Source: Rhizobiales bacterium 2SD
GTDB lineage: Bacteria; Pseudomonadota; Alphaproteobacteria; Rhizobiales; Beijerinckiaceae
DNA: 64,000 nt
Assembly: GCA_005502805.1 (NCBI GenBank)
Contig: SCMY01000008.1
Coordinates: 1 to 64,000, forward strand
Reading direction: 5' to 3'
Positions 1-64,000 of the stretch are shown piece after piece. Position numbers and translations under genes: made by a program. Position 1 is the stretch's first letter; every line of letters begins with the position of its first letter. Below the pieces are notes generated by a model. It did not search any database and had not been told where the DNA came from. It was given only the letters and a program-made list of their open reading frames with translations.

Positions 1-137
1 GGAGAATAGGCCAGCGCAAGATCGCGCTGGTTGCCGAGCGGCTTGGTCGCCTGGATCTCGAGCTTACCAGGCTTGGGAAGGCGGTGGTAAACGAGCGCGC
101 CAGAACGTAGGTCCGCCGACAAGGTGCTCTTAGCCAT
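1..137 (-). CDS. maeB: NADP-dependent malic enzyme, N-terminal fragment
   Basis: Only the first 45 codons lie in the window; the gene runs off the left edge. The reverse strand reads from an ATG at 137 through LVYHRLPKPGKLEI, then TKPLGNQRDLALAYSP, the characteristic opening of the large bacterial malic enzymes (malic domain fused to a phosphotransacetylase-like domain) that decarboxylate malate to pyruvate. A purine-rich ribosome binding site (GAGGAAG) lies about 6 bases upstream of the ATG. The gene diverges from the MoxR operon. Identification rests on this conserved N-terminus; cofactor preference (NADP or NAD) cannot be judged from the fragment. Confidence 0.88.
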   Translation of the reverse strand, partial: MAKSTLSADLRSGALVYHRLPKPGKLEIQATKPLGNQRDLALAYS

Positions 138-429
138 CCCACGCTTCCTCTGCGTTGCCGTTGCAAGCTGAGGAGGTCGCGCGGAAACGGGTGGGCGTCA
201 AGCAGGCGCGGCCGGCGAAAGACTTATGCCGCCCTGAAAACGAGGCTGTGTTTCGTCGGTAAGCGCTGCAGGATCGCTAAAACCGACGAAGCAGGCGCTT
301 CGTGAAACGGCCGTGAAACAAAACTAAACATTACAAAGAAATAATGATTTCAAAGGCCTCGGCTGTTGCACACTACCTCTCGCCGTACCCGCCGATCTGA
401 GCCGGCCGGGCCGGCCTTGGGAGGGGTTG
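138..429. promoter_or_regulatory. divergent intergenic region with inverted repeat and AT-rich promoter zone
   Basis: This 292-base gap separates the malic enzyme gene (minus) from the MoxR operon (plus). It contains a perfect 9-base inverted repeat, TTCGTCGGT at 252-260 and ACCGACGAA at 282-290, and an unusually AT-rich stretch at about 310-356 in an otherwise GC-rich sequence. These are the likely places for promoters and operators of both genes. No open reading frame with coding character was seen. No specific regulator can be named. Confidence 0.4.
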
Positions 430-1461
430 ATGGAAGCGACGCGTTCCGCCTTCGAGGAAGTCGTCTCGCTGCGACAGGCCAAGCAGCTGATCCAGTGCAT
501 GGCGCATGAGCAGAGTTTTCTGCTGCTCTCGCCTCCGGGGCTGGGCAAGTCCGAATTGGTCTACGAGGCGGCGCGCGAGGCGGGCCTGCCTTGCCGTTCT
601 CTGCTCGGCACCCAGATCGCTCCCGAGGACGTCAGCGGCATCCCGCGCATCGTCGGCGAGCGCTCGGTCTTCTGCCCGCCGCGCGTGCTGCTGCCGGAGA
701 AACCCGAGCCGTTCTGCCTGTTCCTCGACGAATTGCCGGCCTGCTCGCCCGATGTCCAGAAGGCGTTCTATTCGCTGCTGCTGGAGCGGCGGCTCGGCGA
801 GCATGCCCTGCCGAAGGGCACCTGGGTCGTTGCGGCCGGCAATCGCCTGCAGGACCGCGCATTGGTGCGGGCGATGAGCTCGGCGCTGGTCAACCGCGTC
901 ACCATCCTGCAACTACGCGTCGATACCGCCGATTGGCTGTCCTGGGCCCAACGCGCCGGCGTGCGTGCCGAAATCCGCAGCTTCATCACGACGATTCCTG
1001 ATGCGCTGATGCGGCCGGTGCCGGCCGAGCCCGTGCCGTTCTCGACGCCGCGCGCCTGGACGCTGCTGTCGCGGGCGCTCGACATGGCCGACAAGGCCGG
1101 CTTCCTCAGCAACGAGCTGCGGCGCGCGCTCGCCTTCGGCCGGCTCTCGCCGGAGGACGCCGTGGTGTTCTGCGCGCTCGCCGAGGATTCGATCGGGGCG
1201 GTGCGCCCGCTCGAAGACTATCTGCGCAAGCCCGAGCTCCTGCCCAAGGGCGATTCCGCCCGCTGGTTCATCCTCGACTGCATCCGCCAGTTCGTCAGGG
1301 ATGGCCGCGCCGAGGGCATCAAGCCGGCGGTGATCAACCGCTTCCTGCGCAGCCTGTCGCATGAGCATCAGCTCCTCGTCCTCAACGATATGGTCGAGGC
1401 CTGGGGTGCGCTCGGGGCCGACCGCGCCATGTACGAGATCCTGCGCAAGGTCGCGGCATGA
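430..1461 (+). CDS. MoxR-family AAA+ ATPase
   Basis: AAA+ ATPase of the MoxR type, which usually works with VWA-domain partners as a chaperone or metal-insertion machine. Walker A (PPGLGKS) is at about residues 36-42 and Walker B (LFLDELPA) near residue 100; a sensor/arginine-finger region follows (ALVNRV). The ATG at 430 is preferred over the in-frame TTG at 427 because GGGAGGGG at 419-426 then sits at proper spacing. The product is 343 aa. The stop overlaps the ATG of the VWA gene by 4 bases (ATGA at 1458), so the two are probably translationally coupled and form one complex. The substrate is unknown. Confidence 0.88.
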   Translation: MEATRSAFEEVVSLRQAKQLIQCMAHEQSFLLLSPPGLGKSELVYEAAREAGLPCRSLLGTQIAPEDVSGIPRIVGERSVFCPPRVLLPEKPEPFCLFLDELPACSPDVQKAFYSLLLERRLGEHALPKGTWVVAAGNRLQDRALVRAMSSALVNRVTILQLRVDTADWLSWAQRAGVRAEIRSFITTIPDALMRPVPAEPVPFSTPRAWTLLSRALDMADKAGFLSNELRRALAFGRLSPEDAVVFCALAEDSIGAVRPLEDYLRKPELLPKGDSARWFILDCIRQFVRDGRAEGIKPAVINRFLRSLSHEHQLLVLNDMVEAWGALGADRAMYEILRKVAA

Positions 1462-2717
1462 GCACGGCATCCGATCTTTCGGCTGCCGATCGCGCCACTC
1501 ATGCGCGGATCATGCGGGGCCTGCGGCTGGTGACGGCGCCGTTCCCGCATCTGGCCGGACTCGCCGCTGCAGTGCGCGTCGAGATCGACGAGCGTGTGCC
1601 GACCATGGGCGTCTTCGCGTCGGGGCGGCTGCTGGCGAACCCGAGCTTCACTGCAAGGCTTTCCGGCGACGACCTTGTCTTCGTGCTCGCCCATGAGCTG
1701 CTGCATCTGGCGTTGCGGACCCATGATCGGGCCCGCGGCAGCGCCACGCTCGAGTTCAACTACGCCCACGACTACATCATCAACGACATGCTGCGGCATG
1801 CGCTCGGCACCACCAATATCCCGGCCGGTGGGCTCGACATGCAGGGCGCGCGCGAACGCTCGGCCGAGGACATCGTGCTGGAGATGCGCCGTACGGGAAA
1901 CTACATGCCGTCGCGGACTCAAGTCTGGGAAGGGCAGGTCGTCACCGTCGAGCAGGTGCTCGGCGCGGCGCGGCAGGCGCCTGCCGGCGCGATGGGCGAT
2001 GCGCTCGATGCCCAGCGCGAACGCGAGCTTTTCCCTGAGGATAGCGCTGACCAGGCCGAGAGGGCGCGGGCGGTCCGCGACCTGGCCGCGCGTGGCATGG
2101 TGCTGGCGAAGGCGATGGGCGCCTTGCGCGGCAGGGGCGACAGCGCAGGCGGCCAGCAGCAGAGCGTACGGGCGCAGCGCGGCTTCTTCCACACGCCCTG
2201 GCATGTCGCGCTCCAGGCTTGGCTGGAAGGCGCCGCGCCTGGCGAGCGCACCTATACCCGCGCCTCGCGCCGCGGCCATGATCGCAGCGACGTCGTGATG
2301 CCCGGCCGCAAGCGCCATTCCTGGATGCTCAACGTCATCCTCGATACCAGCGCCTCGATGAGCGACGATATCCCGAAGGCGCTCGGCGCCATCGCCGATT
2401 TCTGCGATGCGGCCGGGGTCGACGAAATCCGCGTCGTCCAGTGCGACACTGTCGTCACCAGTGACGAGGTGCTCTCGTCGGCGGCGCTCGCCGACTACCA
2501 GATCAGCGGCTATGGCGGCAGCGACCTGACACCGGCGCTCGACGCGCTGGCGGACGATCCGCGCGTGAGCTCGGCGATCGTCATCACCGACGGCGACATC
2601 ACCTATCCCAGCGAAGCTGTGCCCTATGCGGTGCTCTGGGTGCTGCCCAAGCCGTCGGGCTCATTCCAGCCTGCCTATGGGCGGGTCGTCGTCATGCAAG
2701 CGGGAGGCGCATCATGA
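1458..2717 (+). CDS. VWA-like protein with putative metallopeptidase domain (DUF2201 type)
   Basis: A 419-aa two-domain protein. The N-terminal half carries a zinc-peptidase-like HELLH at residues 79-83 with a further histidine at about 104 (YAHDY), as in the putative metallopeptidase domain found in front of DUF2201. The C-terminal part is a von Willebrand A-type domain with a MIDAS-like DTSAS at 296-300 and a second acidic motif VITDGD. Such proteins are the partners of MoxR ATPases. It overlaps the moxR stop by 4 bases, and its own stop overlaps the next start (ATGA at 2714). Whether the HELLH site is catalytically active is not shown by sequence alone. Confidence 0.85.
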   Translation: MSTASDLSAADRATHARIMRGLRLVTAPFPHLAGLAAAVRVEIDERVPTMGVFASGRLLANPSFTARLSGDDLVFVLAHELLHLALRTHDRARGSATLEFNYAHDYIINDMLRHALGTTNIPAGGLDMQGARERSAEDIVLEMRRTGNYMPSRTQVWEGQVVTVEQVLGAARQAPAGAMGDALDAQRERELFPEDSADQAERARAVRDLAARGMVLAKAMGALRGRGDSAGGQQQSVRAQRGFFHTPWHVALQAWLEGAAPGERTYTRASRRGHDRSDVVMPGRKRHSWMLNVILDTSASMSDDIPKALGAIADFCDAAGVDEIRVVQCDTVVTSDEVLSSAALADYQISGYGGSDLTPALDALADDPRVSSAIVITDGDITYPSEAVPYAVLWVLPKPSGSFQPAYGRVVVMQAGGAS

Positions 2718-3100
2718 AAGTGGTTCAGGATCTCGTCGCCTATTTCGACAAGCGCGGAAAACTGTCGCGCCGGCAGCTCAAGCAGCTGCTCGAGCAGAAC
2801 TCGATCGCCTCGGAGGCGCCGACCAATATGCACGGGCTCTGCGAGAAGGTCGGCGCCGTCTATTATTTCCGTATCACCGGCGTCCTAGAAGGCCAGCTCT
2901 GGGGCACCGACATCTATAGCGGCGACTCGACGCTTGGCGCGGCCGCCGTCCATATGGGCCTGCTCAAGCCGGGCAAGAGCGCGGTCTTCAGGGTGACGGT
3001 GGTGACGCCGCCGGAGGAGTTCCCCGGCACCGAGCGCAACGGCGTCACCAGTACTCAGTATGGGCGCTACCAGTATGCCTGGCAGCTGTCGCCGATCTGA
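2714..3100 (+). CDS. small LCCL-domain protein
   Basis: A 128-aa protein. Residues about 60-126 match the LCCL domain pattern: GTDIYSGDS, then AAVHMGLL, then ERNGVTS with a following YGRY. The two cysteines usual in eukaryotic LCCL domains are absent. The first 40 residues look like a short helical region rich in K, R and Q, and there is no signal peptide, so the protein is probably cytoplasmic. It is the third gene of a coupled operon after MoxR and VWA, which suggests it is a substrate, adaptor or effector of that pair. The function is unknown; the domain call is by eye but the motif spacing is convincing. Confidence 0.75.
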   Translation: MKVVQDLVAYFDKRGKLSRRQLKQLLEQNSIASEAPTNMHGLCEKVGAVYYFRITGVLEGQLWGTDIYSGDSTLGAAAVHMGLLKPGKSAVFRVTVVTPPEEFPGTERNGVTSTQYGRYQYAWQLSPI

Positions 3101-3109
3101 GCCGAGGCG

Positions 3110-4122
3110 CTAGGCCGCCAGCGCCCCGACGCCGCCATCGTGCAGATGGCAGGCGGCGACATGGCCGGTCGCGATCTCCTTCAGCGCCGGGCGCTCGACC
3201 TTGCAGCGCGGCCCGGCCTGCGGGCAGCGCGGGTGGAAATGGCAGCCGGAGGGCGGATGCAGCGGTGAGGGGATCTCTCCCTTCAGCGGCGCAAAGCGCT
3301 TCTTGCGGGCGCTGATCGTCGGGACGTTGGCGAGCAGGGCCTGCGCATAAGGGTGCTGCGGGCCCTTGAACAATTCGCTCGCCGGCGCCGCTTCGACGAC
3401 GCGGCCGAGATACATGATCACGACCCGGTCGGAGAGGTGCCGGACCACCGAGAGATCATGGCTAATGAAAAGATAAGTCAGGTTAAGTTCGTCGCGCAGC
3501 TTCATGAAAAGATTCAGGACTTGGGCCTGAATCGATACATCAAGTGCGGCGACGCTTTCGTCGCAGACGAGGAATTGCGGCTTGACCGCCAGCGCCCTGG
3601 CGATGCCGATGCGGGCGCGCTGGCCGCCCGAGAACTGGTGCGGATAGCGGCGCCGATAGGTCGAGTCGAGGCCGACCCGGTCGAGCATTTCGGCGACATA
3701 GGCGTCCTGCTGCGCCTTCGGCACCAGCCCGTGCACGACCGGCGCCTCGCCGACGATGTCGGTGACCCGCAGGCGCGGATTGAGCGAGGACATCGGGTCC
3801 TGGAAGATCATCTGGATGGCGAGCGTCGCCGCCTTGCGCTCCTCCGCCGACATCTCGTCGGTATAGCGCCCGCGCCAGGAGACCCGGCCGGAGCTGGCAT
3901 GGTGGACGCCGGCGACGACGCGGCCGAGCGTCGACTTGCCGCAACCGGATTCGCCGACGAGCCCGACGACCTCGCCCTGGCGGATCGAGAGATCGACGCT
4001 GTCGACGGCGTGGACGGTCTGCTCGCTGTAATTGGCGCCGAGCAGGTTGGCGAATTTCGAGGCGGCGTCGAGCGGCTTGGTGAAGCGCTTCGAGACACCT
4101 TCGAGCGTGAGGATCGACGTGC

Positions 4123-4126
<4 letters not shown>
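3110..4126 (-). CDS. dipeptide/oligopeptide ABC transporter ATP-binding protein (DppF/OppF type)
   Basis: A 338-aa ATPase that powers peptide or related solute import with the DppD-type partner. Walker [10 protein letters not shown] is at residues 58-66; the signature FSGGQ and Walker B with CDESVAALD follow. The cysteine-bearing oligopeptide-transporter C-terminal extension (HFHPRCP) is present. The ATG at 4126 is chosen because it overlaps the stop of the upstream ATPase gene (ATGA). This is the last gene of a five-gene operon: SBP, dppB, dppC, dppD, dppF. The substrate could be peptides, glutathione or opines; sequence does not decide. Confidence 0.9.
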
Positions 4127-5106
<980 letters not shown>

Positions 5107-5108
5107 GC

Positions 5109-6038
5109 TCACTTCTCCAGCCGCGGGTTGAGCACGTCGCGCAGGCGGTCGCCGACCAGGTTGATCGAGACGATCGTCATCAAGAGCGCAAAGCCGGGGA
5201 AGACCGAGATCCAGTAGCTGCCGGACAGCATGTACTGGAAGCCGTTGGCGATCAGCACGCCGAGCGAAGGCTCGGTCTGCGGCAGGCCGACGCCGAGGAA
5301 GGACAGCGTCGCCTCCAGCGAGATCGCATGCGCCGTCTGGACGGTAACGATGACGATCACCGGGGCGAGGCAATTGGGCAGGATGTGGCGGAAAACCGTG
5401 CGGGCATGGGAGAGGCCGAGCGACTGCGCTGCCTCGACATATTCCTTGCGCCGCTCGACCAGGGCCGAACCGCGCACGGTGCGGGCGTAATAGGCCCACT
5501 GCACCATCACCAGCGCGATGATGATCTTATCGACGCCCTTGCCGAGCGCCGCGACCAGGATCAGCGCGACCAGCACGGATGGCAGCGAGAGCTGCAGGTC
5601 GACGAGGCGCATGATGATGGTCTCGGTACGCCCGCCATTGTAGGCGGCGATCAGGCCGATCGCCGCGCCGATCGTTGCCGCCAGGATGCCGGAGAAAGCG
5701 CCGACCATCAGCGAGATGCGCAGGCCATAGAGGATGCCCGAGAGCAGATCGCGGCCGACGCCGTCCGAGCCGAGCCACATGGTGAAACCCTCGCCGGAGA
5801 CGGCGCCCGGCGGCTGGCGCGAATCCATCACGTCGACGCTGGCGAGGTCGTAGGGGTTCTGCGGCGCGATCAGCGGCGCGGCGATGGCGAGCAGCACGAT
5901 CAGCAGGAAGAGGGCGAGGCCGAACAGCGCCAGTCGGTCCTCGACGAAGGAGCGGACGAAGCGCCGGAACGGCGTCTCCTCCTTGGCGGGGGCGGCAGGC
6001 GGCGTGGTCGCGGCGGCGGGTAAAGCGGTGTCGCTCAT
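5109..6038 (-). CDS. dipeptide/oligopeptide ABC transporter permease (DppC type)
   Basis: A 309-aa inner-membrane permease. It has an alanine/proline-rich cytoplasmic N-terminus, then a first membrane segment (about residues 35-57), an extracytoplasmic loop, and five further hydrophobic segments. The BPD transporter EAA-type loop reads EAAQSLGLSHARTVFRHILPN. The start at 6038 overlaps the dppB stop by 4 bases (ATGA). It pairs with DppB to form the translocation pore. The length is normal for the family. Confidence 0.9.
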   Translation of the reverse strand: MSDTALPAAATTPPAAPAKEETPFRRFVRSFVEDRLALFGLALFLLIVLLAIAAPLIAPQNPYDLASVDVMDSRQPPGAVSGEGFTMWLGSDGVGRDLLSGILYGLRISLMVGAFSGILAATIGAAIGLIAAYNGGRTETIIMRLVDLQLSLPSVLVALILVAALGKGVDKIIIALVMVQWAYYARTVRGSALVERRKEYVEAAQSLGLSHARTVFRHILPNCLAPVIVIVTVQTAHAISLEATLSFLGVGLPQTEPSLGVLIANGFQYMLSGSYWISVFPGFALLMTIVSINLVGDRLRDVLNPRLEK

Positions 6039-7012
6039 GATGTCGCCTCCGTCAGGCGCACGCGTGGGTCGAGCGCCGAATAGACCAGGTCGACCAGGAG
6101 GTTGATGGTGACGAACAGCACGACGACGACCATGACATAGGCGACGATCACCGGCCGATCGAGCCTCGTGATCGCCTCCAGCAGCAGGCGGCCGATGCCT
6201 GGCCAGGCGAAGATCGTCTCGGTCACCACCGAGAAGGCGACGAGCGAGCCGAACTCCAGGCCGAGCACCGTGACGATCGGGATCATGATGTTCTTGAGGA
6301 TGTGGACGCCGATGATCCGGCTCTGCGACAGGCCCTTGGCCCGCGCGAACTTGACGTAGTCCATCAGCGCCGCCTCGCGCGCGCCGGCTCGCGCCAGGCG
6401 GATCACCAGCGAGATCTTGAGCAGCGCCAGATTGAAGGCGGGCAGGGCGACATGCTTCCAGCCCTGGAGCGACAGCAGCGAGGTTTCGAAGCCGAGGATC
6501 GAGACGGTCGGCCCGCGCCCGGTCGCCGGCAGCCAGCCGAGGCTGACCGCGAAGGTCAGGATCAGCATCAGGCCGACCCAGAAGGTCGGCAGCGAGAAGC
6601 CGAGGATCGAGACCGCCATGATGAAGCGTGACAGCCGGCTCTCCGGCTTCAGGCCGGCATAGAGGCCGAGCGGCAGGCCGATCACGATCGCCAGTACCAG
6701 CGCGACGAAGGCGAGCTCGAGCGTCGCCGGCATCCGGTGCAGGATCAGCTTGATCGCGGATTCGCCATGGACGAAGGAGCGGCCGAGGTCGCCCTGGGCG
6801 GCGTTCTTCAGGAAGACCAGGAACTGTTCCCAAATCGGGCGGTCTAGCCCGAGCGCGCGCGCCGTCTCGGCGATCTGCTGCTGGTCCATCTCGGGCGAGA
6901 TCAGCATGTAGATGGGGTCGCCGACGACGTTCACGCCGAAGAAGACGATCACGAGCATCGCCGCGATGACGAAGAGGGCTTGCGCCAGGCGGCGCAGGAC
7001 GAATGCCAGCAT
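6035..7012 (-). CDS. dipeptide/oligopeptide ABC transporter permease (DppB type)
   Basis: A 325-aa inner-membrane permease, typical DppB length. It begins with the family's conserved membrane-entering N-terminus (FVLRRLAQALFVIAAMLVIV), and the EAA loop reads AREAALMDYVKFARAKGL. It is separated from the binding-protein gene by about 150 bases that hold two strong hairpins, so permease expression is probably lower than that of the binding protein. It forms the pore with DppC. Confidence 0.9.
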   Translation of the reverse strand: MLAFVLRRLAQALFVIAAMLVIVFFGVNVVGDPIYMLISPEMDQQQIAETARALGLDRPIWEQFLVFLKNAAQGDLGRSFVHGESAIKLILHRMPATLELAFVALVLAIVIGLPLGLYAGLKPESRLSRFIMAVSILGFSLPTFWVGLMLILTFAVSLGWLPATGRGPTVSILGFETSLLSLQGWKHVALPAFNLALLKISLVIRLARAGAREAALMDYVKFARAKGLSQSRIIGVHILKNIMIPIVTVLGLEFGSLVAFSVVTETIFAWPGIGRLLLEAITRLDRPVIVAYVMVVVVLFVTINLLVDLVYSALDPRVRLTEATS

Positions 7013-7042
7013 GGTCCGGTGCCTTCCGGATCGGGGTGCGGA

Positions 7043-7078
7043 GCGCCACCCCGTCCGACAGTGCCGGCGGGGTGGCGC
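7043..7078. repeat. inverted repeat (hairpin) upstream of dppB
   Basis: A perfect 11-base inverted repeat, GCGCCACCCCG at 7043-7053 and CGGGGTGGCGC at 7068-7078, with a 14-base loop. It lies between the binding-protein gene and dppB on the transcribed minus strand. There is no T-run, so it looks like an RNA-stabilising or attenuating structure, not a strong terminator. Confidence 0.6.
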
Positions 7079-7110
7079 CTTCGCATTTCAACAAGGAAAG
7101 AGTGTCGCGC

Positions 7111-7142
7111 GGTCAGGACCGGGCTTCAAGCCGGTCCTGACC
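7111..7142 (-). terminator. hairpin downstream of the substrate-binding protein gene
   Basis: A perfect 12-base inverted repeat, GGTCAGGACCGG at 7111-7122 and CCGGTCCTGACC at 7131-7142, with an 8-base loop, 17 bases past the binding-protein stop. Stable hairpins at this place are a known way to raise binding-protein mRNA relative to the downstream permease genes. There is no T-run, so partial termination or 3' end protection is more likely than full termination. Confidence 0.6.
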
Positions 7143-7159
7143 AGGATCGACCGAGCCGG

Positions 7160-8761
7160 TTATTCCTTACGGATACCGGTGGCGAGCGTGTACTCGTCGG
7201 TACGGGCCTGGACCTTGACGCCCTTGCGCGAGGCCCAGGTGTTCAGCTGGTAGTGTGTCGGGATCAGGCCGACATCGTTCATGCTGATCTCCATCGCCTC
7301 GGCCAGAGCGGCGTCGCGCTTGGCGTCGTCGACGGTGCGCAGCGCCTCGACCAGCTTGGCGTCGAAGGTCTTGTTGGAGTAGCGGCCGCGATTGGTCGCG
7401 CCCATGCCCTTGGCGGGATCGAAGGTGGCGAGCAGCGCCTTCAGCGAATCCGAGGATTCACCGGTGCCGGCGCCCCAGCCGACTAGGATGAACGAGAACT
7501 CCGGCACATTGCCCTGGCCGCCCTGCGAGGCGCGGGTGAAGAAGTTCGCCGACGGCAGCGTCTCGACCTCGGTCTCGATGCCGAGGCGCGAGAACATTTG
7601 CGCGACAGCCTCGATGATCTTGGTGTCGTTGAGGTAGCGGTTCGTCGGCCCGTGCAGCTTCATCTTGAAGCCGTTCGGGTAACCGGCCTCGGCGAGCAGC
7701 TTCTTGGCGCCGTTGAGGTCGAAGGCGACCGGCTTGAGTTTCTTGGAGGTGCCGAAGAACCCGTCGGGCAGGAGCTGGCCGGCGGGGATCGCCTCCTTCT
7801 CCATGATGCGATCGACGATGCCCGGGCGGTTGATCGCCATCGACAGCGCCTGGCGGACCTTGAGGTTGAGCAGCGGGTTCTTGATCTCCGAACCGTCCTT
7901 GCCCTTGATGAAGGGCGAGACCTCGCGGAAGTGATCCATGTGGAAGTAGATCACCCGGTTCGAGACCGTGCTGGCGACGTTGAGCTTGGCGTCACCCTTG
8001 AGGCGGGCGACGTCCGAGGTCGGCACGTTCTCGATCACGTCGAGATCGCCGGCGAGCAGCGCCGCGACGCGGGTCGGGGCCGAGGTGATCATCCGGAAGG
8101 TGACCTTCGACCACGGCTCCTTGCCGCCCCAGTAGTTCTCGTTCGGGGTCAGCACGACACGGTCGCCTGCGACGTATTCGGCCTGCTTATAGGCGCCGGT
8201 GCCGCCGGTGGTGCACTTGCCGAGGTTGAAGTCCTCGGTGGTGGTGTCCTTGCACTTGGCAGGGATGATGCCGAAGGTCGAGAGGTCGGTGGGCACCAGC
8301 GGCGCCGGCGCCGCGGTCTTCACGCGCACGGTGAAGTCGTCGACCTTGGTGAACTCCTTGCCGCGGACATAGGCCGAGAAGCTTGACGGGCTCTTCGGCA
8401 CGTTCGGGGCGCGCTGCATGGTGGCGATGACGTCGTCGGCGGTGAACGGCGTGCCGTCATGGAACTTGACGCCTTGGCGCAGCTTGAACTCCCAGGTCGT
8501 GTCGTCGATCGCCTTCCAGCTTTCGGCGAGCAGCGGCTTCAGCGTCTGCTTCTCGTCCTGGCCGACCAGCGGCTCGTAGATATGCCGCGCCAGCATGTTG
8601 TTGGGCGAGACGTTGTGATAGTGCGGATCCATTGCGCTGAGCTCGGCCGACAGGCCGATCTTGAGCTCCTGGGCCGACGCCAGCCCGGCGATGGTCATGA
8701 CCGGAGCCGCCAGAATGGCGAGCTTGAGAGCTTTCAGCCCGTTGGTGCTGAACGTTTTCAT
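7160..8761 (-). CDS. ABC transporter substrate-binding protein, peptide/nickel family 5
   Basis: A 533-aa periplasmic solute-binding protein of family SBP_bac_5. The signal peptide ends near residue 30 (GLASA before QELKIGL). The body shows the family's SAMDPHYHNVSP opening, the KFHDGTPFTADDV segment and the LKVRQALSMAIN motif. It is the first gene of the operon that continues into dppBCDF, so it delivers the ligand to that permease. It is divergently transcribed from a LysR regulator, which probably controls it. The ligand class (peptide, glutathione, opine) is not decidable here. Confidence 0.92.
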   Translation of the reverse strand: MKTFSTNGLKALKLAILAAPVMTIAGLASAQELKIGLSAELSAMDPHYHNVSPNNMLARHIYEPLVGQDEKQTLKPLLAESWKAIDDTTWEFKLRQGVKFHDGTPFTADDVIATMQRAPNVPKSPSSFSAYVRGKEFTKVDDFTVRVKTAAPAPLVPTDLSTFGIIPAKCKDTTTEDFNLGKCTTGGTGAYKQAEYVAGDRVVLTPNENYWGGKEPWSKVTFRMITSAPTRVAALLAGDLDVIENVPTSDVARLKGDAKLNVASTVSNRVIYFHMDHFREVSPFIKGKDGSEIKNPLLNLKVRQALSMAINRPGIVDRIMEKEAIPAGQLLPDGFFGTSKKLKPVAFDLNGAKKLLAEAGYPNGFKMKLHGPTNRYLNDTKIIEAVAQMFSRLGIETEVETLPSANFFTRASQGGQGNVPEFSFILVGWGAGTGESSDSLKALLATFDPAKGMGATNRGRYSNKTFDAKLVEALRTVDDAKRDAALAEAMEISMNDVGLIPTHYQLNTWASRKGVKVQARTDEYTLATGIRKE

Positions 8762-8928
8762 TCCGAACCTCCCGATGGCTTCATGGCGCCATCTTTAACA
8801 ACTGAGCCGCGCGTGGCGAGTCGCCGGATTGGCCGGTCTGCCCCTGATCTCGCCAGCCGGGCTTGTAGAACGATTTCATATACCTGTAAATTATACGGCA
8901 TGCGCTTTAATATAATCTGGCCGCATAG
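8762..8928. promoter_or_regulatory. divergent promoter region between the transporter operon and the LysR gene
   Basis: The segment 8875-8920 is markedly AT-rich against the local background. It contains TATAAT on the plus strand at 8911-8916 and TATAAT on the minus strand at 8890-8895, plausible -10 boxes for the LysR gene and the transporter operon. A clear -35 is not visible for either. LysR-type regulators commonly bind such a shared region, but no unambiguous T-N11-A palindrome could be fixed by eye. Confidence 0.45.
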
Positions 8929-9897
8929 ATGAATGCGATGCGCGGAATAGGGGCCGGACACGACATGGCGAACACGATGAGCGCCGGCCGGCGGCCTCCG
9001 AGCCTGCGCGAACTCGAAGTGCTGCAGGCTATGATCGCGACCCGCAAGACCGTGGCAGCAGCTCAGATGCTTGGTATTTCGCAGCCTGCGGTGTCGCGTG
9101 CTCTGGCTGCGCTGGAGGCCCATGTCGGGCTTCCACTGTTTTCGCGCGAAGGCGGCCGGCTTGTGCCCACTGCAGATGCCTTTGCGCTGGACGCCGAGGC
9201 ACAGCCGATCTTCGCAGCGCTCGATCGGCTCAATCGTTGGCCCGGACAGTCCGTCCAGGCGAGCGTGCTGCGGATTGCGACGCCGCCGACCCTTGCTCAG
9301 CTCGTCCTGCCGCCGGTCCTGGCCGAGTTCCGCCGGCAGGAGCCGGATGTCGTCGCCAATGTCGAGATCGACACCAGCTCCACGGTGATCGCCCAGGTTG
9401 CCGACCGCGCCGTCGATCTCGGGTTGGTCGATATGTCGGCATCACATATCGGCATCCATGGCGAGGTTATCCGCGAAGCGGTGGCGCATGTCCTGATGCC
9501 GGAGGATCACCCGTTCGCTGACCGCGATGCGCTCGGTCCGCAGGATCTCGCCGAGGAACCGATCATCGCGCTCGCGCGGCGCTTCCCCGAGCGCATCAAG
9601 GTCGAGCGGGCCTTTGCCGATGCCGGCGTGGCCCTGCGCCTGGTCGGGGAAGGCACGGCGGCCGTTTTCGTCGCCGAGATGGTCAGGCAGCGCGTCGGGC
9701 TTGCCTTGCTGAACCCGTTTCCGCTGACGCTCGGCGGCATGCGGGGGCTGGTGGCCCGCCGCTTCGCGCCGGCCATCGCCTACCGGACGATGTTGCTGTT
9801 TCCGTCCGCAGGCTCGGTCGCGCCGGCGGCGCGCCGCTTTGCCGATCTCTTGATCGCGATGCAGCCGGAGGATGGCCTCACCATGCCGATCAGGTAG
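8929..9897 (+). CDS. LysR-family transcriptional regulator
   Basis: A 322-aa LysR-type regulator. The N-terminal winged helix-turn-helix (LRELEVLQAM, then AAQMLGISQPAVSRALAALE) is followed by the periplasmic-binding-like effector domain. The start is uncertain: ATG 8929 has no good ribosome binding site and lies close to a TATAAT box at 8911-8916, while ATG 8965 would leave a normal leader and still precede the HTH. It is divergent from the peptide-type ABC transporter operon and is its likely regulator. The inducer is unknown. Confidence 0.88.
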   Translation: MNAMRGIGAGHDMANTMSAGRRPPSLRELEVLQAMIATRKTVAAAQMLGISQPAVSRALAALEAHVGLPLFSREGGRLVPTADAFALDAEAQPIFAALDRLNRWPGQSVQASVLRIATPPTLAQLVLPPVLAEFRRQEPDVVANVEIDTSSTVIAQVADRAVDLGLVDMSASHIGIHGEVIREAVAHVLMPEDHPFADRDALGPQDLAEEPIIALARRFPERIKVERAFADAGVALRLVGEGTAAVFVAEMVRQRVGLALLNPFPLTLGGMRGLVARRFAPAIAYRTMLLFPSAGSVAPAARRFADLLIAMQPEDGLTMPIR

Positions 9898-9902
9898 CGC
9901 GC

Positions 9903-10139
9903 TCAGAAGGCCTTGAAGGTGATGATCGTGTGGGTGTCGGCGATCTCGGGGATCGACTGCACCTTCTGGGCGACGAAATGGCCGATATCGACATCGGCCG
10001 CGACATGGAACTTGGCCAGAATGTCGTAGTTGCCGGCGGTCGAGTAGATTTCCGAGGCGATCTCACGGTCGGCGAGTTCGCTGGCGACCTCATAGGTCTT
10101 GCCGAGCCTGCATTTGATCTCGACGAAGAAGGTCTGCAT
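9903..10139 (-). CDS. stand-alone Lrp/AsnC ligand-binding (RAM) domain protein
   Basis: A 78-aa protein made only of the Lrp/AsnC effector domain (FFVEIKCRLGKTYEVA, GNYDILAKF, then TITF near the end). It has no DNA-binding helix-turn-helix. The ATG at 10139 is used because the longer in-frame reading adds only non-conserved residues. Such proteins can bind small ligands and oligomerise with full-length Lrp regulators. It is 3 bases from the convergent LysR stop region, so no operon link to the transporter is implied. Confidence 0.82.
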   Translation of the reverse strand: MQTFFVEIKCRLGKTYEVASELADREIASEIYSTAGNYDILAKFHVAADVDIGHFVAQKVQSIPEIADTHTIITFKAF

Positions 10140-10189
10140 CGCGCGCTCCGGAATCCTGTCGCCTCTGGATAGAGCCTGCGGCGTACGGG

Positions 10190-11029
10190 TCAAGCACCCG
10201 CGAGTTCGGCGATGCGGCGCGTCATGGCGCTCTGCGGATCGGGGATCGTGTCCAGCACGGTGAAATGGTTGGCGCCGTCGATCTCCTCATAGCGCGTGCG
10301 CACGCCTTCCAGCCCCCAGACATCGGTGAGCCGGCGGCTCTGCTTGAGGTATTCGGCGCTCTCGGCCCCGCCGACAACCGCGTCCATTGCCAGCCCGGAC
10401 GGCGCCGGCCAGAACAGCGGGCTTTCGAGCTCTGCGCCCTCCATCGTCAGCCCGAGCGCCTTGTTGAGGCTGGTCTCGGTCAGGGGTTTCAGATTGTAGA
10501 GGCCGGAGATGCCATAGGCGGCCGGGACGATCTGGTCGGGCAGCTTGGCGTCGACATTTTTCCAGTCGGTCGCCAGCAGGCAGGCGGAGAGCTGACCACC
10601 GGCCGAATGCCCCGCCGCGACCACCGGCAGATTGTAGCGCCGCCAGATCGCGGCGGCGGCCTGCTGCAATTCCCAGACGATATGGCCGACCTCGACCTGC
10701 GGGCAGAGATCGTAACCTGCGACCGCGACGGGGACGCCGCGCAGGTTCAGCCCGCGGGCCATATGCGAGAAGAAGCTCGGATCGAGCGCCTGCCAATAGC
10801 CGCCATGGATGAAGAGCACGATCGCCTGGCTCTTCACCGCTTCCGGCTTGAACAGGTCGTAAGTCTGGCGCTGGCCTTCGCCATAGCGGATGCCGAGTTC
10901 GCTGACGGCAACCTCGCGATAGGCCGAAGCATCGTGCTGCCAGCCGGCGATGATGCCGGGATGCTCCGGCACGCGGGCGCGGTTGTTGTATTCGGTCTCG
11001 TAGTCGGGGGGCGTGCTGGTGTCGCTCAT
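10190..11029 (-). CDS. alpha/beta hydrolase, kynurenine formamidase (arylformamidase)-like
   Basis: A 279-aa cytoplasmic alpha/beta hydrolase. It has the oxyanion motif HGGYW, typical of the arylformamidase branch, and the nucleophile elbow GHSAGG. A late ANHFTV supplies the catalytic histidine. The family hydrolyses N-formylkynurenine in tryptophan degradation, but related enzymes act on other formamides or esters, and no kynureninase or tryptophan dioxygenase gene is nearby, so the substrate remains open. ATG 11029 gives the family's normal N-terminus (YNNRARVPEH). It is transcribed away from the asparaginase gene. Confidence 0.8.
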   Translation of the reverse strand: MSDTSTPPDYETEYNNRARVPEHPGIIAGWQHDASAYREVAVSELGIRYGEGQRQTYDLFKPEAVKSQAIVLFIHGGYWQALDPSFFSHMARGLNLRGVPVAVAGYDLCPQVEVGHIVWELQQAAAAIWRRYNLPVVAAGHSAGGQLSACLLATDWKNVDAKLPDQIVPAAYGISGLYNLKPLTETSLNKALGLTMEGAELESPLFWPAPSGLAMDAVVGGAESAEYLKQSRRLTDVWGLEGVRTRYEEIDGANHFTVLDTIPDPQSAMTRRIAELAGA

Positions 11030-11185
11030 CGGATCCTCGCCGCGCCTCGTCGGGCACGGCATCTGCTCAAGCTCGCGGGTGGGTGAGGGCGCTGATCGAC
11101 CCCGTGCCCGCACTGTGCGCCATGGGCTTTGACAGGTCGAGAGACAAACGCGACAAGGCGGTGGCCGTTCCGCCGGAGATGCCAG

Positions 11186-12199
11186 ATGGACAACCCCGTT
11201 CTCGCCGAAGTCACCCGTGGCAGCACGGTCGAATCGCGCCATCGCGGCGCGGCGATCGTCGTCGATGCGGACGGGGCGGTGGTGCTCTCGCTCGGCGATG
11301 TCGAGCGGCCGGTCTTCCCGCGCTCGTCGGTGAAGGCGCTCCAGGCCCTGCCGCTGATCGAGAGCGGCGCCGCCGACCGCTATGGCCTGACACCGGCGGA
11401 GATCGCGCTGGCGGTTGCCTCGCACTCCGGCGAAGAGGCCCATGCCGAAACCTCGCTCGCCATGCTCAAGAAGGCCGGCCGCGACGCCGGCTGTCTCGAA
11501 TGCGGCGCGCATTGGCCGATGGGCGAGGCGGCGGCGCGCGCCCTCGCCAAGACCGGCCGCGAGCCGACCGCGCTCAACAACAACTGCTCCGGCAAGCATG
11601 CCGGCTTCGTTTGCCTGTCCTGCGGCATCGACGAGGACCCGGCCGGCTATGTGCAGGCGGGCCACAAGGTGCAGCAGGCGGTGCGGGCGGCGCTGGAGGA
11701 GGTGACGGGCGCTCCGCACAAGACCGAGCTCTCCGGCACGGATGGCTGCTCGATTCCGACCTACGCCGTGCCGCTCAAGGCATTGGCGCTCGGCTTTGCC
11801 CGCTTCGGCACCGGCAATGGGCTGGGTCCGAAGCGCGCCGAGGCGGCCCGGCGCATTCGCGAGGCGGTTGCGGCCAACCCGTTCATGGTCGCCGGCACCG
11901 GCCGCTTCGACACCCGCTTCATGGAAGTCTTCGGCGCCCGCGCCTTCATCAAGACCGGGGCCGAGGGCGTCTATTGCGGCACGCTGCCGGAGCTTGGCTA
12001 CGGCATTGCGTTGAAATGCGACGACGGCGCCGGCCGCGCCACTGAGATCGCCATGGCTGCGCTGGTCGAGCGCTTCCTGCCGCGGCAGGGCGGCGACGAG
12101 GAGGCGTTTGTGCCTTTCCGCGAGACGATCATGAAGAACTGGAACGGGATCGAGGTCGGGCGTGTCCGTGCGGCGGAGGCGCTGCGGTCGCGCGCTTGA
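11186..12199 (+). CDS. L-asparaginase II family protein
   Basis: A 337-aa enzyme of the Rhizobium-type asparaginase II family, which hydrolyses asparagine to aspartate and ammonia and is unrelated to the E. coli type. Conserved segments are SSVKALQALPL, SHSGEEAHAE, NNNCSGKHAGF and LSGTDGCSIP. ATG 11186 is preceded by a CGGAG ribosome binding site; the longer in-frame start at 11129 has no support. No signal peptide is seen, so it should be cytoplasmic. Confidence 0.9.
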   Translation: MDNPVLAEVTRGSTVESRHRGAAIVVDADGAVVLSLGDVERPVFPRSSVKALQALPLIESGAADRYGLTPAEIALAVASHSGEEAHAETSLAMLKKAGRDAGCLECGAHWPMGEAAARALAKTGREPTALNNNCSGKHAGFVCLSCGIDEDPAGYVQAGHKVQQAVRAALEEVTGAPHKTELSGTDGCSIPTYAVPLKALALGFARFGTGNGLGPKRAEAARRIREAVAANPFMVAGTGRFDTRFMEVFGARAFIKTGAEGVYCGTLPELGYGIALKCDDGAGRATEIAMAALVERFLPRQGGDEEAFVPFRETIMKNWNGIEVGRVRAAEALRSRA

Positions 12200-12250
12200 C
12201 GCCCGCGGCGTGCCGGCGCGAGGTTCGTCACCCGCCTCCGATCTCGCTCG

Positions 12251-13930
12251 ATGCCACCTGCTTCCATCCCCGATGAGCGTGCTTCTGCGCCCGGCCGCGC
12301 CGGCGCTTTCGGCCGTGATCTGCTCGCCGGGCTGACGCTTGCTGCGATCACCATCCCGGAGCAGATGGCAACGGCCAGGCTTGGCGGCTTCGAGCCGCAG
12401 ACCGGCTTCTACGCCTTCGTCGCGGCGACGCTCGGCTTCGTCCTCTTCGGAGCGAGCCGCCTGCTGACGGCGGGAGCCGATTCGACCATCACGCCGATCT
12501 TCGTCAGCGGCCTTGCGGCCTTGGCGGCGGGTGGGGCCATTCCGGCGGGCTCTGCGACCCTGCTGGCGCTCCTGATCGGTGTCGCGCTCGTCGTCGCTGG
12601 CCTGCTCCGGCTCGGCTGGATCGCAGACCTCTTGTCGGTGCCGGTGCTGACCGGCTTCCTCGCCGGCATCGCCATCCATATCGCCGTCTCGCAATTGCCC
12701 GGCCTGCTCGGCATTCCCGGCGGCGGCCATCACATCGCCGAACAAATCGCGGCGCTTTGGCATGGGCTCGGCGGCATCAACCCGATCTCGCTGGCGATGG
12801 GAGCCGGGACCTTCGCGATCGTGAATCTGTGCGAGCGCTTCGCGCCGCGCGTGCCGGGAGCGCTGCTGGCGCTCATGGCGGCGACGGCGGCTGTCGTGCT
12901 CTTCAAGCTGGAGGCGCATGGCGTCGCCGTGCTTGGCGCCTTGCCATCCGGCTGGCCGAGCTTCGCGCCGCCGGAGCTCGACTGGGCCGATATCCGCAGC
13001 CTCGTTCCGCTCGCGCTCGTCATCGCGCTGGTGGTGATGATGCAGACGGCGACTGTCAGCCGCTCCTTCCGCGATCCTGACGGCGCCGAGCCGAAGGTCG
13101 ACCGCGATTTCATCGGCCTTGGCGCCGCGAATCTCCTTGCGGGGCTGGCCAGCACCTTTCCGGTCAATGCCAGCCCGCCGCGGACAGCCGTGGTCGCCGA
13201 AAGCGGCGGGCGCTCGCAGCTCGCCGCGGCGACGGCGGCGCTGATCGTGCTGGCGCTTGCCGTCGCGGGCGGCTCGCTGCTGGCGCAGGTGCCGGTGGCG
13301 GCGCTAGCCGGCGTCCTGCTCTTCGTGGCTCAGCGTATCGTCCGGGTCGACGTCATCCGGCGGATCGCCGGCCAGTCGCGCTCCGAATTCGCACTCGTGC
13401 TGCTCACTGCCACAGCCATCGTCTGGCTGCCGGTCGAGACCGGCGTTGCCGTCGGGATCGGCCTGTCGCTGCTACACGGGGTCTGGATGACCACGCGCAG
13501 CGAGCCGATCGAGCAGTTGCGTATCCCCGGCACGACGATCTGGTGGCCGCCCGAGCCCGGCCGCCAGGGCGAGCAGGTCGAGGGCGTGCTGGTGATCGCC
13601 TTTCCGGCGCCGCTGCTCTTCGCCAATGCCGAGATCTTCCGGCGTGGTGTGCTGGCGCTTTTGGTCGAGCGGAAGCCGGCCCTGCTCGTCCTCGATGCCG
13701 GCGGCATCCCGGCTGTCGATTATACGGCGGCGCAAGCGCTGCTCGCCGTGGCGGTGGCTTGCCGGGAGCAAGGTGGAACCTTCGCCATAGCCCGGGCCGA
13801 ATCGGTGCGGGCGCTCCAGGCCTTGCGGAACTTCGGCGTGACCGCCGAGATCGGGGCGGAGCACGTGTTCCATAGCGTCGAAGAGGCGGTGAGGGCACTC
13901 AGGCCGGTGAGGGCCGCGAGCGTCAACTGA
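12251..13930 (+). CDS. SulP-family anion permease with STAS domain
   Basis: A 559-aa inner-membrane transporter of the SulP family (sulfate, bicarbonate or other anions). The sulfate-transporter core has about 10-12 hydrophobic segments across residues 20-420, starting with the conserved GLTLAAITIPEQMATARLGG. A C-terminal STAS domain lies at about 430-545 (LLVLDAGGIPAVDYTAAQAL). It overlaps the convergent beta-helix gene by 8 bases at the 3' ends. The transported anion cannot be told from sequence. Confidence 0.9.
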   Translation: MPPASIPDERASAPGRAGAFGRDLLAGLTLAAITIPEQMATARLGGFEPQTGFYAFVAATLGFVLFGASRLLTAGADSTITPIFVSGLAALAAGGAIPAGSATLLALLIGVALVVAGLLRLGWIADLLSVPVLTGFLAGIAIHIAVSQLPGLLGIPGGGHHIAEQIAALWHGLGGINPISLAMGAGTFAIVNLCERFAPRVPGALLALMAATAAVVLFKLEAHGVAVLGALPSGWPSFAPPELDWADIRSLVPLALVIALVVMMQTATVSRSFRDPDGAEPKVDRDFIGLGAANLLAGLASTFPVNASPPRTAVVAESGGRSQLAAATAALIVLALAVAGGSLLAQVPVAALAGVLLFVAQRIVRVDVIRRIAGQSRSEFALVLLTATAIVWLPVETGVAVGIGLSLLHGVWMTTRSEPIEQLRIPGTTIWWPPEPGRQGEQVEGVLVIAFPAPLLFANAEIFRRGVLALLVERKPALLVLDAGGIPAVDYTAAQALLAVAVACREQGGTFAIARAESVRALQALRNFGVTAEIGAEHVFHSVEEAVRALRPVRAASVN

Positions 13931-15299
13931 CGGAATTGCCCTCGACCCGGATGCCGGCGGCGCGCTTGTCCTCGCCCCTGGTCAGGTCGCCGGTCACCGC
14001 CTTGCCGAATTCAGTGCCGACCACGGCGCCGAGTTTCGCCTCGCTGATCACGTTGTTGGCGATCAACGCATTGCGCTCCTTGGGGACGAGCGAAACCGAG
14101 ATGCCGATCCCCGTGCGCCTGATGACGTTGCCGGTTGCGACGAGGTTGCGCATCGCCCAGGACCAGCCGAGCGTGATGCCGATATCGCTGGCATTCTCGA
14201 CGACATTGCCGGTGACGGCCGCCTCCGCCTCGACATGCAGGCCCGAGCCGCCGACGGGCTCCTTGCCCTTCGGCGCCAACCCCTTCTGGGCGTTGCGGAT
14301 GATGTTGTTGGCAACGACCGCGAGCCGCCCGCCATGGTCGAGATTGGTGACGCTGGCGCCCTGCGCGCAGTCCTCGACCAAGTTGTTCGCGATGATGGCG
14401 CCCTCGAAGGCGAATTCCGAATAGAGCGCGGTCTCGCCGCAGCGCCGCCCCTGATTGCCGAGGATCTGCACGTTCGAGCCGGAATTGTTGCGGATGAAGG
14501 TCAGCGCGCAATCGCGCAATGTATTGCCTTCGATCACCACGCCGCCGGCGCGGAACAGGCTGATGCCGTTGCCGTTCGGCCCGTCGCCGCCGGCATCGCT
14601 GCGGATGCGGTTGAGGCGGTTGCCGCGAATGAGACTCTGGTCATCTCCCGCCTGGCTGCGCCAGAGCTGGATACCGTTGTTGCCGCAATCCTCGACGGTG
14701 TTGGTCTCGATGGAAAGGCCGCGTGAATCGAGCGAGAACAAGGCCGAATCCCGCATCGAGCGGAAGCGGTTGCGCTCGATGCGGCCAGCGGTGCGGCTGA
14801 GCGTCAGCCCGACCGAGCCGGCATTGGCGAATTCGCAGTCGGATAGCGCGAGATCGAGGACCTCGTCGGCGTTAAGCAGCCCAGTGCGTTGCCCTGTCTT
14901 GATATCGAGCCCATCGATCACGATGCCGGAGATGGCGGCACGCTTGATCCGCCGCGCCACCAGCAGCGGCCCGGCCTGCGCGGCGATGAACTGCGTCGCG
15001 CCGGGCACGCCGATCAGGCGCGCGTTCTCGGGCAGCACGACATTGCCGATGCGATAGCGCCCGGGCGCGACGATGAGCGGCATGGCGCGTTTCACCGCCT
15101 CGACCAGCGCCGCCTGGAGGAGACGCGACTGATCGTCGGCCGAACCGGGGCGTAGGCCGAACTGCGTGGCCTCGAGCCCGAGCGTGCCGAGCGGCGCGGC
15201 GGCATTCGCCCGCGGAGCCTGTGCCAGAGCGGGACCGGCTGAGGTCGCTACCGTGCCGAAAAGGGCCGTGCGCAGCCAATCGCGGCGCGAAAGCGTCAT
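13923..15299 (-). CDS. Tat-exported right-handed beta-helix repeat protein (TIGR03808 type)
   Basis: A 458-aa protein with a twin-arginine signal (SRRDWLRTALFG) ending near AQA at about residue 34. The body is a parallel beta-helix with recurring GNxxxD/N rungs such as IRGNRLNRI, VIEGNTLRDC and GNVIRRTGIG. It matches the alphaproteobacterial family of twin-arginine-translocated repeat proteins of unknown function. ATG 15299 has an ideal GGAGG five bases upstream, so the ATG at 15311 and GTG at 15320 are not used. It is expected to fold in the cytoplasm and act in the periplasm, perhaps on polysaccharide; that role is inference. Confidence 0.85.
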   Translation of the reverse strand: MTLSRRDWLRTALFGTVATSAGPALAQAPRANAAAPLGTLGLEATQFGLRPGSADDQSRLLQAALVEAVKRAMPLIVAPGRYRIGNVVLPENARLIGVPGATQFIAAQAGPLLVARRIKRAAISGIVIDGLDIKTGQRTGLLNADEVLDLALSDCEFANAGSVGLTLSRTAGRIERNRFRSMRDSALFSLDSRGLSIETNTVEDCGNNGIQLWRSQAGDDQSLIRGNRLNRIRSDAGGDGPNGNGISLFRAGGVVIEGNTLRDCALTFIRNNSGSNVQILGNQGRRCGETALYSEFAFEGAIIANNLVEDCAQGASVTNLDHGGRLAVVANNIIRNAQKGLAPKGKEPVGGSGLHVEAEAAVTGNVVENASDIGITLGWSWAMRNLVATGNVIRRTGIGISVSLVPKERNALIANNVISEAKLGAVVGTEFGKAVTGDLTRGEDKRAAGIRVEGNSVS

Positions 15300-15357
15300 C
15301 GGAGCCTCCATTGTCGCCACGGGCGTTCAAGAGGCGTGCCGGCGGCCAGGAGGGGGA

Positions 15358-16332
15358 CTACAGGCCGAGCGCCCTGGCGATCTCGTCGGCTGCGGCCGTC
15401 GGCGCCATCTCGCCCGCCGCCACCGCCGCTTCCAGCTTCGGCGTGCGTGCCTTCAGGGCCGGATCATGCCGGAGCTTGGCCTGCAGCCGGTCCTGCACCA
15501 TCGCCCAGATCCATTTGACGTCCTGTCGCCGGCGCTTCTCGGCGATCAGGCCTTTCGCCTCGAAGCGGGCGCGGTGCTCCTCGATCTTGGCCCAGAGCGC
15601 GTCGAGGCCGGCGCCGGTCAGCCCGGATATCGTCACCACCGGCGTCGACCACAGCGGTGAGGTTGGCGCGAGGATGTGCAGCGCCGCCTTGTATTGCGCG
15701 GCGGCGGCGCGGGCGGCGGTCGCGCCGTTTCCGTCGGCCTTGTTGACCGCGAGCATGTCGGCGAGTTCGATGATGCCCTTCTTGATGCCCTGCAATTCGT
15801 CGCCGGCATTGGGCAGCATCAGCACCAGGAAGAAGTCGGTGAGGTCGGCGACCGCTGTCTCGGACTGGCCGACACCGACCGTCTCGACCAGGATGACGTC
15901 GAAGCCGGCGGCTTCGCAGAGCAGCATGGTCTCGCGCGTCTTGGCGGCGACGCCCCCCAGCGTGCCGGAGGAGGGCGAGGGCCGGATATAGGCGTGCGGG
16001 TCGACGGCAAGCTGAGCCATGCGCGTCTTGTCGCCGAGGATCGAGCCGCCGCTGCGCGTCGAGGATGGGTCGACCGCGAGCACCGCGACCTTGTGCCCTT
16101 GGCTCGTGAGGTAGCTGCCGAGCGCGTCGATCGTCGTCGACTTGCCGACGCCTGGCACGCCGGTGATGCCGACACGGATCGCCTTGCCGGTATGCGGGAG
16201 CAGGCGAGACAGCAGGGCTTGCGCCTGTTCGCGGTGGTCGGCGCGCCGGCTCTCGGCGAGCGTGATCGCCCGCGCCAGCGCCGCGCGCTCGCCCCTGAGA
16301 ATCGCATCGCCGAGCGCCGTGAGATCGACCAT
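15358..16332 (-). CDS. meaB: methylmalonyl-CoA mutase-associated GTPase MeaB
   Basis: A 324-aa G3E-class P-loop GTPase that protects and reactivates adenosylcobalamin-dependent methylmalonyl-CoA mutase. Walker A GVPGVGKST is at about residues 58-66, followed by AVDPSSTRSGGSILGDKTRM, ETVGVGQSE and the base motif NKADG. The long upstream in-frame extension is non-coding in character; ATG 16332 fits the family N-terminus. Its likely partner, the mutAB pair, lies about 13 kb away in the same window but not in the same operon. Confidence 0.93.
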   Translation of the reverse strand: MVDLTALGDAILRGERAALARAITLAESRRADHREQAQALLSRLLPHTGKAIRVGITGVPGVGKSTTIDALGSYLTSQGHKVAVLAVDPSSTRSGGSILGDKTRMAQLAVDPHAYIRPSPSSGTLGGVAAKTRETMLLCEAAGFDVILVETVGVGQSETAVADLTDFFLVLMLPNAGDELQGIKKGIIELADMLAVNKADGNGATAARAAAAQYKAALHILAPTSPLWSTPVVTISGLTGAGLDALWAKIEEHRARFEAKGLIAEKRRRQDVKWIWAMVQDRLQAKLRHDPALKARTPKLEAAVAAGEMAPTAAADEIARALGL

Positions 16333-16441
16333 ACCCGCTGGTAGCAAGAGAGTGCTCGCAGCGGAAGCAACGCTTTTTTGCTGCCGGCGCTCCATTGAGG
16401 CTCTTGCTAAGGCGAGAGGACGGTGAGACGAGTCGCGCGGG

Positions 16442-17566
16442 GTGTGGAGAGCGTGTCGCGTGTCTGGCTTGCGGTCCTCGGTTCTGGCCTCGCTGTTGTC
16501 ACTCGTGCTCGCCGCCTGCGGCGGCCCGCCGCGCCAGCTGGTCGTGTCGGCCGCAAGGCCTGAGGATACCGCCGGGCAAGTCCGCATCTTCGTCGCGACC
16601 TCGCGCGCCATGACGAAGCAGCCCGAATATTTCAGCGGTGAGCGTAGTTCCGCAGTCGCTTTCGCCCGGCTCGACATCAGCGTGCCGCGTGGCCACCAGG
16701 TCGGCCAGCTCGAACTTCCGGGCAGCGTCACGAGTGCGGGCGATCCGGCCAGCCACTTCACCGTCAGCGGCGTCGAGCGCCTCACCGAGCCGGAGATATT
16801 GAAACAGGTGAGGGCGGAGATCGCGCGGCGCCCGCAGGTCGATCGCGAGGTGCTGGTGTTCGTCCACGGCTTCAACACCAATTTCGCCGACGCGGCCTTC
16901 CGCTTCGCCCAGATCGTCACCGATTCCGGCTTCAAGGGCGTGCCGGTGCTGTTCACCTGGCCGTCCCGCGCGCAGGTTTTCGCCTATCCTTATGATCGCG
17001 ACAGCGCCGACTTCTCCCGCGATGCGCTTGAGACCGGCCTGCGGGCGATCTCCCGCGATCTCGGCGCCAACCGCTTCGACATCCTCGCCCATTCGATGGG
17101 GACGCTGCTGACGGTCGAGACCTTGCGCCAGGCAGCGATCCGCGGCGATGGCAGCTTCGGCGGCAAGCTGCGCAATGTCATGCTGGCGGCGCCCGACATC
17201 GACCTCGACGTGTTCAAGACCCAGCTCGCTGCGATCAAGCGGCCGGTCACCGTCTTCGTTTCCGCGGACGATCGCGCGCTCGATTTCTCGCGCCAGTTCG
17301 CCGGGGACAAGGCTCGGCTCGGGGCCATATCGGAGAAGGACACCGAGATCGTGGCCGACCTCAGCCGCGCCGGTGCGAGGATCATCGACCTGTCGAAGGA
17401 TCGCAGCGGTGACGACTATAACCACGGCAAGTTCGCGACGACGCCGCGCATCGTCCAGATGATCGGGCGGCGGCTCGGCGCCGATGGGCTCGACGGCGGC
17501 GCGAGTGGCAGCATGCTCGGCCTCGACTCCAAGGCTTCGCCGTCTTTCGCCGTCCGCGACAAATAG
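16442..17566 (+). CDS. DUF900 alpha/beta hydrolase, lipoprotein
   Basis: An up to 374-aa serine-hydrolase-fold protein of the DUF900 family (function unknown). It has an N-terminal signal with a lipobox (VLAAC), suggesting membrane anchoring in the envelope. The oxyanion region FVHGFNTNF and the nucleophile elbow AHSMGT are present, and a late histidine is in NHGKF. The start is GTG 16442 or, with GGAGAG upstream, GTG 16460. It is a clear paralogue of the next gene, sharing the FTWPS and AYDRDSA segments, and the two are separated by a strong hairpin. Confidence 0.85.
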   Translation: MWRACRVSGLRSSVLASLLSLVLAACGGPPRQLVVSAARPEDTAGQVRIFVATSRAMTKQPEYFSGERSSAVAFARLDISVPRGHQVGQLELPGSVTSAGDPASHFTVSGVERLTEPEILKQVRAEIARRPQVDREVLVFVHGFNTNFADAAFRFAQIVTDSGFKGVPVLFTWPSRAQVFAYPYDRDSADFSRDALETGLRAISRDLGANRFDILAHSMGTLLTVETLRQAAIRGDGSFGGKLRNVMLAAPDIDLDVFKTQLAAIKRPVTVFVSADDRALDFSRQFAGDKARLGAISEKDTEIVADLSRAGARIIDLSKDRSGDDYNHGKFATTPRIVQMIGRRLGADGLDGGASGSMLGLDSKASPSFAVRDK

Positions 17567-17574
17567 CTGCCCAA

Positions 17575-17616
17575 TTCTGGCCGCGTTGATCTGGCCTTAA
17601 GGGTTCGCGGCCAGAA
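17575..17616 (+). terminator. hairpin between the two DUF900 genes
   Basis: A perfect 11-base inverted repeat: TTCTGGCCGCG at 17575-17585 and CGCGGCCAGAA at 17606-17616, with a 20-base loop. It begins nine bases after the first gene's stop and ends 30 bases before the second gene's GTG. No T-run follows, so it may be an attenuator or an mRNA 3' stabiliser rather than a full terminator. Confidence 0.6.
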
Positions 17617-17646
17617 GGTCCGCACCCCCCAGTTCGGACCCGACCA

Positions 17647-18648
17647 GTGACCTCGCCTTCGCGATACGCCGTTTCACGCCGCTCCTTTGTCGCCCTGCTC
17701 GGGGCGGGACTGGCCGGCTGCGCGCAGAGCGAAGCCTCCGTCTCTCCCTTCATCGGGCCGGCGGATTCGTCCAGCTTCGGCAAGGAGCCGCAGCTCCTCG
17801 TCGCGACCACGCGCAAGCCGACCGGCGACCGCGCCCCCTATTTCGGGTCCGAGCGTGGCAGCGGGCTGACTTTCGCCGAGGTCAGGCTGTCGGCCCCAGG
17901 CCGCGGCGTCGCCGCGCAGGTGAGCTCCGTCGTCAGCGGCGACTGGGCCGTGCTCGGCGTGACCCGGCGGAGCGCGAGCGATGCCGCCCGTGCCTTTTCG
18001 GACGCGGCGACTGGCCGCGACGTGCTGCTGTATGTGCACGGCTTCAACGAGACCTTCGAATCGGCGGCGCGCAGCGCCGGCCAGCTCTCGCACGCGCTCG
18101 CATTCGACGGGCGTACCGCGCTCTTCACCTGGCCGTCCGGCGGCGGCCTGCTCGCCTATGCCTATGATCGCGAGAGCGCGCTCTGGTCGCGCGACGGCTT
18201 CGTCCAGACCCTGAAGGCGCTGGTCGCCAACCCGACGATCGGGCGGATCAACATCGTCGCGCACTCGATGGGCAGCTTCCTGACGCTGGAAGGCCTGCGC
18301 GAATTGCGTGATTTCGCCGGCCTGTCCGACCGGATCGGCGCCGTCGTGCTGGCCTCGCCCGATGTCGATATCGACGCGTTCGAGCAGACCGTGCCGCGGC
18401 TCGGCTCGATCGCCCAGCGGATGACGGTGATCATCGATCCTGGCGACAAGGCGCTGGCCGTCTCCTCCCGCATCGCCGGCGGCGTCGCCCGGGCCGGCGC
18501 CGCCGATCGCGAGCGGCTGGAGCAGCTCGGCGTGCGTGTCGCCGACACAGCTGGCCGCGGCTGGAGCCTGCTGCGCCACGACCTCTTCCTGTCGAACAAC
18601 GAGGTCACGCAGGTGGTGCGCCGCGCGATCGACCGGGCGAGAGGCTGA
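17647..18648 (+). CDS. DUF900 alpha/beta hydrolase, probable Tat lipoprotein
   Basis: A 333-aa paralogue of the preceding gene. Its N-terminus combines a twin-arginine motif (SRRSFVALLG) with a lipobox (LAGC), so it is probably a Tat-exported lipoprotein. It keeps the hydrolase motifs VHGFNETF and AHSMGS and a C-terminal histidine (LLRHD). The GTG at 17647 is the only start in front of the signal. The substrate is unknown; family members are annotated esterase-like without experimental support. Confidence 0.85.
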   Translation: MTSPSRYAVSRRSFVALLGAGLAGCAQSEASVSPFIGPADSSSFGKEPQLLVATTRKPTGDRAPYFGSERGSGLTFAEVRLSAPGRGVAAQVSSVVSGDWAVLGVTRRSASDAARAFSDAATGRDVLLYVHGFNETFESAARSAGQLSHALAFDGRTALFTWPSGGGLLAYAYDRESALWSRDGFVQTLKALVANPTIGRINIVAHSMGSFLTLEGLRELRDFAGLSDRIGAVVLASPDVDIDAFEQTVPRLGSIAQRMTVIIDPGDKALAVSSRIAGGVARAGAADRERLEQLGVRVADTAGRGWSLLRHDLFLSNNEVTQVVRRAIDRARG

Positions 18649-18687
18649 GAGCGGAGGCAGAAGCCTCCACCCTCGCATCTAACTTGG

Positions 18688-21120
18688 TCAGCCGGCGGGC
18701 TTAAGCGCGATGACCGAGCGCGCCGCCTTCTCGATCGCCTCGCGCGAATAGAGCAGCGGAGCATAGTCGCCGGCGGCCCAGAGCGGCGCGAGGTCGCGAT
18801 AATGCGGGCTGTAGGCGTCGCCCGACTGCCCTGGCGTGTTGATGAAGCGGCTCTCGTCCCAGTTGCCGACGTCCAGCACCATGCGGAACGAGGCGCCCGC
18901 GGTCACCTTGAAGTCGGAGATCCGGTAGGAGGCCGCGCGCGGGCTGAAGGCAGAGCCGCCCATGGCGAGCCGGCCGACATTGAGCTGCGCCCGATCCGGG
19001 CCGCCTGCGAGCGGCGAAAGCGCATGATCGAACTGGGCATGGTGGATCTTGCCCCAGTTCCAGTTCGCGGTGTCCGGGCCGAGTGTCTGCCGCAGCTCCT
19101 CCATCGCAGCCTTCAAGGTCTCGAGCAGCAACGCATCGCGCGCCGCCTTCGGGTCGGCACCCAGCGCGCTGTCGGGCGCTTGCAGATAGGCGACGACCGC
19201 GGCGACATCGAGCGGCCCGATCACGCCGCGCGCTTTTTCCGGCACCGCCTTCGCCGTCAGCGCGCGCCCGAGATGCTTGCTCATCCAGACCTCGGAGAGC
19301 GCCGCGGCGGCGCTGTCGACCGCGGTCTCGTGGTTCCAGCCCTTGATCAGCTTGAGGCCTTCGGCCGTGACAGCATCATCCGACGACAGCGGTGCGAGCA
19401 GCGCAGCGAGCTTGCGGCCATTGTCCGAGCTGTCGTCGTTCTGCAGCGCCATGGCGTCGGCGAGCGTCACCTTGCTCTTGGCGCCGAGCACGGCCTTGAT
19501 CCGGTTGATGCGCGAGGGATCGGACCATTCGTAGCCGATGCGCTTGGCGAGCAGCGGATGGTCCTTCGGGATGTTCATCTCGTTGGCGGTGGCGAAGAAG
19601 CCCTCGGTCGGGTTGTAGACCTCGGGCAATTCGCCGGCCTTCAGGAAGCCGGTCCATTCATAGCGGCCATCGCCGGGTACCGGCATCAGGCCGTCATGGT
19701 TCGGCCGCTGCGGCGCGCGGCCGCCGACGATCCAGCCGATATTGCCCTTGTTGTCGGCGTAGACCTGGTTCTCGGACGGCGCGCCCCATTCGGCCATCGC
19801 TTTCTTGAAACCGGCCCAGTCCTTGGCCGTCATGTACTCGGCCGAGTTGAAATAGGCCGAGGTGCCCGGCTCGAACCAGACCGTGCGGATGGCGAAAGCA
19901 CGCTTCTCGTCCGGCTCGGCTTTCATAATCGGGCCGTGGCGGGTGAATTTCAGGTCGACCTGGCGCGGCGCCTCACCCTTGACCTCGATCGTCTCGTTGA
20001 CGGTCTTCATCTCTTCCCAGCCGCTGCCATAGCGATACTGGTTCGGATTGGCCGGGTTGGTCTCGTAGACGTAGAGATCCTCCTGATCGATCGCGAAGAT
20101 CGTCAGGCCGAAGGCGATCTCGCCGTTGTGGCCGATCGAGATGCCGGGGAGTGCAGGCTCGCCACCGCCGATCACCGACAGACCGGGCGCGTTGAGGTGC
20201 ACGACATAGCGCAGCGACGGCACGCCATGAGCGCGGTGCGGATCGTTGGCCAGGATCGGCCGACCGGTCGCGGTGCGGCTGGCGGCGATCGTCCAGTTGT
20301 TCGAGCCGATGGTCGAGACGCTGTCGCCTGCCGCGGCGAAGATGGCGTCACGGTCGAGCGCAGCGCGCTTCTCGCCGGGCGCGGCGAAGGTGACCTCGCG
20401 GGTCGCCAGATTGTAGTCGTCGAGGATGTCAGGCTTGATCGCGCAGGGATCGAGCCCATCCGGCACCTTGGTTTTCACGCTCGGCTCCAGCACGCGCCGG
20501 AAACGATCGGCCTCGATGCCGGCGGCGCAGGCGACCCGGGCTCGCACCACTTCCGACATCACATTGCGGGTCAGGCCATGGCTGCGGATGCGCACCACGT
20601 CCTCGGCGCTCCAGCGATCCGGCAAGGTGCCGGAGACGCGGAAATCGAGCGGCAAGGGCTGCTTGCCGGCGCGCACCTCGTCGACGCGGGCGTTGATGCC
20701 GGCGACGAAGGCGTCGGTATAGGCCTTGGCGTCGGGGCCGTAGGCGGCCCACTCCTTGTCCATCTCGCCGCGATAGAGGAAGAGCCGGGCGGCACGATCC
20801 TGCGCGACATAGGACGGGCCGAAATCCTTGGCGAGCAGCCCGAGGCCACGCTTTCGCCAGAGATCGATCTGCCAGAGCCGGTCGCGTGCCGCGTTGTAAC
20901 CTTGCAGGAAGAGGGCATCGCGAGACGAGGCGGCGTAGATATGAGCGACGCCCCATTGATCGAGGATCAGCTCCGCCGGCCCCTGCAGCCCGGCGACCAT
21001 CTGCTCGGAACGCTTCACCGCGCTGGACATCTCGGCCTGGGCGGGCAGGCACCCGGCGATCGTGACGGCGGCGATGGCAAACAGCGACGCTGCGCTGTGG
21101 GCGCGATCTGCTCTGCTCAT
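18688..21120 (-). CDS. penicillin acylase family protein (N-terminal nucleophile amidohydrolase)
   Basis: An 810-aa exported precursor with a signal peptide over roughly residues 1-30. It should self-cleave to alpha and beta chains at the conserved GSNNW (272-276), leaving Ser273 as catalytic N-terminal nucleophile. The later RxxxxGRPILANDPH segment and the beta-chain asparagine motif support the family. Members cleave amide-linked acyl groups: beta-lactam side chains, acyl-homoserine lactones or cyclic lipopeptides. Which of these applies is open. A strong GGGAGGAA ribosome binding site precedes ATG 21120. Confidence 0.9.
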   Translation of the reverse strand: MSRADRAHSAASLFAIAAVTIAGCLPAQAEMSSAVKRSEQMVAGLQGPAELILDQWGVAHIYAASSRDALFLQGYNAARDRLWQIDLWRKRGLGLLAKDFGPSYVAQDRAARLFLYRGEMDKEWAAYGPDAKAYTDAFVAGINARVDEVRAGKQPLPLDFRVSGTLPDRWSAEDVVRIRSHGLTRNVMSEVVRARVACAAGIEADRFRRVLEPSVKTKVPDGLDPCAIKPDILDDYNLATREVTFAAPGEKRAALDRDAIFAAAGDSVSTIGSNNWTIAASRTATGRPILANDPHRAHGVPSLRYVVHLNAPGLSVIGGGEPALPGISIGHNGEIAFGLTIFAIDQEDLYVYETNPANPNQYRYGSGWEEMKTVNETIEVKGEAPRQVDLKFTRHGPIMKAEPDEKRAFAIRTVWFEPGTSAYFNSAEYMTAKDWAGFKKAMAEWGAPSENQVYADNKGNIGWIVGGRAPQRPNHDGLMPVPGDGRYEWTGFLKAGELPEVYNPTEGFFATANEMNIPKDHPLLAKRIGYEWSDPSRINRIKAVLGAKSKVTLADAMALQNDDSSDNGRKLAALLAPLSSDDAVTAEGLKLIKGWNHETAVDSAAAALSEVWMSKHLGRALTAKAVPEKARGVIGPLDVAAVVAYLQAPDSALGADPKAARDALLLETLKAAMEELRQTLGPDTANWNWGKIHHAQFDHALSPLAGGPDRAQLNVGRLAMGGSAFSPRAASYRISDFKVTAGASFRMVLDVGNWDESRFINTPGQSGDAYSPHYRDLAPLWAAGDYAPLLYSREAIEKAARSVIALKPAG

Positions 21121-21266
21121 GGTGTTCCTCCCTGCGGCCCGTCTTTGGCAATGGGCCTTGCGGGAGGAGCTTAGGGGGAGAGTGGAGGCCAGCCACCGCA
21201 CATGACCACATGGCGGCCCTGCCGCGCCGGCATGTGATCTGGATCGTTCCTTGCGCGGCTGGACGT

Positions 21267-21857
21267 TCAGTCCTCGCGATCTTGCCAGTCACTGCGCAGC
21301 AACGTCGTCAGATGTTCGATCGTTTGCCGCCCGTCGGCCATGCAACGGCTCGGCACCTCGCCGGCAGGTCGATAGCCCAGCTTACGCTGCATCGCCCAGG
21401 AACTCTCGTTGCCGTCGAAATAGCCGTTGACCAGCTTCATCAGGCCGAGCTCGCGAAAGGCGAAGCGGATCTTCGCGTCGAAGGCTTCGCGCCCATAGCC
21501 GCGTCCCTGATAACCGTTCGCGATCCAGATGCCGCCGCCACCCGTCCCAGCCGTTCGGTCGACCTTGTTGAGGCTGATCCCGCCGATCACGCGCCGCTCG
21601 GATGTGAGTTCGATTGCAAACTCATACGCCGTCGGCTCAGTGCCTGCGCTCGCAATCTGCTGGCATCTCCTGACCCAGTCCTTGGCGTGCACGGCCGAAT
21701 AGGGGTGAGGGACGAAAGCCAGCCATTTTGCGACCTCGAGGTCGTTCAGACCCAGCGTGAGCTGGTCGATATCTGCCTCGCTCCAGGGGCGCAGAACGAG
21801 GCGCGAGGTTTCGATTCTGATGTCCACGGCGTTGCAGCTTTCTGTCTTCGAAGTCAC
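21267..21857 (-). CDS. GNAT-family N-acetyltransferase (RimJ/RimL type)
   Basis: A 196-aa acetyltransferase. The acetyl-CoA-binding loop reads NGYQGRGYGREA and the RimL-like C-terminal half includes NESSWAMQRKLGY. The open reading frame begins with a GTG at 21857 immediately after the TAG of the upstream Lrp-type regulator, so the two genes are probably co-transcribed. A second GTG a few codons later could also serve as start. The acceptor (a protein N-terminus, an antibiotic or a small amine) is unknown. Confidence 0.85.
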   Translation of the reverse strand: MTSKTESCNAVDIRIETSRLVLRPWSEADIDQLTLGLNDLEVAKWLAFVPHPYSAVHAKDWVRRCQQIASAGTEPTAYEFAIELTSERRVIGGISLNKVDRTAGTGGGGIWIANGYQGRGYGREAFDAKIRFAFRELGLMKLVNGYFDGNESSWAMQRKLGYRPAGEVPSRCMADGRQTIEHLTTLLRSDWQDRED

Positions 21858-22316
21858 CTAGAGCGGCGGCAGGCCGACCCGCTTCTTGATGGTCGCCAGG
21901 GCGAAGTTGGATTCGACCGACTGGACGCATTTCAACCGCGTCATCTTCTGCTTCAGGAAACGCTCATAGCCCTCGATGCCGTCGGCCAGCACCCGCAGCA
22001 GATAGTCCTGTGAGCCGGTCATCAGATAGCATTCGGCCACTTCGGGCCAGTTCTCGACCGCCTTCTCGAACTCGGCGATCTGCTCCGTATTCTGCTGGCT
22101 GAGCCGGACCGAGACGAAGACACTGAAGGGCAAGCCATAGGCCTTGGGATCGACGATCGCCGAATAGCCCTTGATGACGCCGGTTTCTTCCAGTCGCTTC
22201 AATCGGCGCAAACACGGCGTCGGCGACAGGCCGACCTTCTCGGAGAGGTCCTGGTTGGTGATGCGCCCGTCCTCCTGCAGGAGGTGAAGCATGCGGCGGT
22301 CGATCGTATCGAGCAT
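21858..22316 (-). CDS. Lrp/AsnC-family transcriptional regulator
   Basis: A 152-aa full-length Lrp/AsnC protein. The N-terminal helix-turn-helix (MLHLLQEDGRITNQDLSE, then LSPTPCLRRLKRLEE) is followed by the RAM effector domain (VAECYLMTGSQDYLL). It diverges from a PLP-dependent gamma-lyase gene. The pairing of Lrp regulator and methionine/cysteine-degrading enzyme suggests amino-acid-responsive control of that gene. Confidence 0.92.
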   Translation of the reverse strand: MLDTIDRRMLHLLQEDGRITNQDLSEKVGLSPTPCLRRLKRLEETGVIKGYSAIVDPKAYGLPFSVFVSVRLSQQNTEQIAEFEKAVENWPEVAECYLMTGSQDYLLRVLADGIEGYERFLKQKMTRLKCVQSVESNFALATIKKRVGLPPL

Positions 22317-22341
22317 GATCTGCTTCTCCGAGCATTCAAAC

Positions 22342-22367
22342 GAGCAGGAAGCTGCAAAATATTGCTC
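22342..22367. promoter_or_regulatory. candidate Lrp-type operator
   Basis: In the gap between the divergent Lrp and gamma-lyase genes, GAGCA at 22342-22346 and TGCTC at 22363-22367 form a dyad enclosing AAAATATT. A tighter inner dyad, GCAAAATATTGC, is at 22354-22365. An AT-rich core flanked by inverted arms is the usual form of Lrp/AsnC sites. The assignment is by position and shape only. Confidence 0.45.
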
Positions 22368-22454
22368 TAGGGCACGGATGATCGTTCATGCAATGGCCTT
22401 AGGATCGTCCTAGGCTCACGTCGCGAGGCCGTATTGGCCGGCGAGGAGGCAGTG

Positions 22455-23738
22455 ATGAGCGACGACAACTACCACAAGGACCGGATCGCCAATCGCCGGC
22501 TCCATCCCGAGACCCTGATGATGGGCTATGGCTATTCGCCGGCCATGTCGGAAGGCGCGCTCAAGCCGCCGGTCTTCCTGACCTCGACCTTCGTTTTCGA
22601 GAACGCCCAGCAGGGCAAGGACTTCTTCGATCTGACCGCCGGCCGCCGCCAGCTCAAGCCGGGCGAGAAGTCGGGCCTGGTCTATTCGCGCTTCAATCAT
22701 CCTAACATGGAGATCCTCGAGGATCGTCTGGCGATCTGGGACGAGGCCGAGGCCTGCGCCGTCTTTGCCAGCGGCATGGCGGCGATCGCGACGACCTGCT
22801 TCGCCTTCCTCAGGCCCGGCGACACCATCGTCCACAGCCGCCCGCTCTACGGCGGCACCGAGACCCTGCTGAAGAACCAGATGGGCGCCTTCGGCGTCAC
22901 ACCCTTCGGCTTCACCGATGGCGTCGACGTCGCGCAGATGCGCAAGGTCGCGCAGGCCGCCGCCGCCAAGGGCCGGGTCGCGATGATCCTGGTCGAGACG
23001 CCGGCCAACCCGACCAACGGCCTCGTCGACCTCGCGGCTTGCAAGGCGATCGCCGACGAGCTGGAGAAGTCGCAAGGGCATCGGCCGCCAGTCGTGGTCG
23101 ACAACACCATGCTCGGCCCGATTTTCCAGAAGCCGCTGAAGCACGGAGCCGACCTGACCTTGCTGTCGCTGACCAAATATGTCGGCGGCCACAGCGATCT
23201 CGTCGGCGGTTCGATCAGCGGCTCGAAGGCGCTGGTGCGGCAGGTGAAGAGCTGGCGCGGCTCGCTCGGCACGCAGCTCGACCCGAACTCGTGCTGGATG
23301 CTGATGCGCTCGCTCGAGACGCTCGACATCCGCATGCACCGCGCCAACGAGAATGGCCGCAAGGTCGCCGACTATCTGCGCAAGCACCCGAAGATCGCCA
23401 AGGTCCACTATCTCGGCGATCTCGCCGAGGGTGACCCGCGCAAGCCCGTCTTCGACCGGCAATGCGTCGAGCCCGGCTCGACCTTTGCCTTCGACGTCAA
23501 GGGCGGCGAGAAGGAGGCCTTCGCCGTGCTCGACAATCTCCAGATCATGAAGCTCGCGGTCAGCCTCGGCGGCACCGAAACGCTGGTTTCGCATCCCGCC
23601 GCGATGACCCATTCCGGCGTCGCCCGGGAACTGCGCGAGGAGATCGGCCTCACCGACGCGCTGATCCGCATCTCGGTCGGCATCGAGAACATCGAGGACC
23701 TGATCTCGGATCTCGCCCAGGCACTCGACGCCGCGTGA
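22455..23738 (+). CDS. PLP-dependent trans-sulfuration enzyme (methionine gamma-lyase / cystathionine gamma-synthase family)
   Basis: A 427-aa fold-type I PLP enzyme of the Cys/Met metabolism family. The PLP lysine is Lys241 in [11 protein letters not shown]. The substrate loop YSRFNHPNM, the cofactor segment [11 protein letters not shown] and RPLYGGTE are intact. The family includes gamma-lyases and gamma-synthases; the divergent Lrp regulator favours a catabolic gamma-lyase on methionine or homocysteine, but this is inference. ATG 22455 has a strong GAGGAGG 6 bases upstream. The stop overlaps the GTG of the next gene. Confidence 0.87.
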
Positions 23739-24577
23739 GGGCAGGGCGGCGCCGCATCCTCGTTGCGGCGCTCGCCGCCACGCTGCTCGGCGGCCCGGTG
23801 TTCGCCGAGCCGCAGACCGAGAGCGTGGCCCAGACCATCTGTCGCCTGATCGAAGGCGCCGCCAAGACGCACGACCTGCCAGTCGCCTTCTTCACGCGCC
23901 TGATCTGGCGCGAGAGCAGCTTCCGGCCGAACGTCGTCAGCCCGGCCGGGGCGCAGGGCATCGCCCAGTTCATGCCGGGCACAGCGAATGAGCGCGGTCT
24001 CGCCGACCCGTTCGATCCGGAGGCGGCGATCCCGCATTCGGCCGCTTTCCTCGCGGCGCTGAAGAACCAGTTCGGCAATCTCGGCCTCGCTGCCGCCGCC
24101 TATAATGGTGGGCCGAACCGCGTTGCGCGCTGGGTCGAGCGCGGCGGCATGCTGCCCTATGAGACGCAGGCCTATGTCCGCTTCATCACCGGCCGACCCG
24201 TCGAGGAATGGCGGCTCGGCGCCGGCGAGACGCCACCGCCGGCGACGCGGGAGGAGACCGATTGCCTGGCCACGGTCGCCTCGATCCGCATCACCACGCC
24301 GGCCGTGCTGGTCGAGGGCGCCTATGGCCCGTTCGGCGTCCAGCTCGCGGGTAACACCTCGAAGGCGCGCGCCATCGCCTCCTATCAGCGTGTCGCGGCC
24401 CGCTTCGCCTCGCTGCTCGCGGGCAAGCCGACCATGATCCTGGGCTCGGCCGTGCCGGGGCGGGGCAGGGGCCGATTCTATCGCGTCAGGCTGCCGGCGC
24501 AGAGCCTGCGTGAGGCGACATTGGCCTGCAATCGCCTGCGGCAGGCGGGGGCGGCGTGTCTGGTGCTGCGGAATTGA
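23735..24577 (+). CDS. lytic murein transglycosylase with C-terminal SPOR-like region
   Basis: A 280-aa exported SLT-type transglycosylase that cleaves the peptidoglycan glycan strand. GTG 23735 (GTGA overlap with the preceding stop) gives a basic N-terminus and a hydrophobic signal ending near VFA. The catalytic glutamate lies in WRESSF, followed by [13 protein letters not shown] and [10 protein letters not shown]. The last about 60 residues ([21 protein letters not shown]) resemble a SPOR peptidoglycan-binding domain. The coupling to an amino-acid lyase gene has no obvious functional meaning. Confidence 0.87.
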
Positions 24578-24585
24578 AGAGCGTC

Positions 24586-24684
24586 ATTCTCGGGCGAAGC
24601 GCAGCGCAGACCCGAGAATCTCGTGACGAGAAGGCGCGAAAAGAGCCTCTTCCGGCCTGAGATGCTCGGGTCAAGCCCGAGCAT
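24586..24684. repeat. REP-like intergenic palindrome pair
   Basis: Two related palindromes fill the gap between convergent genes. ATTCTCGGG (24586-24594) pairs with CCCGAGAAT (24611-24619), and ATGCTCGGG (24662-24670) pairs with CCCGAGCAT (24676-24684) around a 5-base loop. A small TCTCGTGACGAGA dyad lies between. I recognise this as the dispersed intergenic repeat type frequent in Bosea, Bradyrhizobium and relatives. It may also terminate both convergent transcripts. Confidence 0.7.
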
Positions 24685-24688
24685 GACG

Positions 24689-25420
24689 TCAAATCCCAAC
24701 CCGCCCCCAGCCCGGCAGCTTCAGCGCTGGCCGTTGTAGGTCGAAACCGGCTACCAGCCCGAGCAGATTGATCTCGACCCCCTCGACCCAGCCCAAGGTG
24801 ACGCCCGCTAGCCCGTAGAGCGAGGCCTGCAGGCCGGTGCGGCTCGGCGTGAGGCCGGCGAAGAGCCCGCTCTCGCGCCAGTCCTTGCCGATCGCGGTCG
24901 GCGGCAAAGCACGTCCGAGCTCCGGCACTTCGGCGAGGATGTGCTGGACGAAGCTGTTCGAGTTCGGCCCGGGCCAGGCGGCATACGAGCCGTAGTCGCT
25001 GTAGCCATAGCTCTTCACAGCGTCGCGGATGCGCGGGATCAGCGCCCCAGCTGCTTGCCCTTTGATCTCGCCGACCAGCTCCGGGACATTGCCGTACCAG
25101 CGGCCATCGGCGACGCGGACATTGACTCGCACAGGATTACCCCAGCCGACGACGTCGAAGCGCGTATAGGCGGGGGCGTCCTTCTCCTTGACCACGATCC
25201 AGGAGTGATGGGCGAAGACGCCGCGCCAGCGCCCGACGCGGGCGGCGAAGATGTGGACCGTCGCCTCGGGCGCAATGGCAGGCGCGGGTAGGAGCGCGGC
25301 GCTCGACCAGTCGGCGCGGGCCCAGTCGGAGGCCAGCGGTTGCAAATGCCACCAGGCGGCGTGAGTGCCGAGCGGCAGGAGGAAGACGAGCGCGAAGAAC
25401 AGGAAAAACCGTCGGATCAT
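24689..25420 (-). CDS. DUF3750 domain-containing protein
   Basis: A 243-aa protein with an N-terminal membrane segment (FFLFFALVFLLPLGTHAAWW), probably a signal anchor. The rest matches the DUF3750 family pattern: HIFAARVGRWRGVFAHHSWIV, PNSNSFVQHIL and a C-terminal glycine/leucine-rich stretch. The histidines and the NSNSF segment recall cysteine-less NlpC-like folds, but no activity is known. ATG 25420 is favoured because the membrane segment follows directly; the ATG at 25459 is possible. Confidence 0.78.
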   Translation of the reverse strand: MIRRFFLFFALVFLLPLGTHAAWWHLQPLASDWARADWSSAALLPAPAIAPEATVHIFAARVGRWRGVFAHHSWIVVKEKDAPAYTRFDVVGWGNPVRVNVRVADGRWYGNVPELVGEIKGQAAGALIPRIRDAVKSYGYSDYGSYAAWPGPNSNSFVQHILAEVPELGRALPPTAIGKDWRESGLFAGLTPSRTGLQASLYGLAGVTLGWVEGVEINLLGLVAGFDLQRPALKLPGWGRVGI

Positions 25421-25551
25421 TCTTTTGCGGAAAATAGGGGCGAGGCGGGGCCGCAACAAGGCGCGACGGAGCGTCGCCGATCACGAAATCGAGGTTGAGG
25501 CTTGGCCACAAGCTGTTAGCTTGCCCACGCGAAATCTAAAGGAGGGGCAGA

Positions 25552-26667
25552 TTGCGCACATTGACGTCGGTTATGCATAGGTTGGCGGCTGCGGCAGCTC
25601 TCGGGCTTGCTCTGACGGCCGGCCCGGCTGGGGCGCAGGACAACAAGGAACTGCGCATCTTCAACTGGTCGGACTACGTCAATCCGGAGGTGCTCGACGC
25701 CTTCAAGAAAGAGACCGGCATCACCGTCGTCTACGACACCTTCGACCAGATGGAGACGGTCGAGACCAAGCTGCTCGCCGGCAAGACCGGCTACGACCTC
25801 GTCGTCGTCACCGCCTCCTTCCTGCCCCGGCACATCCCGATCGGTCTCTACACGCCGATCGACACCGCCAAGGTCCCGAACCTCAAGCATGCCTGGCCGG
25901 AGATTCAAAAGCGCCTGGCGAAATACGATCCCGGCAACAAGTTCGCCGTGAACTACATGTGGGGCACCACCGGGATCGGCTACAACACCGCCAAGATCAA
26001 GGAGCGGCTCGGCAACGACGCCGTGATCGACAGCTGGAGCATCGTCTTCGATCCGGAGAAGCTGAAGAAGCTCTCCAATTGCGGCGTGCACGTGCTCGAC
26101 GCGGTCGAGGAGATGTTCCCGGCGGCGCTGCGCTATCTCGGGCTCGATCCCGATTCGAAGAACGAGGCCGATCTCAACAAGGCCGGCGAATTGCTGCGCA
26201 AGATCCGCCCGCACATCCAGAAATTCCACTCGTCAGAATACATCAACGCGCTCGCCAATGGCGATATCTGCCTGGCAGTCGGCTATTCCGGCGATGTGCT
26301 GCAGGCGAAAAAGCGCGCCAGCGAAGCCAAGAACAAGGTCGAGATCGCCTATTCGATCCCGAAGGAAGGCGCGCTGATGTGGTTCGATTCTTTCGTCATC
26401 CCGAAGGATGCCGGCAATCAGGACGCGGCGCTGAAGTTCATCGACTTCGTCAACCGGCCGGAGATGGCGGCGAAGAACTCGGACTTCATCCAGTACGCCA
26501 ACGGCAACATCGCCTCGAAGCCGCTGCTCTCGGCCGAGGTCCGCGACAACCCAGGCATCTATCCGCCGGATGTGGTGATGAGCCGCCTCTACACGATCAC
26601 GCCCTACGACCAGAAGACGCAGCGGGTGGTCAACCGGCTATGGACCCGCGTCAAGAGCGGCAGGTGA
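25552..26667 (+). CDS. potF: polyamine ABC transporter substrate-binding protein (PotF type)
   Basis: A 371-aa periplasmic binding protein for putrescine or spermidine. It has a signal peptide ending near GAQ at about residue 27, then RIFNWSDYVNPEVLDAF, the PotD/PotF opening with its polyamine-contacting tryptophan and aspartate. Further hallmarks are YMWGTTGIGYN and GDICLAVGYSGD. The start is TTG 25552 because GGAGGGG at 25541-25547 is ideally placed; ATG 25573 would still leave a signal peptide. The stop overlaps the potG GTG. It is first in the potFGHI operon. Confidence 0.92.
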   Translation: MRTLTSVMHRLAAAAALGLALTAGPAGAQDNKELRIFNWSDYVNPEVLDAFKKETGITVVYDTFDQMETVETKLLAGKTGYDLVVVTASFLPRHIPIGLYTPIDTAKVPNLKHAWPEIQKRLAKYDPGNKFAVNYMWGTTGIGYNTAKIKERLGNDAVIDSWSIVFDPEKLKKLSNCGVHVLDAVEEMFPAALRYLGLDPDSKNEADLNKAGELLRKIRPHIQKFHSSEYINALANGDICLAVGYSGDVLQAKKRASEAKNKVEIAYSIPKEGALMWFDSFVIPKDAGNQDAALKFIDFVNRPEMAAKNSDFIQYANGNIASKPLLSAEVRDNPGIYPPDVVMSRLYTITPYDQKTQRVVNRLWTRVKSGR

Positions 26668-27839
26668 GCAGGCCGGAGGCGGGTGGAAGGCGCGCCTCGC
26701 CGGGTAGCGTCCGGCGCGACTTCCAGCCCTGGAACGATCCGACGGCGAAACCGCTGGTCGAGTTCCGCAACGTGACCAAGCGCTTCGGCGCGGTGGTCGC
26801 GGTCGACCGGCTCTCGCTTGCGATCCATCAGCGCGAGTTCTTCGCGCTGCTCGGCCCCTCCGGCTGCGGCAAGACCACGCTGATGCGCATGCTCGCCGGC
26901 TTCGAGCAGCCCGATGAGGGCGAGATCCTGCTCGACGGCGTCGACATCACCGCCGTGCCGCCGCACAAGCGGCCGGTCAACATGATGTTCCAGTCCTATG
27001 CGCTGTTCCCGCACCTCAGCGTCGGCGACAACATCGCCTACGGCCTGAAGCGCGAGGGCTTGCCCAAGGCCGAGATCGCCGCGCGGGTCGAGGCCATGCT
27101 TGGGCGCGTTCGCCTGAAGGGCATGGAGAAGCGCCGGCCGGACCAGCTCTCCGGCGGCCAGCGCCAGCGCGTCGCGCTCGCCCGTGCCCTGGTCAAGCAG
27201 CCCAAGCTCCTGCTGCTCGACGAGCCTCTGGGCGCACTCGACAAAAAGCTGCGCGAAGAGACGCAATACGAGCTGATGGACCTGCAGGCCGATCTCGGCC
27301 TGACCTTCATGGTCGTCACGCACGACCAGGACGAGGCCATGACCATGGCCGACCGCATGGCGGTGATGGATCACGGCCGGCTGCTGCAGATCGCGCCGCC
27401 CGACCTGATCTACGAGGCGCCGGCGAGCCGCTTCGTCGCCGAGTTCGTCGGCGACATCAATCTGATCGAGGGCAGGGTCACCGCCGTCGCGGGCGATCTC
27501 GTCACGCTGGAGAGCAAGTCCGCCGGCGTGATCGAGCTCGACGAGGATGCGCCGAGCTGCCGCCCGGGCGATGCGATCACCGTGGGCCTTCGCCCCGAGA
27601 AGATCGCGCTCAGCCATGACGAGCCCGGGCAGGCCAACAACAAGGTCGCCGGCGAGATCTGGGATATCGGCTATCTCGGCGACATGACCATGGTCCAGGT
27701 CATGGTCGGCGGCGATCAGGGCAAGCTCTTCAAGGTCTCGCTGACCAACCGCACAAGGCGGATCGAGCGACCTTTCGCCTGGGAGGACAAGGTCTGGCTC
27801 TCCTGGGACGTCGAGGCCGGCATGGTGCTGGCGTCGTGA
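26664..27839 (+). CDS. potG: polyamine ABC transporter ATP-binding protein (PotG type)
   Basis: A 391-aa ABC ATPase with Walker A GPSGCGKTT, Q-loop QSYALFPHL, signature LSGGQRQR and Walker B LLLDEPLGALD. A C-terminal TOBE domain follows (about residues 300-391). The start is GTG 26664, overlapping the potF stop (GTGA). It energises the PotH/PotI pore. An N-terminal extension of about 25 residues precedes the ATPase core, as in other PotG proteins. Confidence 0.92.
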   Translation: MSRPEAGGRRASPGSVRRDFQPWNDPTAKPLVEFRNVTKRFGAVVAVDRLSLAIHQREFFALLGPSGCGKTTLMRMLAGFEQPDEGEILLDGVDITAVPPHKRPVNMMFQSYALFPHLSVGDNIAYGLKREGLPKAEIAARVEAMLGRVRLKGMEKRRPDQLSGGQRQRVALARALVKQPKLLLLDEPLGALDKKLREETQYELMDLQADLGLTFMVVTHDQDEAMTMADRMAVMDHGRLLQIAPPDLIYEAPASRFVAEFVGDINLIEGRVTAVAGDLVTLESKSAGVIELDEDAPSCRPGDAITVGLRPEKIALSHDEPGQANNKVAGEIWDIGYLGDMTMVQVMVGGDQGKLFKVSLTNRTRRIERPFAWEDKVWLSWDVEAGMVLAS

Positions 27840-28750
27840 GCACGCCGGTTCCCCGAAGTAGCGGAACGGGGCGCGGCCTGCTGGTCGCGGCCATTCCCTA
27901 TCTCTGGCTCGTCGCCTTCTTCCTTGCGCCCTTCGTCATCGTGCTCCGGATCGCGCTCTCGGATGCCGCGACCGACCAGCCGCCCTATGCGCCGCATTTC
28001 CCGGGTATCAGTCAGCTTGGCGAGTTCCTCGGCGCGCTCGATCTCGAGAATTTCCGCCTGCTCGGCGACGACCCGCTCTACTGGCAGAGCTATCTTTCCT
28101 CGCTACGCATCGCGGCGCTGACCACGCTGATCGCGCTCGCGATCGGTTACCCACTCGCCTATGCGATGGCGCTGGCGCCTAAGCGCTGGCAGGGCATCCT
28201 GCTCGTCCTCGTCATCCTGCCCTTCTGGACCTCGTTCCTGATCCGCGTCTACGCCTGGATCGGCATCCTCAGGCCGGACGGCCTGCTCGACATGGCGCTG
28301 ATGGGGATCGGGCTGACGGCTGAACCCCTGCGCCTGCTCAACACCGATACCGCCGTGCTGATCGGCATGGTCTATTCCTATCTGCCCTTCATGGTGCTGC
28401 CGCTGTTCTCGACCTTGCAGAAGCTCGACGGCACCTTGCTGGAGGCGGCCTCCGATCTCGGTGCGACGCCGCTCACCACCTTCCTCACCGTGACCCTGCC
28501 GCTGTCCATCCCCGGCATCCTCGCCGGCTCGGCCCTGGTCTTCATTCCGGCGATCGGCGAATTCGTCATCCCCGATCTGCTCGGCGGCTCCGATACGCTG
28601 ATGGTCGGCAAGGTGCTCTGGAACGAGTTCTTCTCGAACCGCGACTGGCCGCTCGCCTCGGCCGTGGCGATCGTGCTGCTCGTCGTCCTCGTCCTGCCGC
28701 TGATGCTGCTGCAACGGGCGAGGGGACAAGGGGAGGGCAGCGTGCGATGA
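27836..28750 (+). CDS. potH: polyamine ABC transporter permease (PotH type)
   Basis: A 304-aa inner-membrane permease with six predicted segments. The EAA loop reads EAASDLGATPLTTFLTVTLPLS. The conserved GEFVIPDLLGG is present. It begins with GTG overlapping the potG stop by 4 bases, and its own stop overlaps potI (ATGA at 28747). It pairs with PotI to import putrescine or spermidine. Confidence 0.92.
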   Translation: MSTPVPRSSGTGRGLLVAAIPYLWLVAFFLAPFVIVLRIALSDAATDQPPYAPHFPGISQLGEFLGALDLENFRLLGDDPLYWQSYLSSLRIAALTTLIALAIGYPLAYAMALAPKRWQGILLVLVILPFWTSFLIRVYAWIGILRPDGLLDMALMGIGLTAEPLRLLNTDTAVLIGMVYSYLPFMVLPLFSTLQKLDGTLLEAASDLGATPLTTFLTVTLPLSIPGILAGSALVFIPAIGEFVIPDLLGGSDTLMVGKVLWNEFFSNRDWPLASAVAIVLLVVLVLPLMLLQRARGQGEGSVR

Positions 28751-29535
28751 GGCGCTTCGGAGCCTTCCATCTCGCCGCGCTCGTCGCCGGCTTCGCCTTC
28801 CTCTATCTGCCGATCGTCGCGCTGATCGCCTATTCCTTCAACGCCTCGCGGCTGGTGACGCTCTGGGGCGGCTTCTCGACCCATTGGTATGGCGCTCTCA
28901 TGCGCAACCAACCGCTGCTCGACGCGGCCTGGCTGACGATCCGCGTCGCACTGGTCTCGGCGACCTTGGCGACGGTGCTGGGGACGCTGGCCGCGCTGGC
29001 GCTGGCGCGCTACCGGGTCTTCGTCGGGCGTACGCTGTTCTCCGGCATGGTGATGGCGCCGCTGGTCATGCCGGAGGTGATCACCGGCCTGTCGCTGCTG
29101 CTGCTCTTCGTCGCCGGCGATGTCGAGCGCGGCTACTGGACTGTCATCATCGCCCACGCGACCTTCAGCCTCGGCTTCGCCTGCATCGTCGTGCAGGCCA
29201 GGCTCGCCGGCTTCGACCGCTCGCTGGAGGAAGCGGCGCGTGATCTCGGCGCGACCCCGATGGAGACCTTCGCGACGGTGACGCTGCCGCTGATCTGGCC
29301 GGCCGTCGCCGCCGCCTGGATGCTCGCCTTCACGCTCTCGCTCGACGATCTCGTCATCGCGAGCTTCACCACCGGGCCGGGGGCGACGACGCTGCCGATG
29401 CGGCTCTATTCGGCGATCCGCCTCGGGGTGACGCCCGAGATCAACGCCGCCTGCACGATCATGATCGCGGCGGTGGCGGTCGCGGTGATCGGAGCTTCCT
29501 TGCTGATGAAGCGGGACGCGCTGGCGGGGCGGTGA
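28747..29535 (+). CDS. potI: polyamine ABC transporter permease (PotI type)
   Basis: A 262-aa inner-membrane permease. The EAA loop reads EEAARDLGATPMETFATVTLPL, followed by the LDDLVIASF motif typical of PotC/PotI. It is the last gene of the coupled potFGHI operon. The length and six-segment topology are normal for the family. Confidence 0.92.
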   Translation: MRRFGAFHLAALVAGFAFLYLPIVALIAYSFNASRLVTLWGGFSTHWYGALMRNQPLLDAAWLTIRVALVSATLATVLGTLAALALARYRVFVGRTLFSGMVMAPLVMPEVITGLSLLLLFVAGDVERGYWTVIIAHATFSLGFACIVVQARLAGFDRSLEEAARDLGATPMETFATVTLPLIWPAVAAAWMLAFTLSLDDLVIASFTTGPGATTLPMRLYSAIRLGVTPEINAACTIMIAAVAVAVIGASLLMKRDALAGR

Positions 29536-29641
29536 GCTAAACGGACGCTGAACGTCCTGCTCAAAACCGGTTCAGCCCGAGAGAGCGATAGTGCTTGTCA
29601 GAGCGGGAAGCCTTTCCGCTCCGGCACAAGGAGACATCACG

Positions 29642-29908
29642 ATGTTTCGCACTCTCGCTTCTGCCGGCCTCATCGCTGCTGCCGCGCTCGGGATCAGCGC
29701 GGCAACGCCCAGTAAGGCCGAGGCCGGCGTCCTGATCCAGCAGGCCTATTATGATGGTCCTGGCTATGGCTGGCGTGCGCCGCCGCCACGGGCCTATGGC
29801 TACTGGGGCGTGCCGCGCTGGCGCCGCCACTATGACGGCCCGCGCTTCTATGGCCCACCGCCGCCCCCGCCGCCGCGGTACTATCATCGCTGGCGCGGCG
29901 GTTGGTGA
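29642..29908 (+). CDS. small secreted Pro/Tyr/Trp/Arg-rich protein
   Basis: An 88-aa protein with a signal peptide ending near KAEA (about residue 28). The mature part is dominated by P, Y, G, R and W: paired YYDGPGYGWR-like segments, then a polyproline run and HRWRGGW at the end. AAGGAG about 8 bases before ATG 29642 decides the start over longer frames. It resembles small periplasmic or outer-surface proteins common in Hyphomicrobiales with no known role. It stands alone, 107 bases after potI, and is followed by a strong terminator. Confidence 0.82.
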   Translation: MFRTLASAGLIAAAALGISAATPSKAEAGVLIQQAYYDGPGYGWRAPPPRAYGYWGVPRWRRHYDGPRFYGPPPPPPPRYYHRWRGGW

Positions 29909-29924
29909 CCCCTGAGATCGAGCG

Positions 29925-29955
29925 AAGCGCGGCGGATCATTCCGCCGCGCTTTTC
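29925..29955 (+). terminator. intrinsic terminator overlapping the mutB 3' end
   Basis: A perfect 12-base inverted repeat, AAGCGCGGCGGA at 29925-29936 and TCCGCCGCGCTT at 29941-29952, with a 4-base loop and TT beyond. It terminates the small secreted-protein gene on the plus strand. The loop contains the mutB stop codon (29937-29939), and the second arm encodes the last mutB residues. On the minus strand the other arm could also stop mutB transcription. Confidence 0.75.
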
Positions 29956-32102
29956 TGCGTGTAGCCGAGGCGCTGGTTGAGCTCTTCGAGCAGTTTTTCG
30001 GCCGCATCGGCGATGACGGTGCCGGGCGGGAAGATCGCGCTGGCGCCGGCCGCGATCAGGGCGTCGAAATCCTGCGGCGGGATCACGCCGCCGACGACGA
30101 TCATGATGTCCGGCCGGCCGGCTTTGGCGAGCGCGCCTTTGAGCTCCGGCACCAGCGTGAGGTGGCCGGCAGCCAGCGAAGAAACGCCGACGATGTGGAC
30201 GTCGTTCTCAACCGCCTGGCGCGCTGCCTCGTCCGGGGTCGCGAAGAGTGGCCCGATGTCGACGTCGAAGCCGAGATCGGCGAAGGCTGAGGCGATCACC
30301 TTCTGGCCGCGATCATGGCCGTCCTGGCCCATCTTGGCGACGAGGATGCGCGGACGGCGGCCATCCGCCTCCTCGAAGGCCTCGCACATCAATTGCACGC
30401 GCGTCACGGCAGGGTTCATCTCGCCGACCTCCCGCTTATAGACGCCCGAGATCGCCTTGATCTCGGCACGGTGGCGCCCGAACACCTTCTCCATCGCCAG
30501 CGAAATCTCGCCGACGGTCGCCTTGGCCCGCGCTGCCTTGACGGCGAGGTCGAGCAGGTTGCCGCCGCCTTGGGCGCCATTGGTCAGCGCGGTCAACGCT
30601 GCCTGTGTCTCGCTCTCGTTGCGCTCGGCCTTGAGCCGCCGGAGCTTGTCGAGCTGCTGGGCACGGACCGAGGCGTTGTCGACCTTGAGCACGTCGATCG
30701 CCGCCTCGTTCTCCGGCTTGTAGATGTTGACCCCAATGATCGATTGCTGGCGTCCGTCGATGCGCGCCTGCGTCTTGGCGGCGGCCTCCTCGATGCGCAG
30801 CTTGGGAATGCCGGCCTCGATCGCCTTGGCCATGCCGCCGAGCGCCTCGACTTCCCTGATATGGCCCCAGGCCTTGGCGGCGAGCTCGGCGGTGAGCCGC
30901 TCGACATAATAGGAGCCGCCCCAGGGATCGATGATGCGGTTGGTGCCGCTCTCCTGTTGCAGCACGATCTGGGTATTGCGGGCGATGCGGGCGGAGAAGT
31001 CGGTCGGCAGCGCCAGCGCCTCATCGAGCGCGTTGGTGTGCAGCGACTGGGTGTGCCCCTGCGTCGCTGCCATCGCCTCGATCATGGTGCGTGGCACGTT
31101 GTTGAACACGTCCTGCGCCGTCAGCGACCAGCCGGAAGTCTGGCAATGGGTGCGCAAGGGCAGCGACTTTTCGTTCTGCGCCCCGAAATCCTTGACCAGC
31201 TTGGCCCAGATCAGCCGGGCCGCCCGCAGCTTCGCCACCTCCATGAAAAAGTTCATGCCGATGGCCCAGAAGAAGGAGAGCCGCGGTGCGAAGACGTCGA
31301 CGCCGAGGCCTGCCTGCTGGCCGGCGCGGATGTACTCGACGCCGTCGGCGAGGGTGTAGCCGAGCTCCAGGTCCTGCGTCGCCCCGGCCTCCTGCATGTG
31401 GTAGCCGGAGATCGAGATCGAGTTGAACTTCGGCATGTTCGCCGAGGTGTAGGCGAAGATGTCGCCGATGATCCGCATCGAGGGCGAGGGCGGGTAGATA
31501 TAGGTGTTGCGGACCATGAACTCCTTGAGGATGTCGTTCTGGATGGTCCCCGAGAGCTTGGCCGCCGGCACGCCCTGTTCTTCCGCCGCGACGATGTAGA
31601 GCGCCAGAACCGGCAGGACGGCGCCGTTCATCGTCATCGACACGCTCATCTGGTCGAGCGGGATGCCGGAGAACAGCGTGCGCATGTCGTAGATCGAGTC
31701 GATCGCGACGCCGGCCATGCCGACATCGCCGCCGACGCGCGGATGGTCGCTATCATAGCCGCGATGGGTGGCGAGATCGAAGGCGACCGACAGGCCCTTC
31801 TGCCCGGCGGCGAGGTTACGCCGGTAGAAGGCGTTCGAGTCTTCCGCCGTGGAGAAGCCGGCATATTGCCGGATCGTCCAGGGCTGGTTGACGTACATGG
31901 TCGGGTAGGGGCCGCGCAGATAGGGCGCGATGCCCGGCAGCGTGTCGACGAAGGGCAGGCCGTCGCGGTCGGCGGCCGTGTAAAGCGGCTTGACCGGGAT
32001 GTCTTCCGGCGTCTGCCAGAGCTCGCCCGAGCTCTGCGGGGCAGTGGCGGTCGCTGCCGTATCGGCGAAGGCGAGCTTCGTGAAATCCGGGATCGCGGTC
32101 AT
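29937..32102 (-). CDS. mutB: methylmalonyl-CoA mutase large (catalytic) subunit
   Basis: A 721-aa adenosylcobalamin enzyme that interconverts methylmalonyl-CoA and succinyl-CoA, used in propionate, odd-chain and branched-chain breakdown. The TIM-barrel substrate domain has [15 protein letters not shown], then [18 protein letters not shown]. The C-terminal B12-binding domain has the cobalt-ligand motif DGHDRG and SSLAAGH. ATG 32102 overlaps the thiD stop by 4 bases. Its partner MutA is two genes upstream with thiD between. The length is normal. Confidence 0.95.
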
Positions 32103-32926
32103 GGCTTGCTCCCGTCGGGTCTGTCCCACCAATGGTGGAAATGATGCACTGGTCCGTGGCCGTGGCCAACCTTGACCGTGTCCGAGGCCGCGATCGCGGC
32201 TGAGATGTAGCGCTTGGCCAGCGCCACTGCCTCGTTGAGGGCGATGCCATGGGCGAGGCCCGAGGCGATCGCCGAGGACAGCGTGCAGCCGGTGCCGTGG
32301 GTGTTCTGGGTGGCGATGCGCGGCGCGACCAGGCGCTCGCGGCGGCCGTCCTTGCCGATCAGGATATCGACGCTGTCGTCGCCCGTGCCGTGCCCGCCCT
32401 TGACCAGCACATTGGCCGGGCCGAGCGCGAGCAGCGCCTCGGCCTGCTCGGCCGCGGCCTCCTCGGTCTCCGCCATGGCAGTTTCAAGCAGGGCAGCCGC
32501 CTCGGGCAGGTTCGGCGTGACGATGGTGCAGAGCGGCAGCAGGCGACGCTTCAGCGCCTCGATCGCATCTTCCTGCAGGAGGCGCCCGCCGGAGGCCGCG
32601 ATCATTACCGGATCGAGCACGATGTTCTTGGCGCTGTGGCGCTCCAGCCCGTCCGCGACGGTCTCGATCAGCTCGGTGGTAGCGAGCATGCCGATCTTGA
32701 CCGCATCGACCTGGAGGTCATCGAAGACGGCGTCGATCTGCGCGGCGACGAAAGTGGCCGGCACCGGATGGATCGCCGTCACCGCCGTGGTGTTCTGCGC
32801 GGTCAGCGCAACGATGACGCTGGCGCCATAGACCTGATGCGCGGCGAAGGTCTTGAGGTCGGCCTGGATGCCGGCGCCGCCGCTGGAGTCGGAGCCGGCG
32901 ATGGTGAGGGCGATCGGCATGATCAT
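32099..32926 (-). CDS. thiD: bifunctional hydroxymethylpyrimidine kinase/phosphomethylpyrimidine kinase
   Basis: A 275-aa ribokinase-fold enzyme that phosphorylates HMP and HMP-P in thiamine synthesis. Motifs are [20 protein letters not shown] near the start and [13 protein letters not shown], with the anion hole and catalytic Asp region, near residue 210. ATG 32926 overlaps the mutA stop by 4 bases (ATGA) and its own stop overlaps mutB, so it is translationally locked inside the mutase operon. ATG 32920 is an alternative start. Other thi genes are not nearby. Confidence 0.93.
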
Positions 32927-34848
32927 CCCTTGCTGGTGCTGACAGGGGATATGGCGATCGCCAGCGCATCCTGCAGCACGGCGATGGCGTCGCCGCCGGC
33001 GAAGACGAAGTTCGTCACACCGGCTTCGCGCAGCGCCGCTTCCTGCTCGCCCGGACGGCCGGCGAGCCAGACCGTCGCGCCGGCTGCAATCAAAGCCGTC
33101 GCAGCCGGGACCGCCTCGGCGGCATAGCTCTCGTCGGAACCGCAGAGGCAGGCGAGCTTCGCCCCCGAAGCGCGGAAGGCCGCGACGAGCGCGTCGAGAT
33201 CGGTTGCGCCGGCCTTGGCGAAGCCGTCGCCGGAGGGCGCGGCAATGCCGCCGGCCTCGAACAGGTTGCGGGCGAAACCCGAGCGGGCGGTGAAGCCGGC
33301 GATCGGTCCCAGCGTGGCGAGGAAGGCTTTCGGCCGTTCGCCGGCAGCTTCTGCGATGTCGGCGCTGGCGCGCAGCGCTTCGAACGGCTCGGCCAGGCGA
33401 GTGCTCGGCAACGACTCAACGGTAATCGCATCACCGCTCGTATCGCTACTGGGTGCGGCTGCCGGCGGCGGCGCCAGCACCGACACTGACGCTTCCGACA
33501 GGTTTGGAAACTCGCTCGTGCCGGTGATCGGTTCGCGCCGCGTCGCGATCGCTTTGGCCCGGGCGTCGCGCTCGCGCGCCAGCCCCTTCTGGATATGGCC
33601 GTTGGCGAGTGCGCCGACGATGCCGGTAAGGCCGTTGGCACTCTCGGCCTCGAGGTCCTGAAACTTGCGCCAGCCCTGTTCGCAGAGCGCCTGTGTCAGC
33701 GATTCGAAGCCGCCGGCTCCGGCGGCCGGATCGGCGACGCGCCAGAGATTGGCTTCTTCGAGAAGGATCAGTTGAGTATTCCGCGCAATGCGCCGGGCGA
33801 AGCCGTCGGGCAGGCCGAGCGCTGCGGTGAAGGGTTGCACGCCGATCGAATCCGCGCCGCCGACTCCGGCGGAGAAAGCTGCGATGGTGCCGCGCAACAG
33901 GTTCACCCAGGGATCGCGCCGGGTCAGCGAGCGCCAGGCGGTCTCGGCATGAATGAGGACGGGCTTCGGTTCGAGCCCGCAGGCGCGCTGCACCCGGTCC
34001 CAGAGCAGGCGCGCGGCGCGCAATTTGGCGACGGTGACGAACTCGTCGGCATCGGCGACGAGGGTGAAGGAGATGGCATCGCGGGCGTCCGCGAGCGCCA
34101 GCCCCTCGGCCTCCAGCAGGCGCAGATAAGTCACGGCTGTCGCCAGTACGGCGCCGAGTTCCTGCGCCTCGGTTGCGCCGGCCTCGTGCCAGATCCGGCC
34201 ATCGGCGGCGAGGAAGGGGCCGGCGAAGCCGCGCCCCTTCAGATTGGCGATGGTCTCGGCAATGTGTTTGCCGAGCTCGGGCAATTGCACTGCGAGCGCG
34301 CCCGAGCTTGCGAGCACGCCGATCGGCTCCATGCCGAAATCGATCTGGAGTGAGGAGGGGGCATGGCCGCGCTTTTCGGCCAGATCGGCCAGCAGCAATG
34401 CGTGCTTGCGCCCACCGGGCGCTGGATCGAGGCGCAGGCGGACGAGGTCGAGCATGACGCCGTCAAGCGCCGTGTCTAGTGCATCCACGGAGGTCGCGGT
34501 CAGTCCGAAGCCGCGCGCTGCGGGCGCGCCGGCGAAGCTCAGGCTGAGGGAATCGGCTCCGCCTTCCAGCTCGGCGAGGGCGAGTTTCGCCGCTTCAGCC
34601 GCATCCGGATGATCGACCCGTGCCGCGACGCGCCAGCGTCCGGCTTCCGCGCGCAGCGGGCGTGCGCTTTGCGCGGCCGCAGCCTCGTAGAGCGGCTCGA
34701 TCCGAACGCCGTCTGTGGTACGCCCGACCAGCTTCTTCTCGAAATCGGCGCCCTTCAGCACCTTGTCGACCGCTGCGCGCCATTGCGCTTCGCCGGGCGT
34801 GGGGAAAGCGTCCATGAAGGGCAGGTCGGCGAGGACTGTCGAGGTCAT
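32923..34848 (-). CDS. mutA: methylmalonyl-CoA mutase small subunit
   Basis: A 641-aa non-catalytic partner of MutB. The barrel domain is recognisable ([22 protein letters not shown], then [21 protein letters not shown]). The C-terminal B12-like domain is degenerate and lacks the DxHxxG motif, as expected for the small subunit. ATG 34848 is chosen because it opens the conserved region ([11 protein letters not shown]); the in-frame ATG at 34905 adds unconserved sequence. It is first in the mutA-thiD-mutB operon. Confidence 0.92.
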
Positions 34849-35043
34849 CAGCAACGAACTCCTTGCATGCGTTCCTCCTGCCATTCCTGTCAGGCGGTCG
34901 AACACACGCCAGTTGGCGGCCCATTGTGCAACCGCGAAGTCCTGATTGCCATGGCTCGGCGCGAACGCAAATGCCCCCTTGGTCGGAAAGCCGTGCCGAA
35001 ATGCCTATCCCCGCGACAGGGAACTCCTATGCCTGCAAACAAA

Positions 35044-35068
35044 AACGCCGCCCGATAGGGGCGGCGTT
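35044..35068 (-). terminator. intrinsic terminator after the DUF2267-like gene
   Basis: A 10-base perfect stem, AACGCCGCCC at 35044-35053 and GGGCGGCGTT at 35059-35068. On the minus strand it is followed by a T-run (TTTTTG at 35045-35040). It lies 26 bases past the stop of the minus-strand gene, the classical form of a rho-independent terminator. The rest of the gap 34849-35094 shows nothing coding. Confidence 0.85.
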
Positions 35069-35094
35069 ACCATACTTCGTGGGGATGGTTCGGC

Positions 35095-35481
35095 TCAGAC
35101 GAACTGGCCGAGGCCCGGGATCGCGCCGACGATTGCGCCCATCGTGTCCTCGCCCGCCTTCTCGCGGCCGACCGCGAACATCTCCTTCGAGACGCTCTGG
35201 ATCTGGCCCATCGAAAGGCCCGCGCCCATCAGCTGGCCGCCGAGCGCCATCACGCCGCCGCCACCGCCCATCATGCCGCCGATGGTGCCGAGCAGGCCGC
35301 CCTTGGCGCCGCCTTCGGCGTCGGCAAGCTCTTGCGCGCCAGGCAGCGCCGCCATCAACTGGCCGATCTCGGCCGCCGGACCTTCCTTCTGCAGGAAAGC
35401 GAGGATGATGCCGATCGCCTTCTGCGCCAGCGACTGGTCGAGGCCGGAAGCGGCCATGATGCGGGAGATCAGTTCATCCAT
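35095..35481 (-). CDS. DUF2267/DUF2780-like small protein
   Basis: A 128-aa protein with an N-terminal helical part (DELISRIMAASGLDQSLAQKAIGIILAFL) and a glycine/methionine-rich middle (GGMMGGGGGVMALGG). It ends in AIVGAIPGLGQFV. This is like the small DUF2267/DUF2780 proteins of Proteobacteria, whose function is unknown. There is no signal peptide. It has its own terminator downstream and a striking palindrome upstream, so it is probably a single regulated gene. Confidence 0.7.
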   Translation of the reverse strand: MDELISRIMAASGLDQSLAQKAIGIILAFLQKEGPAAEIGQLMAALPGAQELADAEGGAKGGLLGTIGGMMGGGGGVMALGGQLMGAGLSMGQIQSVSKEMFAVGREKAGEDTMGAIVGAIPGLGQFV

Positions 35482-35518
35482 CGTGCGGTCCTCTGGTGTT
35501 GAGCCTTCTGGTGCTCTG

Positions 35519-35544
35519 AAGATAGTTTACACATAAACTATCTT
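35519..35544. promoter_or_regulatory. 26-base AT-rich palindromic operator
   Basis: AAGATAGTTT (35519-35528) and AAACTATCTT (35535-35544) form a perfect 10-base inverted repeat with 6 bases (ACACAT) between. It is only about 38 bases upstream of the DUF2267-like start and about 90 upstream of the ATPase gene. Perfect dyads of this size and AT content are typical of TetR, PadR or MarR-type repressor sites. No such regulator gene is adjacent, so the binding protein is unknown. Confidence 0.6.
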
Positions 35545-35631
35545 GGATGGAAGCGATCTTCATGCTTCCGCCCAACTTCTCGTTTCGCTACACCGTTTCC
35601 ACGACCTTATGGCAACGGAGCAGGCGCGACC

Positions 35632-37167
35632 ATGGCGGATGACGGCACGATCCTGATCGGCAAGAGCGAGAAGCCGGAGGTGCTGCTGCTCAAGCTCGCC
35701 AACCGCCACGGCCTCGTCACCGGCGCGACCGGCACCGGCAAGACGGTGACGCTGCAGGTGCTGGCGGAAGGGTTTGCGAAGCACGGCGTGCCGGTCTTCG
35801 CCGCCGACATCAAGGGCGATCTTTCCGGCATCGCCGCACCCGGCAATTCCAAGCCTCCCTTCGTCAAGCGCGCGCAGGAGCTCGGGCTGAAATACGAGCC
35901 CGACCAGTTCACCACCGTGTTCTGGGACGTGTTCGGCGAGCAGGGCCACCCGGTCCGCGCCACCATCTCGGAGATGGGGCCGCTGCTGCTGGCGCGCCTG
36001 CTCGACCTCAACGACACCCAGGAAGGCGTGCTCAACATCGCCTTCCGCATCGCCGACGAGCAGAAGCTGCTGCTGCTCGACCTCAAGGACCTGCGCGCGA
36101 TCCTCAGCTTCATCGCGGAGAACGCGCAGGAGCTGACGACCAAATACGGCAACGTCACCTCCGCCTCGGTCGGCACCATCCAGCGCGCGCTGCTCGTGCT
36201 GGAGAACCAGAAGGGCGACCTGTTCTTCGGCGAGCCGGCGCTCGACATCAACGATCTGATGAAGACCGATCGCGACGGCCGCGGCGTCATCAACATCATG
36301 GCCGCCGACAAGCTGATGGCCAATCCGCGGCTCTACGCCACCTTCCTGCTCTGGCTGCTCTCGGAGCTGTTCGAGCAGCTGCCGGAGGTCGGCGATCTCG
36401 ACAAGCCCAAGCTGGTCTTCTTCTTCGACGAGGCGCATCTGCTCTTCAACGGCGCGCCCAAGGCGCTGCTGACGGCGGTCGAGCAGGTCGTGCGCCTGAT
36501 CCGCTCCAAGGGCGTCGGCGTCTATTTCGTCACGCAGAACCCGCTCGACATCCCCGACACCGTGCTGGCTCAGCTCGGCAACCGCGTCCAGCACGCCTTG
36601 CGCGCCTTCACCCCGCGCGACCAGAAGGCAGTTCGGGCCGCCGCCGAGACCTTCCGGCAGAACCCGAAGATCAACACCGAGCAGGCGATCACCCAGCTGG
36701 CGGTCGGCGAGGCCTTGGTCTCGACGCTGGAAGGCAAGGGTTCGCCGACCATGGTCGAGCGCTGCCTGATCGCTCCGCCGATGGCGCAGGTCGGTCCGAT
36801 CACGCCGCAGGAGCGGGCGCAGTGCATGCGCGACTCCGGCTTCACCGGCAAATACGACACCATGGTCGATCGTGAGTCGGCCTATGAGGCGCTGATGAAG
36901 CGCAAGGGGATGAATGCCGACGGCTCGCCGGTCGAAGCCTCGACCGAAGGTGGCGGCGGCATCCTCGACACGATCGGGGGCTGGCTCGGCGGTCCGAAGG
37001 AGCGCCCGAAGACCGGCCCGGGCTCGCGCGGCGGGCCGCTGCCGCAGAGCATGGCCGAGAAGGTCATCACCTCGGCGGCGCGCTCGGCCGCGACCACGAT
37101 CGGCCGGCAGGTCGGCCAGGCGATCCTGCGCGGCGTGCTCGGGAGCCTCACCGGCGGGCGGCGGTAA
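35632..37167 (+). CDS. HerA-like helicase/ATPase (DUF853 family)
   Basis: A 511-aa P-loop ATPase of the FtsK-HerA superfamily. Walker A GATGTGKT is at residues 31-38, Walker [12 protein letters not shown] is near residue 265, and [11 protein letters not shown] and an arginine-bearing [13 protein letters not shown] region follow. The C-terminus has a low-complexity tail ([15 protein letters not shown]) before a conserved small helix. Members pump or remodel DNA or proteins; the biological role of the DUF853 branch is not established. GGAG lies 12 bases before ATG 35632. Confidence 0.88.
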
Positions 37168-37256
37168 TCAAGCTGCCGTCATGCGCGCGGACGGCTGGCA
37201 TCCGGCGCGCGACTGGGCATGATGGCGCCACCGGAATCAGCCTCCAGTGAGCGCCC

Positions 37257-38639
37257 ATGTCCCAGCTTTCCGCCATTCTCTCCCGCCTCGACGCCGATCT
37301 TGACGCTTCGCTGGCCCGTCTTTCCTCCTGGCTCGAAATCCCCTCGATCGGAACCGATCCGGCTTTCAATCCGCAGACGCGCGAGGCGGCCGAATGGCTG
37401 CGGGCCGATCTCGAAGGCCTTGGTTTCAAGGCCGAATTGCGCGAGACCGGCGGCCACCCGGTCGTGCTCGCCCATCGGCCCAAGCCCGGCGCGCCGCATG
37501 CGCTGTTCTATGGCCACTACGACGTTCAGCCGGTCGATCCGCTCGAGCTCTGGGACAACGACCCGTTCAAGCCGGTCGTCAAGGAGATCGAGCCGGGGCG
37601 CAAGGCGATCCTCGCCCGGGGCGCCTGCGACGACAAAGGTCAGGTGATGACCTTCATCGAGGCGATCCGCGCCACGCTCGCCGAGACCGGCGACCTGCCG
37701 ATCGGCCTCACCATCCTGGTCGAAGGCGAGGAGGAATCCGGCTCGGTCAACCTGCCGGGCTTCATCAAGGCCAATGCCGCCGAGCTGAAAGCCGATTTCG
37801 CATTGGTTTGCGACACCGGCATGTGGGACCGCGTCACGCCGCTGATCACCTCGACCCTGCGCGGCATGGTCTATCAGGAGGTGCGCCTGAGCGCGGCCGA
37901 CCGCGACCTGCATTCCGGCCTGTTCGGCGGCGCTGCCGCAAATCCGATCCATGTGCTGACCAAGATCGTCGCCGAGATCCATGACGAGACCGGCCGGATC
38001 ACCATTCCCGGCTTCTATGACGGCGTGCACGAGCCGACCAATGCACAGAAGGCCGAATGGGCCGATCTCAACCTGACCGAGAAGGAATTCCTCGGCCAGA
38101 TCGGGCTGAAGCACTCGATCGGCGAGAAGGGCCGCATGCTGATCGAGCAGATCCAGTCGCGCCCGACCTGCGACGTCAACGGCATCTGGGGCGGCTATAC
38201 CGGCGAGGGTTCGAAGACCGTCATCCCCGCCAAGGCCTCGGCCAAGGTTTCCTTCCGCCTCGTCGGCGACCAGGACCCGGCCAAGATCGCCGCCGCCTTC
38301 CACCAGTTCGTGCGCGAGCGCCTGCCCGAGGACGTCACCGCCGAGTTCATCAGCCATTCCGGCTCGCCGGCGTTGGCGGTTCCGGTCGATTCCCCCGTCC
38401 TGCAGAAAGCGCGCAAGGCGCTCGCCGAGGAATGGGGCGGTCGCGTCGTCTCGATCGGTAGCGGCGGCTCGATTCCCGTGGGCGGCGATTTCAAGCGCAC
38501 GCTCGGCTTGGATACGCTCTTCGTCGGCTTCGGCCTCGACGACGACCGCGTCCATTCGCCGAACGAGAAATACGATCTCTCCTCCTTCCACAAGGGCCAG
38601 CGCTCCTGGGCCCGTATCTTGCAAGAACTCGCCTCATGA
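37257..38639 (+). CDS. M20-family dipeptidase/deacylase
   Basis: A 460-aa zinc-dependent M20/M25/M40 peptidase, cytoplasmic. Metal-site motifs are FYGHYDVQP, the [10 protein letters not shown] segment and EGEEESGS; a dimerisation domain lies between about residues 200 and 360. The closest family pattern is dipeptidase or carnosinase-like. It overlaps the LOG gene by 4 bases (ATGA at 38636). Confidence 0.9.
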
Positions 38640-39217
38640 AATCCGTCTGTGTCTTCTGCGGTTCGAGCCCGGGCCATGATCCCGTCCATGCCGAGGGCGC
38701 CCGCGCCATGGGCACCGCCATCGCCAAACGTGGCCTGACGCTGGTCTATGGCGGCGGCGCCGTCGGCCTGATGGGCATCGTCGCCAATGCTGCGCTCGAG
38801 GCCGGCGGCGAGGTCCATGGCGTGATCCCGCGGGCGCTGCGCGAGAAGGAGGTCGGCCACAACAAGCTGACCCGGCTCGAAGTGGTCGAGACCATGCACA
38901 TCCGCAAGGCGCGCATGGCCGAGCTCTCCGACGGCTTCATCGCCATGTCCGGCGGCATCGGCACCTTCGAGGAGATCTTCGAGATCTGGACCTGGAGCCA
39001 GCTCGGCATCCACGGCAAGCCGCTCGGTTTCCTCAACATCGACGGCTTCTACGACGCGCTCGCCGCCTTCCTCGACAACACGACCAAGGCCGGCTTCATG
39101 TGGCAGGCCCATCGCGACATGGCGATGATGGAGACCGACCCGGCCGCGCTGCTGGACAAGATGGAGGCCTACAAGCCTCAGACTCAGATCAAATGGGTGG
39201 AGAAGACGGAGGTTTGA
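38636..39217 (+). CDS. LOG family protein (TIGR00730)
   Basis: A 193-aa Rossmann-fold protein. The family signature appears as SGGIGTFEE (usual PGGxGTxxE, with Ser in place of Pro), and the N-terminus [10 protein letters not shown] is conserved. Family members hydrolyse nucleoside 5'-monophosphates, releasing the base, including cytokinin ribotides. The actual substrate here is unknown. It is coupled to the M20 peptidase and is the last gene before the GTA cluster. Confidence 0.9.
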
Positions 39218-39246
39218 TTGCCTTCCGTGGGATAGGAATTTTGTCC

Positions 39247-39275
39247 TTGACATCGTAACGCTGATCGGGTAGAGA
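39247..39275 (+). promoter_or_regulatory. candidate promoter of the GTA cluster
   Basis: TTGACA at 39247-39252 and TAGAGA at 39270-39275 are separated by 17 bases, a reasonable housekeeping-type promoter. They lie 95 bases ahead of the first GTA gene. The -35 is a perfect match and the -10 is imperfect. GTA promoters in other species often depend on GafA rather than a strong core, so this remains a candidate. Confidence 0.5.
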
Positions 39276-39310
39276 TCAGGAACGCTCACGAATTGCGCCT
39301 GAGACGAACG

Positions 39311-39342
39311 AAGCCGCCGCGCTGCCCAGCCGGCGGCTTTTG
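39311..39342 (+). terminator. hairpin with T-run ahead of the GTA cluster
   Basis: AAGCCGCCG at 39311-39319 pairs with CGGCGGCTT at 39331-39339, loop 11 bases, followed by TTT. It looks like a rho-independent terminator. It may end the M20/LOG operon. Because it lies downstream of the candidate promoter at 39247, it could also attenuate GTA transcription. Confidence 0.65.
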
Positions 39343-39370
39343 CGTGTCCGGGCCGAGCCGAGGTTTGCCG

Positions 39371-39781
39371 ATGACCGACGAGAGTGACAAGAGCGCCCCG
39401 GCTCGGACGGCGGCGAAGCGCAAGCCTGCACGGAGCGGCGGCCGCAAGGCCGTGATCAGCAAGCTCTGGAAGGCGGCGCAGACGCAGCTCGAAGCGCATG
39501 AGGCGCATCTGGCCGAATTGCCGGCCGGCACCGCCGCGAGCGAAACCGACGCCAAGACGCTGGCGACGCTGGCTCGCACCGTGCGCGAGCTGGTCGCGCT
39601 GGATTCTGCCGCAGCGGGGGAGGGAGGAAAGGCCGAGGATGAGCCCAGCCCCGCCGAAGGATTGCGCCGGGTCGATGAGCTGCGACGAGAGCTGGCACGA
39701 CGCATGGAACGCCTTATCGCCGATCATACAGGCGAAGCTGTTCCTCAAGCTGCTGCCGGACCTGGCGCCAGAGCTGGTTAG
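39371..39781 (+). CDS. GTA gp1-like protein (small terminase position)
   Basis: A 136-aa, highly charged, Ala/Arg/Glu-rich helical protein with an N-terminal Lys/Arg-rich stretch (ARTAAKRKPARSGGRKA). It stands in the position of RcGTA gp1, the small terminase equivalent, which recognises DNA and guides the packaging motor. ATG 39371 follows the hairpin. Its 3' end overlaps the terminase gene by about 140 bases if the latter starts at 39639. The call comes from position and composition; sequence similarity is weak. Confidence 0.65.
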   Translation: MTDESDKSAPARTAAKRKPARSGGRKAVISKLWKAAQTQLEAHEAHLAELPAGTAASETDAKTLATLARTVRELVALDSAAAGEGGKAEDEPSPAEGLRRVDELRRELARRMERLIADHTGEAVPQAAAGPGARAG

Positions 39782-41018
39782 GCTCGCCGATCAGGAATGG
39801 ACCTACTACGGACGGCCTGACCAGAAATCCCGCCGCCTGCCGCCCTGGTGGACCTGGCTCGTTCTCGGTGGACGCGGTGCTGGCAAGACCAGGACCGGTG
39901 CCGAATGGGTCAAGGGCATGGCGCTGGGGCTCGCCCCGATCGCCAGCGAGCCCGTTGGCCGCATCGCCCTCGTCGGCGAAACGCAGGCGCAGGTCCGCGA
40001 CGTGATGATCGAGGGCGTCTCCGGTCTGCTCGCGATCCATCATCGCTGGGAGAAGCCGGTCTGGTCGCCGTCGCGGCGCCGGGTCGAATGGGGCAATGGC
40101 GCGATCGCGCAGGTCTTCACCGCCGAGGACCCGGAAGGTCTGCGCGGGCCGCAATTCGGGGCCGCCTGGTCCGACGAGCTGGCGAAATGGCCGAACCTTC
40201 AGGAGACCTGGGACATGCTGCAGCTCGGCCTGAGGCTCGGCGATAGGCCGAGGCAGGTGGTGACCACGACGCCGCGTCCGCTGCCATTGATCAAGCGGCT
40301 GCTCGACGACCCGCGCGTCGCAGTCAGCCGGGCGGCGACCCGCGCCAACCGCTTCAACCTGGCGCAGAGCTTCCTCGACAGCGTGCACCAGGCCTATGGC
40401 GGCACCCGGCTCGGCCGGCAGGAACTCGAAGGCGAGATCGTCGAGGAGAGCGCCGACGCCCTCTGGAGCCGGGCGCTGATCGAGGGATGCCGCGAGCGCG
40501 AGGCGCCGGCGCTGGCGCGGATCGTCGTGGCGATCGATCCGCCGGCGTCTTCGTCGAAGCGGGCGGATAGCTGTGGGCTGGTCGCGGCGGGGATCGATCG
40601 CGACGGCATCGGCCATGTCCTGGCTGATGCGACGCTCGCTGGCGCCAAGCCGCATGAATGGGCGGCTGCCGCCGTTGCGCTCTATCGCCGGCTGGAAGCG
40701 GATGCGCTGGTCGTCGAGGTCAACCAGGGCGGCGAGATGGCGGGAAGCGTCATCCGCGAGGTCGATCCGGGCGCGCCAGTGACGCCGGTCAGGGCCTCGC
40801 GCGGGAAATTCCTGCGGGCCGAGCCGGTGGCGGCGCTTTATGCGCAGGGCCGGGTGCGCCATGCCGGCGCCTTTCCCGCGCTTGAAGATGAGATGTGTGA
40901 CTTCGGCCCGACCGGCCTGAGCTCCGGCCGCTCGCCCGACCGGCTCGATGCGCTGGTCTGGGCGCTGACGCATCTGATGCTCGGGCCGAAGGGCCGGCCG
41001 CGGGTGAGGGGGCTGTAG
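39639..41018 (+). CDS. GTA large terminase (DNA packaging ATPase/nuclease, gp2)
   Basis: A 459-aa packaging motor. Walker A GGRGAGKT is at residues 77-84 of the form starting at ATG 39639; Walker B-type ALVGETQAQ and AAWSDELAKW follow. The RNase H-like nuclease half has VVAIDPPASS, LVVEVNQGG and a late DRLDALVWAL. GGGAGG upstream supports ATG 39639, but ATG 39675 is also possible. In GTAs this enzyme fills heads with random pieces of host chromosome by the headful mechanism. Confidence 0.92.
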   Translation: MSPAPPKDCAGSMSCDESWHDAWNALSPIIQAKLFLKLLPDLAPELVRLADQEWTYYGRPDQKSRRLPPWWTWLVLGGRGAGKTRTGAEWVKGMALGLAPIASEPVGRIALVGETQAQVRDVMIEGVSGLLAIHHRWEKPVWSPSRRRVEWGNGAIAQVFTAEDPEGLRGPQFGAAWSDELAKWPNLQETWDMLQLGLRLGDRPRQVVTTTPRPLPLIKRLLDDPRVAVSRAATRANRFNLAQSFLDSVHQAYGGTRLGRQELEGEIVEESADALWSRALIEGCREREAPALARIVVAIDPPASSSKRADSCGLVAAGIDRDGIGHVLADATLAGAKPHEWAAAAVALYRRLEADALVVEVNQGGEMAGSVIREVDPGAPVTPVRASRGKFLRAEPVAALYAQGRVRHAGAFPALEDEMCDFGPTGLSSGRSPDRLDALVWALTHLMLGPKGRPRVRGL

Positions 41019-41050
41019 CGCCCGACCATCGCAACAACAGCGAGAAATCC

Positions 41051-42223
41051 ATGCTCAATTTCCTTCGCAGCCTGCGCGGCCTTGCCGCGCCGGAACAGAA
41101 GCGCTCGCGCGTCGGGCCGCTGATCGCCCTTCACGAGGCCGGCCGCCCGGTCTGGACGCCGCGCGACTATGGCGCCCTGGCGCGCGAGGGCTATCAACGC
41201 AATCCGGTGGTACATCGCTGCGTTCGCCTGATCGCCGAGGCGGCGGCGCAGACCCAGTTGATCGCCAAGGTCGGCGGGCGCGAGATGCCGGAGCATCCGG
41301 CGCTGGCGCTGATCGAGCGGCCGAATCCGCGCCAGGGCGGCATCGCCTTTCGCGAGATGCTCTATGGCCACCTGCTCGTCGCCGGAAACGCCTATGTCGA
41401 GGCGGCGAGCATCGGCCGTGAGCCGCGCGAACTCTATTCGCTCCGGCCCGACCGGATGCGCGTCGTGCCCGGCCACGACGGCTGGCCGGAGGCCTATGAT
41501 TACACCGTCGGCGCCCAGACCATCCGCTTCCGACAGGACGAGGGCGCGCTGCCGCCGATCCTGCATCTGTCGCTGTTCCATCCCGTCGACGATCATTACG
41601 GCCTCTCGCCGGTCGAGGCGGCGGCCTGCTCGCTCGACGTCCACAACGCCGCCGGCGCCTGGCACAAGGCGCTGCTCGACAATGCGGCAAGGCCCTCCGG
41701 TGCCCTGGTTTATGACGGGCCGGAAGGCGGTACGCTGACCGAGGCGCAGTTCGAGCGGCTGAAGCAGGAGTTGGAGGACGGTTTCCAGGGCGCGCGCAAT
41801 GCCGGGCGCCCGCTGCTGCTTGAAGGCGGACTCGACTGGAAGCCGCTGTCATTGTCGCCGGCCGAGCTCGATTTCGTCGCGGCCAAGGGCGTCGCTGCGC
41901 GCGAGATCGCGCTCGCCTTCGGCGTGCCGCCGCTGCTGCTTGGGCTGCCCGGCGACAACACCCATGCCAATTTCGCCGAGGCCAACCGTGCCTTCTGGCG
42001 CCAGACGTTGATCCCGCTGGTCCGGCGCACGGCGCAGTCGCTGGCGCAATGGCTCGGCCCGGCCTTCGGCGATGCGCTCACCCTCGAGCCCGATCTCGAT
42101 GCGGTGGAGGCGCTGGCGGAGGAGCGGGAATCGCTTTGGCGGCGGGTCTCCGCCGCCGGCTTCCTCAACGAGGACGAGAAACGCGAGGCGGTCGGTTACG
42201 GCCGCCGGGAGGTGTCGTCATGA
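41051..42223 (+). CDS. GTA portal protein (HK97 family, gp3)
   Basis: A 390-aa HK97-type portal that forms the dodecameric gate at one capsid vertex and docks the terminase. Conserved segments are YQRNPVVHRCVRLIAEAAA, GNAYVEA and GVPPLLLGLPGDNTHANFAEANRAFW. The length and start (ATG 41051) are normal. The stop overlaps the next small gene by 4 bases. Confidence 0.93.
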   Translation: MLNFLRSLRGLAAPEQKRSRVGPLIALHEAGRPVWTPRDYGALAREGYQRNPVVHRCVRLIAEAAAQTQLIAKVGGREMPEHPALALIERPNPRQGGIAFREMLYGHLLVAGNAYVEAASIGREPRELYSLRPDRMRVVPGHDGWPEAYDYTVGAQTIRFRQDEGALPPILHLSLFHPVDDHYGLSPVEAAACSLDVHNAAGAWHKALLDNAARPSGALVYDGPEGGTLTEAQFERLKQELEDGFQGARNAGRPLLLEGGLDWKPLSLSPAELDFVAAKGVAAREIALAFGVPPLLLGLPGDNTHANFAEANRAFWRQTLIPLVRRTAQSLAQWLGPAFGDALTLEPDLDAVEALAEERESLWRRVSAAGFLNEDEKREAVGYGRREVSS

Positions 42224-42420
42224 GCCCGTTCGACGAAGCCGCGGCGGGGATCGTCTCACGCGGCGATCTCGGCCATCTCGCGCTGCTGCTCTGGGCCTTC
42301 TGCGCCTCGGGGCTCTCGCTGTTTTCCCTTCGTGAGCTGATCGCCGCCAACCGGCGCTTCGATGAGTTCGTACGCGAATTCGCCCGCTTCAACGCCCGCT
42401 ACGAGGGAGGGGATTCATGA
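42220..42420 (+). CDS. GTA ORFg3.5-like small membrane protein
   Basis: A 66-aa protein with one hydrophobic segment (ALLLWAFCASGLSLFSL, about residues 21-37) followed by a charged amphipathic helix (RFDEFVREFARFNARY). It sits between portal and prohead protease, where RcGTA has the small ORF g3.5. ATG 42220 overlaps the portal stop (ATGA) and its own stop overlaps the next ORF (ATGA at 42417). The function is unknown. Confidence 0.75.
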   Translation: MSPFDEAAAGIVSRGDLGHLALLLWAFCASGLSLFSLRELIAANRRFDEFVREFARFNARYEGGDS

Positions 42421-42587
42421 GCAAGTCCGGTGGCAAATCGCCGCCCAGGCCGGCTCCGGCAGCGGTCAGGTCGGGCGTGGCTGTGCCGCGCCCCGGCCGC
42501 CCGCCGCGCGAGGTGTTCGGCCGCTTCTTCGAGACGCTCGGGCAGCTCGACGCCAATGGTCGCGGCGGGCGGGGAGGAGCGCGATGA
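42417..42587 (+). CDS. 56-aa basic proline-rich protein in the GTA operon
   Basis: A short frame from ATG 42417 to TGA 42585-42587, 56 residues. The N-terminal half is basic and proline-rich (SKSGGKSPPRPAPA); the middle is REVFGRFFETLGQLDANGRG. It is linked on both sides by ATGA overlaps, with the small membrane protein and with the prohead protease start at 42584. That coupling is strong evidence that it is translated. No homologue is recognised. Confidence 0.65.
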   Translation: MSKSGGKSPPRPAPAAVRSGVAVPRPGRPPREVFGRFFETLGQLDANGRGGRGGAR

Positions 42588-43108
42588 GAACCGTTTCTCC
42601 CCGTTATCCCGCTCTGGCGCGGGAGGCCAAGTTCCTGGCGCAGCCGCTGGCCCGGATCGAGCCGGACGGCGCCTTCGAGGGCTATGCCAGCCTGTTCCGC
42701 ATCGCCGATCTCGGCAAGGACGTGGTCGAGCCCGGCGCCTTCCGCGACAGCCTCGCCCGCCGTGGCGCGAGCGGCATCAGGATGCTCTGGCAGCATGACC
42801 CGACACAGCCGATCGGCCGCTGGCTCGAATTGCGCGAGGATTCACGCGGGCTTTATGTCCGTGGACGGCTCTCGCTCGCCGTGGCGCGGGCCCGCGAGCT
42901 GCATGCGCTGATGCGCGACGGCGCCGTCGACGGGCTCTCGATCGGCTTCCGCTCGCAGCGCGCCCGTAGCGAGCCGCGCAGCGGGCTGCGCCGGCTGGAG
43001 AAGGTCGACCTCTGGGAGATCTCGCTCGTCACCTTCCCGATGCTGCCGCAGGCAAGGGTCAGCGCCGTCAAGGCGCTGCGCCCTCCCAGCCTTGCCGCCT
43101 TTGCCTGA
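42584..43108 (+). CDS. GTA prohead protease (HK97/S78 family, gp4)
   Basis: A 174-aa serine protease that removes the capsid protein's scaffolding arm during head maturation. The expected triad motifs are present: histidine in LWQHDP, serine in GLSIGF and glutamate in LWEISLVTFP. ATG 42584 (ATGA overlap) opens the family sequence. It is followed by the capsid gene after 34 bases with an AGGAG ribosome binding site. Confidence 0.93.
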   Translation: MRTVSPRYPALAREAKFLAQPLARIEPDGAFEGYASLFRIADLGKDVVEPGAFRDSLARRGASGIRMLWQHDPTQPIGRWLELREDSRGLYVRGRLSLAVARARELHALMRDGAVDGLSIGFRSQRARSEPRSGLRRLEKVDLWEISLVTFPMLPQARVSAVKALRPPSLAAFA

Positions 43109-43142
43109 ACCAACCTGAAGCCGCAGAACCACAGGAGAACCC

Positions 43143-44384
43143 ATGACTGCGCTGAACCAGGCTCCCGAGACCAAGGCGACCGGCGAGGCCGCCGCCATCT
43201 ATGACGATCTGCGCTATACGCTGGAGGCCTATCGCGCCACCAATGACGAGCGCCTGGCCGAGCTCGAAACCCGCATGGGCGGCGACGTGCTGACCGGCGA
43301 GAAGCTCGCCCGCCTCGACGACGCGCTCGACGAGACCCGCCGCCGGCTCGACCGGCTGAGCCTCGACCGCAGCCGCCCAGCTCTGGGCACGAGCGACGAG
43401 CGCGATCCGGCCGTGGCCGAGCACAAGGCCGCCTTCGCGTCCTACGTCCGCCATGGCGAGGCGACCGGATTGAAGCGGCTCGAAGCCAAGGCGCTCTCGG
43501 CCGGTTCCGGCCCGGATGGCGGCTATCTCGCGCCTTCGACAGTCGAAGGCGAGATCCTGCGCCGCCTGGCCGCGGTGTCGCCGATCCGCTCGATCGCGAC
43601 GGTGCGCACCATCTCCTCCGGCACCTACAAGAAGGCGTTCTCGACCACCGGACCGGCCTCCGGCTGGGTGGCCGAGACGGCGGCGCGGCCGCAGACCGGC
43701 ACGCCGACGCTGGCCGAGCTCTCCTTCCCGGCGATGGAGCTCTACGCCATGCCGGCGGCGACGCAGACCCTGCTCGACGACGCCATCGTCGACATCGACC
43801 AGTGGATCGCCGAGGAGGTCGAGAGTGCCTTCGCCGAGCAGGAGGGCGCGGCCTTCGTCAATGGTGACGGCGTCGACAAGCCCAAAGGCTTCCTGGCCTA
43901 TCCGACCGTCGCCGACGCCAGCTGGAGCTGGGGCAATATCGGCACGCTGAAGACCGGTGTCGCCGGCGCCTTCGCCGCCTCGAACCCGTCCGACATCCTG
44001 GTCGATCTCGTCTATGCGCTGAAGGCCGGCTACCGCCAGAACGCCAGCTTCGTGATGAACCGCAAGACGCAGGCCGCGGTGCGCAAGTTCAAGGACTCGA
44101 CGGGTCAGTATCTCTGGCAGCCGCCGGCCGCGGCGGGCGCACAGGCGACGCTGCTGGGCTTCCCTGTCGTCGAGGCCGAGGACATGCCGAACATCGCGAC
44201 GGACTCGGTCTCGATCGCTTTCGGCGACTTCCGCCGCGGCTATCTGGTCGTCGACCGGGCGGGCGTGCGCATCCTGCGCGATCCCTATTCCGCCAAGCCG
44301 CATGTGCTGTTCTATACGACCAAGCGCGTCGGCGGCGGCGTGCAGGACTTCGCCGCGATCAAGGGGCTGAAGTTCTCGGCCTGA
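43143..44384 (+). CDS. GTA major capsid protein (HK97 fold, gp5)
   Basis: A 413-aa HK97-fold capsid protein. The first about 100 residues are a charged coiled-coil delta domain (ERLAELETRMGGDVL, then LDETRRRLDRLSL) that acts as built-in scaffold and is removed by gp4. The mature shell part includes GGYLAPSTVEGEIL, the E-loop region and LLGFPVVEAEDMP. AGGAG precedes the ATG. It ends only 6 bases from the convergent stop of a trypsin-fold protease gene. Confidence 0.95.
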   Translation: MTALNQAPETKATGEAAAIYDDLRYTLEAYRATNDERLAELETRMGGDVLTGEKLARLDDALDETRRRLDRLSLDRSRPALGTSDERDPAVAEHKAAFASYVRHGEATGLKRLEAKALSAGSGPDGGYLAPSTVEGEILRRLAAVSPIRSIATVRTISSGTYKKAFSTTGPASGWVAETAARPQTGTPTLAELSFPAMELYAMPAATQTLLDDAIVDIDQWIAEEVESAFAEQEGAAFVNGDGVDKPKGFLAYPTVADASWSWGNIGTLKTGVAGAFAASNPSDILVDLVYALKAGYRQNASFVMNRKTQAAVRKFKDSTGQYLWQPPAAAGAQATLLGFPVVEAEDMPNIATDSVSIAFGDFRRGYLVVDRAGVRILRDPYSAKPHVLFYTTKRVGGGVQDFAAIKGLKFSA

Positions 44385-44390
44385 TCCGGA

Positions 44391-45266
44391 TCAGCGGCCG
44401 AACCACCAGCTGTAGCTTGCGTTCGGGCGTGCGCTCTCGCGCGCCTGACGCGGCTCGTCGCCATAGTTGAGCAGACGCTCGCTCGCCTCGGAAATCCAGG
44501 CGCGGTGGTCATTGATCGGGGTGATCGCGGTGAAGCCGCCGCAGATCAGCTTGACGCGCGAACTCAAGGGGCCACTCGACCAGGAGACGATCCCGACGAG
44601 ATCGCGCGATCCGGCTGGACCACGCAAAACCGGCCCGCCTGAATCGCCGCGGCAGGCCCCGGCGCCGAGGACCTCACCTCGGTTCTCGGTGTCGACCGCG
44701 ACCTTGACCGTGTTTGCCGTGGTGTAGTTGCCGGCGTTGATCAGGGTCACCTCGCGCAATGTGCGCGCGGTCTTCTTGTTGTGTTCGGATGCGAGGCCGA
44801 AGCCGGCCATGGTCACGGTTTCGCCCTGCCACAACCCGCTGCCGAGCGTCAGTGGCTGGATGTCGGCGGGTAGCGGCGCGGCGAGACGCAGCAGCGCGAG
44901 GTCCGCGCCCGGCTGGGTGCGTGGCGTCGTGCCGGGGACGAAAGTCGGGTGCGGCAGGACAGCCGCCACGGCATGAGTGCGGTTGCGGAAGCGCTTGTCG
45001 AGGCTGATCACGCGCACCGAACCGCCGGTCATCAGGCAATGCGCTGCGGTGAGCACGAGCTCGGAGGAGATCGCTGCGCCGGAGCAGAGTTCGCCGCGGC
45101 TGGTCTCGACTCGCAAGGTCGAGGCCCGCGCGCCATCGACCGCGCGCGATTGCACGCCGCCGACGACGGCCTGGGCCGGCCCGGTCATCTGTAGGCCGGC
45201 GCAAAAAGCCGCCGCGATGGTTACGGCGCGCTTCGAAGAGGTCATGGTCGAGGCCATCATTGCCAT
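44391..45266 (-). CDS. secreted trypsin-fold (S1A) serine protease, copy 1
   Basis: A 291-aa chymotrypsin-fold protease with a signal peptide. The mature N-terminus VVGG follows directly after the AQA cleavage site, so no zymogen propeptide is visible. The triad is His in LTAAHC, Asp in ADLALLRL and Ser in GDSGGP. Disulfide cysteines are present (ELCSG/AAHC, GACRG, LICGG). By alignment to the serine, the residue at chymotrypsin position 189 is Gly and 216 is Ser, so it should not prefer basic residues. It lies antisense inside the GTA operon. Confidence 0.9.
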   Translation of the reverse strand: MAMMASTMTSSKRAVTIAAAFCAGLQMTGPAQAVVGGVQSRAVDGARASTLRVETSRGELCSGAAISSELVLTAAHCLMTGGSVRVISLDKRFRNRTHAVAAVLPHPTFVPGTTPRTQPGADLALLRLAAPLPADIQPLTLGSGLWQGETVTMAGFGLASEHNKKTARTLREVTLINAGNYTTANTVKVAVDTENRGEVLGAGACRGDSGGPVLRGPAGSRDLVGIVSWSSGPLSSRVKLICGGFTAITPINDHRAWISEASERLLNYGDEPRQARESARPNASYSWWFGR

Positions 45267-45323
45267 GGAGCCAGTCTATGGTTTGCTGCGGCGCAGTCCA
45301 GTGGTCTTCGCGCCTGCGGAGAA

Positions 45324-46097
45324 TCAGGGGGCTGCGATCCAGCTGGCGCCCTCGCCCCAGCCGGACAAGGTGCGGTCGATCCAGCCGCGTTGGGGCGCGA
45401 CCAGCACGCCCTGGCTGAGCAGGCCGCATTGCTTGCCGGACGGTCCGGTCGACCAACTGGAGACCGCTACGACGCCATCCGATTCGGCGACGATGGGCCC
45501 GCCGGAATCGCCCTGGCAGGCGCCGGCGCCCAGCCGCTTGCCGCCGGTCGCCGGATCGGACGCCCAGAGCAGAATCTTGCCGGGGCCGTAAGGCTCGACT
45601 GTGGCAAGCGAGGCAGAGCGATAGGTGCCGGTCGTCTTTGCATCGCCTTCGCGGGCGACGCCATACCCTGACAACGTCACCGGCGATCCGGCGCGCGGCA
45701 GGCCGCCGTCGACCAAGGTCGCGGTCGAGAAACGCGCTGGTAGAGGCGCCGCGAGCCTGACCAGCGCGAGGTCGATCGAGCGCTGCCGGTTTGTGACGGA
45801 TTTGGCGTTGAACTCGGGGTGAAGCGCGATCGTCGCCGGCTCGACCAGAACCGGCTCGCCGCCCTCGCGCCAGTGGACACGCAGGTCGACGCGGGAATCG
45901 GCGCAGTGAGCCGCGGTGAGGATCACGCGGCGCGACAGGACGATGCCGGTGCAGACGCCGCCGCGCGCATTGAGGACCATCACGGTCGCGCTGGCGATTG
46001 GGCCGCCTTCGCGCCCGCCGACCACAGCCGAGGCGGGCCAGGGGGCGGCAAATACCGCTGCCAAGGCCACCAGTCCAATCGCCGTTCTGACACGCAT
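45324..46097 (-). CDS. secreted trypsin-fold (S1A) serine protease, copy 2
   Basis: A 257-aa paralogue of the neighbouring protease. The signal peptide (IGLVALAAVFAAPWPASA) is followed directly by mature VVGG. The triad is His in LTAAHC, Asp in SIDLALVRL and Ser in GDSGGP; position 189 equivalent is Gly. GGAGG 7 bases before ATG 46097 fixes the start. It is upstream of copy 1 on the minus strand with a 57-base gap, so the two probably form an operon read against the GTA genes. It is divergent from the GTA gp6 gene, 75 bases away. Confidence 0.9.
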   Translation of the reverse strand: MRVRTAIGLVALAAVFAAPWPASAVVGGREGGPIASATVMVLNARGGVCTGIVLSRRVILTAAHCADSRVDLRVHWREGGEPVLVEPATIALHPEFNAKSVTNRQRSIDLALVRLAAPLPARFSTATLVDGGLPRAGSPVTLSGYGVAREGDAKTTGTYRSASLATVEPYGPGKILLWASDPATGGKRLGAGACQGDSGGPIVAESDGVVAVSSWSTGPSGKQCGLLSQGVLVAPQRGWIDRTLSGWGEGASWIAAP

Positions 46098-46172
46098 CGA
46101 GCCGCCTCCGCTGTCGGGCCGGGCTCGATAGCGCATCGGCGGTGCCGTTCAAACCGGAAAAGAGGAGAGGCC

Positions 46173-46742
46173 ATGACGCCGATCGCCCTGACGCCGCCGG
46201 CCATCGAGCCGGTCTCGCTGTCGGAAGCCAAAGATTTCCTGCGGATCATCGTCGATGATGAAGACGAATTGCTCGGCACCTTGATCACAGCGGCGCGGCT
46301 GATGATCGAGGCCGCCTCCGGGCGCCTGCTGATCGAGCAGGGCTGGCGAATCGTTCTCGATGTCTGGCCGCAGGGCGGTGAGATTCGCTTGCCGCTCTCG
46401 CCACTGCGCAGCCTTACGGCCGCCCGCGTCCATCCCGCTGCGGGCGCTGCCGAGATCGTTGCTTCGGCCTCGCTTGCTCTGGCCGAGGGCTCTGATCCAC
46501 CGCTGATCAAGGTTGCAGGTCCTGTTCCGGCGCCCGGCCGCGCTTACGCTGCGATCGAGATCGATCTCGTCGCCGGCTTCGGCGCGACGCGTGATGCGGT
46601 GCCTGCGCCGCTGCGCCAGGCGGTGCTCAGGTTGGCCTGCCGCTGGTTCGAGCATCGCGGCGACGTGGTCAGCCGCGACGCGGTGCGACTGCCGGCCGAG
46701 ATCGCGGCCTTCGTCGCTCCCTTTCGCCGGGTGAGGCTGTGA
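46173..46742 (+). CDS. GTA head-tail connector (gp6)
   Basis: A 189-aa adaptor of the HK97 gp6 / SPP1 gp15 connector type, which binds beneath the portal. The N-terminus PVSLSEAKDFLRIIVDDEDELLGTLITAAR is typical of the family (phage QLRxxxR-like connectors). AGAGGAGAGG directly upstream of ATG 46173 is a strong ribosome binding site, fitting restart of translation after the antisense protease block. The stop overlaps the next ATG (TGATG). Confidence 0.88.
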   Translation: MTPIALTPPAIEPVSLSEAKDFLRIIVDDEDELLGTLITAARLMIEAASGRLLIEQGWRIVLDVWPQGGEIRLPLSPLRSLTAARVHPAAGAAEIVASASLALAEGSDPPLIKVAGPVPAPGRAYAAIEIDLVAGFGATRDAVPAPLRQAVLRLACRWFEHRGDVVSRDAVRLPAEIAAFVAPFRRVRL

Positions 46743-47089
46743 TGCCTCGCGAGACATCGAAAGGCCGTCGTCCGGTCGGTGCGCTGCGTCGCCGTCTGCT
46801 GCTGGAAGCGCCTGTCGAGACGCCGGATGGCGCCGGCGGGCAGCTCACCGGCTTCGAGACGGTCGCTGCCGTGTGGGCTCAGGTCGAGTGGCTTTCGGGT
46901 AATGAGCGCTGGCGCGGCGAGCGGCCCGAGCAGGCTGCGAGCTACCGTGTCACCCTGCGCTGGCGCGCCGATCTCGATGCCGGCCAGCGCCTGCGCGATG
47001 GTGACCAGGTCTTCGACATCAAGGCGGTCGGCGATCCCGATGACGGCCGCCGGCGCCTCGTCTGCCTGGTCGAGGAGGTCAGCCGATGA
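46742..47089 (+). CDS. GTA head-tail adaptor / head closure protein (gp7)
   Basis: A 115-aa phage head-tail joining protein. The family pattern is LRRRLLLEAPVETPDGAGG near the start, then ETVAAVWAQVEWLSGNE and RWRADLDAGQRLRDGDQVFDI. The start ATG 46742 shares its A with the gp6 stop (TGATG). It closes the portal channel and prepares it for tail attachment. Confidence 0.88.
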   Translation: MPRETSKGRRPVGALRRRLLLEAPVETPDGAGGQLTGFETVAAVWAQVEWLSGNERWRGERPEQAASYRVTLRWRADLDAGQRLRDGDQVFDIKAVGDPDDGRRRLVCLVEEVSR

Positions 47090-47496
47090 GCGACGCCATC
47101 CTGCCGCTGCGGCGCGTCATCCAAGCGCATCTCTCCGGCGATGCCGGGCTGACGGCGTTGATCGGCGCCGGCCGCATCTATGACGAGCCGCCGCGCGCCC
47201 AGAACGGACTCTACGTCGTCCATGGCGAGGTTATGGCCGAGGACTGGTCGACCGGCAGCGATCGCGGCTGTGAGCAGAAGCTCTCCCTCGTCGTCTGGGC
47301 TGGCGAGAGCGCCTCCTCGCGCAAAGCGCTCGAGGCAGCCGCCCGGATCGCCGCGAGTCTGGAAGGAGCTGTCCTCGCGCCGGACGGACACCGGTTGGTC
47401 AATCTCAGCTGGCTGTCCTCGAAGCTGGCGCGCGATCCCAAAACCCATCTGCCGACGGTGACGCTGACCTTCCGGGCCGTCACCGAGACGCTCTGA
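47086..47496 (+). CDS. GTA tail terminator / DUF3168 protein (gp8)
   Basis: A 136-aa DUF3168 protein, the tail-completion family. Its N-terminal helix ILPLRRVIQAHLSGDAGLTALIG and the GRIYDEPP motif are characteristic. ATGA overlap with gp7. It likely forms the ring that caps the tail tube at the head side. Confidence 0.9.
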   Translation: MSDAILPLRRVIQAHLSGDAGLTALIGAGRIYDEPPRAQNGLYVVHGEVMAEDWSTGSDRGCEQKLSLVVWAGESASSRKALEAAARIAASLEGAVLAPDGHRLVNLSWLSSKLARDPKTHLPTVTLTFRAVTETL

Positions 47497-47517
47497 CCCG
47501 CACGAAAGGACCGCTCA

Positions 47518-47928
47518 ATGCCTGCCCAGAAAGGCAAGGACCTCTTGCTCAAGGCTGCCGATGCCGGCGGCACCTTCATAACCGTTGCGGGCCTGCGCGC
47601 CCGCCAGATCGCCTTCAACGCCGAGGCGGTCGACGTCACCCACGCCGAGTCGGCCGGGCGCTGGCGCGAACTGCTGGCCGGCGCCGGAATGCGCCGCGCC
47701 AGCATCAGCGGCGCGGGCATCTTCAAGGACGAGGCATCCGACGCGCTGGTGCGCCAGATCTTCTTCGACGGCACGATCCGCGACTGGCAGGTGATCGTGC
47801 CGGATTTCGGCGTGATCACCGGGCCGTTTCAGCTCTCGACGCTCGAATATCGCGGCGACCATGCCGCCGAGGTCACTTTCGAGCTCTCGCTGGAATCGGC
47901 GGGCCAGCTCTCCTTCACGCTCGCCTGA
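47518..47928 (+). CDS. GTA major tail tube protein (gp9, TP901-1 family)
   Basis: A 136-aa tail tube subunit. The N-terminal AQKGKDLLLKAADAGGTFITVAGLRAR and the VDVTHAESAGRWRELLAGAG segment are typical of TP901-1-like tube proteins. AGGAC lies upstream of ATG 47518. It forms the short hollow tail through which DNA passes. Confidence 0.92.
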   Translation: MPAQKGKDLLLKAADAGGTFITVAGLRARQIAFNAEAVDVTHAESAGRWRELLAGAGMRRASISGAGIFKDEASDALVRQIFFDGTIRDWQVIVPDFGVITGPFQLSTLEYRGDHAAEVTFELSLESAGQLSFTLA

Positions 47929-47939
47929 GGGGAGTCCGC

Positions 47940-48293
47940 ATGGTCAATCGTTACAGGGGCGAGGTCGCCCTGATGGTCGAGGGGCGGGCGCTGCCGATGC
48001 GGCTCACCCTCGGCGCGCTTGCCGAGCTCGAGAGCGCGTTCTCGGTCGAGAACCTGCCGGCGCTGGGCGAGCGTTTCGCCGCGGGCCGGCTCTCGGCACG
48101 CGACATCGCCAGGATCCTGGCTGCCGGGTTGCGTGGAGGTGGCAGCATTCTGACCGCGGACGAGATCGCAGCGCTGCCTTTCGATGGTGGCCTCAACGGC
48201 GCCATCGCCGCCGCGATCGCGCTGCTCGACGCGACCTTCGCTCCGGCGGGGCAGGGAACGGAAGTCCGCCCTCCGCTGCCGCCGGCGGCCTAG
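47940..48293 (+). CDS. GTA gp10 protein (tail assembly chaperone position)
   Basis: A 117-aa protein matching the GTA gp10 family: RYRGEVALMVEGRALPMRLTLGALAELE, then SARDIARILAAGLRGGG. It has the genomic position of the first tail-assembly chaperone (lambda gpG-like) between tube and tape measure. Its TAG stop is followed by a frame (-1 relative to it) encoding the second chaperone, for which no upstream start codon exists. Confidence 0.85.
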   Translation: MVNRYRGEVALMVEGRALPMRLTLGALAELESAFSVENLPALGERFAAGRLSARDIARILAAGLRGGGSILTADEIAALPFDGGLNGAIAAAIALLDATFAPAGQGTEVRPPLPPAA

Positions 48294-48331
48294 GTGCTCC
48301 GGCGGCAATTCCTTTTCCCTGGCGCGAGGTG

Positions 48332-48535
48332 ATGGCCTTCGGGCTCGGGCGTTTGCGCTGGACACCGGACGCCTTCTGGGCCGCCAGCCCGCGCGAGATC
48401 CTCGCCGCGATCGAGGCCTATCGGCCGCCATCGGCGCTCGACCCCCCAACGCGTCCGATGCTCGATGCGTTGATGCGAGCCCATCCGGACCCGATTTCCT
48501 GTGACGATGATTGGAAAGGCCGCATCGATGGCTGA
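48332..48535 (+). CDS. GTA phage tail assembly chaperone (gp10.1)
   Basis: A 67-aa protein if read from ATG 48332: MAFGLGRLRWTPDAFWAASP and a C-terminal DDDWKGRIDG. The conserved FPWREV that normally opens this family is encoded just upstream (48314-48331) in the same frame, but no ATG, GTG or TTG precedes it back into gp10. So either ATG 48332 or the adjacent GTG 48329 is used and the N-terminus is short, or the product arises by -1 frameshift from gp10. It overlaps the tape measure start (ATG 48528). Confidence 0.72.
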   Translation: MAFGLGRLRWTPDAFWAASPREILAAIEAYRPPSALDPPTRPMLDALMRAHPDPISCDDDWKGRIDG

Positions 48536-49118
48536 CGAAGGTGATTCTCTTTCATTCGATTTCGGCGGCCTGCGCACGCTGAACACGCTGACCCAGAGCT
48601 TGAGCAAGGCGGCGCAGTCCTTCGGCAAGTCGATCACCTCCGCTTTCGCCAGCGGCATCGTCGAAGGCAAGCGCTTCGAGGACGTGCTGCGCAGCATCGG
48701 CACCTCGCTCACGCAAACCTTGCTGAAGTCGGCACTGAAGCCATTGCAAGGTGTGATTTCGAGTTGGCTTGGCTCCGGCGTCAACAGTCTGGCCGGACTC
48801 TTTTCCGGCGGGATCGGCGGCGGTGGCGGCCCGCCCGTGACTTTCTTCGCCGATGGCGGCGTCGTCGCCACGCCGTCTTATTTCGCCATGGGGCGCGGGC
48901 TCGGAGTGATGGGCGAACGCGGCGCAGAGGCGATCATGCCTCTCTCGCGCGGCCCTGATGGCAAGCTCGGGGTGCGAGCGGCCGGTGGCAGCGAGCGGCG
49001 CCCCGTCAGCGTCACCGTTCAGGTTTCGACGCCCGATGCCGATAGCTTCCGCCGCTCGGAGGCGCAGGTCTCGGCCGCCATCGCCCGCGCCGTGGCCCGC
49101 GGCAACCGGGCTCTTTGA
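48528..49118 (+). CDS. GTA tail tape measure protein (gp11)
   Basis: A 196-aa short tape measure protein. It has a helical N-terminal half (TLTQSLSKAAQSFGKSITSAFASG, broken here only for reference), a hydrophobic glycine-rich centre (NSLAGLFSGGIGGGGG) and the conserved ADGGVV, then MGERGAEAIMPLSRGPDGKLGV, of phage tape-measure C-termini. ATG 48528 has GGAAAGG upstream and overlaps the previous stop. The small size predicts a short tail, in line with GTAs. Confidence 0.87.
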   Translation: MADEGDSLSFDFGGLRTLNTLTQSLSKAAQSFGKSITSAFASGIVEGKRFEDVLRSIGTSLTQTLLKSALKPLQGVISSWLGSGVNSLAGLFSGGIGGGGGPPVTFFADGGVVATPSYFAMGRGLGVMGERGAEAIMPLSRGPDGKLGVRAAGGSERRPVSVTVQVSTPDADSFRRSEAQVSAAIARAVARGNRAL

Positions 49119-49146
49119 CCCTCAGCACCATGGCAGGAGAGGCGGC

Positions 49147-49788
49147 ATGAGCGGCTTCCATGAGGTGCGCTTCCCGACGGGAATCGCCCGCGGCGCCCGC
49201 GGCGGGCCGGAGAGACTGACCCAGGTGGTGACCCTGGCTTCGGGCCGGGAGGTTCGCAACAGCCGCTGGGCCCATTCACGGCGACGCTACGATGCCGGCT
49301 TCGGCATCCGCACGCTCGATGCGCTCGGCGAGGTCGTCGCCTTCTTCGAGGAGCGGCGCGGCCGGCTCTACGGTTTCCGCTGGCGCGACCAGCTCGACTG
49401 GAAGAGCTGTGCGCCCTCGGCGACGCCCGCGGCGAGCGATCAGCAGATCGGAGTGGGCGATGGCGCGACCCGGGCCTTCCAGCTCTGCAAACTTTATGGC
49501 GGCCTGCATGCGCCCTATGTCCGCCGCATCAGCAAGCCGGTTGCCGGTACGGTGCTGATCGCGCTCGACGGCGTGGTGCAGGCACAGCCGACGGCTGTCT
49601 CCTGCGATCACGCCACGGGGCAGGTCACCTTCGCCTCCGGCCATGCCCCGTCTGTGGGCGCCGTCGTCAGCGCCGGCTTTGCCTTCGACGTACCCGTGCG
49701 CTTCGACGCCGACATGATCGAGGTCGATCTGTCGGCTTTCGAGGCGGGCGACATCCCCAAGATCCCGATCGTCGAGATCGCCGATTAA
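49147..49788 (+). CDS. GTA DUF2460 distal tail protein (gp12)
   Basis: A 213-aa DUF2460 protein: FHEVRFPTGIARGARGGPER at the start, RRRYDAGFGIRTLDALGEVVAFFE in the middle and a C-terminal VRFDADMIEVDLS. In GTAs this is a distal tail or baseplate component at the end of the tube. AGAGG precedes ATG 49147. Confidence 0.92.
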   Translation: MSGFHEVRFPTGIARGARGGPERLTQVVTLASGREVRNSRWAHSRRRYDAGFGIRTLDALGEVVAFFEERRGRLYGFRWRDQLDWKSCAPSATPAASDQQIGVGDGATRAFQLCKLYGGLHAPYVRRISKPVAGTVLIALDGVVQAQPTAVSCDHATGQVTFASGHAPSVGAVVSAGFAFDVPVRFDADMIEVDLSAFEAGDIPKIPIVEIAD

Positions 49789-49798
49789 AGGCTTTGCC

Positions 49799-50689
49799 AT
49801 GCGGACATTATCCCCCGAACTCGCCGCGCATGTCGCGGGCGAGGCGACGACGCTGTGCCGCTGCTGGAGTCTGACCCGCCGGGATGGCGCGGTGTTGGGC
49901 TTCACCGATCATGACCGCGATCTTGGTTTCGACAGCATTCTGTTCCGCGCGAATGCCGGCCTCGAAGCCGCCGAATCCAGTTCCGAACTCGGCTTCGCAA
50001 CTAGCGGCGGCGAGGTGCTCGGAGCCCTGGCCGCGAGCGGGCTGAGCGAGGCGGACCTGTCACGCGGCCTATTCGACGATGCTCGTATCTCGCTCTGGCT
50101 GGTCAATTGGGCCGATCCCAGCCAGCGCACCTTGCTGGAAGCCGGCTTCGTCGGGGAGGTGAAGCGCAGCGACAGCCATTTCACCGCCGAGATGCGGGGG
50201 CTTGGCAAGGCCTTCGACGAAGAGCGTGGCCGGCTCTACACGGCGAGCTGCTCCGCCGATCTGGGAGATGCCCGCTGCGGTGTCACTCCGGGGGCCTCAT
50301 CGGCGACCGTTGCGGCGACCGATGGACGGCTGTCGATCACGGCCCACGCGCTGTCTGGCCATGCCGATGGACATTTCAGCGGCGGCCGGCTCGTCTTCAC
50401 CGCGGGCGACAATACCGGCTTCGCCACCGAGATTCGCAGCCACCGCACGGATGGAGGAACCGCCGCGCTGCAGCTCTGGCAGGCGACGCCGCGGCCGATC
50501 GCCGTCGGCGACGCTTTCACGGCCCAGGCCGGTTGTGACAAGCGCTTTGCCACCTGCAGGGACAAGTTCGGCAACGGCGTCAACTTTCGCGGCTTCCCCC
50601 ATCTTCCCGGCAACGACTTCATCATCGGCGGCACCGGGGCCGGTAGTCCCGGCGCAGGGCCGTTCGATGGCGGGAGCCTGTTCCGATGA
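49799..50689 (+). CDS. GTA DUF2163 / BR0599-family tail hub protein (gp13)
   Basis: A 296-aa protein of the DUF2163 family with the C-terminal BR0599 region. The N-terminus CRCWSLTRRDGAVLGFTDHDRDL is diagnostic. Cysteines (YTASCSADLGDARCGV and QAGCDKRFATCRDKFGN) fit the iron-sulfur-like centre proposed for this family's hub proteins. It overlaps the gp14 start by 4 bases. Confidence 0.92.
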   Translation: MRTLSPELAAHVAGEATTLCRCWSLTRRDGAVLGFTDHDRDLGFDSILFRANAGLEAAESSSELGFATSGGEVLGALAASGLSEADLSRGLFDDARISLWLVNWADPSQRTLLEAGFVGEVKRSDSHFTAEMRGLGKAFDEERGRLYTASCSADLGDARCGVTPGASSATVAATDGRLSITAHALSGHADGHFSGGRLVFTAGDNTGFATEIRSHRTDGGTAALQLWQATPRPIAVGDAFTAQAGCDKRFATCRDKFGNGVNFRGFPHLPGNDFIIGGTGAGSPGAGPFDGGSLFR

Positions 50690-51132
50690 CGGGCCGCGAT
50701 ACGACACGCGAGCGGATCCTCGCAGCCGCGCGTACCTGGCTTGGCACGCCCTATCATCATCAGGCGTCATTGCGTGGGGTGGGGTGTGATTGCCTTGGCC
50801 TGGTGCGCGGCATCTGGCGCGATCTCTACGGGAGCGAGCCCGAGCCGACGCCCCCCTATTCGCCCTATTGGGCACAGCAGGGAGGGGGCGAGACGCTGGC
50901 GTGGGCCGCAGAGCGGCATCTGCATCCGACCGCCGTCGAAGCCGTCTTGCCGGGCGATGTCCTGCTCTTCCGTTGGCGGATGCACCTGCCGGCGGCTCAC
51001 TGCGCCATCCTCATCGAACCCGATCGCATCCTGCACGCCCATGATGGCGCTGCGGTCGGCGAGGTCGCCTTCACCAGCTGGTGGCGCCGCCATCTCAGCC
51101 ATGCCTTCGCCTTTCCGGAGCTCGACGCCTGA
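50686..51132 (+). CDS. GTA NlpC/P60 cell wall peptidase (gp14)
   Basis: A 148-aa NlpC/P60 peptidase. The catalytic cysteine lies in GVGCDCLGLVRG and the histidine in PAAHCAILIE, with a further HAHD. It probably digests recipient peptidoglycan during DNA delivery. ATGA overlap with gp13 and TGATG overlap with gp15. Confidence 0.92.
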   Translation: MTGRDTTRERILAAARTWLGTPYHHQASLRGVGCDCLGLVRGIWRDLYGSEPEPTPPYSPYWAQQGGGETLAWAAERHLHPTAVEAVLPGDVLLFRWRMHLPAAHCAILIEPDRILHAHDGAAVGEVAFTSWWRRHLSHAFAFPELDA

Positions 51133-54100
51133 TGGCCACGCTTGTTCTGCAGGTTGCCGGTTCGGTTCTCGGTGCTGCCGTTGGCGGGCCGTTCGGCGCA
51201 ATCCTGGGCCGCTCGCTGGGCGCGCTCGCGGGCGCCAGGCTAGACCAGGGGCTGTTCGGCAGCGGTGGCGGCACGCGCATCGTCGAGGGGCCTCGCCTCA
51301 AGGAGATCGACGGCATCGCCTCGACCGAAGGGGCGCCGATCCCGCGCGTCTATGGCAGAGTCAGGCTCGGGGGCCAGCTGATCTGGGCGACGCGCTTCGA
51401 GGAGGAGGTGACGACCACCGTCACCCGGACCAAAGCCGGTGGCAAGGGCGGGCAGAAGGCGCAGAAGACCTACGAGACGACCTACAGCTACTACGCCAAC
51501 CTCGCAGTCGCGATCTGCGAGGGACCGATCGCCTTCGTTCGCCGCATCTGGGCCGATGGGCGCGAGGTCGATTTCAACGCCGTGACCCTTCGGATTCATC
51601 GCGGTTTCGAGAACCAGGAGCCCGATCCGCTGATCGCTGCCAAGGAGGCCGGTGCCGCCCCGGCCTATCGCGGCGCGGCCTATGTCGTGTTCGAGCGCTT
51701 TCCGCTCGCTGCCTACGGCAATCGCGTGCCGCAGTTCTCCTTCGAGATGGTGCGTGTGGTGCCGGGCCTGGGCGAGATGATCCGTGCCGTGACGCTGATC
51801 CCCGGCGCGAGCGAGTTCGTCTATCATCCGACCTTGGTCAGCCAGGAGCCCGAGGCCGGCGTCACCATCGCCGAGAACCGCCACCAGCTGCACAGCGCAA
51901 GCGATGTCGATGGCGCCGTCGGCCATCTGCTGGCGCTCTGCCCGAATCTGCGGCGCATCTCGCTCGTCGTCAGCTGGTTCGGCGACGATCTGCGGGCCGG
52001 GCACTGCACCATCGCGCCGCGCGTCGAGATCGCCGAGAAGAATACGCCCGATATGCTTTGGTCCGTCGCCGGCCTCGACCGCGCAGGCACGCGCCTGGTC
52101 AGCCAGTCGAGCGGCCGGCCCGCCTATGGCGGTACGCCGTCGGACGGGAGCGTGATTGCACTGATCCGGCGCTTGCGCCTCGTCTACGGGATCGAGGTGG
52201 TACTCTACCCCTTCGTGATGATGGATGTACCAACCGACAATGCGCTGATCGACCCTCATACCGGCAACGCCTCCCAGCCGCCCTATCCCTGGCGCGGCCG
52301 TATCACGTGCTCACCGGCTCCGGGCCAATCCGGCTCGCCGGACGGCACGTCGGTGGCGGGGGAGCAGATCGAGAGTTTTCTCGGCACCGCGGCGGCCGCC
52401 GATTTCTCGCTCGACGGCGAAGAAGTCGTCTGTGCCGTGCCAGGCGAGTGGAGCTTCCGGCGGGCGGTGCTTCACGCGGCGATGCTAGCCAAGGCCGCCG
52501 GCGGCGTCGAAGGGTTCATCATCGGTTCCGAGCTGGTCGGGTTGACCCGCGTGCGCGCGGCTCCGGGCTCCTACCCGATGGTCGACGGGCTGGTCGCGCT
52601 TGCGGCTGAGGTCCGCGCCATCCTCCCGGCTCCGACAAAGCTGGTCTATGCCGCCGACTGGACCGAATACGGCGCCCATGCGCGCGATGGCGGGCACGAA
52701 CTCCGCTTCCCACTCGACCCGCTTTGGGCGAGTCCGCATATCGACGCGATCGGTATCGATTATTACGCACCGCTCTCCGACTGGCGCGACACGCCGGATC
52801 ATGCCGATCTCGCTATCGCTCGCGGCTCCGCCGACGTCGATTATCTGCGAAGCGGCCTGACCTCCGGCGAGGGCTATGACTGGCACTATGCCGATCTCGC
52901 CGGCCGCCAGGCCCAGATGCGCCAGCCGATCACGGATGCGGCTTTCGGCAAGCCTTGGGCGTTTCGGCAAAAGGATTTGCCGAACTGGTGGTTGAACGAG
53001 CATGTCGAACGGTTGGGCGGCGCCGAGATCGGAGCGACCGGCTGGTCGCCAGGCTCGAAGCCGATCTGGCTGACCGAGATCGGCCTGCCAGCGGTGGACA
53101 AGGGTGGCAATTCACCGAACGTCTTTCCCGATCCGAAATCGATCGATGGCGGCTATCCCCATTTCTCGACGAGGGCGCGCGATGATCTCGTTCAGGCTCG
53201 CGGCCTGGAGGCGATCCTCTCAGGCTTCGATCCCGCGCTCCCGGGCTTCGAGCCGCAGCGCAATCCGATCTCGCCTTCGCTCGGTTTCCGCATGGTCGAC
53301 CCGGCCAACATCTTCGTCTGGACCTGGGACGCCAGGCCGTTTCCGGCGTTCCCCGATCTGATCTCGGTCTGGACCGACGGAGCGAACTATCAGACTGGTC
53401 ATTGGATCAACGGCCGCCTCGAAGGCGCGACGCTCGACCGGCTGGTACGGGCGATCCTGGCCGACTACGGACTGCCGACCCCGGACGAAATCGCCATCGA
53501 CGGTTTCGTCGACGGCTATGTCCTCGATCGGCCGATTTCGGCGCGGCAGGCAATGGAGCCGCTCTCGCAAACCTTCGGCTTCGACGCCGTCATGTCTTCC
53601 GGAAGACTCACGTTTCGCGGGCGCGCCGCCACCGTCGCGCAGATGCTCTCCGCGAATGATCTGGTGCTCGACCGCGACGGCCAGCCCTATGAGTTGCGCC
53701 GGGCAGAGGAAAGCGAGCTGCCGCGCGAGCTGCGGCTGATCCATGTCGATGGGAACAACGACTACCGCCAGGTCGCTGCCCGCTCGCGGCGCCTTGCCGG
53801 GGCGGCACGGCGTGAGAACGCTCTCGAACTGCCGGTGGTCACGCGCAGAGCCGAAGGCCAGCGCCTTGCCGATCAGCGGCTTCAGGAGATCTGGGCGGGC
53901 CGTGAGACGCTTGAGCTCGAATTGTCGCCGCGTTGCATAGCCCTGGAGGCCGGGGATGTTGTCTCGCTCGATGTGGCCGGCCAACTGCGCCTGTTCCGAC
54001 TGACGCGCATCAGCGACGGTCAGACGCGACGAGCCAGCGCCCGCTCGGTCGAGCCGGCCATCTATCGCGGCGCGACCCTGGGCGTGGACGAAGAGCCTCG

Positions 54101-55061
54101 GCCAAGGGTGATCCCCCGGATCGCAGGACGTCCGGATGCGGTGATCCTAGACATGCCCATCGCACGGGAGAATCCCCCGCCTTTGCAATGCCTCGCGGCG
54201 TTCGCCGACCCCTGGCCCGGGGGGCTCGCGATCTGGCGCGCTGCCGAAGGCACGCCGTTCGTGCTGGCTGGCGTCGTCGCCATCCCGTCGATCATGGGTG
54301 AAACGCTGAATCCGCTCCTACCCGGGCCGCTCTGGAGGATCGACCGGCAGGCCACGCTCGATGTCCGTCTGCGTGGCGGCAGCCTTGCCGCGGTCTCGCT
54401 GGAGGAGGCGCTCGCCGGCGCCAACGCGCTCGCCCTGAGCGACGCGGCAGGGGAGGTCGAAATTCTGACTGCAGCACGGGTCGAGCTGATTGGTCCGCGG
54501 ACATTTCGACTGTCACAGCTGGTACGCGGACTCGGTGGCTCCGAACCGATGGCTGCGCGGACATTGGCTGCCGGGGCGCGCGTGATCGTACTCGACGGGG
54601 CGGCGGTCCCACTGACGACGAGCCTTGACGATGCCGGCCGGCATCTGCGCTATCGGGTTGGCCCGCTCGACGCCGATGTCGCCTCCGGATCGATGCGCGA
54701 ACTCTCCACGACGATAGGAACCGCGCCATTGCGCCCACTCGCGCCGGTCCGCGTCCAGGCTCGGCGCCTCTTGTCGGGGATCGCGTTGAGTTGGATCCGG
54801 CGCAGCCGCATCGACGGCGATTCCTGGGACGCGGTCGAGATCCCGCTCGGCGAAGAGATCGAACGCTACCAAGTGACGATTCGCGCTGGCGGCAGCGTGC
54901 GCCGGATCGTGGAGGTCGGCACGCCAGCGATGCTCTACGCGTCGGCAGAGGAGATCGCTGATTTTGGCGGCCCGCAGGCACAGCTCGACATCGAGCTCGC
55001 GCAGCTCAGCACCGCAGCTGGCCTCGGATTGGCTCGGCGTGGACTCGTCACGGTTCGTTGA
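51132..55061 (+). CDS. GTA host-specificity / megatron protein (gp15)
   Basis: A 1309-aa tail hub and fibre-base protein, the largest in the cluster. It begins with a glycine-rich hydrophobic segment (VLGAAVGGPFGAILG). A GTA TIM-barrel-like domain lies at about residues 400-720 (VYAADWTEYGAH, GIDYYAPLSDWRDTPDH, WLTEIGLPAVDKGGN), followed by a Phage-tail_3 domain (about 780-960) and C-terminal domains. ATG 51132 overlaps the gp14 stop. It anchors receptor-binding proteins encoded elsewhere. Length is as in other GTAs. Confidence 0.93.
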   Translation: MATLVLQVAGSVLGAAVGGPFGAILGRSLGALAGARLDQGLFGSGGGTRIVEGPRLKEIDGIASTEGAPIPRVYGRVRLGGQLIWATRFEEEVTTTVTRTKAGGKGGQKAQKTYETTYSYYANLAVAICEGPIAFVRRIWADGREVDFNAVTLRIHRGFENQEPDPLIAAKEAGAAPAYRGAAYVVFERFPLAAYGNRVPQFSFEMVRVVPGLGEMIRAVTLIPGASEFVYHPTLVSQEPEAGVTIAENRHQLHSASDVDGAVGHLLALCPNLRRISLVVSWFGDDLRAGHCTIAPRVEIAEKNTPDMLWSVAGLDRAGTRLVSQSSGRPAYGGTPSDGSVIALIRRLRLVYGIEVVLYPFVMMDVPTDNALIDPHTGNASQPPYPWRGRITCSPAPGQSGSPDGTSVAGEQIESFLGTAAAADFSLDGEEVVCAVPGEWSFRRAVLHAAMLAKAAGGVEGFIIGSELVGLTRVRAAPGSYPMVDGLVALAAEVRAILPAPTKLVYAADWTEYGAHARDGGHELRFPLDPLWASPHIDAIGIDYYAPLSDWRDTPDHADLAIARGSADVDYLRSGLTSGEGYDWHYADLAGRQAQMRQPITDAAFGKPWAFRQKDLPNWWLNEHVERLGGAEIGATGWSPGSKPIWLTEIGLPAVDKGGNSPNVFPDPKSIDGGYPHFSTRARDDLVQARGLEAILSGFDPALPGFEPQRNPISPSLGFRMVDPANIFVWTWDARPFPAFPDLISVWTDGANYQTGHWINGRLEGATLDRLVRAILADYGLPTPDEIAIDGFVDGYVLDRPISARQAMEPLSQTFGFDAVMSSGRLTFRGRAATVAQMLSANDLVLDRDGQPYELRRAEESELPRELRLIHVDGNNDYRQVAARSRRLAGAARRENALELPVVTRRAEGQRLADQRLQEIWAGRETLELELSPRCIALEAGDVVSLDVAGQLRLFRLTRISDGQTRRASARSVEPAIYRGATLGVDEEPRPRVIPRIAGRPDAVILDMPIARENPPPLQCLAAFADPWPGGLAIWRAAEGTPFVLAGVVAIPSIMGETLNPLLPGPLWRIDRQATLDVRLRGGSLAAVSLEEALAGANALALSDAAGEVEILTAARVELIGPRTFRLSQLVRGLGGSEPMAARTLAAGARVIVLDGAAVPLTTSLDDAGRHLRYRVGPLDADVASGSMRELSTTIGTAPLRPLAPVRVQARRLLSGIALSWIRRSRIDGDSWDAVEIPLGEEIERYQVTIRAGGSVRRIVEVGTPAMLYASAEEIADFGGPQAQLDIELAQLSTAAGLGLARRGLVTVR

Positions 55062-55113
55062 GCTAGCCTCACGCTGATGTTCATGGCGCATTCACGCGTA
55101 CCGGGCTAGCCCA

Positions 55114-55440
55114 ATGGCGATGATGCTGCTCGACCCCAACGTCGCGATTCTCGCACTCGTGATCGCCACCGCTTCGCCGGTGGAGACGGTCGATGCGCCG
55201 CAGCCGATCTCGTGCCTGTCCGCCGAAGCCACGCGCGAAGCCGTGTCGGACGGCAAGGTCATGCAGCCCGCCGCCGCGTCGCGCCATGCCCGCGAGGCGG
55301 CGCCCGGCGAAGTCCTGCGGATCAGGCTCTGCCGCCAGGGCGACGAGTTCGTCTACGTGGTGACGACGATGAAGCGCGATGGCCGCGTCGCCCGGGTCAC
55401 GCTCGACGGCGCCTCGGGCAAGGTGGCGGATATCCGCTAG
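55114..55440 (+). CDS. small PepSY-like periplasmic protein (FeuN-like position)
   Basis: A 108-aa protein with a short hydrophobic N-terminal segment (AILALVIATASP) and a C-terminal PepSY-like half (VLRIRLCRQGDEFVYVV, then RVTLDGASGKVADIR). It directly precedes a FeuP/FeuQ-type two-component system. In Sinorhizobium meliloti the small periplasmic FeuN upstream of feuPQ restrains FeuQ. This protein could do the same; the equivalence is inferred from position and domain. Confidence 0.72.
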   Translation: MAMMLLDPNVAILALVIATASPVETVDAPQPISCLSAEATREAVSDGKVMQPAAASRHAREAAPGEVLRIRLCRQGDEFVYVVTTMKRDGRVARVTLDGASGKVADIR

Positions 55441-55487
55441 TTCAGCTATTCCCCGTTCCTTGATCCGCCAATCGGAGAAAAGCCGCC

Positions 55488-56150
55488 GTGCGACTGCTCG
55501 TCGTCGAGGACGACAAGGACCTCAACCGCCAGATCGTCAATGCACTGGAGAACGCCGGCTATGCCGTCGACAAGGCTTTCGACGGCGAGGAAGGACTCTA
55601 TCTCGGTGAGACCGAGCCCTATGACGCGGTGATCCTCGATCTCGGCCTGCCCAAGGTTGACGGCGTCGCCGTGTTGCAGGGCTGGCGCCGGGCTGGAAAG
55701 ACCATGCCGGTCTTGATCCTGACGGCGCGCGATCGCTGGAGCGACAAGGTCTCGGGCTTCGACGCAGGCGCTGATGACTATGTCGTCAAACCGTTCCACA
55801 TCGAGGAACTGCTGGCCCGCGTCCGCGCCTTGCTGCGTCGTGCCGCTGGCCACGCGACCGCCGAGCTGATCTGTGGTCCCGTCCGGCTCGACACGCGCGC
55901 CAGCCGCGTCGTCGTTGACGGCAACCCGGTCAAGCTGACCTCGCACGAATACCGGTTGCTCGCCTACCTCATGCATCACCAGGGCCGCGTTGTCTCGCGC
56001 ACCGAGCTGGTGGAGCACCTCTACGACCAGGATTTCGACCGCGATTCCAATACGATCGAGGTCTTCGTCGGCCGCCTGCGCAAGAAGCTCGGCGTCGACG
56101 TCATCGAGACCGTGCGCGGTCTCGGCTATATCGCTGCCGCGAAATCCTGA
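55488..56150 (+). CDS. feuP: OmpR-family response regulator, FeuP type
   Basis: A 220-aa response regulator. The receiver domain has acidic residues EDDKD, the phosphorylated aspartate in VILDLGLPKVDG and lysine in VVKPF. The C-terminal winged helix ends in VETVRGLGYIA. GGAGAAA lies before GTG 55488. It is coupled to the histidine kinase gene 7 bases downstream. In rhizobia FeuP controls cyclic glucan export (ndvA) and envelope functions. Confidence 0.87.
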   Translation: MRLLVVEDDKDLNRQIVNALENAGYAVDKAFDGEEGLYLGETEPYDAVILDLGLPKVDGVAVLQGWRRAGKTMPVLILTARDRWSDKVSGFDAGADDYVVKPFHIEELLARVRALLRRAAGHATAELICGPVRLDTRASRVVVDGNPVKLTSHEYRLLAYLMHHQGRVVSRTELVEHLYDQDFDRDSNTIEVFVGRLRKKLGVDVIETVRGLGYIAAAKS

Positions 56151-56157
56151 GGCCGTC

Positions 56158-57534
56158 ATGCCGGTCACGCGGCAGCGCTTCTCGCTCGGCGCCCGGCTTT
56201 TCATCTCGGCCGCCATCTGCTGCGCGCTGGTGCTGATCCTGGCCGGCTTCGGCCTGACCACCTTCTATCGCCGCTCGGCCGAGCGCGGTTTCGACGAGCG
56301 CCTCAGCGTCTACATCAAGGAGCTGGTCGCTGATCTTGCGGCTCCGCCCGAGGCTGAGCGTCAGGCGATCGGTGATCTCGGCGAACCGCGCTTCGATCTG
56401 CCATTGTCCGGCTGGTACTGGCAGATCATCAGGCTCGACGGCGAACGCCCGAGCGTGCGCACGTCGCGCTCCCTCGTCGGCGGACAGCTGCCTAAATTGC
56501 TGGATCAGAACCTGCAGACGAATGCGCGCGGCCTGCGCGAGAGTTATGTCTCCGGCCCGGACGAGCGGCGTCTGCGCGTGCTCGAACGCGAGATCGATGT
56601 CGGCGAAGATGGCCGCTTCACGGTCGGCGTCGCTGCGCCGGCTGACGAGATCGAGGGCGACATCCGCGATTTTCGCTTCGCCCTGACCCTGACCTTCCTC
56701 TTCCTCGGCCTCGCCCTCGTCGCATCGACCATCGCCCAGGTCCGCTTCGGCCTGCGTCCGCTGGCGCGTTTGCGCGCCGCCGTGGGCACGGTGCGCACGG
56801 GTGAAAGTACGCGTATCGCCGGGCGCTATCCGCCGGATCTGGCCCCCCTCGCAGGCGAGCTCAATCAGTTGATCGACGCCAACCGCGAGATCCTGGAGCG
56901 CGCGCGTACCCAGGTCGGCAACCTTGCCCATGCTCTCAAGACGCCGCTCAGCGTGATGCAGAACGAGGCCGAAGCCGGACAGGGCGTCCTGTCCCAGACC
57001 GTCCGCCACCAGACGGCGATCATGCGCGATCAGGTGCAGTACTACCTTGATCGAGCCCGGGCCGCCGCTTTGTCCGGCGCGCTCGGCGGCATCTGCGAGA
57101 TCTCGCCATCGCTCGATGCGTTGATCCGCACCTTCGAGAAGATCGCGCAGGGCAGGGCGATCGAGGGCAGCCATACTGTTCCCGCCGCCACCCGATTTCG
57201 TGGCGAGAAGCAGGATTTCGAGGAAATGCTCGGCAATCTTCTCGACAACGCCTTCAAATGGGCGCGAACCGAGGTGAGAGTCAGCCAGGCGCCCGAAAGC
57301 GAGACGCCGGAAGGGCGCCTTGTCCTGCTGATCGAAGACGATGGCCCCGGCCTTCCCGACGACGCCATGGCCGAAGTCCTCAAGCGCGGCCGCAGGCTCG
57401 ACGAGACGACGCCGGGCTCCGGCCTCGGGCTCTCGATCGTCGTCGACCTCGCCAAACTCTACGGTGGAGGCCTCTCGTTGGAGCGTTCGCCGCTGGGAGG
57501 TCTCAAGGCCCGGCTCGTCCTGCCAGCGGTCTGA
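56158..57534 (+). CDS. feuQ: sensor histidine kinase, FeuQ type
   Basis: A 458-aa inner-membrane kinase. There are two membrane segments (about residues 14-36 and 175-195) flanking a periplasmic sensor domain, then a HAMP-like linker. The phosphorylated histidine is in AHALKTPLSVM. The ATPase domain has the N-box LGNLLDNAFKWA, DDGPGLPDD and GSGLGLSIV. The PhoQ-like H-box fits FeuQ. ATG 56158 has GAGG just upstream. Confidence 0.88.
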   Translation: MPVTRQRFSLGARLFISAAICCALVLILAGFGLTTFYRRSAERGFDERLSVYIKELVADLAAPPEAERQAIGDLGEPRFDLPLSGWYWQIIRLDGERPSVRTSRSLVGGQLPKLLDQNLQTNARGLRESYVSGPDERRLRVLEREIDVGEDGRFTVGVAAPADEIEGDIRDFRFALTLTFLFLGLALVASTIAQVRFGLRPLARLRAAVGTVRTGESTRIAGRYPPDLAPLAGELNQLIDANREILERARTQVGNLAHALKTPLSVMQNEAEAGQGVLSQTVRHQTAIMRDQVQYYLDRARAAALSGALGGICEISPSLDALIRTFEKIAQGRAIEGSHTVPAATRFRGEKQDFEEMLGNLLDNAFKWARTEVRVSQAPESETPEGRLVLLIEDDGPGLPDDAMAEVLKRGRRLDETTPGSGLGLSIVVDLAKLYGGGLSLERSPLGGLKARLVLPAV

Positions 57535-57610
57535 CGCCGCATTGCCCGCGTGACCCTTTGTCGCCATCTTCGGACATGAACCGGTACCTTCGAACAGCTA
57601 TGAACGGCGA

Positions 57611-58714
57611 ATGCTGATCTGGATCATCTTCGCAGCCATGACCGGGGCTGCGGTCATGGCTGTGCTCTGGCCGCTCGGCCGCCGGGCGCCGGCGCTCTCC
57701 GCCGACACGGCCGGGGCGACCGCGCTCTACCGCGCCCAGCTCGCCGAGATCGACCGCGATCTCGGCCGCAAGCTGATCGGCTCGGTGGAGGCCGATGCGG
57801 CCAAGGCTGAGGCTGCGCGCCGGTTGCTGCGCGAGACGGCAACGGAAACGATGCCGGCCGGCGAGAGCGAGCCGGCGCTGCGTCGGCGCCGCGCGGCGTC
57901 CGCCATCGCGCTGTCCTGCGTGCCCCTGCTGGCACTGCTGATCTATGGCGCCTATGGCTCGCCTATGGTTCCGGATCAGCCCCTCGCCGCGCGGATGAAG
58001 GGTAATCCGGCTCAGGATTTCGAACTGGCGCTGGCGCGCATCGAGGCGCACCTCGCCGCGAACCCCACCGACGGCAAGGGCTGGAACGTGCTTGCCCCGG
58101 TCTATCTCCGGCAGGGCCGTTTCGACGATGCCGCGAAGGCCTTCGCCAATGCGATCCGCTATGACGGTGCCACCACCGAACGGCTAGGCGGCCAGGCCGA
58201 GGCGCAGCTCCTCGCTGCCGGCGGCGTCGTCACGGCAGCAGCGCGCGAGAGCCTCGCCGAGGCGCTGAAGCTCGATCCGGCCAATCCGCGCGCCCGGTTC
58301 TTCCTGGCGATAGCACAGGAGCAGGACGGGCAGGTGCCGACAGCGATCGCGTCGCTCAAGGCCCTGCTCGCGGATGCGCCGGCCGATGCGCCCTGGGCCG
58401 CGACGGTACGGGCCCGTCTTGAAGGGCTGGAACGTTCATCCGCTCCGGCCGACGCGATCGCGAGCCTGCCCGAAGCCGAACGCATGGGGGCGATTCGCGG
58501 TATGGTCGAGAGCCTTGCCGCGCGGCTCGCCGAAGGCGGGGGCAGCCTCGCCGACTGGTCGCGCCTGATCCGCTCGCAGGCGGTCCTGGGTGAGCGCGAG
58601 GCCGCGCAAAAATCGCTCTCCACGGCTCGCCAGCGCCTGGCACCCGATCAGGCGGCTGCGTCCGCTCTCGACGGCCTGCGCAGCGAACTCGGCCTGCAGG
58701 AGGCCGCACCATGA
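57611..58714 (+). CDS. ccmI: cytochrome c biogenesis protein CcmI
   Basis: A 367-aa membrane-anchored TPR protein. The N-terminus [23 protein letters not shown] is a first membrane segment and a second lies at about residues 98-115 ([19 protein letters not shown]). The C-terminal periplasmic region carries TPR motifs ([23 protein letters not shown]). It chaperones apocytochrome c to the heme lyase. It overlaps ccmE by 4 bases. Confidence 0.93.
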
Positions 58715-59229
58715 CCATTCAGGCCGGCATCCCAGCCACGCCGCCGCGCAAGCGCTTGACCCGCAAGCAGCGCCGCCTCGTCGTCATCGCCTCGGCCGGC
58801 GTCGTCCTCGGGCTCGCCGCCGGCCTCGTCGCCTATGCGCTGCGGGATTCGATCGTCTTCTTCTACGGTCCGACCGAGGTCGTCGAGAAGGGCCTCGCGC
58901 CCGGCACCCGCTTGCGCCTTGGCGGCCTGGTCGAAACCGGCTCGGTCGAGCGTGGAGCCAATCAGCGCGTCAACTTCGCTGTTACCGACGGCAAGACCAG
59001 GACCATGGTCAGCTATACGGGCCTGCTGCCCGATCTCTTCCGTGAAGGGCAGGGCGTGGTCACCGAGGGCGTGCTGGAAGGACCGGGGCGGTTCCGCGCC
59101 GATTCCGTCCTCGCCAAGCATGACGAGACCTACATGCCGCGCGAAGTCGCCGACGCGCTCAAGAAGCAGGGCCATTGGCAGCCCGGCGAAACCAAGCCCG
59201 GCGCGCCCGCAGCGCCGGTCACGAAATAG
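58711..59229 (+). CDS. ccmE: heme chaperone CcmE
   Basis: A 172-aa membrane-anchored heme chaperone. It has a basic N-terminus ([18 protein letters not shown]), one membrane segment and an OB-fold domain. The covalent heme-binding histidine is in AKHDETYMP (usual HDENY). It passes heme to CcmF. The ATG overlaps the ccmI stop (ATGA). Confidence 0.96.
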
Positions 59230-59239
59230 GGCCGCACCT

Positions 59240-61222
59240 GTGTTCGTCGAGATCGGTCATTTCGCCCTGGCATTGGCGCTCGGTGTCGCGGTCGTCCAGA
59301 CGGTCGTGCCGCTCTGGGGCGTGGCCCGGAACGATCCCGCCTTGGCCTCGGTCGGCCCGGCAGCGGCGATCGCCAGCTTCCTTCTGGTGGCGCTCTCGTT
59401 CGGCTGTCTGGTGATGTCCTATGCGACATCTGATTTCTCGGTCGAGAACGTTGCGGCCAACTCCCATTCGACGCAGCCGTTGATCTACAAGCTGACCGCG
59501 ACCTGGGGAAACCATGAGGGCTCGATGCTGCTCTGGGTCCTCATCCTCGTACTGTTCGGTGCCCTGGTCGCGCTCTCGCGCCGCTCGCTGCCGCCGAAGC
59601 TGCGGGCCGGCACGCTTGCGGCGCAGGGCAGTGTCAGCGTCGCTTTCCTTGCCTTCACGCTGCTGACTTCCAACCCGTTCCGGCGGCTAGTCCCGGCGCC
59701 GGGGGAGGGGCAGGACCTCAACCCGATCCTGCAGGACCTCGGCCTCGCGATCCATCCGCCGCTGCTTTATGTCGGCTATGTCGGCTTCTCGATCACCTAT
59801 GCCTTCGCCGTCGCGGCGCTGATCGAGGGCAAGATCGACGCGGTCTGGGCCCGCGCCGTCCGGCCTTGGACCTTGTTGGCCTGGACCTTCCTGACCCTCG
59901 GCATCGCCATGGGCTCCTACTGGGCCTACTACGAGCTCGGCTGGGGCGGCTGGTGGTTCTGGGACCCGGTCGAGAACGCCTCCCTGATGCCCTGGCTCGC
60001 CGGCACGGCGCTGATCCATTCGACCGTGGTGATGGAGAAGCGCGACGCGCTCAAGGTCTGGACGATCCTGCTTGCCATCCTGACCTTCTCCCTCTCGCTG
60101 CTCGGCACCTTCATCGTCCGCTCCGGCGTGCTGACCTCGGTCCACTCCTTCGCCAGCGACCCGCAGCGCGGCCTGTTCATCCTCGGCATCCTGATCGCCT
60201 TCATCGGCGGCTCGCTGGCGCTGTTCGCCTGGCGGGCGCCGCTCCTGAAGCAGGGCGGCCTGTTCGCGCCGGTCTCGCGGGAGAGCGCGCTCGTCGTCAA
60301 CAACCTGTTCCTGGCGACGGCCTGCGCCACCGTCTTCATCGGCACGCTCTATCCGCTCGTGCTGGAGATGGTCACCGGCGACAAGATCTCGGTCGGTCCG
60401 CCCTTCTTCAACGCCACCTTCGTGCCGCTGCTGGTGCCGCTGCTGCTGTTGTTGCCGATCGGCCAGACGCTGGCTTGGAAGCGCGGCGATCTGCTCGGCG
60501 CCGCCCAGCGGGCGCAGGTCGCTTTCGGTGTCGGCGTCGTCACCTCCTTGGTGATCTTCGCCTTCGTCCGCGGCGGCCCGGTATTGGCGCCGCTCGGCAT
60601 CGGCCTCGGCGTCTTCCTCGTCGTCGGAGCGTTCTGGGAGGTCGGCGAGCGAGTCGTCGGCCGCGCCAGCGGCGCCTCCGCCATGCTGTCGCGGGCGAAA
60701 GGCCTGCCGCGCTCGGCCTGGGGCACCGCACTCGGCCATGCCGGCGTCGGCATCAGCGTGATCGGCATCGCCGCGGTAGCCTGGGGCACCGAGTCGATCG
60801 GCATGCTCAAGGTCGGCGAGAGCCTGACCAGCGGCCGCTATACCGCGACGCTGGAGGCTGTGACGCCGCGCACCGGGCCGAACTATCGTGAGGACGCGGC
60901 CCGTTTCCGCATCGTCGCCGATGGCCGCGAGCTCAAGCCGGTCGAGGCGATGAAGCGCATCTATACGGCCCGGGCCATGCCGACGACCGAGGCCGGCATC
61001 CGCACCGTCGGGCTCGGGCAGGCCTATATCAGCCTGGGCGAGCCCGACGCCAGCGGAGCGATTGCGGTCAAGCTGCACGACAAGCCGCTGATCCTGCTGA
61101 TCTGGATCGGCGCGCTGGTGATGGCGGCAGGTGGCGCGCTCTCGCTGACCGACCGGCGCTTCCGCCTGGCCGCGCCACGACGCACGGCGGCGCCGGCCGC
61201 GATGCCGCAGGCGGCTGAGTGA
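59240..61222 (+). CDS. ccmF: heme lyase subunit CcmF
   Basis: A 660-aa polytopic membrane protein with about 15 hydrophobic segments. The tryptophan-rich WWD motif reads WGGWWFWDPVENASLMPWL, and heme-ligand histidines are present (NHEGSMLLW, HPPLLY, HSTVV). It attaches heme to apocytochrome c with CcmH/CcmI. The start is GTG 59240, 10 bases after ccmE; the longer frame upstream is a shadow of ccmE. The stop overlaps ccmH (GTGA). Confidence 0.94.
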   Translation: MFVEIGHFALALALGVAVVQTVVPLWGVARNDPALASVGPAAAIASFLLVALSFGCLVMSYATSDFSVENVAANSHSTQPLIYKLTATWGNHEGSMLLWVLILVLFGALVALSRRSLPPKLRAGTLAAQGSVSVAFLAFTLLTSNPFRRLVPAPGEGQDLNPILQDLGLAIHPPLLYVGYVGFSITYAFAVAALIEGKIDAVWARAVRPWTLLAWTFLTLGIAMGSYWAYYELGWGGWWFWDPVENASLMPWLAGTALIHSTVVMEKRDALKVWTILLAILTFSLSLLGTFIVRSGVLTSVHSFASDPQRGLFILGILIAFIGGSLALFAWRAPLLKQGGLFAPVSRESALVVNNLFLATACATVFIGTLYPLVLEMVTGDKISVGPPFFNATFVPLLVPLLLLLPIGQTLAWKRGDLLGAAQRAQVAFGVGVVTSLVIFAFVRGGPVLAPLGIGLGVFLVVGAFWEVGERVVGRASGASAMLSRAKGLPRSAWGTALGHAGVGISVIGIAAVAWGTESIGMLKVGESLTSGRYTATLEAVTPRTGPNYREDAARFRIVADGRELKPVEAMKRIYTARAMPTTEAGIRTVGLGQAYISLGEPDASGAIAVKLHDKPLILLIWIGALVMAAGGALSLTDRRFRLAAPRRTAAPAAMPQAAE

Positions 61223-61686
61223 CTCTGATGCGTGCCATTCCGCTTCTCCTCGCTGCGCTGCTGGTCCTGTCGACACCGGTTCTCGCCGTGCAGCCGAACG
61301 AGGTGCTGAAGGATCAGGTTCTGGAGCAGCGCGCGCGGCAGATTTCCTCCGGTCTGCGTTGCCTGGTCTGCCAGAACCAGTCGATCGACGATTCCGACGC
61401 GCCGCTCGCCAAGGATCTGCGCGTCCTCGTCCGGGAGCGATTGACCGCTGGCGACAGCGACAAGGGGGTGATCGATTTCGTCGTAGCCCGCTATGGCGAT
61501 TTCGTCCTGCTGCGCCCGCCGATGAATGCGCGCACGATCGCGCTCTGGGCAGCGCCCTTTCTGATCGTGCTGTTCGGCTCTGCTTTCCTCTGGCGCCGGC
61601 GCAACCGCGCGGCGGCGGCTGCCGTCACGTTGACGGCCGAAGAGCAGCGCCGGCTCGACGACCTGCTACGTGACGAGCGCGGCTGA
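61219..61686 (+). CDS. ccmH: cytochrome c maturation thiol reductase CcmH
   Basis: A 155-aa periplasmic-facing oxidoreductase. It has a signal segment at the N-terminus, the redox motif CLVCQNQSIDDSDA (CxxC) and a C-terminal membrane anchor (ALWAAPFLIVLFGSAFLW). It reduces apocytochrome c cysteines before heme attachment. GTG 61219 overlaps the ccmF stop; ATG 61228 is an alternative. Confidence 0.93.
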   Translation: MTLMRAIPLLLAALLVLSTPVLAVQPNEVLKDQVLEQRARQISSGLRCLVCQNQSIDDSDAPLAKDLRVLVRERLTAGDSDKGVIDFVVARYGDFVLLRPPMNARTIALWAAPFLIVLFGSAFLWRRRNRAAAAAVTLTAEEQRRLDDLLRDERG

Positions 61687-61699
61687 CGGCGCGCCAACC

Positions 61700-61714
61700 T
61701 TACAAAACTGTCAT
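61700..61714 (+). promoter_or_regulatory. AT-rich candidate regulator box upstream of degP
   Basis: TTACAAAACTGTCAT is an AT-rich stretch in a GC-rich gap, about 90 bases before the protease start. It resembles an imperfect tandem half-site of the OmpR/PhoB type, and an OmpR-type regulator is encoded downstream. The assignment is speculative. Confidence 0.25.
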
Positions 61715-61803
61715 CACCGGGCGAAATCCGGGTAAGGCGCCGCCCGTCATGGTTCACCTCACGAAGCAGGGAAGGCCCTGCCTCCCGCATCCAGGTGAGA
61801 ACC

Positions 61804-63039
61804 ATGACCACCCAAGAGAACAACACTCCCGAGACCACTACCCGCGCCCCGGCCACCGCTCGCTCGATCCTGAAGCGCGGCGCCCTCGTCGCCGGCGCCG
61901 CGACGCTGAGCATCGGCCTGATGGCCGGCCTCGCCGACAATTTCCTCAACACGCACGGCGCCGCCAATGCGCAGCCGGTCCAGCTCTCGGGCCTGCAGCA
62001 GACGCAGCTGCCGTCGTTCGCCGACGTCGTCGATCGGGTCAAGCCCGCGGTCGTCTCCGTCCGCGTCAAGGCCAAGGTTGTCGCCAGCGCCAATGACGAG
62101 GGCGGCCCGGCCGGCATCGAAGGCCTGCCTCCCGGTCATCCGCTCGAGCGCTTCCTCCGCCGCTTCGGCGAGGAGGGCATGGGCCCGCGCGGGCCGCAGC
62201 AGCAGCCGCGCCTCCAGCTCTCGCAGGGCTCTGGCTTCTTCATCAGCCAGGACGGCTATGTCGTCACCAACAACCACGTCGTCGCCAATGCGGCTGAGGT
62301 CCAGCTCGTCACCGATAGCGGCAAGACGCTCTCGGCCAAGGTGATCGGCACCGACCCGCGCACCGATCTGGCGCTGCTCAAGGTCAACGAATCCGGCAAC
62401 TACCCCTTCGTCCAGCTCGCCTCGGGCAAGCCGCGGATCGGCGAGTGGGTGCTTGCGGTCGGTAACCCGTTCGGCCTCGGCGGCACCGTGACGGCCGGCA
62501 TCGTCTCGGCGCAAGGGCGCGACATCGGTTCCGGCCCCTATGACGACTTCCTCCAGATCGACGCGGCAGTGAATCGCGGCAATTCCGGTGGGCCGACCTT
62601 CAACCAGAAGGGTGAGGTCGTCGGCGTCAACACCGCGATCTACTCGCCTTCGGGTGGCAATGTCGGTATCGCCTTCGCGATCCCGGCGGCTACGGTCCAG
62701 AGCGTCGTCGAGCAGCTCAAGGAGCATGGCTCGGTCGCCCGCGGCTTCATCGGCGTGCAGATCCAGCCGGTCACGGCCGAGGTCGCCGACGCGATCGGCC
62801 TGAAGGACGCCAAGGGCGCCCTGATCGCCGAGGCGCAGGCCAATGGTCCTGCCGCCAAGGCTGGCCTGAAGCGCGGCGACACCATCCTCGCCGTCAACGG
62901 CGAGAAGATCGCCGATGCCCGCGAGTTGTCGAAGAAGATCGCGACCTTCGCGCCGGGCACCAAGACCAGCCTGACCATCTGGCGCGATGGCAAGGAGCGC
63001 GAGGTCTCCTTCGAGGTCGGCCGCCAGCCGGCGGCCTGA
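61804..63039 (+). CDS. DegP/HtrA-type periplasmic serine protease (Do family)
   Basis: A 411-aa protease-chaperone for misfolded envelope proteins. It has an N-terminal signal or anchor (about residues 22-50), then the trypsin-like domain with His in NNHVVANA, Asp in DPRTDLALL and Ser in GNSGGP, and a single C-terminal PDZ domain (about 300-405: GFIGVQIQPV, AAKAGLKRGDTILAVNG). Two-PDZ DegP proteins are longer. ATG 61804 is preferred to GTG 61795. It sits between ccm genes and a two-component system, the usual rhizobial arrangement. Confidence 0.93.
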   Translation: MTTQENNTPETTTRAPATARSILKRGALVAGAATLSIGLMAGLADNFLNTHGAANAQPVQLSGLQQTQLPSFADVVDRVKPAVVSVRVKAKVVASANDEGGPAGIEGLPPGHPLERFLRRFGEEGMGPRGPQQQPRLQLSQGSGFFISQDGYVVTNNHVVANAAEVQLVTDSGKTLSAKVIGTDPRTDLALLKVNESGNYPFVQLASGKPRIGEWVLAVGNPFGLGGTVTAGIVSAQGRDIGSGPYDDFLQIDAAVNRGNSGGPTFNQKGEVVGVNTAIYSPSGGNVGIAFAIPAATVQSVVEQLKEHGSVARGFIGVQIQPVTAEVADAIGLKDAKGALIAEAQANGPAAKAGLKRGDTILAVNGEKIADARELSKKIATFAPGTKTSLTIWRDGKEREVSFEVGRQPAA

Positions 63040-63065
63040 CACCAGGTCCATCCAAGTTGGGGCAT

Positions 63066-63100
63066 GCTCTCGCGCGTAGCGTCAATTGATCTGCGAGAGC
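63066..63100. repeat. inverted repeat downstream of degP
   Basis: GCTCTCGC at 63066-63073 pairs with GCGAGAGC at 63093-63100 (19-base loop). A second compact hairpin, GCCGCC at 63158-63163 with GGCGGC at 63166-63171, lies further on. Either could end degP transcription; neither has a T-run. The rest of this 190-base gap shows no coding sequence. Confidence 0.4.
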
Positions 63101-63229
63101 CTGTTCCGGGCGGATGGCGTCTCCCGGCTGTCACGTCGCCCCCTGCCGGGAATGCCAGCCGCCTCGGCGGCAGGTCGGATCGTCACCTCCGGCCTGCCGC
63201 TTTTCGTTTTGATGAGGTAGCGTGACGCC

Positions 63230-63913
63230 ATGCGACTCCTGATCGTTGAAGACGATGCCGAGGCGGCAGCCTATCTGGTGAAAGCCTTTCGCGAGGCCGG
63301 CCATGTCGCCGACCACGCTCCCGATGGCCTGGAGGGTTATGCCATGGCGCAGGGCGGAGGCTATGACGTGCTCGTCGTCGACCGCATGCTGCCGCGCATG
63401 GACGGGCTCTCGGTGATCCGGTCACTGCGTGAGCAGGGCGAGACGGTGCCGGCACTGATCCTCTCGGCGCTCGCCCAGGTCGACGACCGCGTGAAGGGCC
63501 TGCGTGCCGGCGGTGACGATTACCTGCCCAAGCCCTATGCCTTCTCTGAGCTCCTTGCCCGCGTCGAGGTCCTGTCGCGCCGCCGCAGCGCACCGACCTC
63601 GGAACCGACCAGCTATCGCGTCGGCGATCTCCTGCTCGACCGGCTGGCTCATCGCGTCACCCGAGCCGGCGAGGAGATCGTGCTGCAGCCGCGCGAGTTC
63701 CGCCTGCTCGAATATCTGATGAAGCACGCCGGCCAGGTCGTGACCCGCACCATGCTGCTCGAGAACGTCTGGGACTATCATTTCGACCCGCAGACCAACG
63801 TCATCGACGTGCACGTCTCGCGGCTGCGCTCCAAGGTCGACAAGGGCTTCGAGCATCCGATGATCCACACCATCCGCGGCGCGGGATACATGGTCCGTGA
63901 CACAGCTCGCTGA
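63230..63913 (+). CDS. OmpR-family response regulator
   Basis: A 227-aa response regulator. The receiver has EDDAEAA, the phosphorylated Asp in VLVVDRMLPRMDG and a lysine in LPKPYAF. The winged-helix output domain ends HTIRGAGYMVRD. GAGGTAG precedes ATG 63230. It overlaps the start of a histidine kinase gene by 17 bases. Linkage to degP suggests control of envelope stress functions; the regulon is not visible. Confidence 0.92.
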   Translation: MRLLIVEDDAEAAAYLVKAFREAGHVADHAPDGLEGYAMAQGGGYDVLVVDRMLPRMDGLSVIRSLREQGETVPALILSALAQVDDRVKGLRAGGDDYLPKPYAFSELLARVEVLSRRRSAPTSEPTSYRVGDLLLDRLAHRVTRAGEEIVLQPREFRLLEYLMKHAGQVVTRTMLLENVWDYHFDPQTNVIDVHVSRLRSKVDKGFEHPMIHTIRGAGYMVRDTAR

Positions 63914-64000
63914 CGGCCGGACGGCGGACGCGACGCAGCCGTCCGGCCGCCTGCGCTTCCTGCCGCATCTCGTCCGCACCACCGCATTCAAGCTGACGGC
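63897..64000 (+). CDS. histidine kinase, N-terminal fragment
   Basis: From GTG 63897 an open frame runs off the right edge (34 codons). It reads VTQLADGRTADATQ, then RFLPHLVRTTAFKLT. The terminal LVRTTAFKLT is the common juxtamembrane start of sensor kinases paired with this class of regulator. It overlaps the regulator stop (63911-63913). Only position and this short motif support the call. Confidence 0.65.
   Translation, partial: MTQLADGRTADATQPSGRLRFLPHLVRTTAFKLT

Follow-up and report, generated by a model that had tools for sequence, protein, structure and literature searches.

Two antisense trypsin-like protease genes inside the gene transfer agent cluster of a Rhizobiales bacterium and its relatives

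Gene transfer agents (GTAs) are DNA-transferring particles encoded, in the soil and plant bacteria considered here, by a phage-derived cluster. In the standard order of GTA genes, the capsid gene (gp5) is directly followed by the connector gene gp6. In the window studied here, the whole stretch of 64,000 nucleotides from Rhizobiales bacterium 2SD (contig SCMY01000008.1, positions 1 to 64,000), two protease genes (PrA and PrB) lie between them on the opposite strand. Why does a domesticated phage cluster harbour two apparently exported proteases, and do they serve the particle or the cell that encodes it?

The protease pair and its setting

The features are as follows, in window coordinates:

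38636-39217, plus strand: left flank, a Lysine_decarbox/SLOG-type protein, kept in GTA-less relatives
39498-55061, plus strand: RcGTA-like structural cluster with terminase (start approximate), portal, S78 protease, capsid, and gp6 to gp15-like genes
43143-44384, plus strand: GTA major capsid gene (gp5), HK97-type, by family search; convergent with PrA
44391-45266, minus strand: PrA, a putative exported S1A serine protease of 291 aa (ORF, Pfam and sequence; export judged from sequence); alternative in-frame start ATG at 45245; predicted signal-peptidase cleavage before V34 (codon 45165-45167)
45324-46097, minus strand: PrB, a putative exported S1A serine protease of 257 aa from the ATG at 46097 (export likewise judged); predicted signal-peptidase cleavage before V25 (codon 46023-46025)
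46128-46155, minus strand: promoter-like element of PrB, GGTTTGAA (46148-46155) and GCGCTAT (46128-46134), inside the gap between PrB and gp6
46173-46742, plus strand: GTA head-tail connector gene (gp6), by family search; divergent from PrB
55114-56150, plus strand: right flank, a small protein (55114-55440) and an OmpR-type response regulator (55488-56150), kept in GTA-less relatives

Terminase, portal, S78 protease, HK97 capsid, connector and tail genes surround the pair in RcGTA order, those from terminase to gp8 assigned by family search and gp9-gp15 by position and between-locus homology only. This content and order are shared with RcGTA-like GTAs (alphaproteobacterial type I), and the GTA is known here from its genes alone. 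The capsid gene and PrA converge with 6 bp between their stop codons, and the gap from PrB to gp6 is 75 bp with the PrB start at 46097. A perfect 12-bp palindrome, TGATCCGGATCA (window 44382-44393), holds both stop codons. The genome also encodes a second, distant HK97-type capsid (G000:C24:380895-381893, 39% identity), which probably belongs to a prophage. Adjoining the GTA on the right (window 55114-57534), the small protein and response regulator are accompanied by a kinase whose best NCBIfam match is PhoQ, below its cut-off; we take this trio to resemble feuN-feuP-feuQ of Sinorhizobium.

The original prediction of two S1A proteases, with signal peptides and full triads, antisense between capsid and gp6, stands in each of these parts. 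Both minus-strand frames are open and intact, and both match the Pfam Trypsin family (PF00089; E 7.1e-27 and 95.1 bits for PrA, E 7.5e-23 and 81.9 bits for PrB, against a cut-off of 20.6), trypsin domains being the only ones matched by the Pfam search. The two proteins are paralogues with 37% identity over 235 aligned positions, each with the complete triad and disulfide cysteines, and sequence and alignments, judged without a predictor, support their signal peptides. The predicted PrB start at 46097 also holds and is preferred over the longest-ORF start at 46136, because in most same-genus homologues the ATG sits 22-27 codons before VVGG. AlphaFold returned moderate models (mean pLDDT 71.8 for PrA and 69.8 for PrB, from alignments of 9 and 10 rows), and Foldseek, run on the PrB model, gave elastase (E 3.0e-13) and trypsins as best matches, pointing to a trypsin fold. 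Trypsins, hepsin and elastase are the closest solved structures of the pair. The G+C content of both genes resembles that of their neighbours, and PrB, the gene adjoining gp6, is the more conserved member.

Among the homologues aligned, His57, Asp102 and Ser195 are complete in 147 of 147 full-length class B (PrB) proteins and 75 of 75 full-length class A (PrA) proteins, with fragments (1/148 and 4/79) set aside and Bradyrhizobium-like homologues included in class B. The disulfide cysteines are as invariant as the triad in these full-length proteins. At the expected cleavage site, Ala occupies position -1 in 143/146 PrB-class and 76/77 PrA-class rows, and Ile or Val follows at +1 in 129/146 and 77/77. 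In the alignment, this expected AxA-type site directly abuts the trypsin Ile16 position and leaves no separate propeptide, so export alone may activate the enzyme. Trypsin owes its cleavage after Arg or Lys to Asp189. Residue 189 is Gly in 136, Ser in 7, Ala in 4 and a gap in 1 of the 148 class B proteins, and Gly in 69, Ser in 8 and a gap in 2 of the 79 class A proteins. As it is never Asp, trypsin specificity was rejected and cleavage after Arg or Lys is not expected. PrA and PrB therefore resemble the secreted bacterial S1A trypsins in fold, His-Asp-Ser triad, C42-C58 and C191-C220 cysteines and Ile/Val16-type N-terminus, but differ in residue 189, in the signal-peptidase site expected directly before residue 16, and in their location inside a GTA.

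Upstream of PrB, most of the genus has a GGTTYRA-like sequence and GCGCTAT. GCGCTAT lies 31-37 nt before the PrB ATG and does not vary among the 19 upstream regions of Bosea type that were aligned, which come from loci with and without a GTA and include two GTA-less lineages; L008 and L010 (the latter outside the 19-row alignment) have GCGGTAT instead. Within the last 60 nt before the start, GCGCTAT was counted in 26 of 81 PrB loci with a GTA and 5 of 17 without one, all of the Bosea group, and before PrA in 0 of 47 loci, against shuffle expectations of 0.4, 0.0 and 0.1, respectively. We infer that the element is the promoter of PrB, and its conservation makes independent expression of PrB from the 75-bp gap plausible. 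Against a promoter of its own, the element is found in only part of the genus, is missing from the divergent same-genus loci L029, L030, L075 and L208 (the last from genome G031), and showed no promoter in a sigma-70 consensus scan. Three terminator-like sites returned by the scan all lie inside PrA.

Distribution and inheritance of the pair

To choose junction loci, we hand-picked roughly one or two from each genus or family among the capsid matches listed, favouring near-full capsids, and scored them with profiles. Two duplicates (L001, L002) were dropped throughout, as was L027 (the left part of G003, without the junction) from the junction count. The pair is neither confined to one strain nor degraded elsewhere: every one of the 29 same-genus loci has it in antisense; these include L025, where PrA is frameshifted, and L008, where gp6 runs off the contig. 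Among other genera of the same family (f1), PrB is found in 30 of 32 loci, accompanied by PrA in 11, and PrA never occurs without it; in the two loci that lack PrB (L056 and L062), a bare gap of 80-85 bp separates gp5 from gp6. The Phreatobacter-like family f20 carries the pair in 6 of 6 loci. All 65 protease-bearing junctions have the antisense orientation.

By contrast, RcGTA-like GTAs of other families had a protease at this junction in 0 of 52 sampled loci, a sample that does not stand for the whole order, since some Xanthobacteraceae and Rhodopseudomonas loci do carry one. This agrees with the prediction that gp5 and gp6 are neighbours elsewhere: their gap is 17-1213 bp in 50 of the 51 loci with gp6, with an apparent overlap in L032, and in the remaining locus (L088) gp6 was not found in the stretch. 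A PrB scan of the genome collection (best 80 of 318 relatives) placed gp6 beside PrB in named loci outside f1, from Ancylobacter (L164), Xanthobacter (L182) and Rhodopseudomonas (L167 and L187). The same was seen in named Microvirga, Methylobacterium, Enterovirga and Phreatobacter loci, and named Bosea loci have this arrangement too; the genus of the window is referred to here as Bosea-like. Bradyrhizobium homologues are 35-38% identical, and GTA genes are absent from their stretches.

Protein distances agree with a shared history of pair and cluster. Over 95 loci, PrB distances correlate with capsid distances (r 0.84) as capsid distances do with those of gp6 (0.78), and over 63 loci the correlation of PrA with capsid is 0.90. 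This fits vertical inheritance inside the cluster, and judged from these comparisons the arrangement is old and vertically inherited within the family. Calling the pair "inserted" is therefore apt relative to other families, but not in the sense of anything new. A one-strain insertion or degraded cargo was rejected on the grounds of distribution, intact triads and purifying selection (below).

Origin from known phages also found no support: PrB had no match at E 1e-5 among 50,697 phage records (a search made with PrB only), and PrA has a weak match to one phage protease family (phrog_9683, E 5e-5). When 14 larger gp5-gp6 gaps of other families and the 2 empty f1 junctions were inspected by eye, frame by frame, no divergent trypsin was evident, and the frames were mostly repeat-like or low-complexity.

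Several other observations concern this part of the cluster. Two other-family gp5-gp6 gaps (L091:1394-2159 and L113:1216-1704) hold small sense-strand genes, by eye a HicA/HicB-looking pair and a GIY-YIG-looking protein, and the gp5-gp6 junction may be a general insertion spot. PrA of G009 (L025:4334-5139) and gp6 of G029 (L004:6023-6588) are each split by a frameshift where near relatives are intact, and are either sequencing errors or young pseudogenes. In G003 and G017, inserts of ~60 kb and ~23 kb, respectively, interrupt the GTA capsid gene at nearly matching codons (~314-326), and G017 also lacks most genes left of the insert. One junction of each insert has a gene for a large serine recombinase with Resolvase, Recombinase and Zn-ribbon domains (L211:343-2034, plus strand; L210:6497-8230, minus strand), and no direct repeat longer than 8 bp (G003) or 7 bp (G017) was found at the inserts. 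The GTA capsid gene may thus be an attachment site for serine-recombinase elements.

Persistence of the pair without the GTA

The pair is present in 36 of 37 same-genus genomes. Seven of the 37 have no GTA-type capsid, six of them without any match (G001, G008, G013, G020, G031 and G033) and one, G030, with a 35% match only. Six of these seven keep the pair, G030 being its sole absence. In five of them (G001, G008, G013, G020 and G033), 13 GTA queries found no match in 18-kb stretches around the pair, which is still antisense beside the right flank; the left flank is also found in all of these except G020, which has the right flank only. After GTA loss, PrB becomes the divergent neighbour of the regulator group at 55114-57534. 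In the sixth genome (G031), the pair is intact and flanked by pieces of terminase, gp6 and gp15 that have kept their order, the fossil of a cluster that decayed around it.

The same is seen in other f1 genera, where 16 of the 33 PrB-positive, capsid-less genomes were fetched. In 11 of the 16, PrB lies beside the same right flank with no GTA gene, as in Methylobacterium platani and M. variabile (L135 and L139); three are not beside the flank (L216, L225 and L226) and two are contig-edge loci with GTA genes (L227 and L230). The reverse case, a GTA without protease, is found in two genera (g29 and g159) totalling nine genomes, and the bare junctions were seen in two of these, L056 and L062. On PrB trees, which have many weak branches, at least 10 changes of GTA state are needed (147 rows, with starred branches forcing 6), or at least 12 in a second tree (133 rows, with 30 of 163, Bradyrhizobium-like and similar, left out; starred branches force 4). 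Independent GTA loss in four nodulating Rhizobiales lineages has also been raised as a possibility, according to the accessible text of PMC7363004.

Across 149 f1 genomes, in lists compiled by hand, 80 have both PrB and the GTA, 9 only the GTA, 33 only PrB and 27 neither. The GTA was scored as present in 89 genomes, 85 with long GTA-type capsid matches and four with shorter or broken ones (G453, G397, G333 and G390). The 33 with PrB only include two whose PrB matches are weak (G366 and G367) and at least four in which the capsid is split or GTA genes lie at the edge of a contig (G351, G358, G365 and G403). PrB and the GTA co-occur more often than expected (Fisher p 1.6e-6, a statistic that ignores kinship), which leaves room for a functional tie between them. 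We read this association as linkage by descent and perhaps more, some of the PrB-only genomes being incomplete assemblies.

Is the pair still under selection where the GTA has gone? By a purpose-written NG86 script, mean dN/dS in the GTA-less clade G001/G008/G020/G033 is 0.156 for PrA and 0.137 for PrB. Same-genus GTA-bearing groups, one of which includes the G031 remnant, gave 0.066, 0.066, 0.104, 0.173 and 0.230 for PrA and 0.074-0.156 for PrB, and in other genera the values for two GTA-less pairs were 0.250 and 0.128 for PrA and 0.196 and 0.258 for PrB. The proteases stay constrained after GTA loss, PrA perhaps a little less tightly, as 0.156 exceeds most GTA-bearing groups and GTA-less pairs elsewhere reach 0.25-0.26. 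Such purifying selection also means that the frames are not there by chance. Capsid means of 0.063-0.112 in GTA-bearing groups suggest that the capsid, where present, looks functional.

Particle or cell?

A gene that lies between phage genes adjacent in relatives, carries its own promoter and terminator, benefits the host and is dispensable for the phage-like element is known as a moron, or lysogenic conversion gene. We consider it probable that PrB and PrA are cargo of this kind, an exported protease pair with its own promoter that works independently of the particle and is selected for its benefit to the cell. This possibility was part of the original prediction, and it has fared well, as the pair survives in place after deletion of the GTA and is under purifying selection there. 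The GTA and the protease each occur alone in some genomes, which speaks for cargo rather than a function dedicated to the GTA, and since the pair is kept intact in strains in which the rest of the cluster is deleted, it probably serves the cell rather than the particle. The 27 f1 genomes with neither GTA-type capsid nor PrB, and G030 without both, count against this and suggest that the protease is dispensable in some lineages. Like phage morons, the pair is an opposite-strand addition between genes adjacent in relatives, with a promoter-like element and an apparent host benefit. Unlike them, it has an old, vertically inherited place in an element that is domesticated and does not transmit itself, and it survives the loss of that element.

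Were the pair to work as such cargo, it would be transcribed from its own promoter, against the GTA genes. The signal peptide would cover Ile/Val16 and keep the enzyme inert in the cytosol, until signal peptidase freed this residue, so that crossing the inner membrane would itself activate the enzyme with no separate propeptide involved. Once in the periplasm or beyond the cell, and mainly while the GTA is off, the protease would cleave proteins or peptides after residues that are small or hydrophobic.

The alternative that the proteases are kept as a GTA accessory, aiding particle release, receptor exposure or DNA uptake, would account for the long co-inheritance with capsid and for the positive association of PrB and GTA in f1. 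It would also have a parallel in Caulobacter, where GTA-linked lysis requires LypA and LypC to be active as peptidases, according to the accessible part of PMC13236601. However, survival of the pair where the GTA has been deleted, as in five genomes of the genus and in other genera, together with the nine g29 and g159 genomes that keep the GTA without it, weighs against this, so that the role in release raised by the original prediction is disfavoured and we think a GTA accessory unlikely. LypA and LypC also lyse cells when overexpressed even without the core GTA cluster, and although their CARD-NLR-like system (LypABC) has trypsin-like peptidase domains tied to a GTA, both are described in the accessible text as multidomain (CARD-like, with ATPase or endonuclease) and required for GTA-mediated lysis (PMC13236601), whereas PrA and PrB matched trypsin domains only. 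Membership of the pair in a CARD-NLR or LypABC system was rejected, as Pfam found no CARD-like, ATPase or NLR domain and PADLOC matches were weak. A broader role in defence against phages or as a lysis effector, of the CARD-NLR or Lmu type, could draw on these PADLOC matches over the trypsin domain (RT-Protease, LmuA and Avs1b; best E 6.2e-6), but they are partial as well as weak, Pfam matches trypsin domains only and the proteins look exported, making such a role very improbable.

It is also conceivable that the layout serves mutual exclusion, with transcription of the pair running into the capsid gene and starting beside the gp6 ribosome-binding region, so that protease-on and GTA-on states exclude each other and GTA read-through silences the proteases. 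The antisense orientation at every protease-bearing junction, the 6-bp convergent gap between stop codons and the promoter-like element beside the gp6 start would all suit such control. Yet the pair persists where no GTA genes are left to regulate (as does the element in two GTA-less lineages), and other junctions have wider or variable spacing; we regard antisense control as distinctly unlikely to be the reason for the arrangement. A neutral hitchhiker or recent selfish insertion without function might be suggested by the other extra sequence in the gp5-gp6 gap of some other families. This is close to refuted by mean dN/dS values of 0.066-0.258 in all groups tested and triads invariant across many genera.

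In the literature searched, which included the accessible parts of PMC9836097, PMC9765227, PMC11409702, PMC7363004, PMC11841831, PMC9662315, PMC9638019, PMC3338782 and PMC10783043 and had most subscription papers outside it, none of the papers listed was seen to place a trypsin-like protease among the structural genes of a GTA, and we found no earlier description of such a pair there.

Beneficial cargo, the reading we prefer, bears on the long persistence of domesticated phage clusters such as GTAs. In this case, one of the genes within the GTA cluster appears to have a separable selective value of its own, and it repeatedly outlives the cluster. Presence of cluster genes, or purifying selection on one of them, need therefore not always indicate selection for gene transfer, as an embedded gene may be separately selected. 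The finding also yields a family of apparently exported proteases that may be activated by export, and strain pairs with and without the GTA, both keeping the protease pair, in which effects of the two can be separated. A speculative extension, which we think rather unlikely, is that PrB both anchors and gates the GTA. With PrB useful to the cell and placed centrally in the GTA, a single deletion of the whole cluster would carry a cost, leaving separate losses on each side as the only cost-free route, and the antisense, self-promoted layout would create alternative protease and GTA states. If this were true, a gene that benefits the host would stabilise and gate a domesticated virus.
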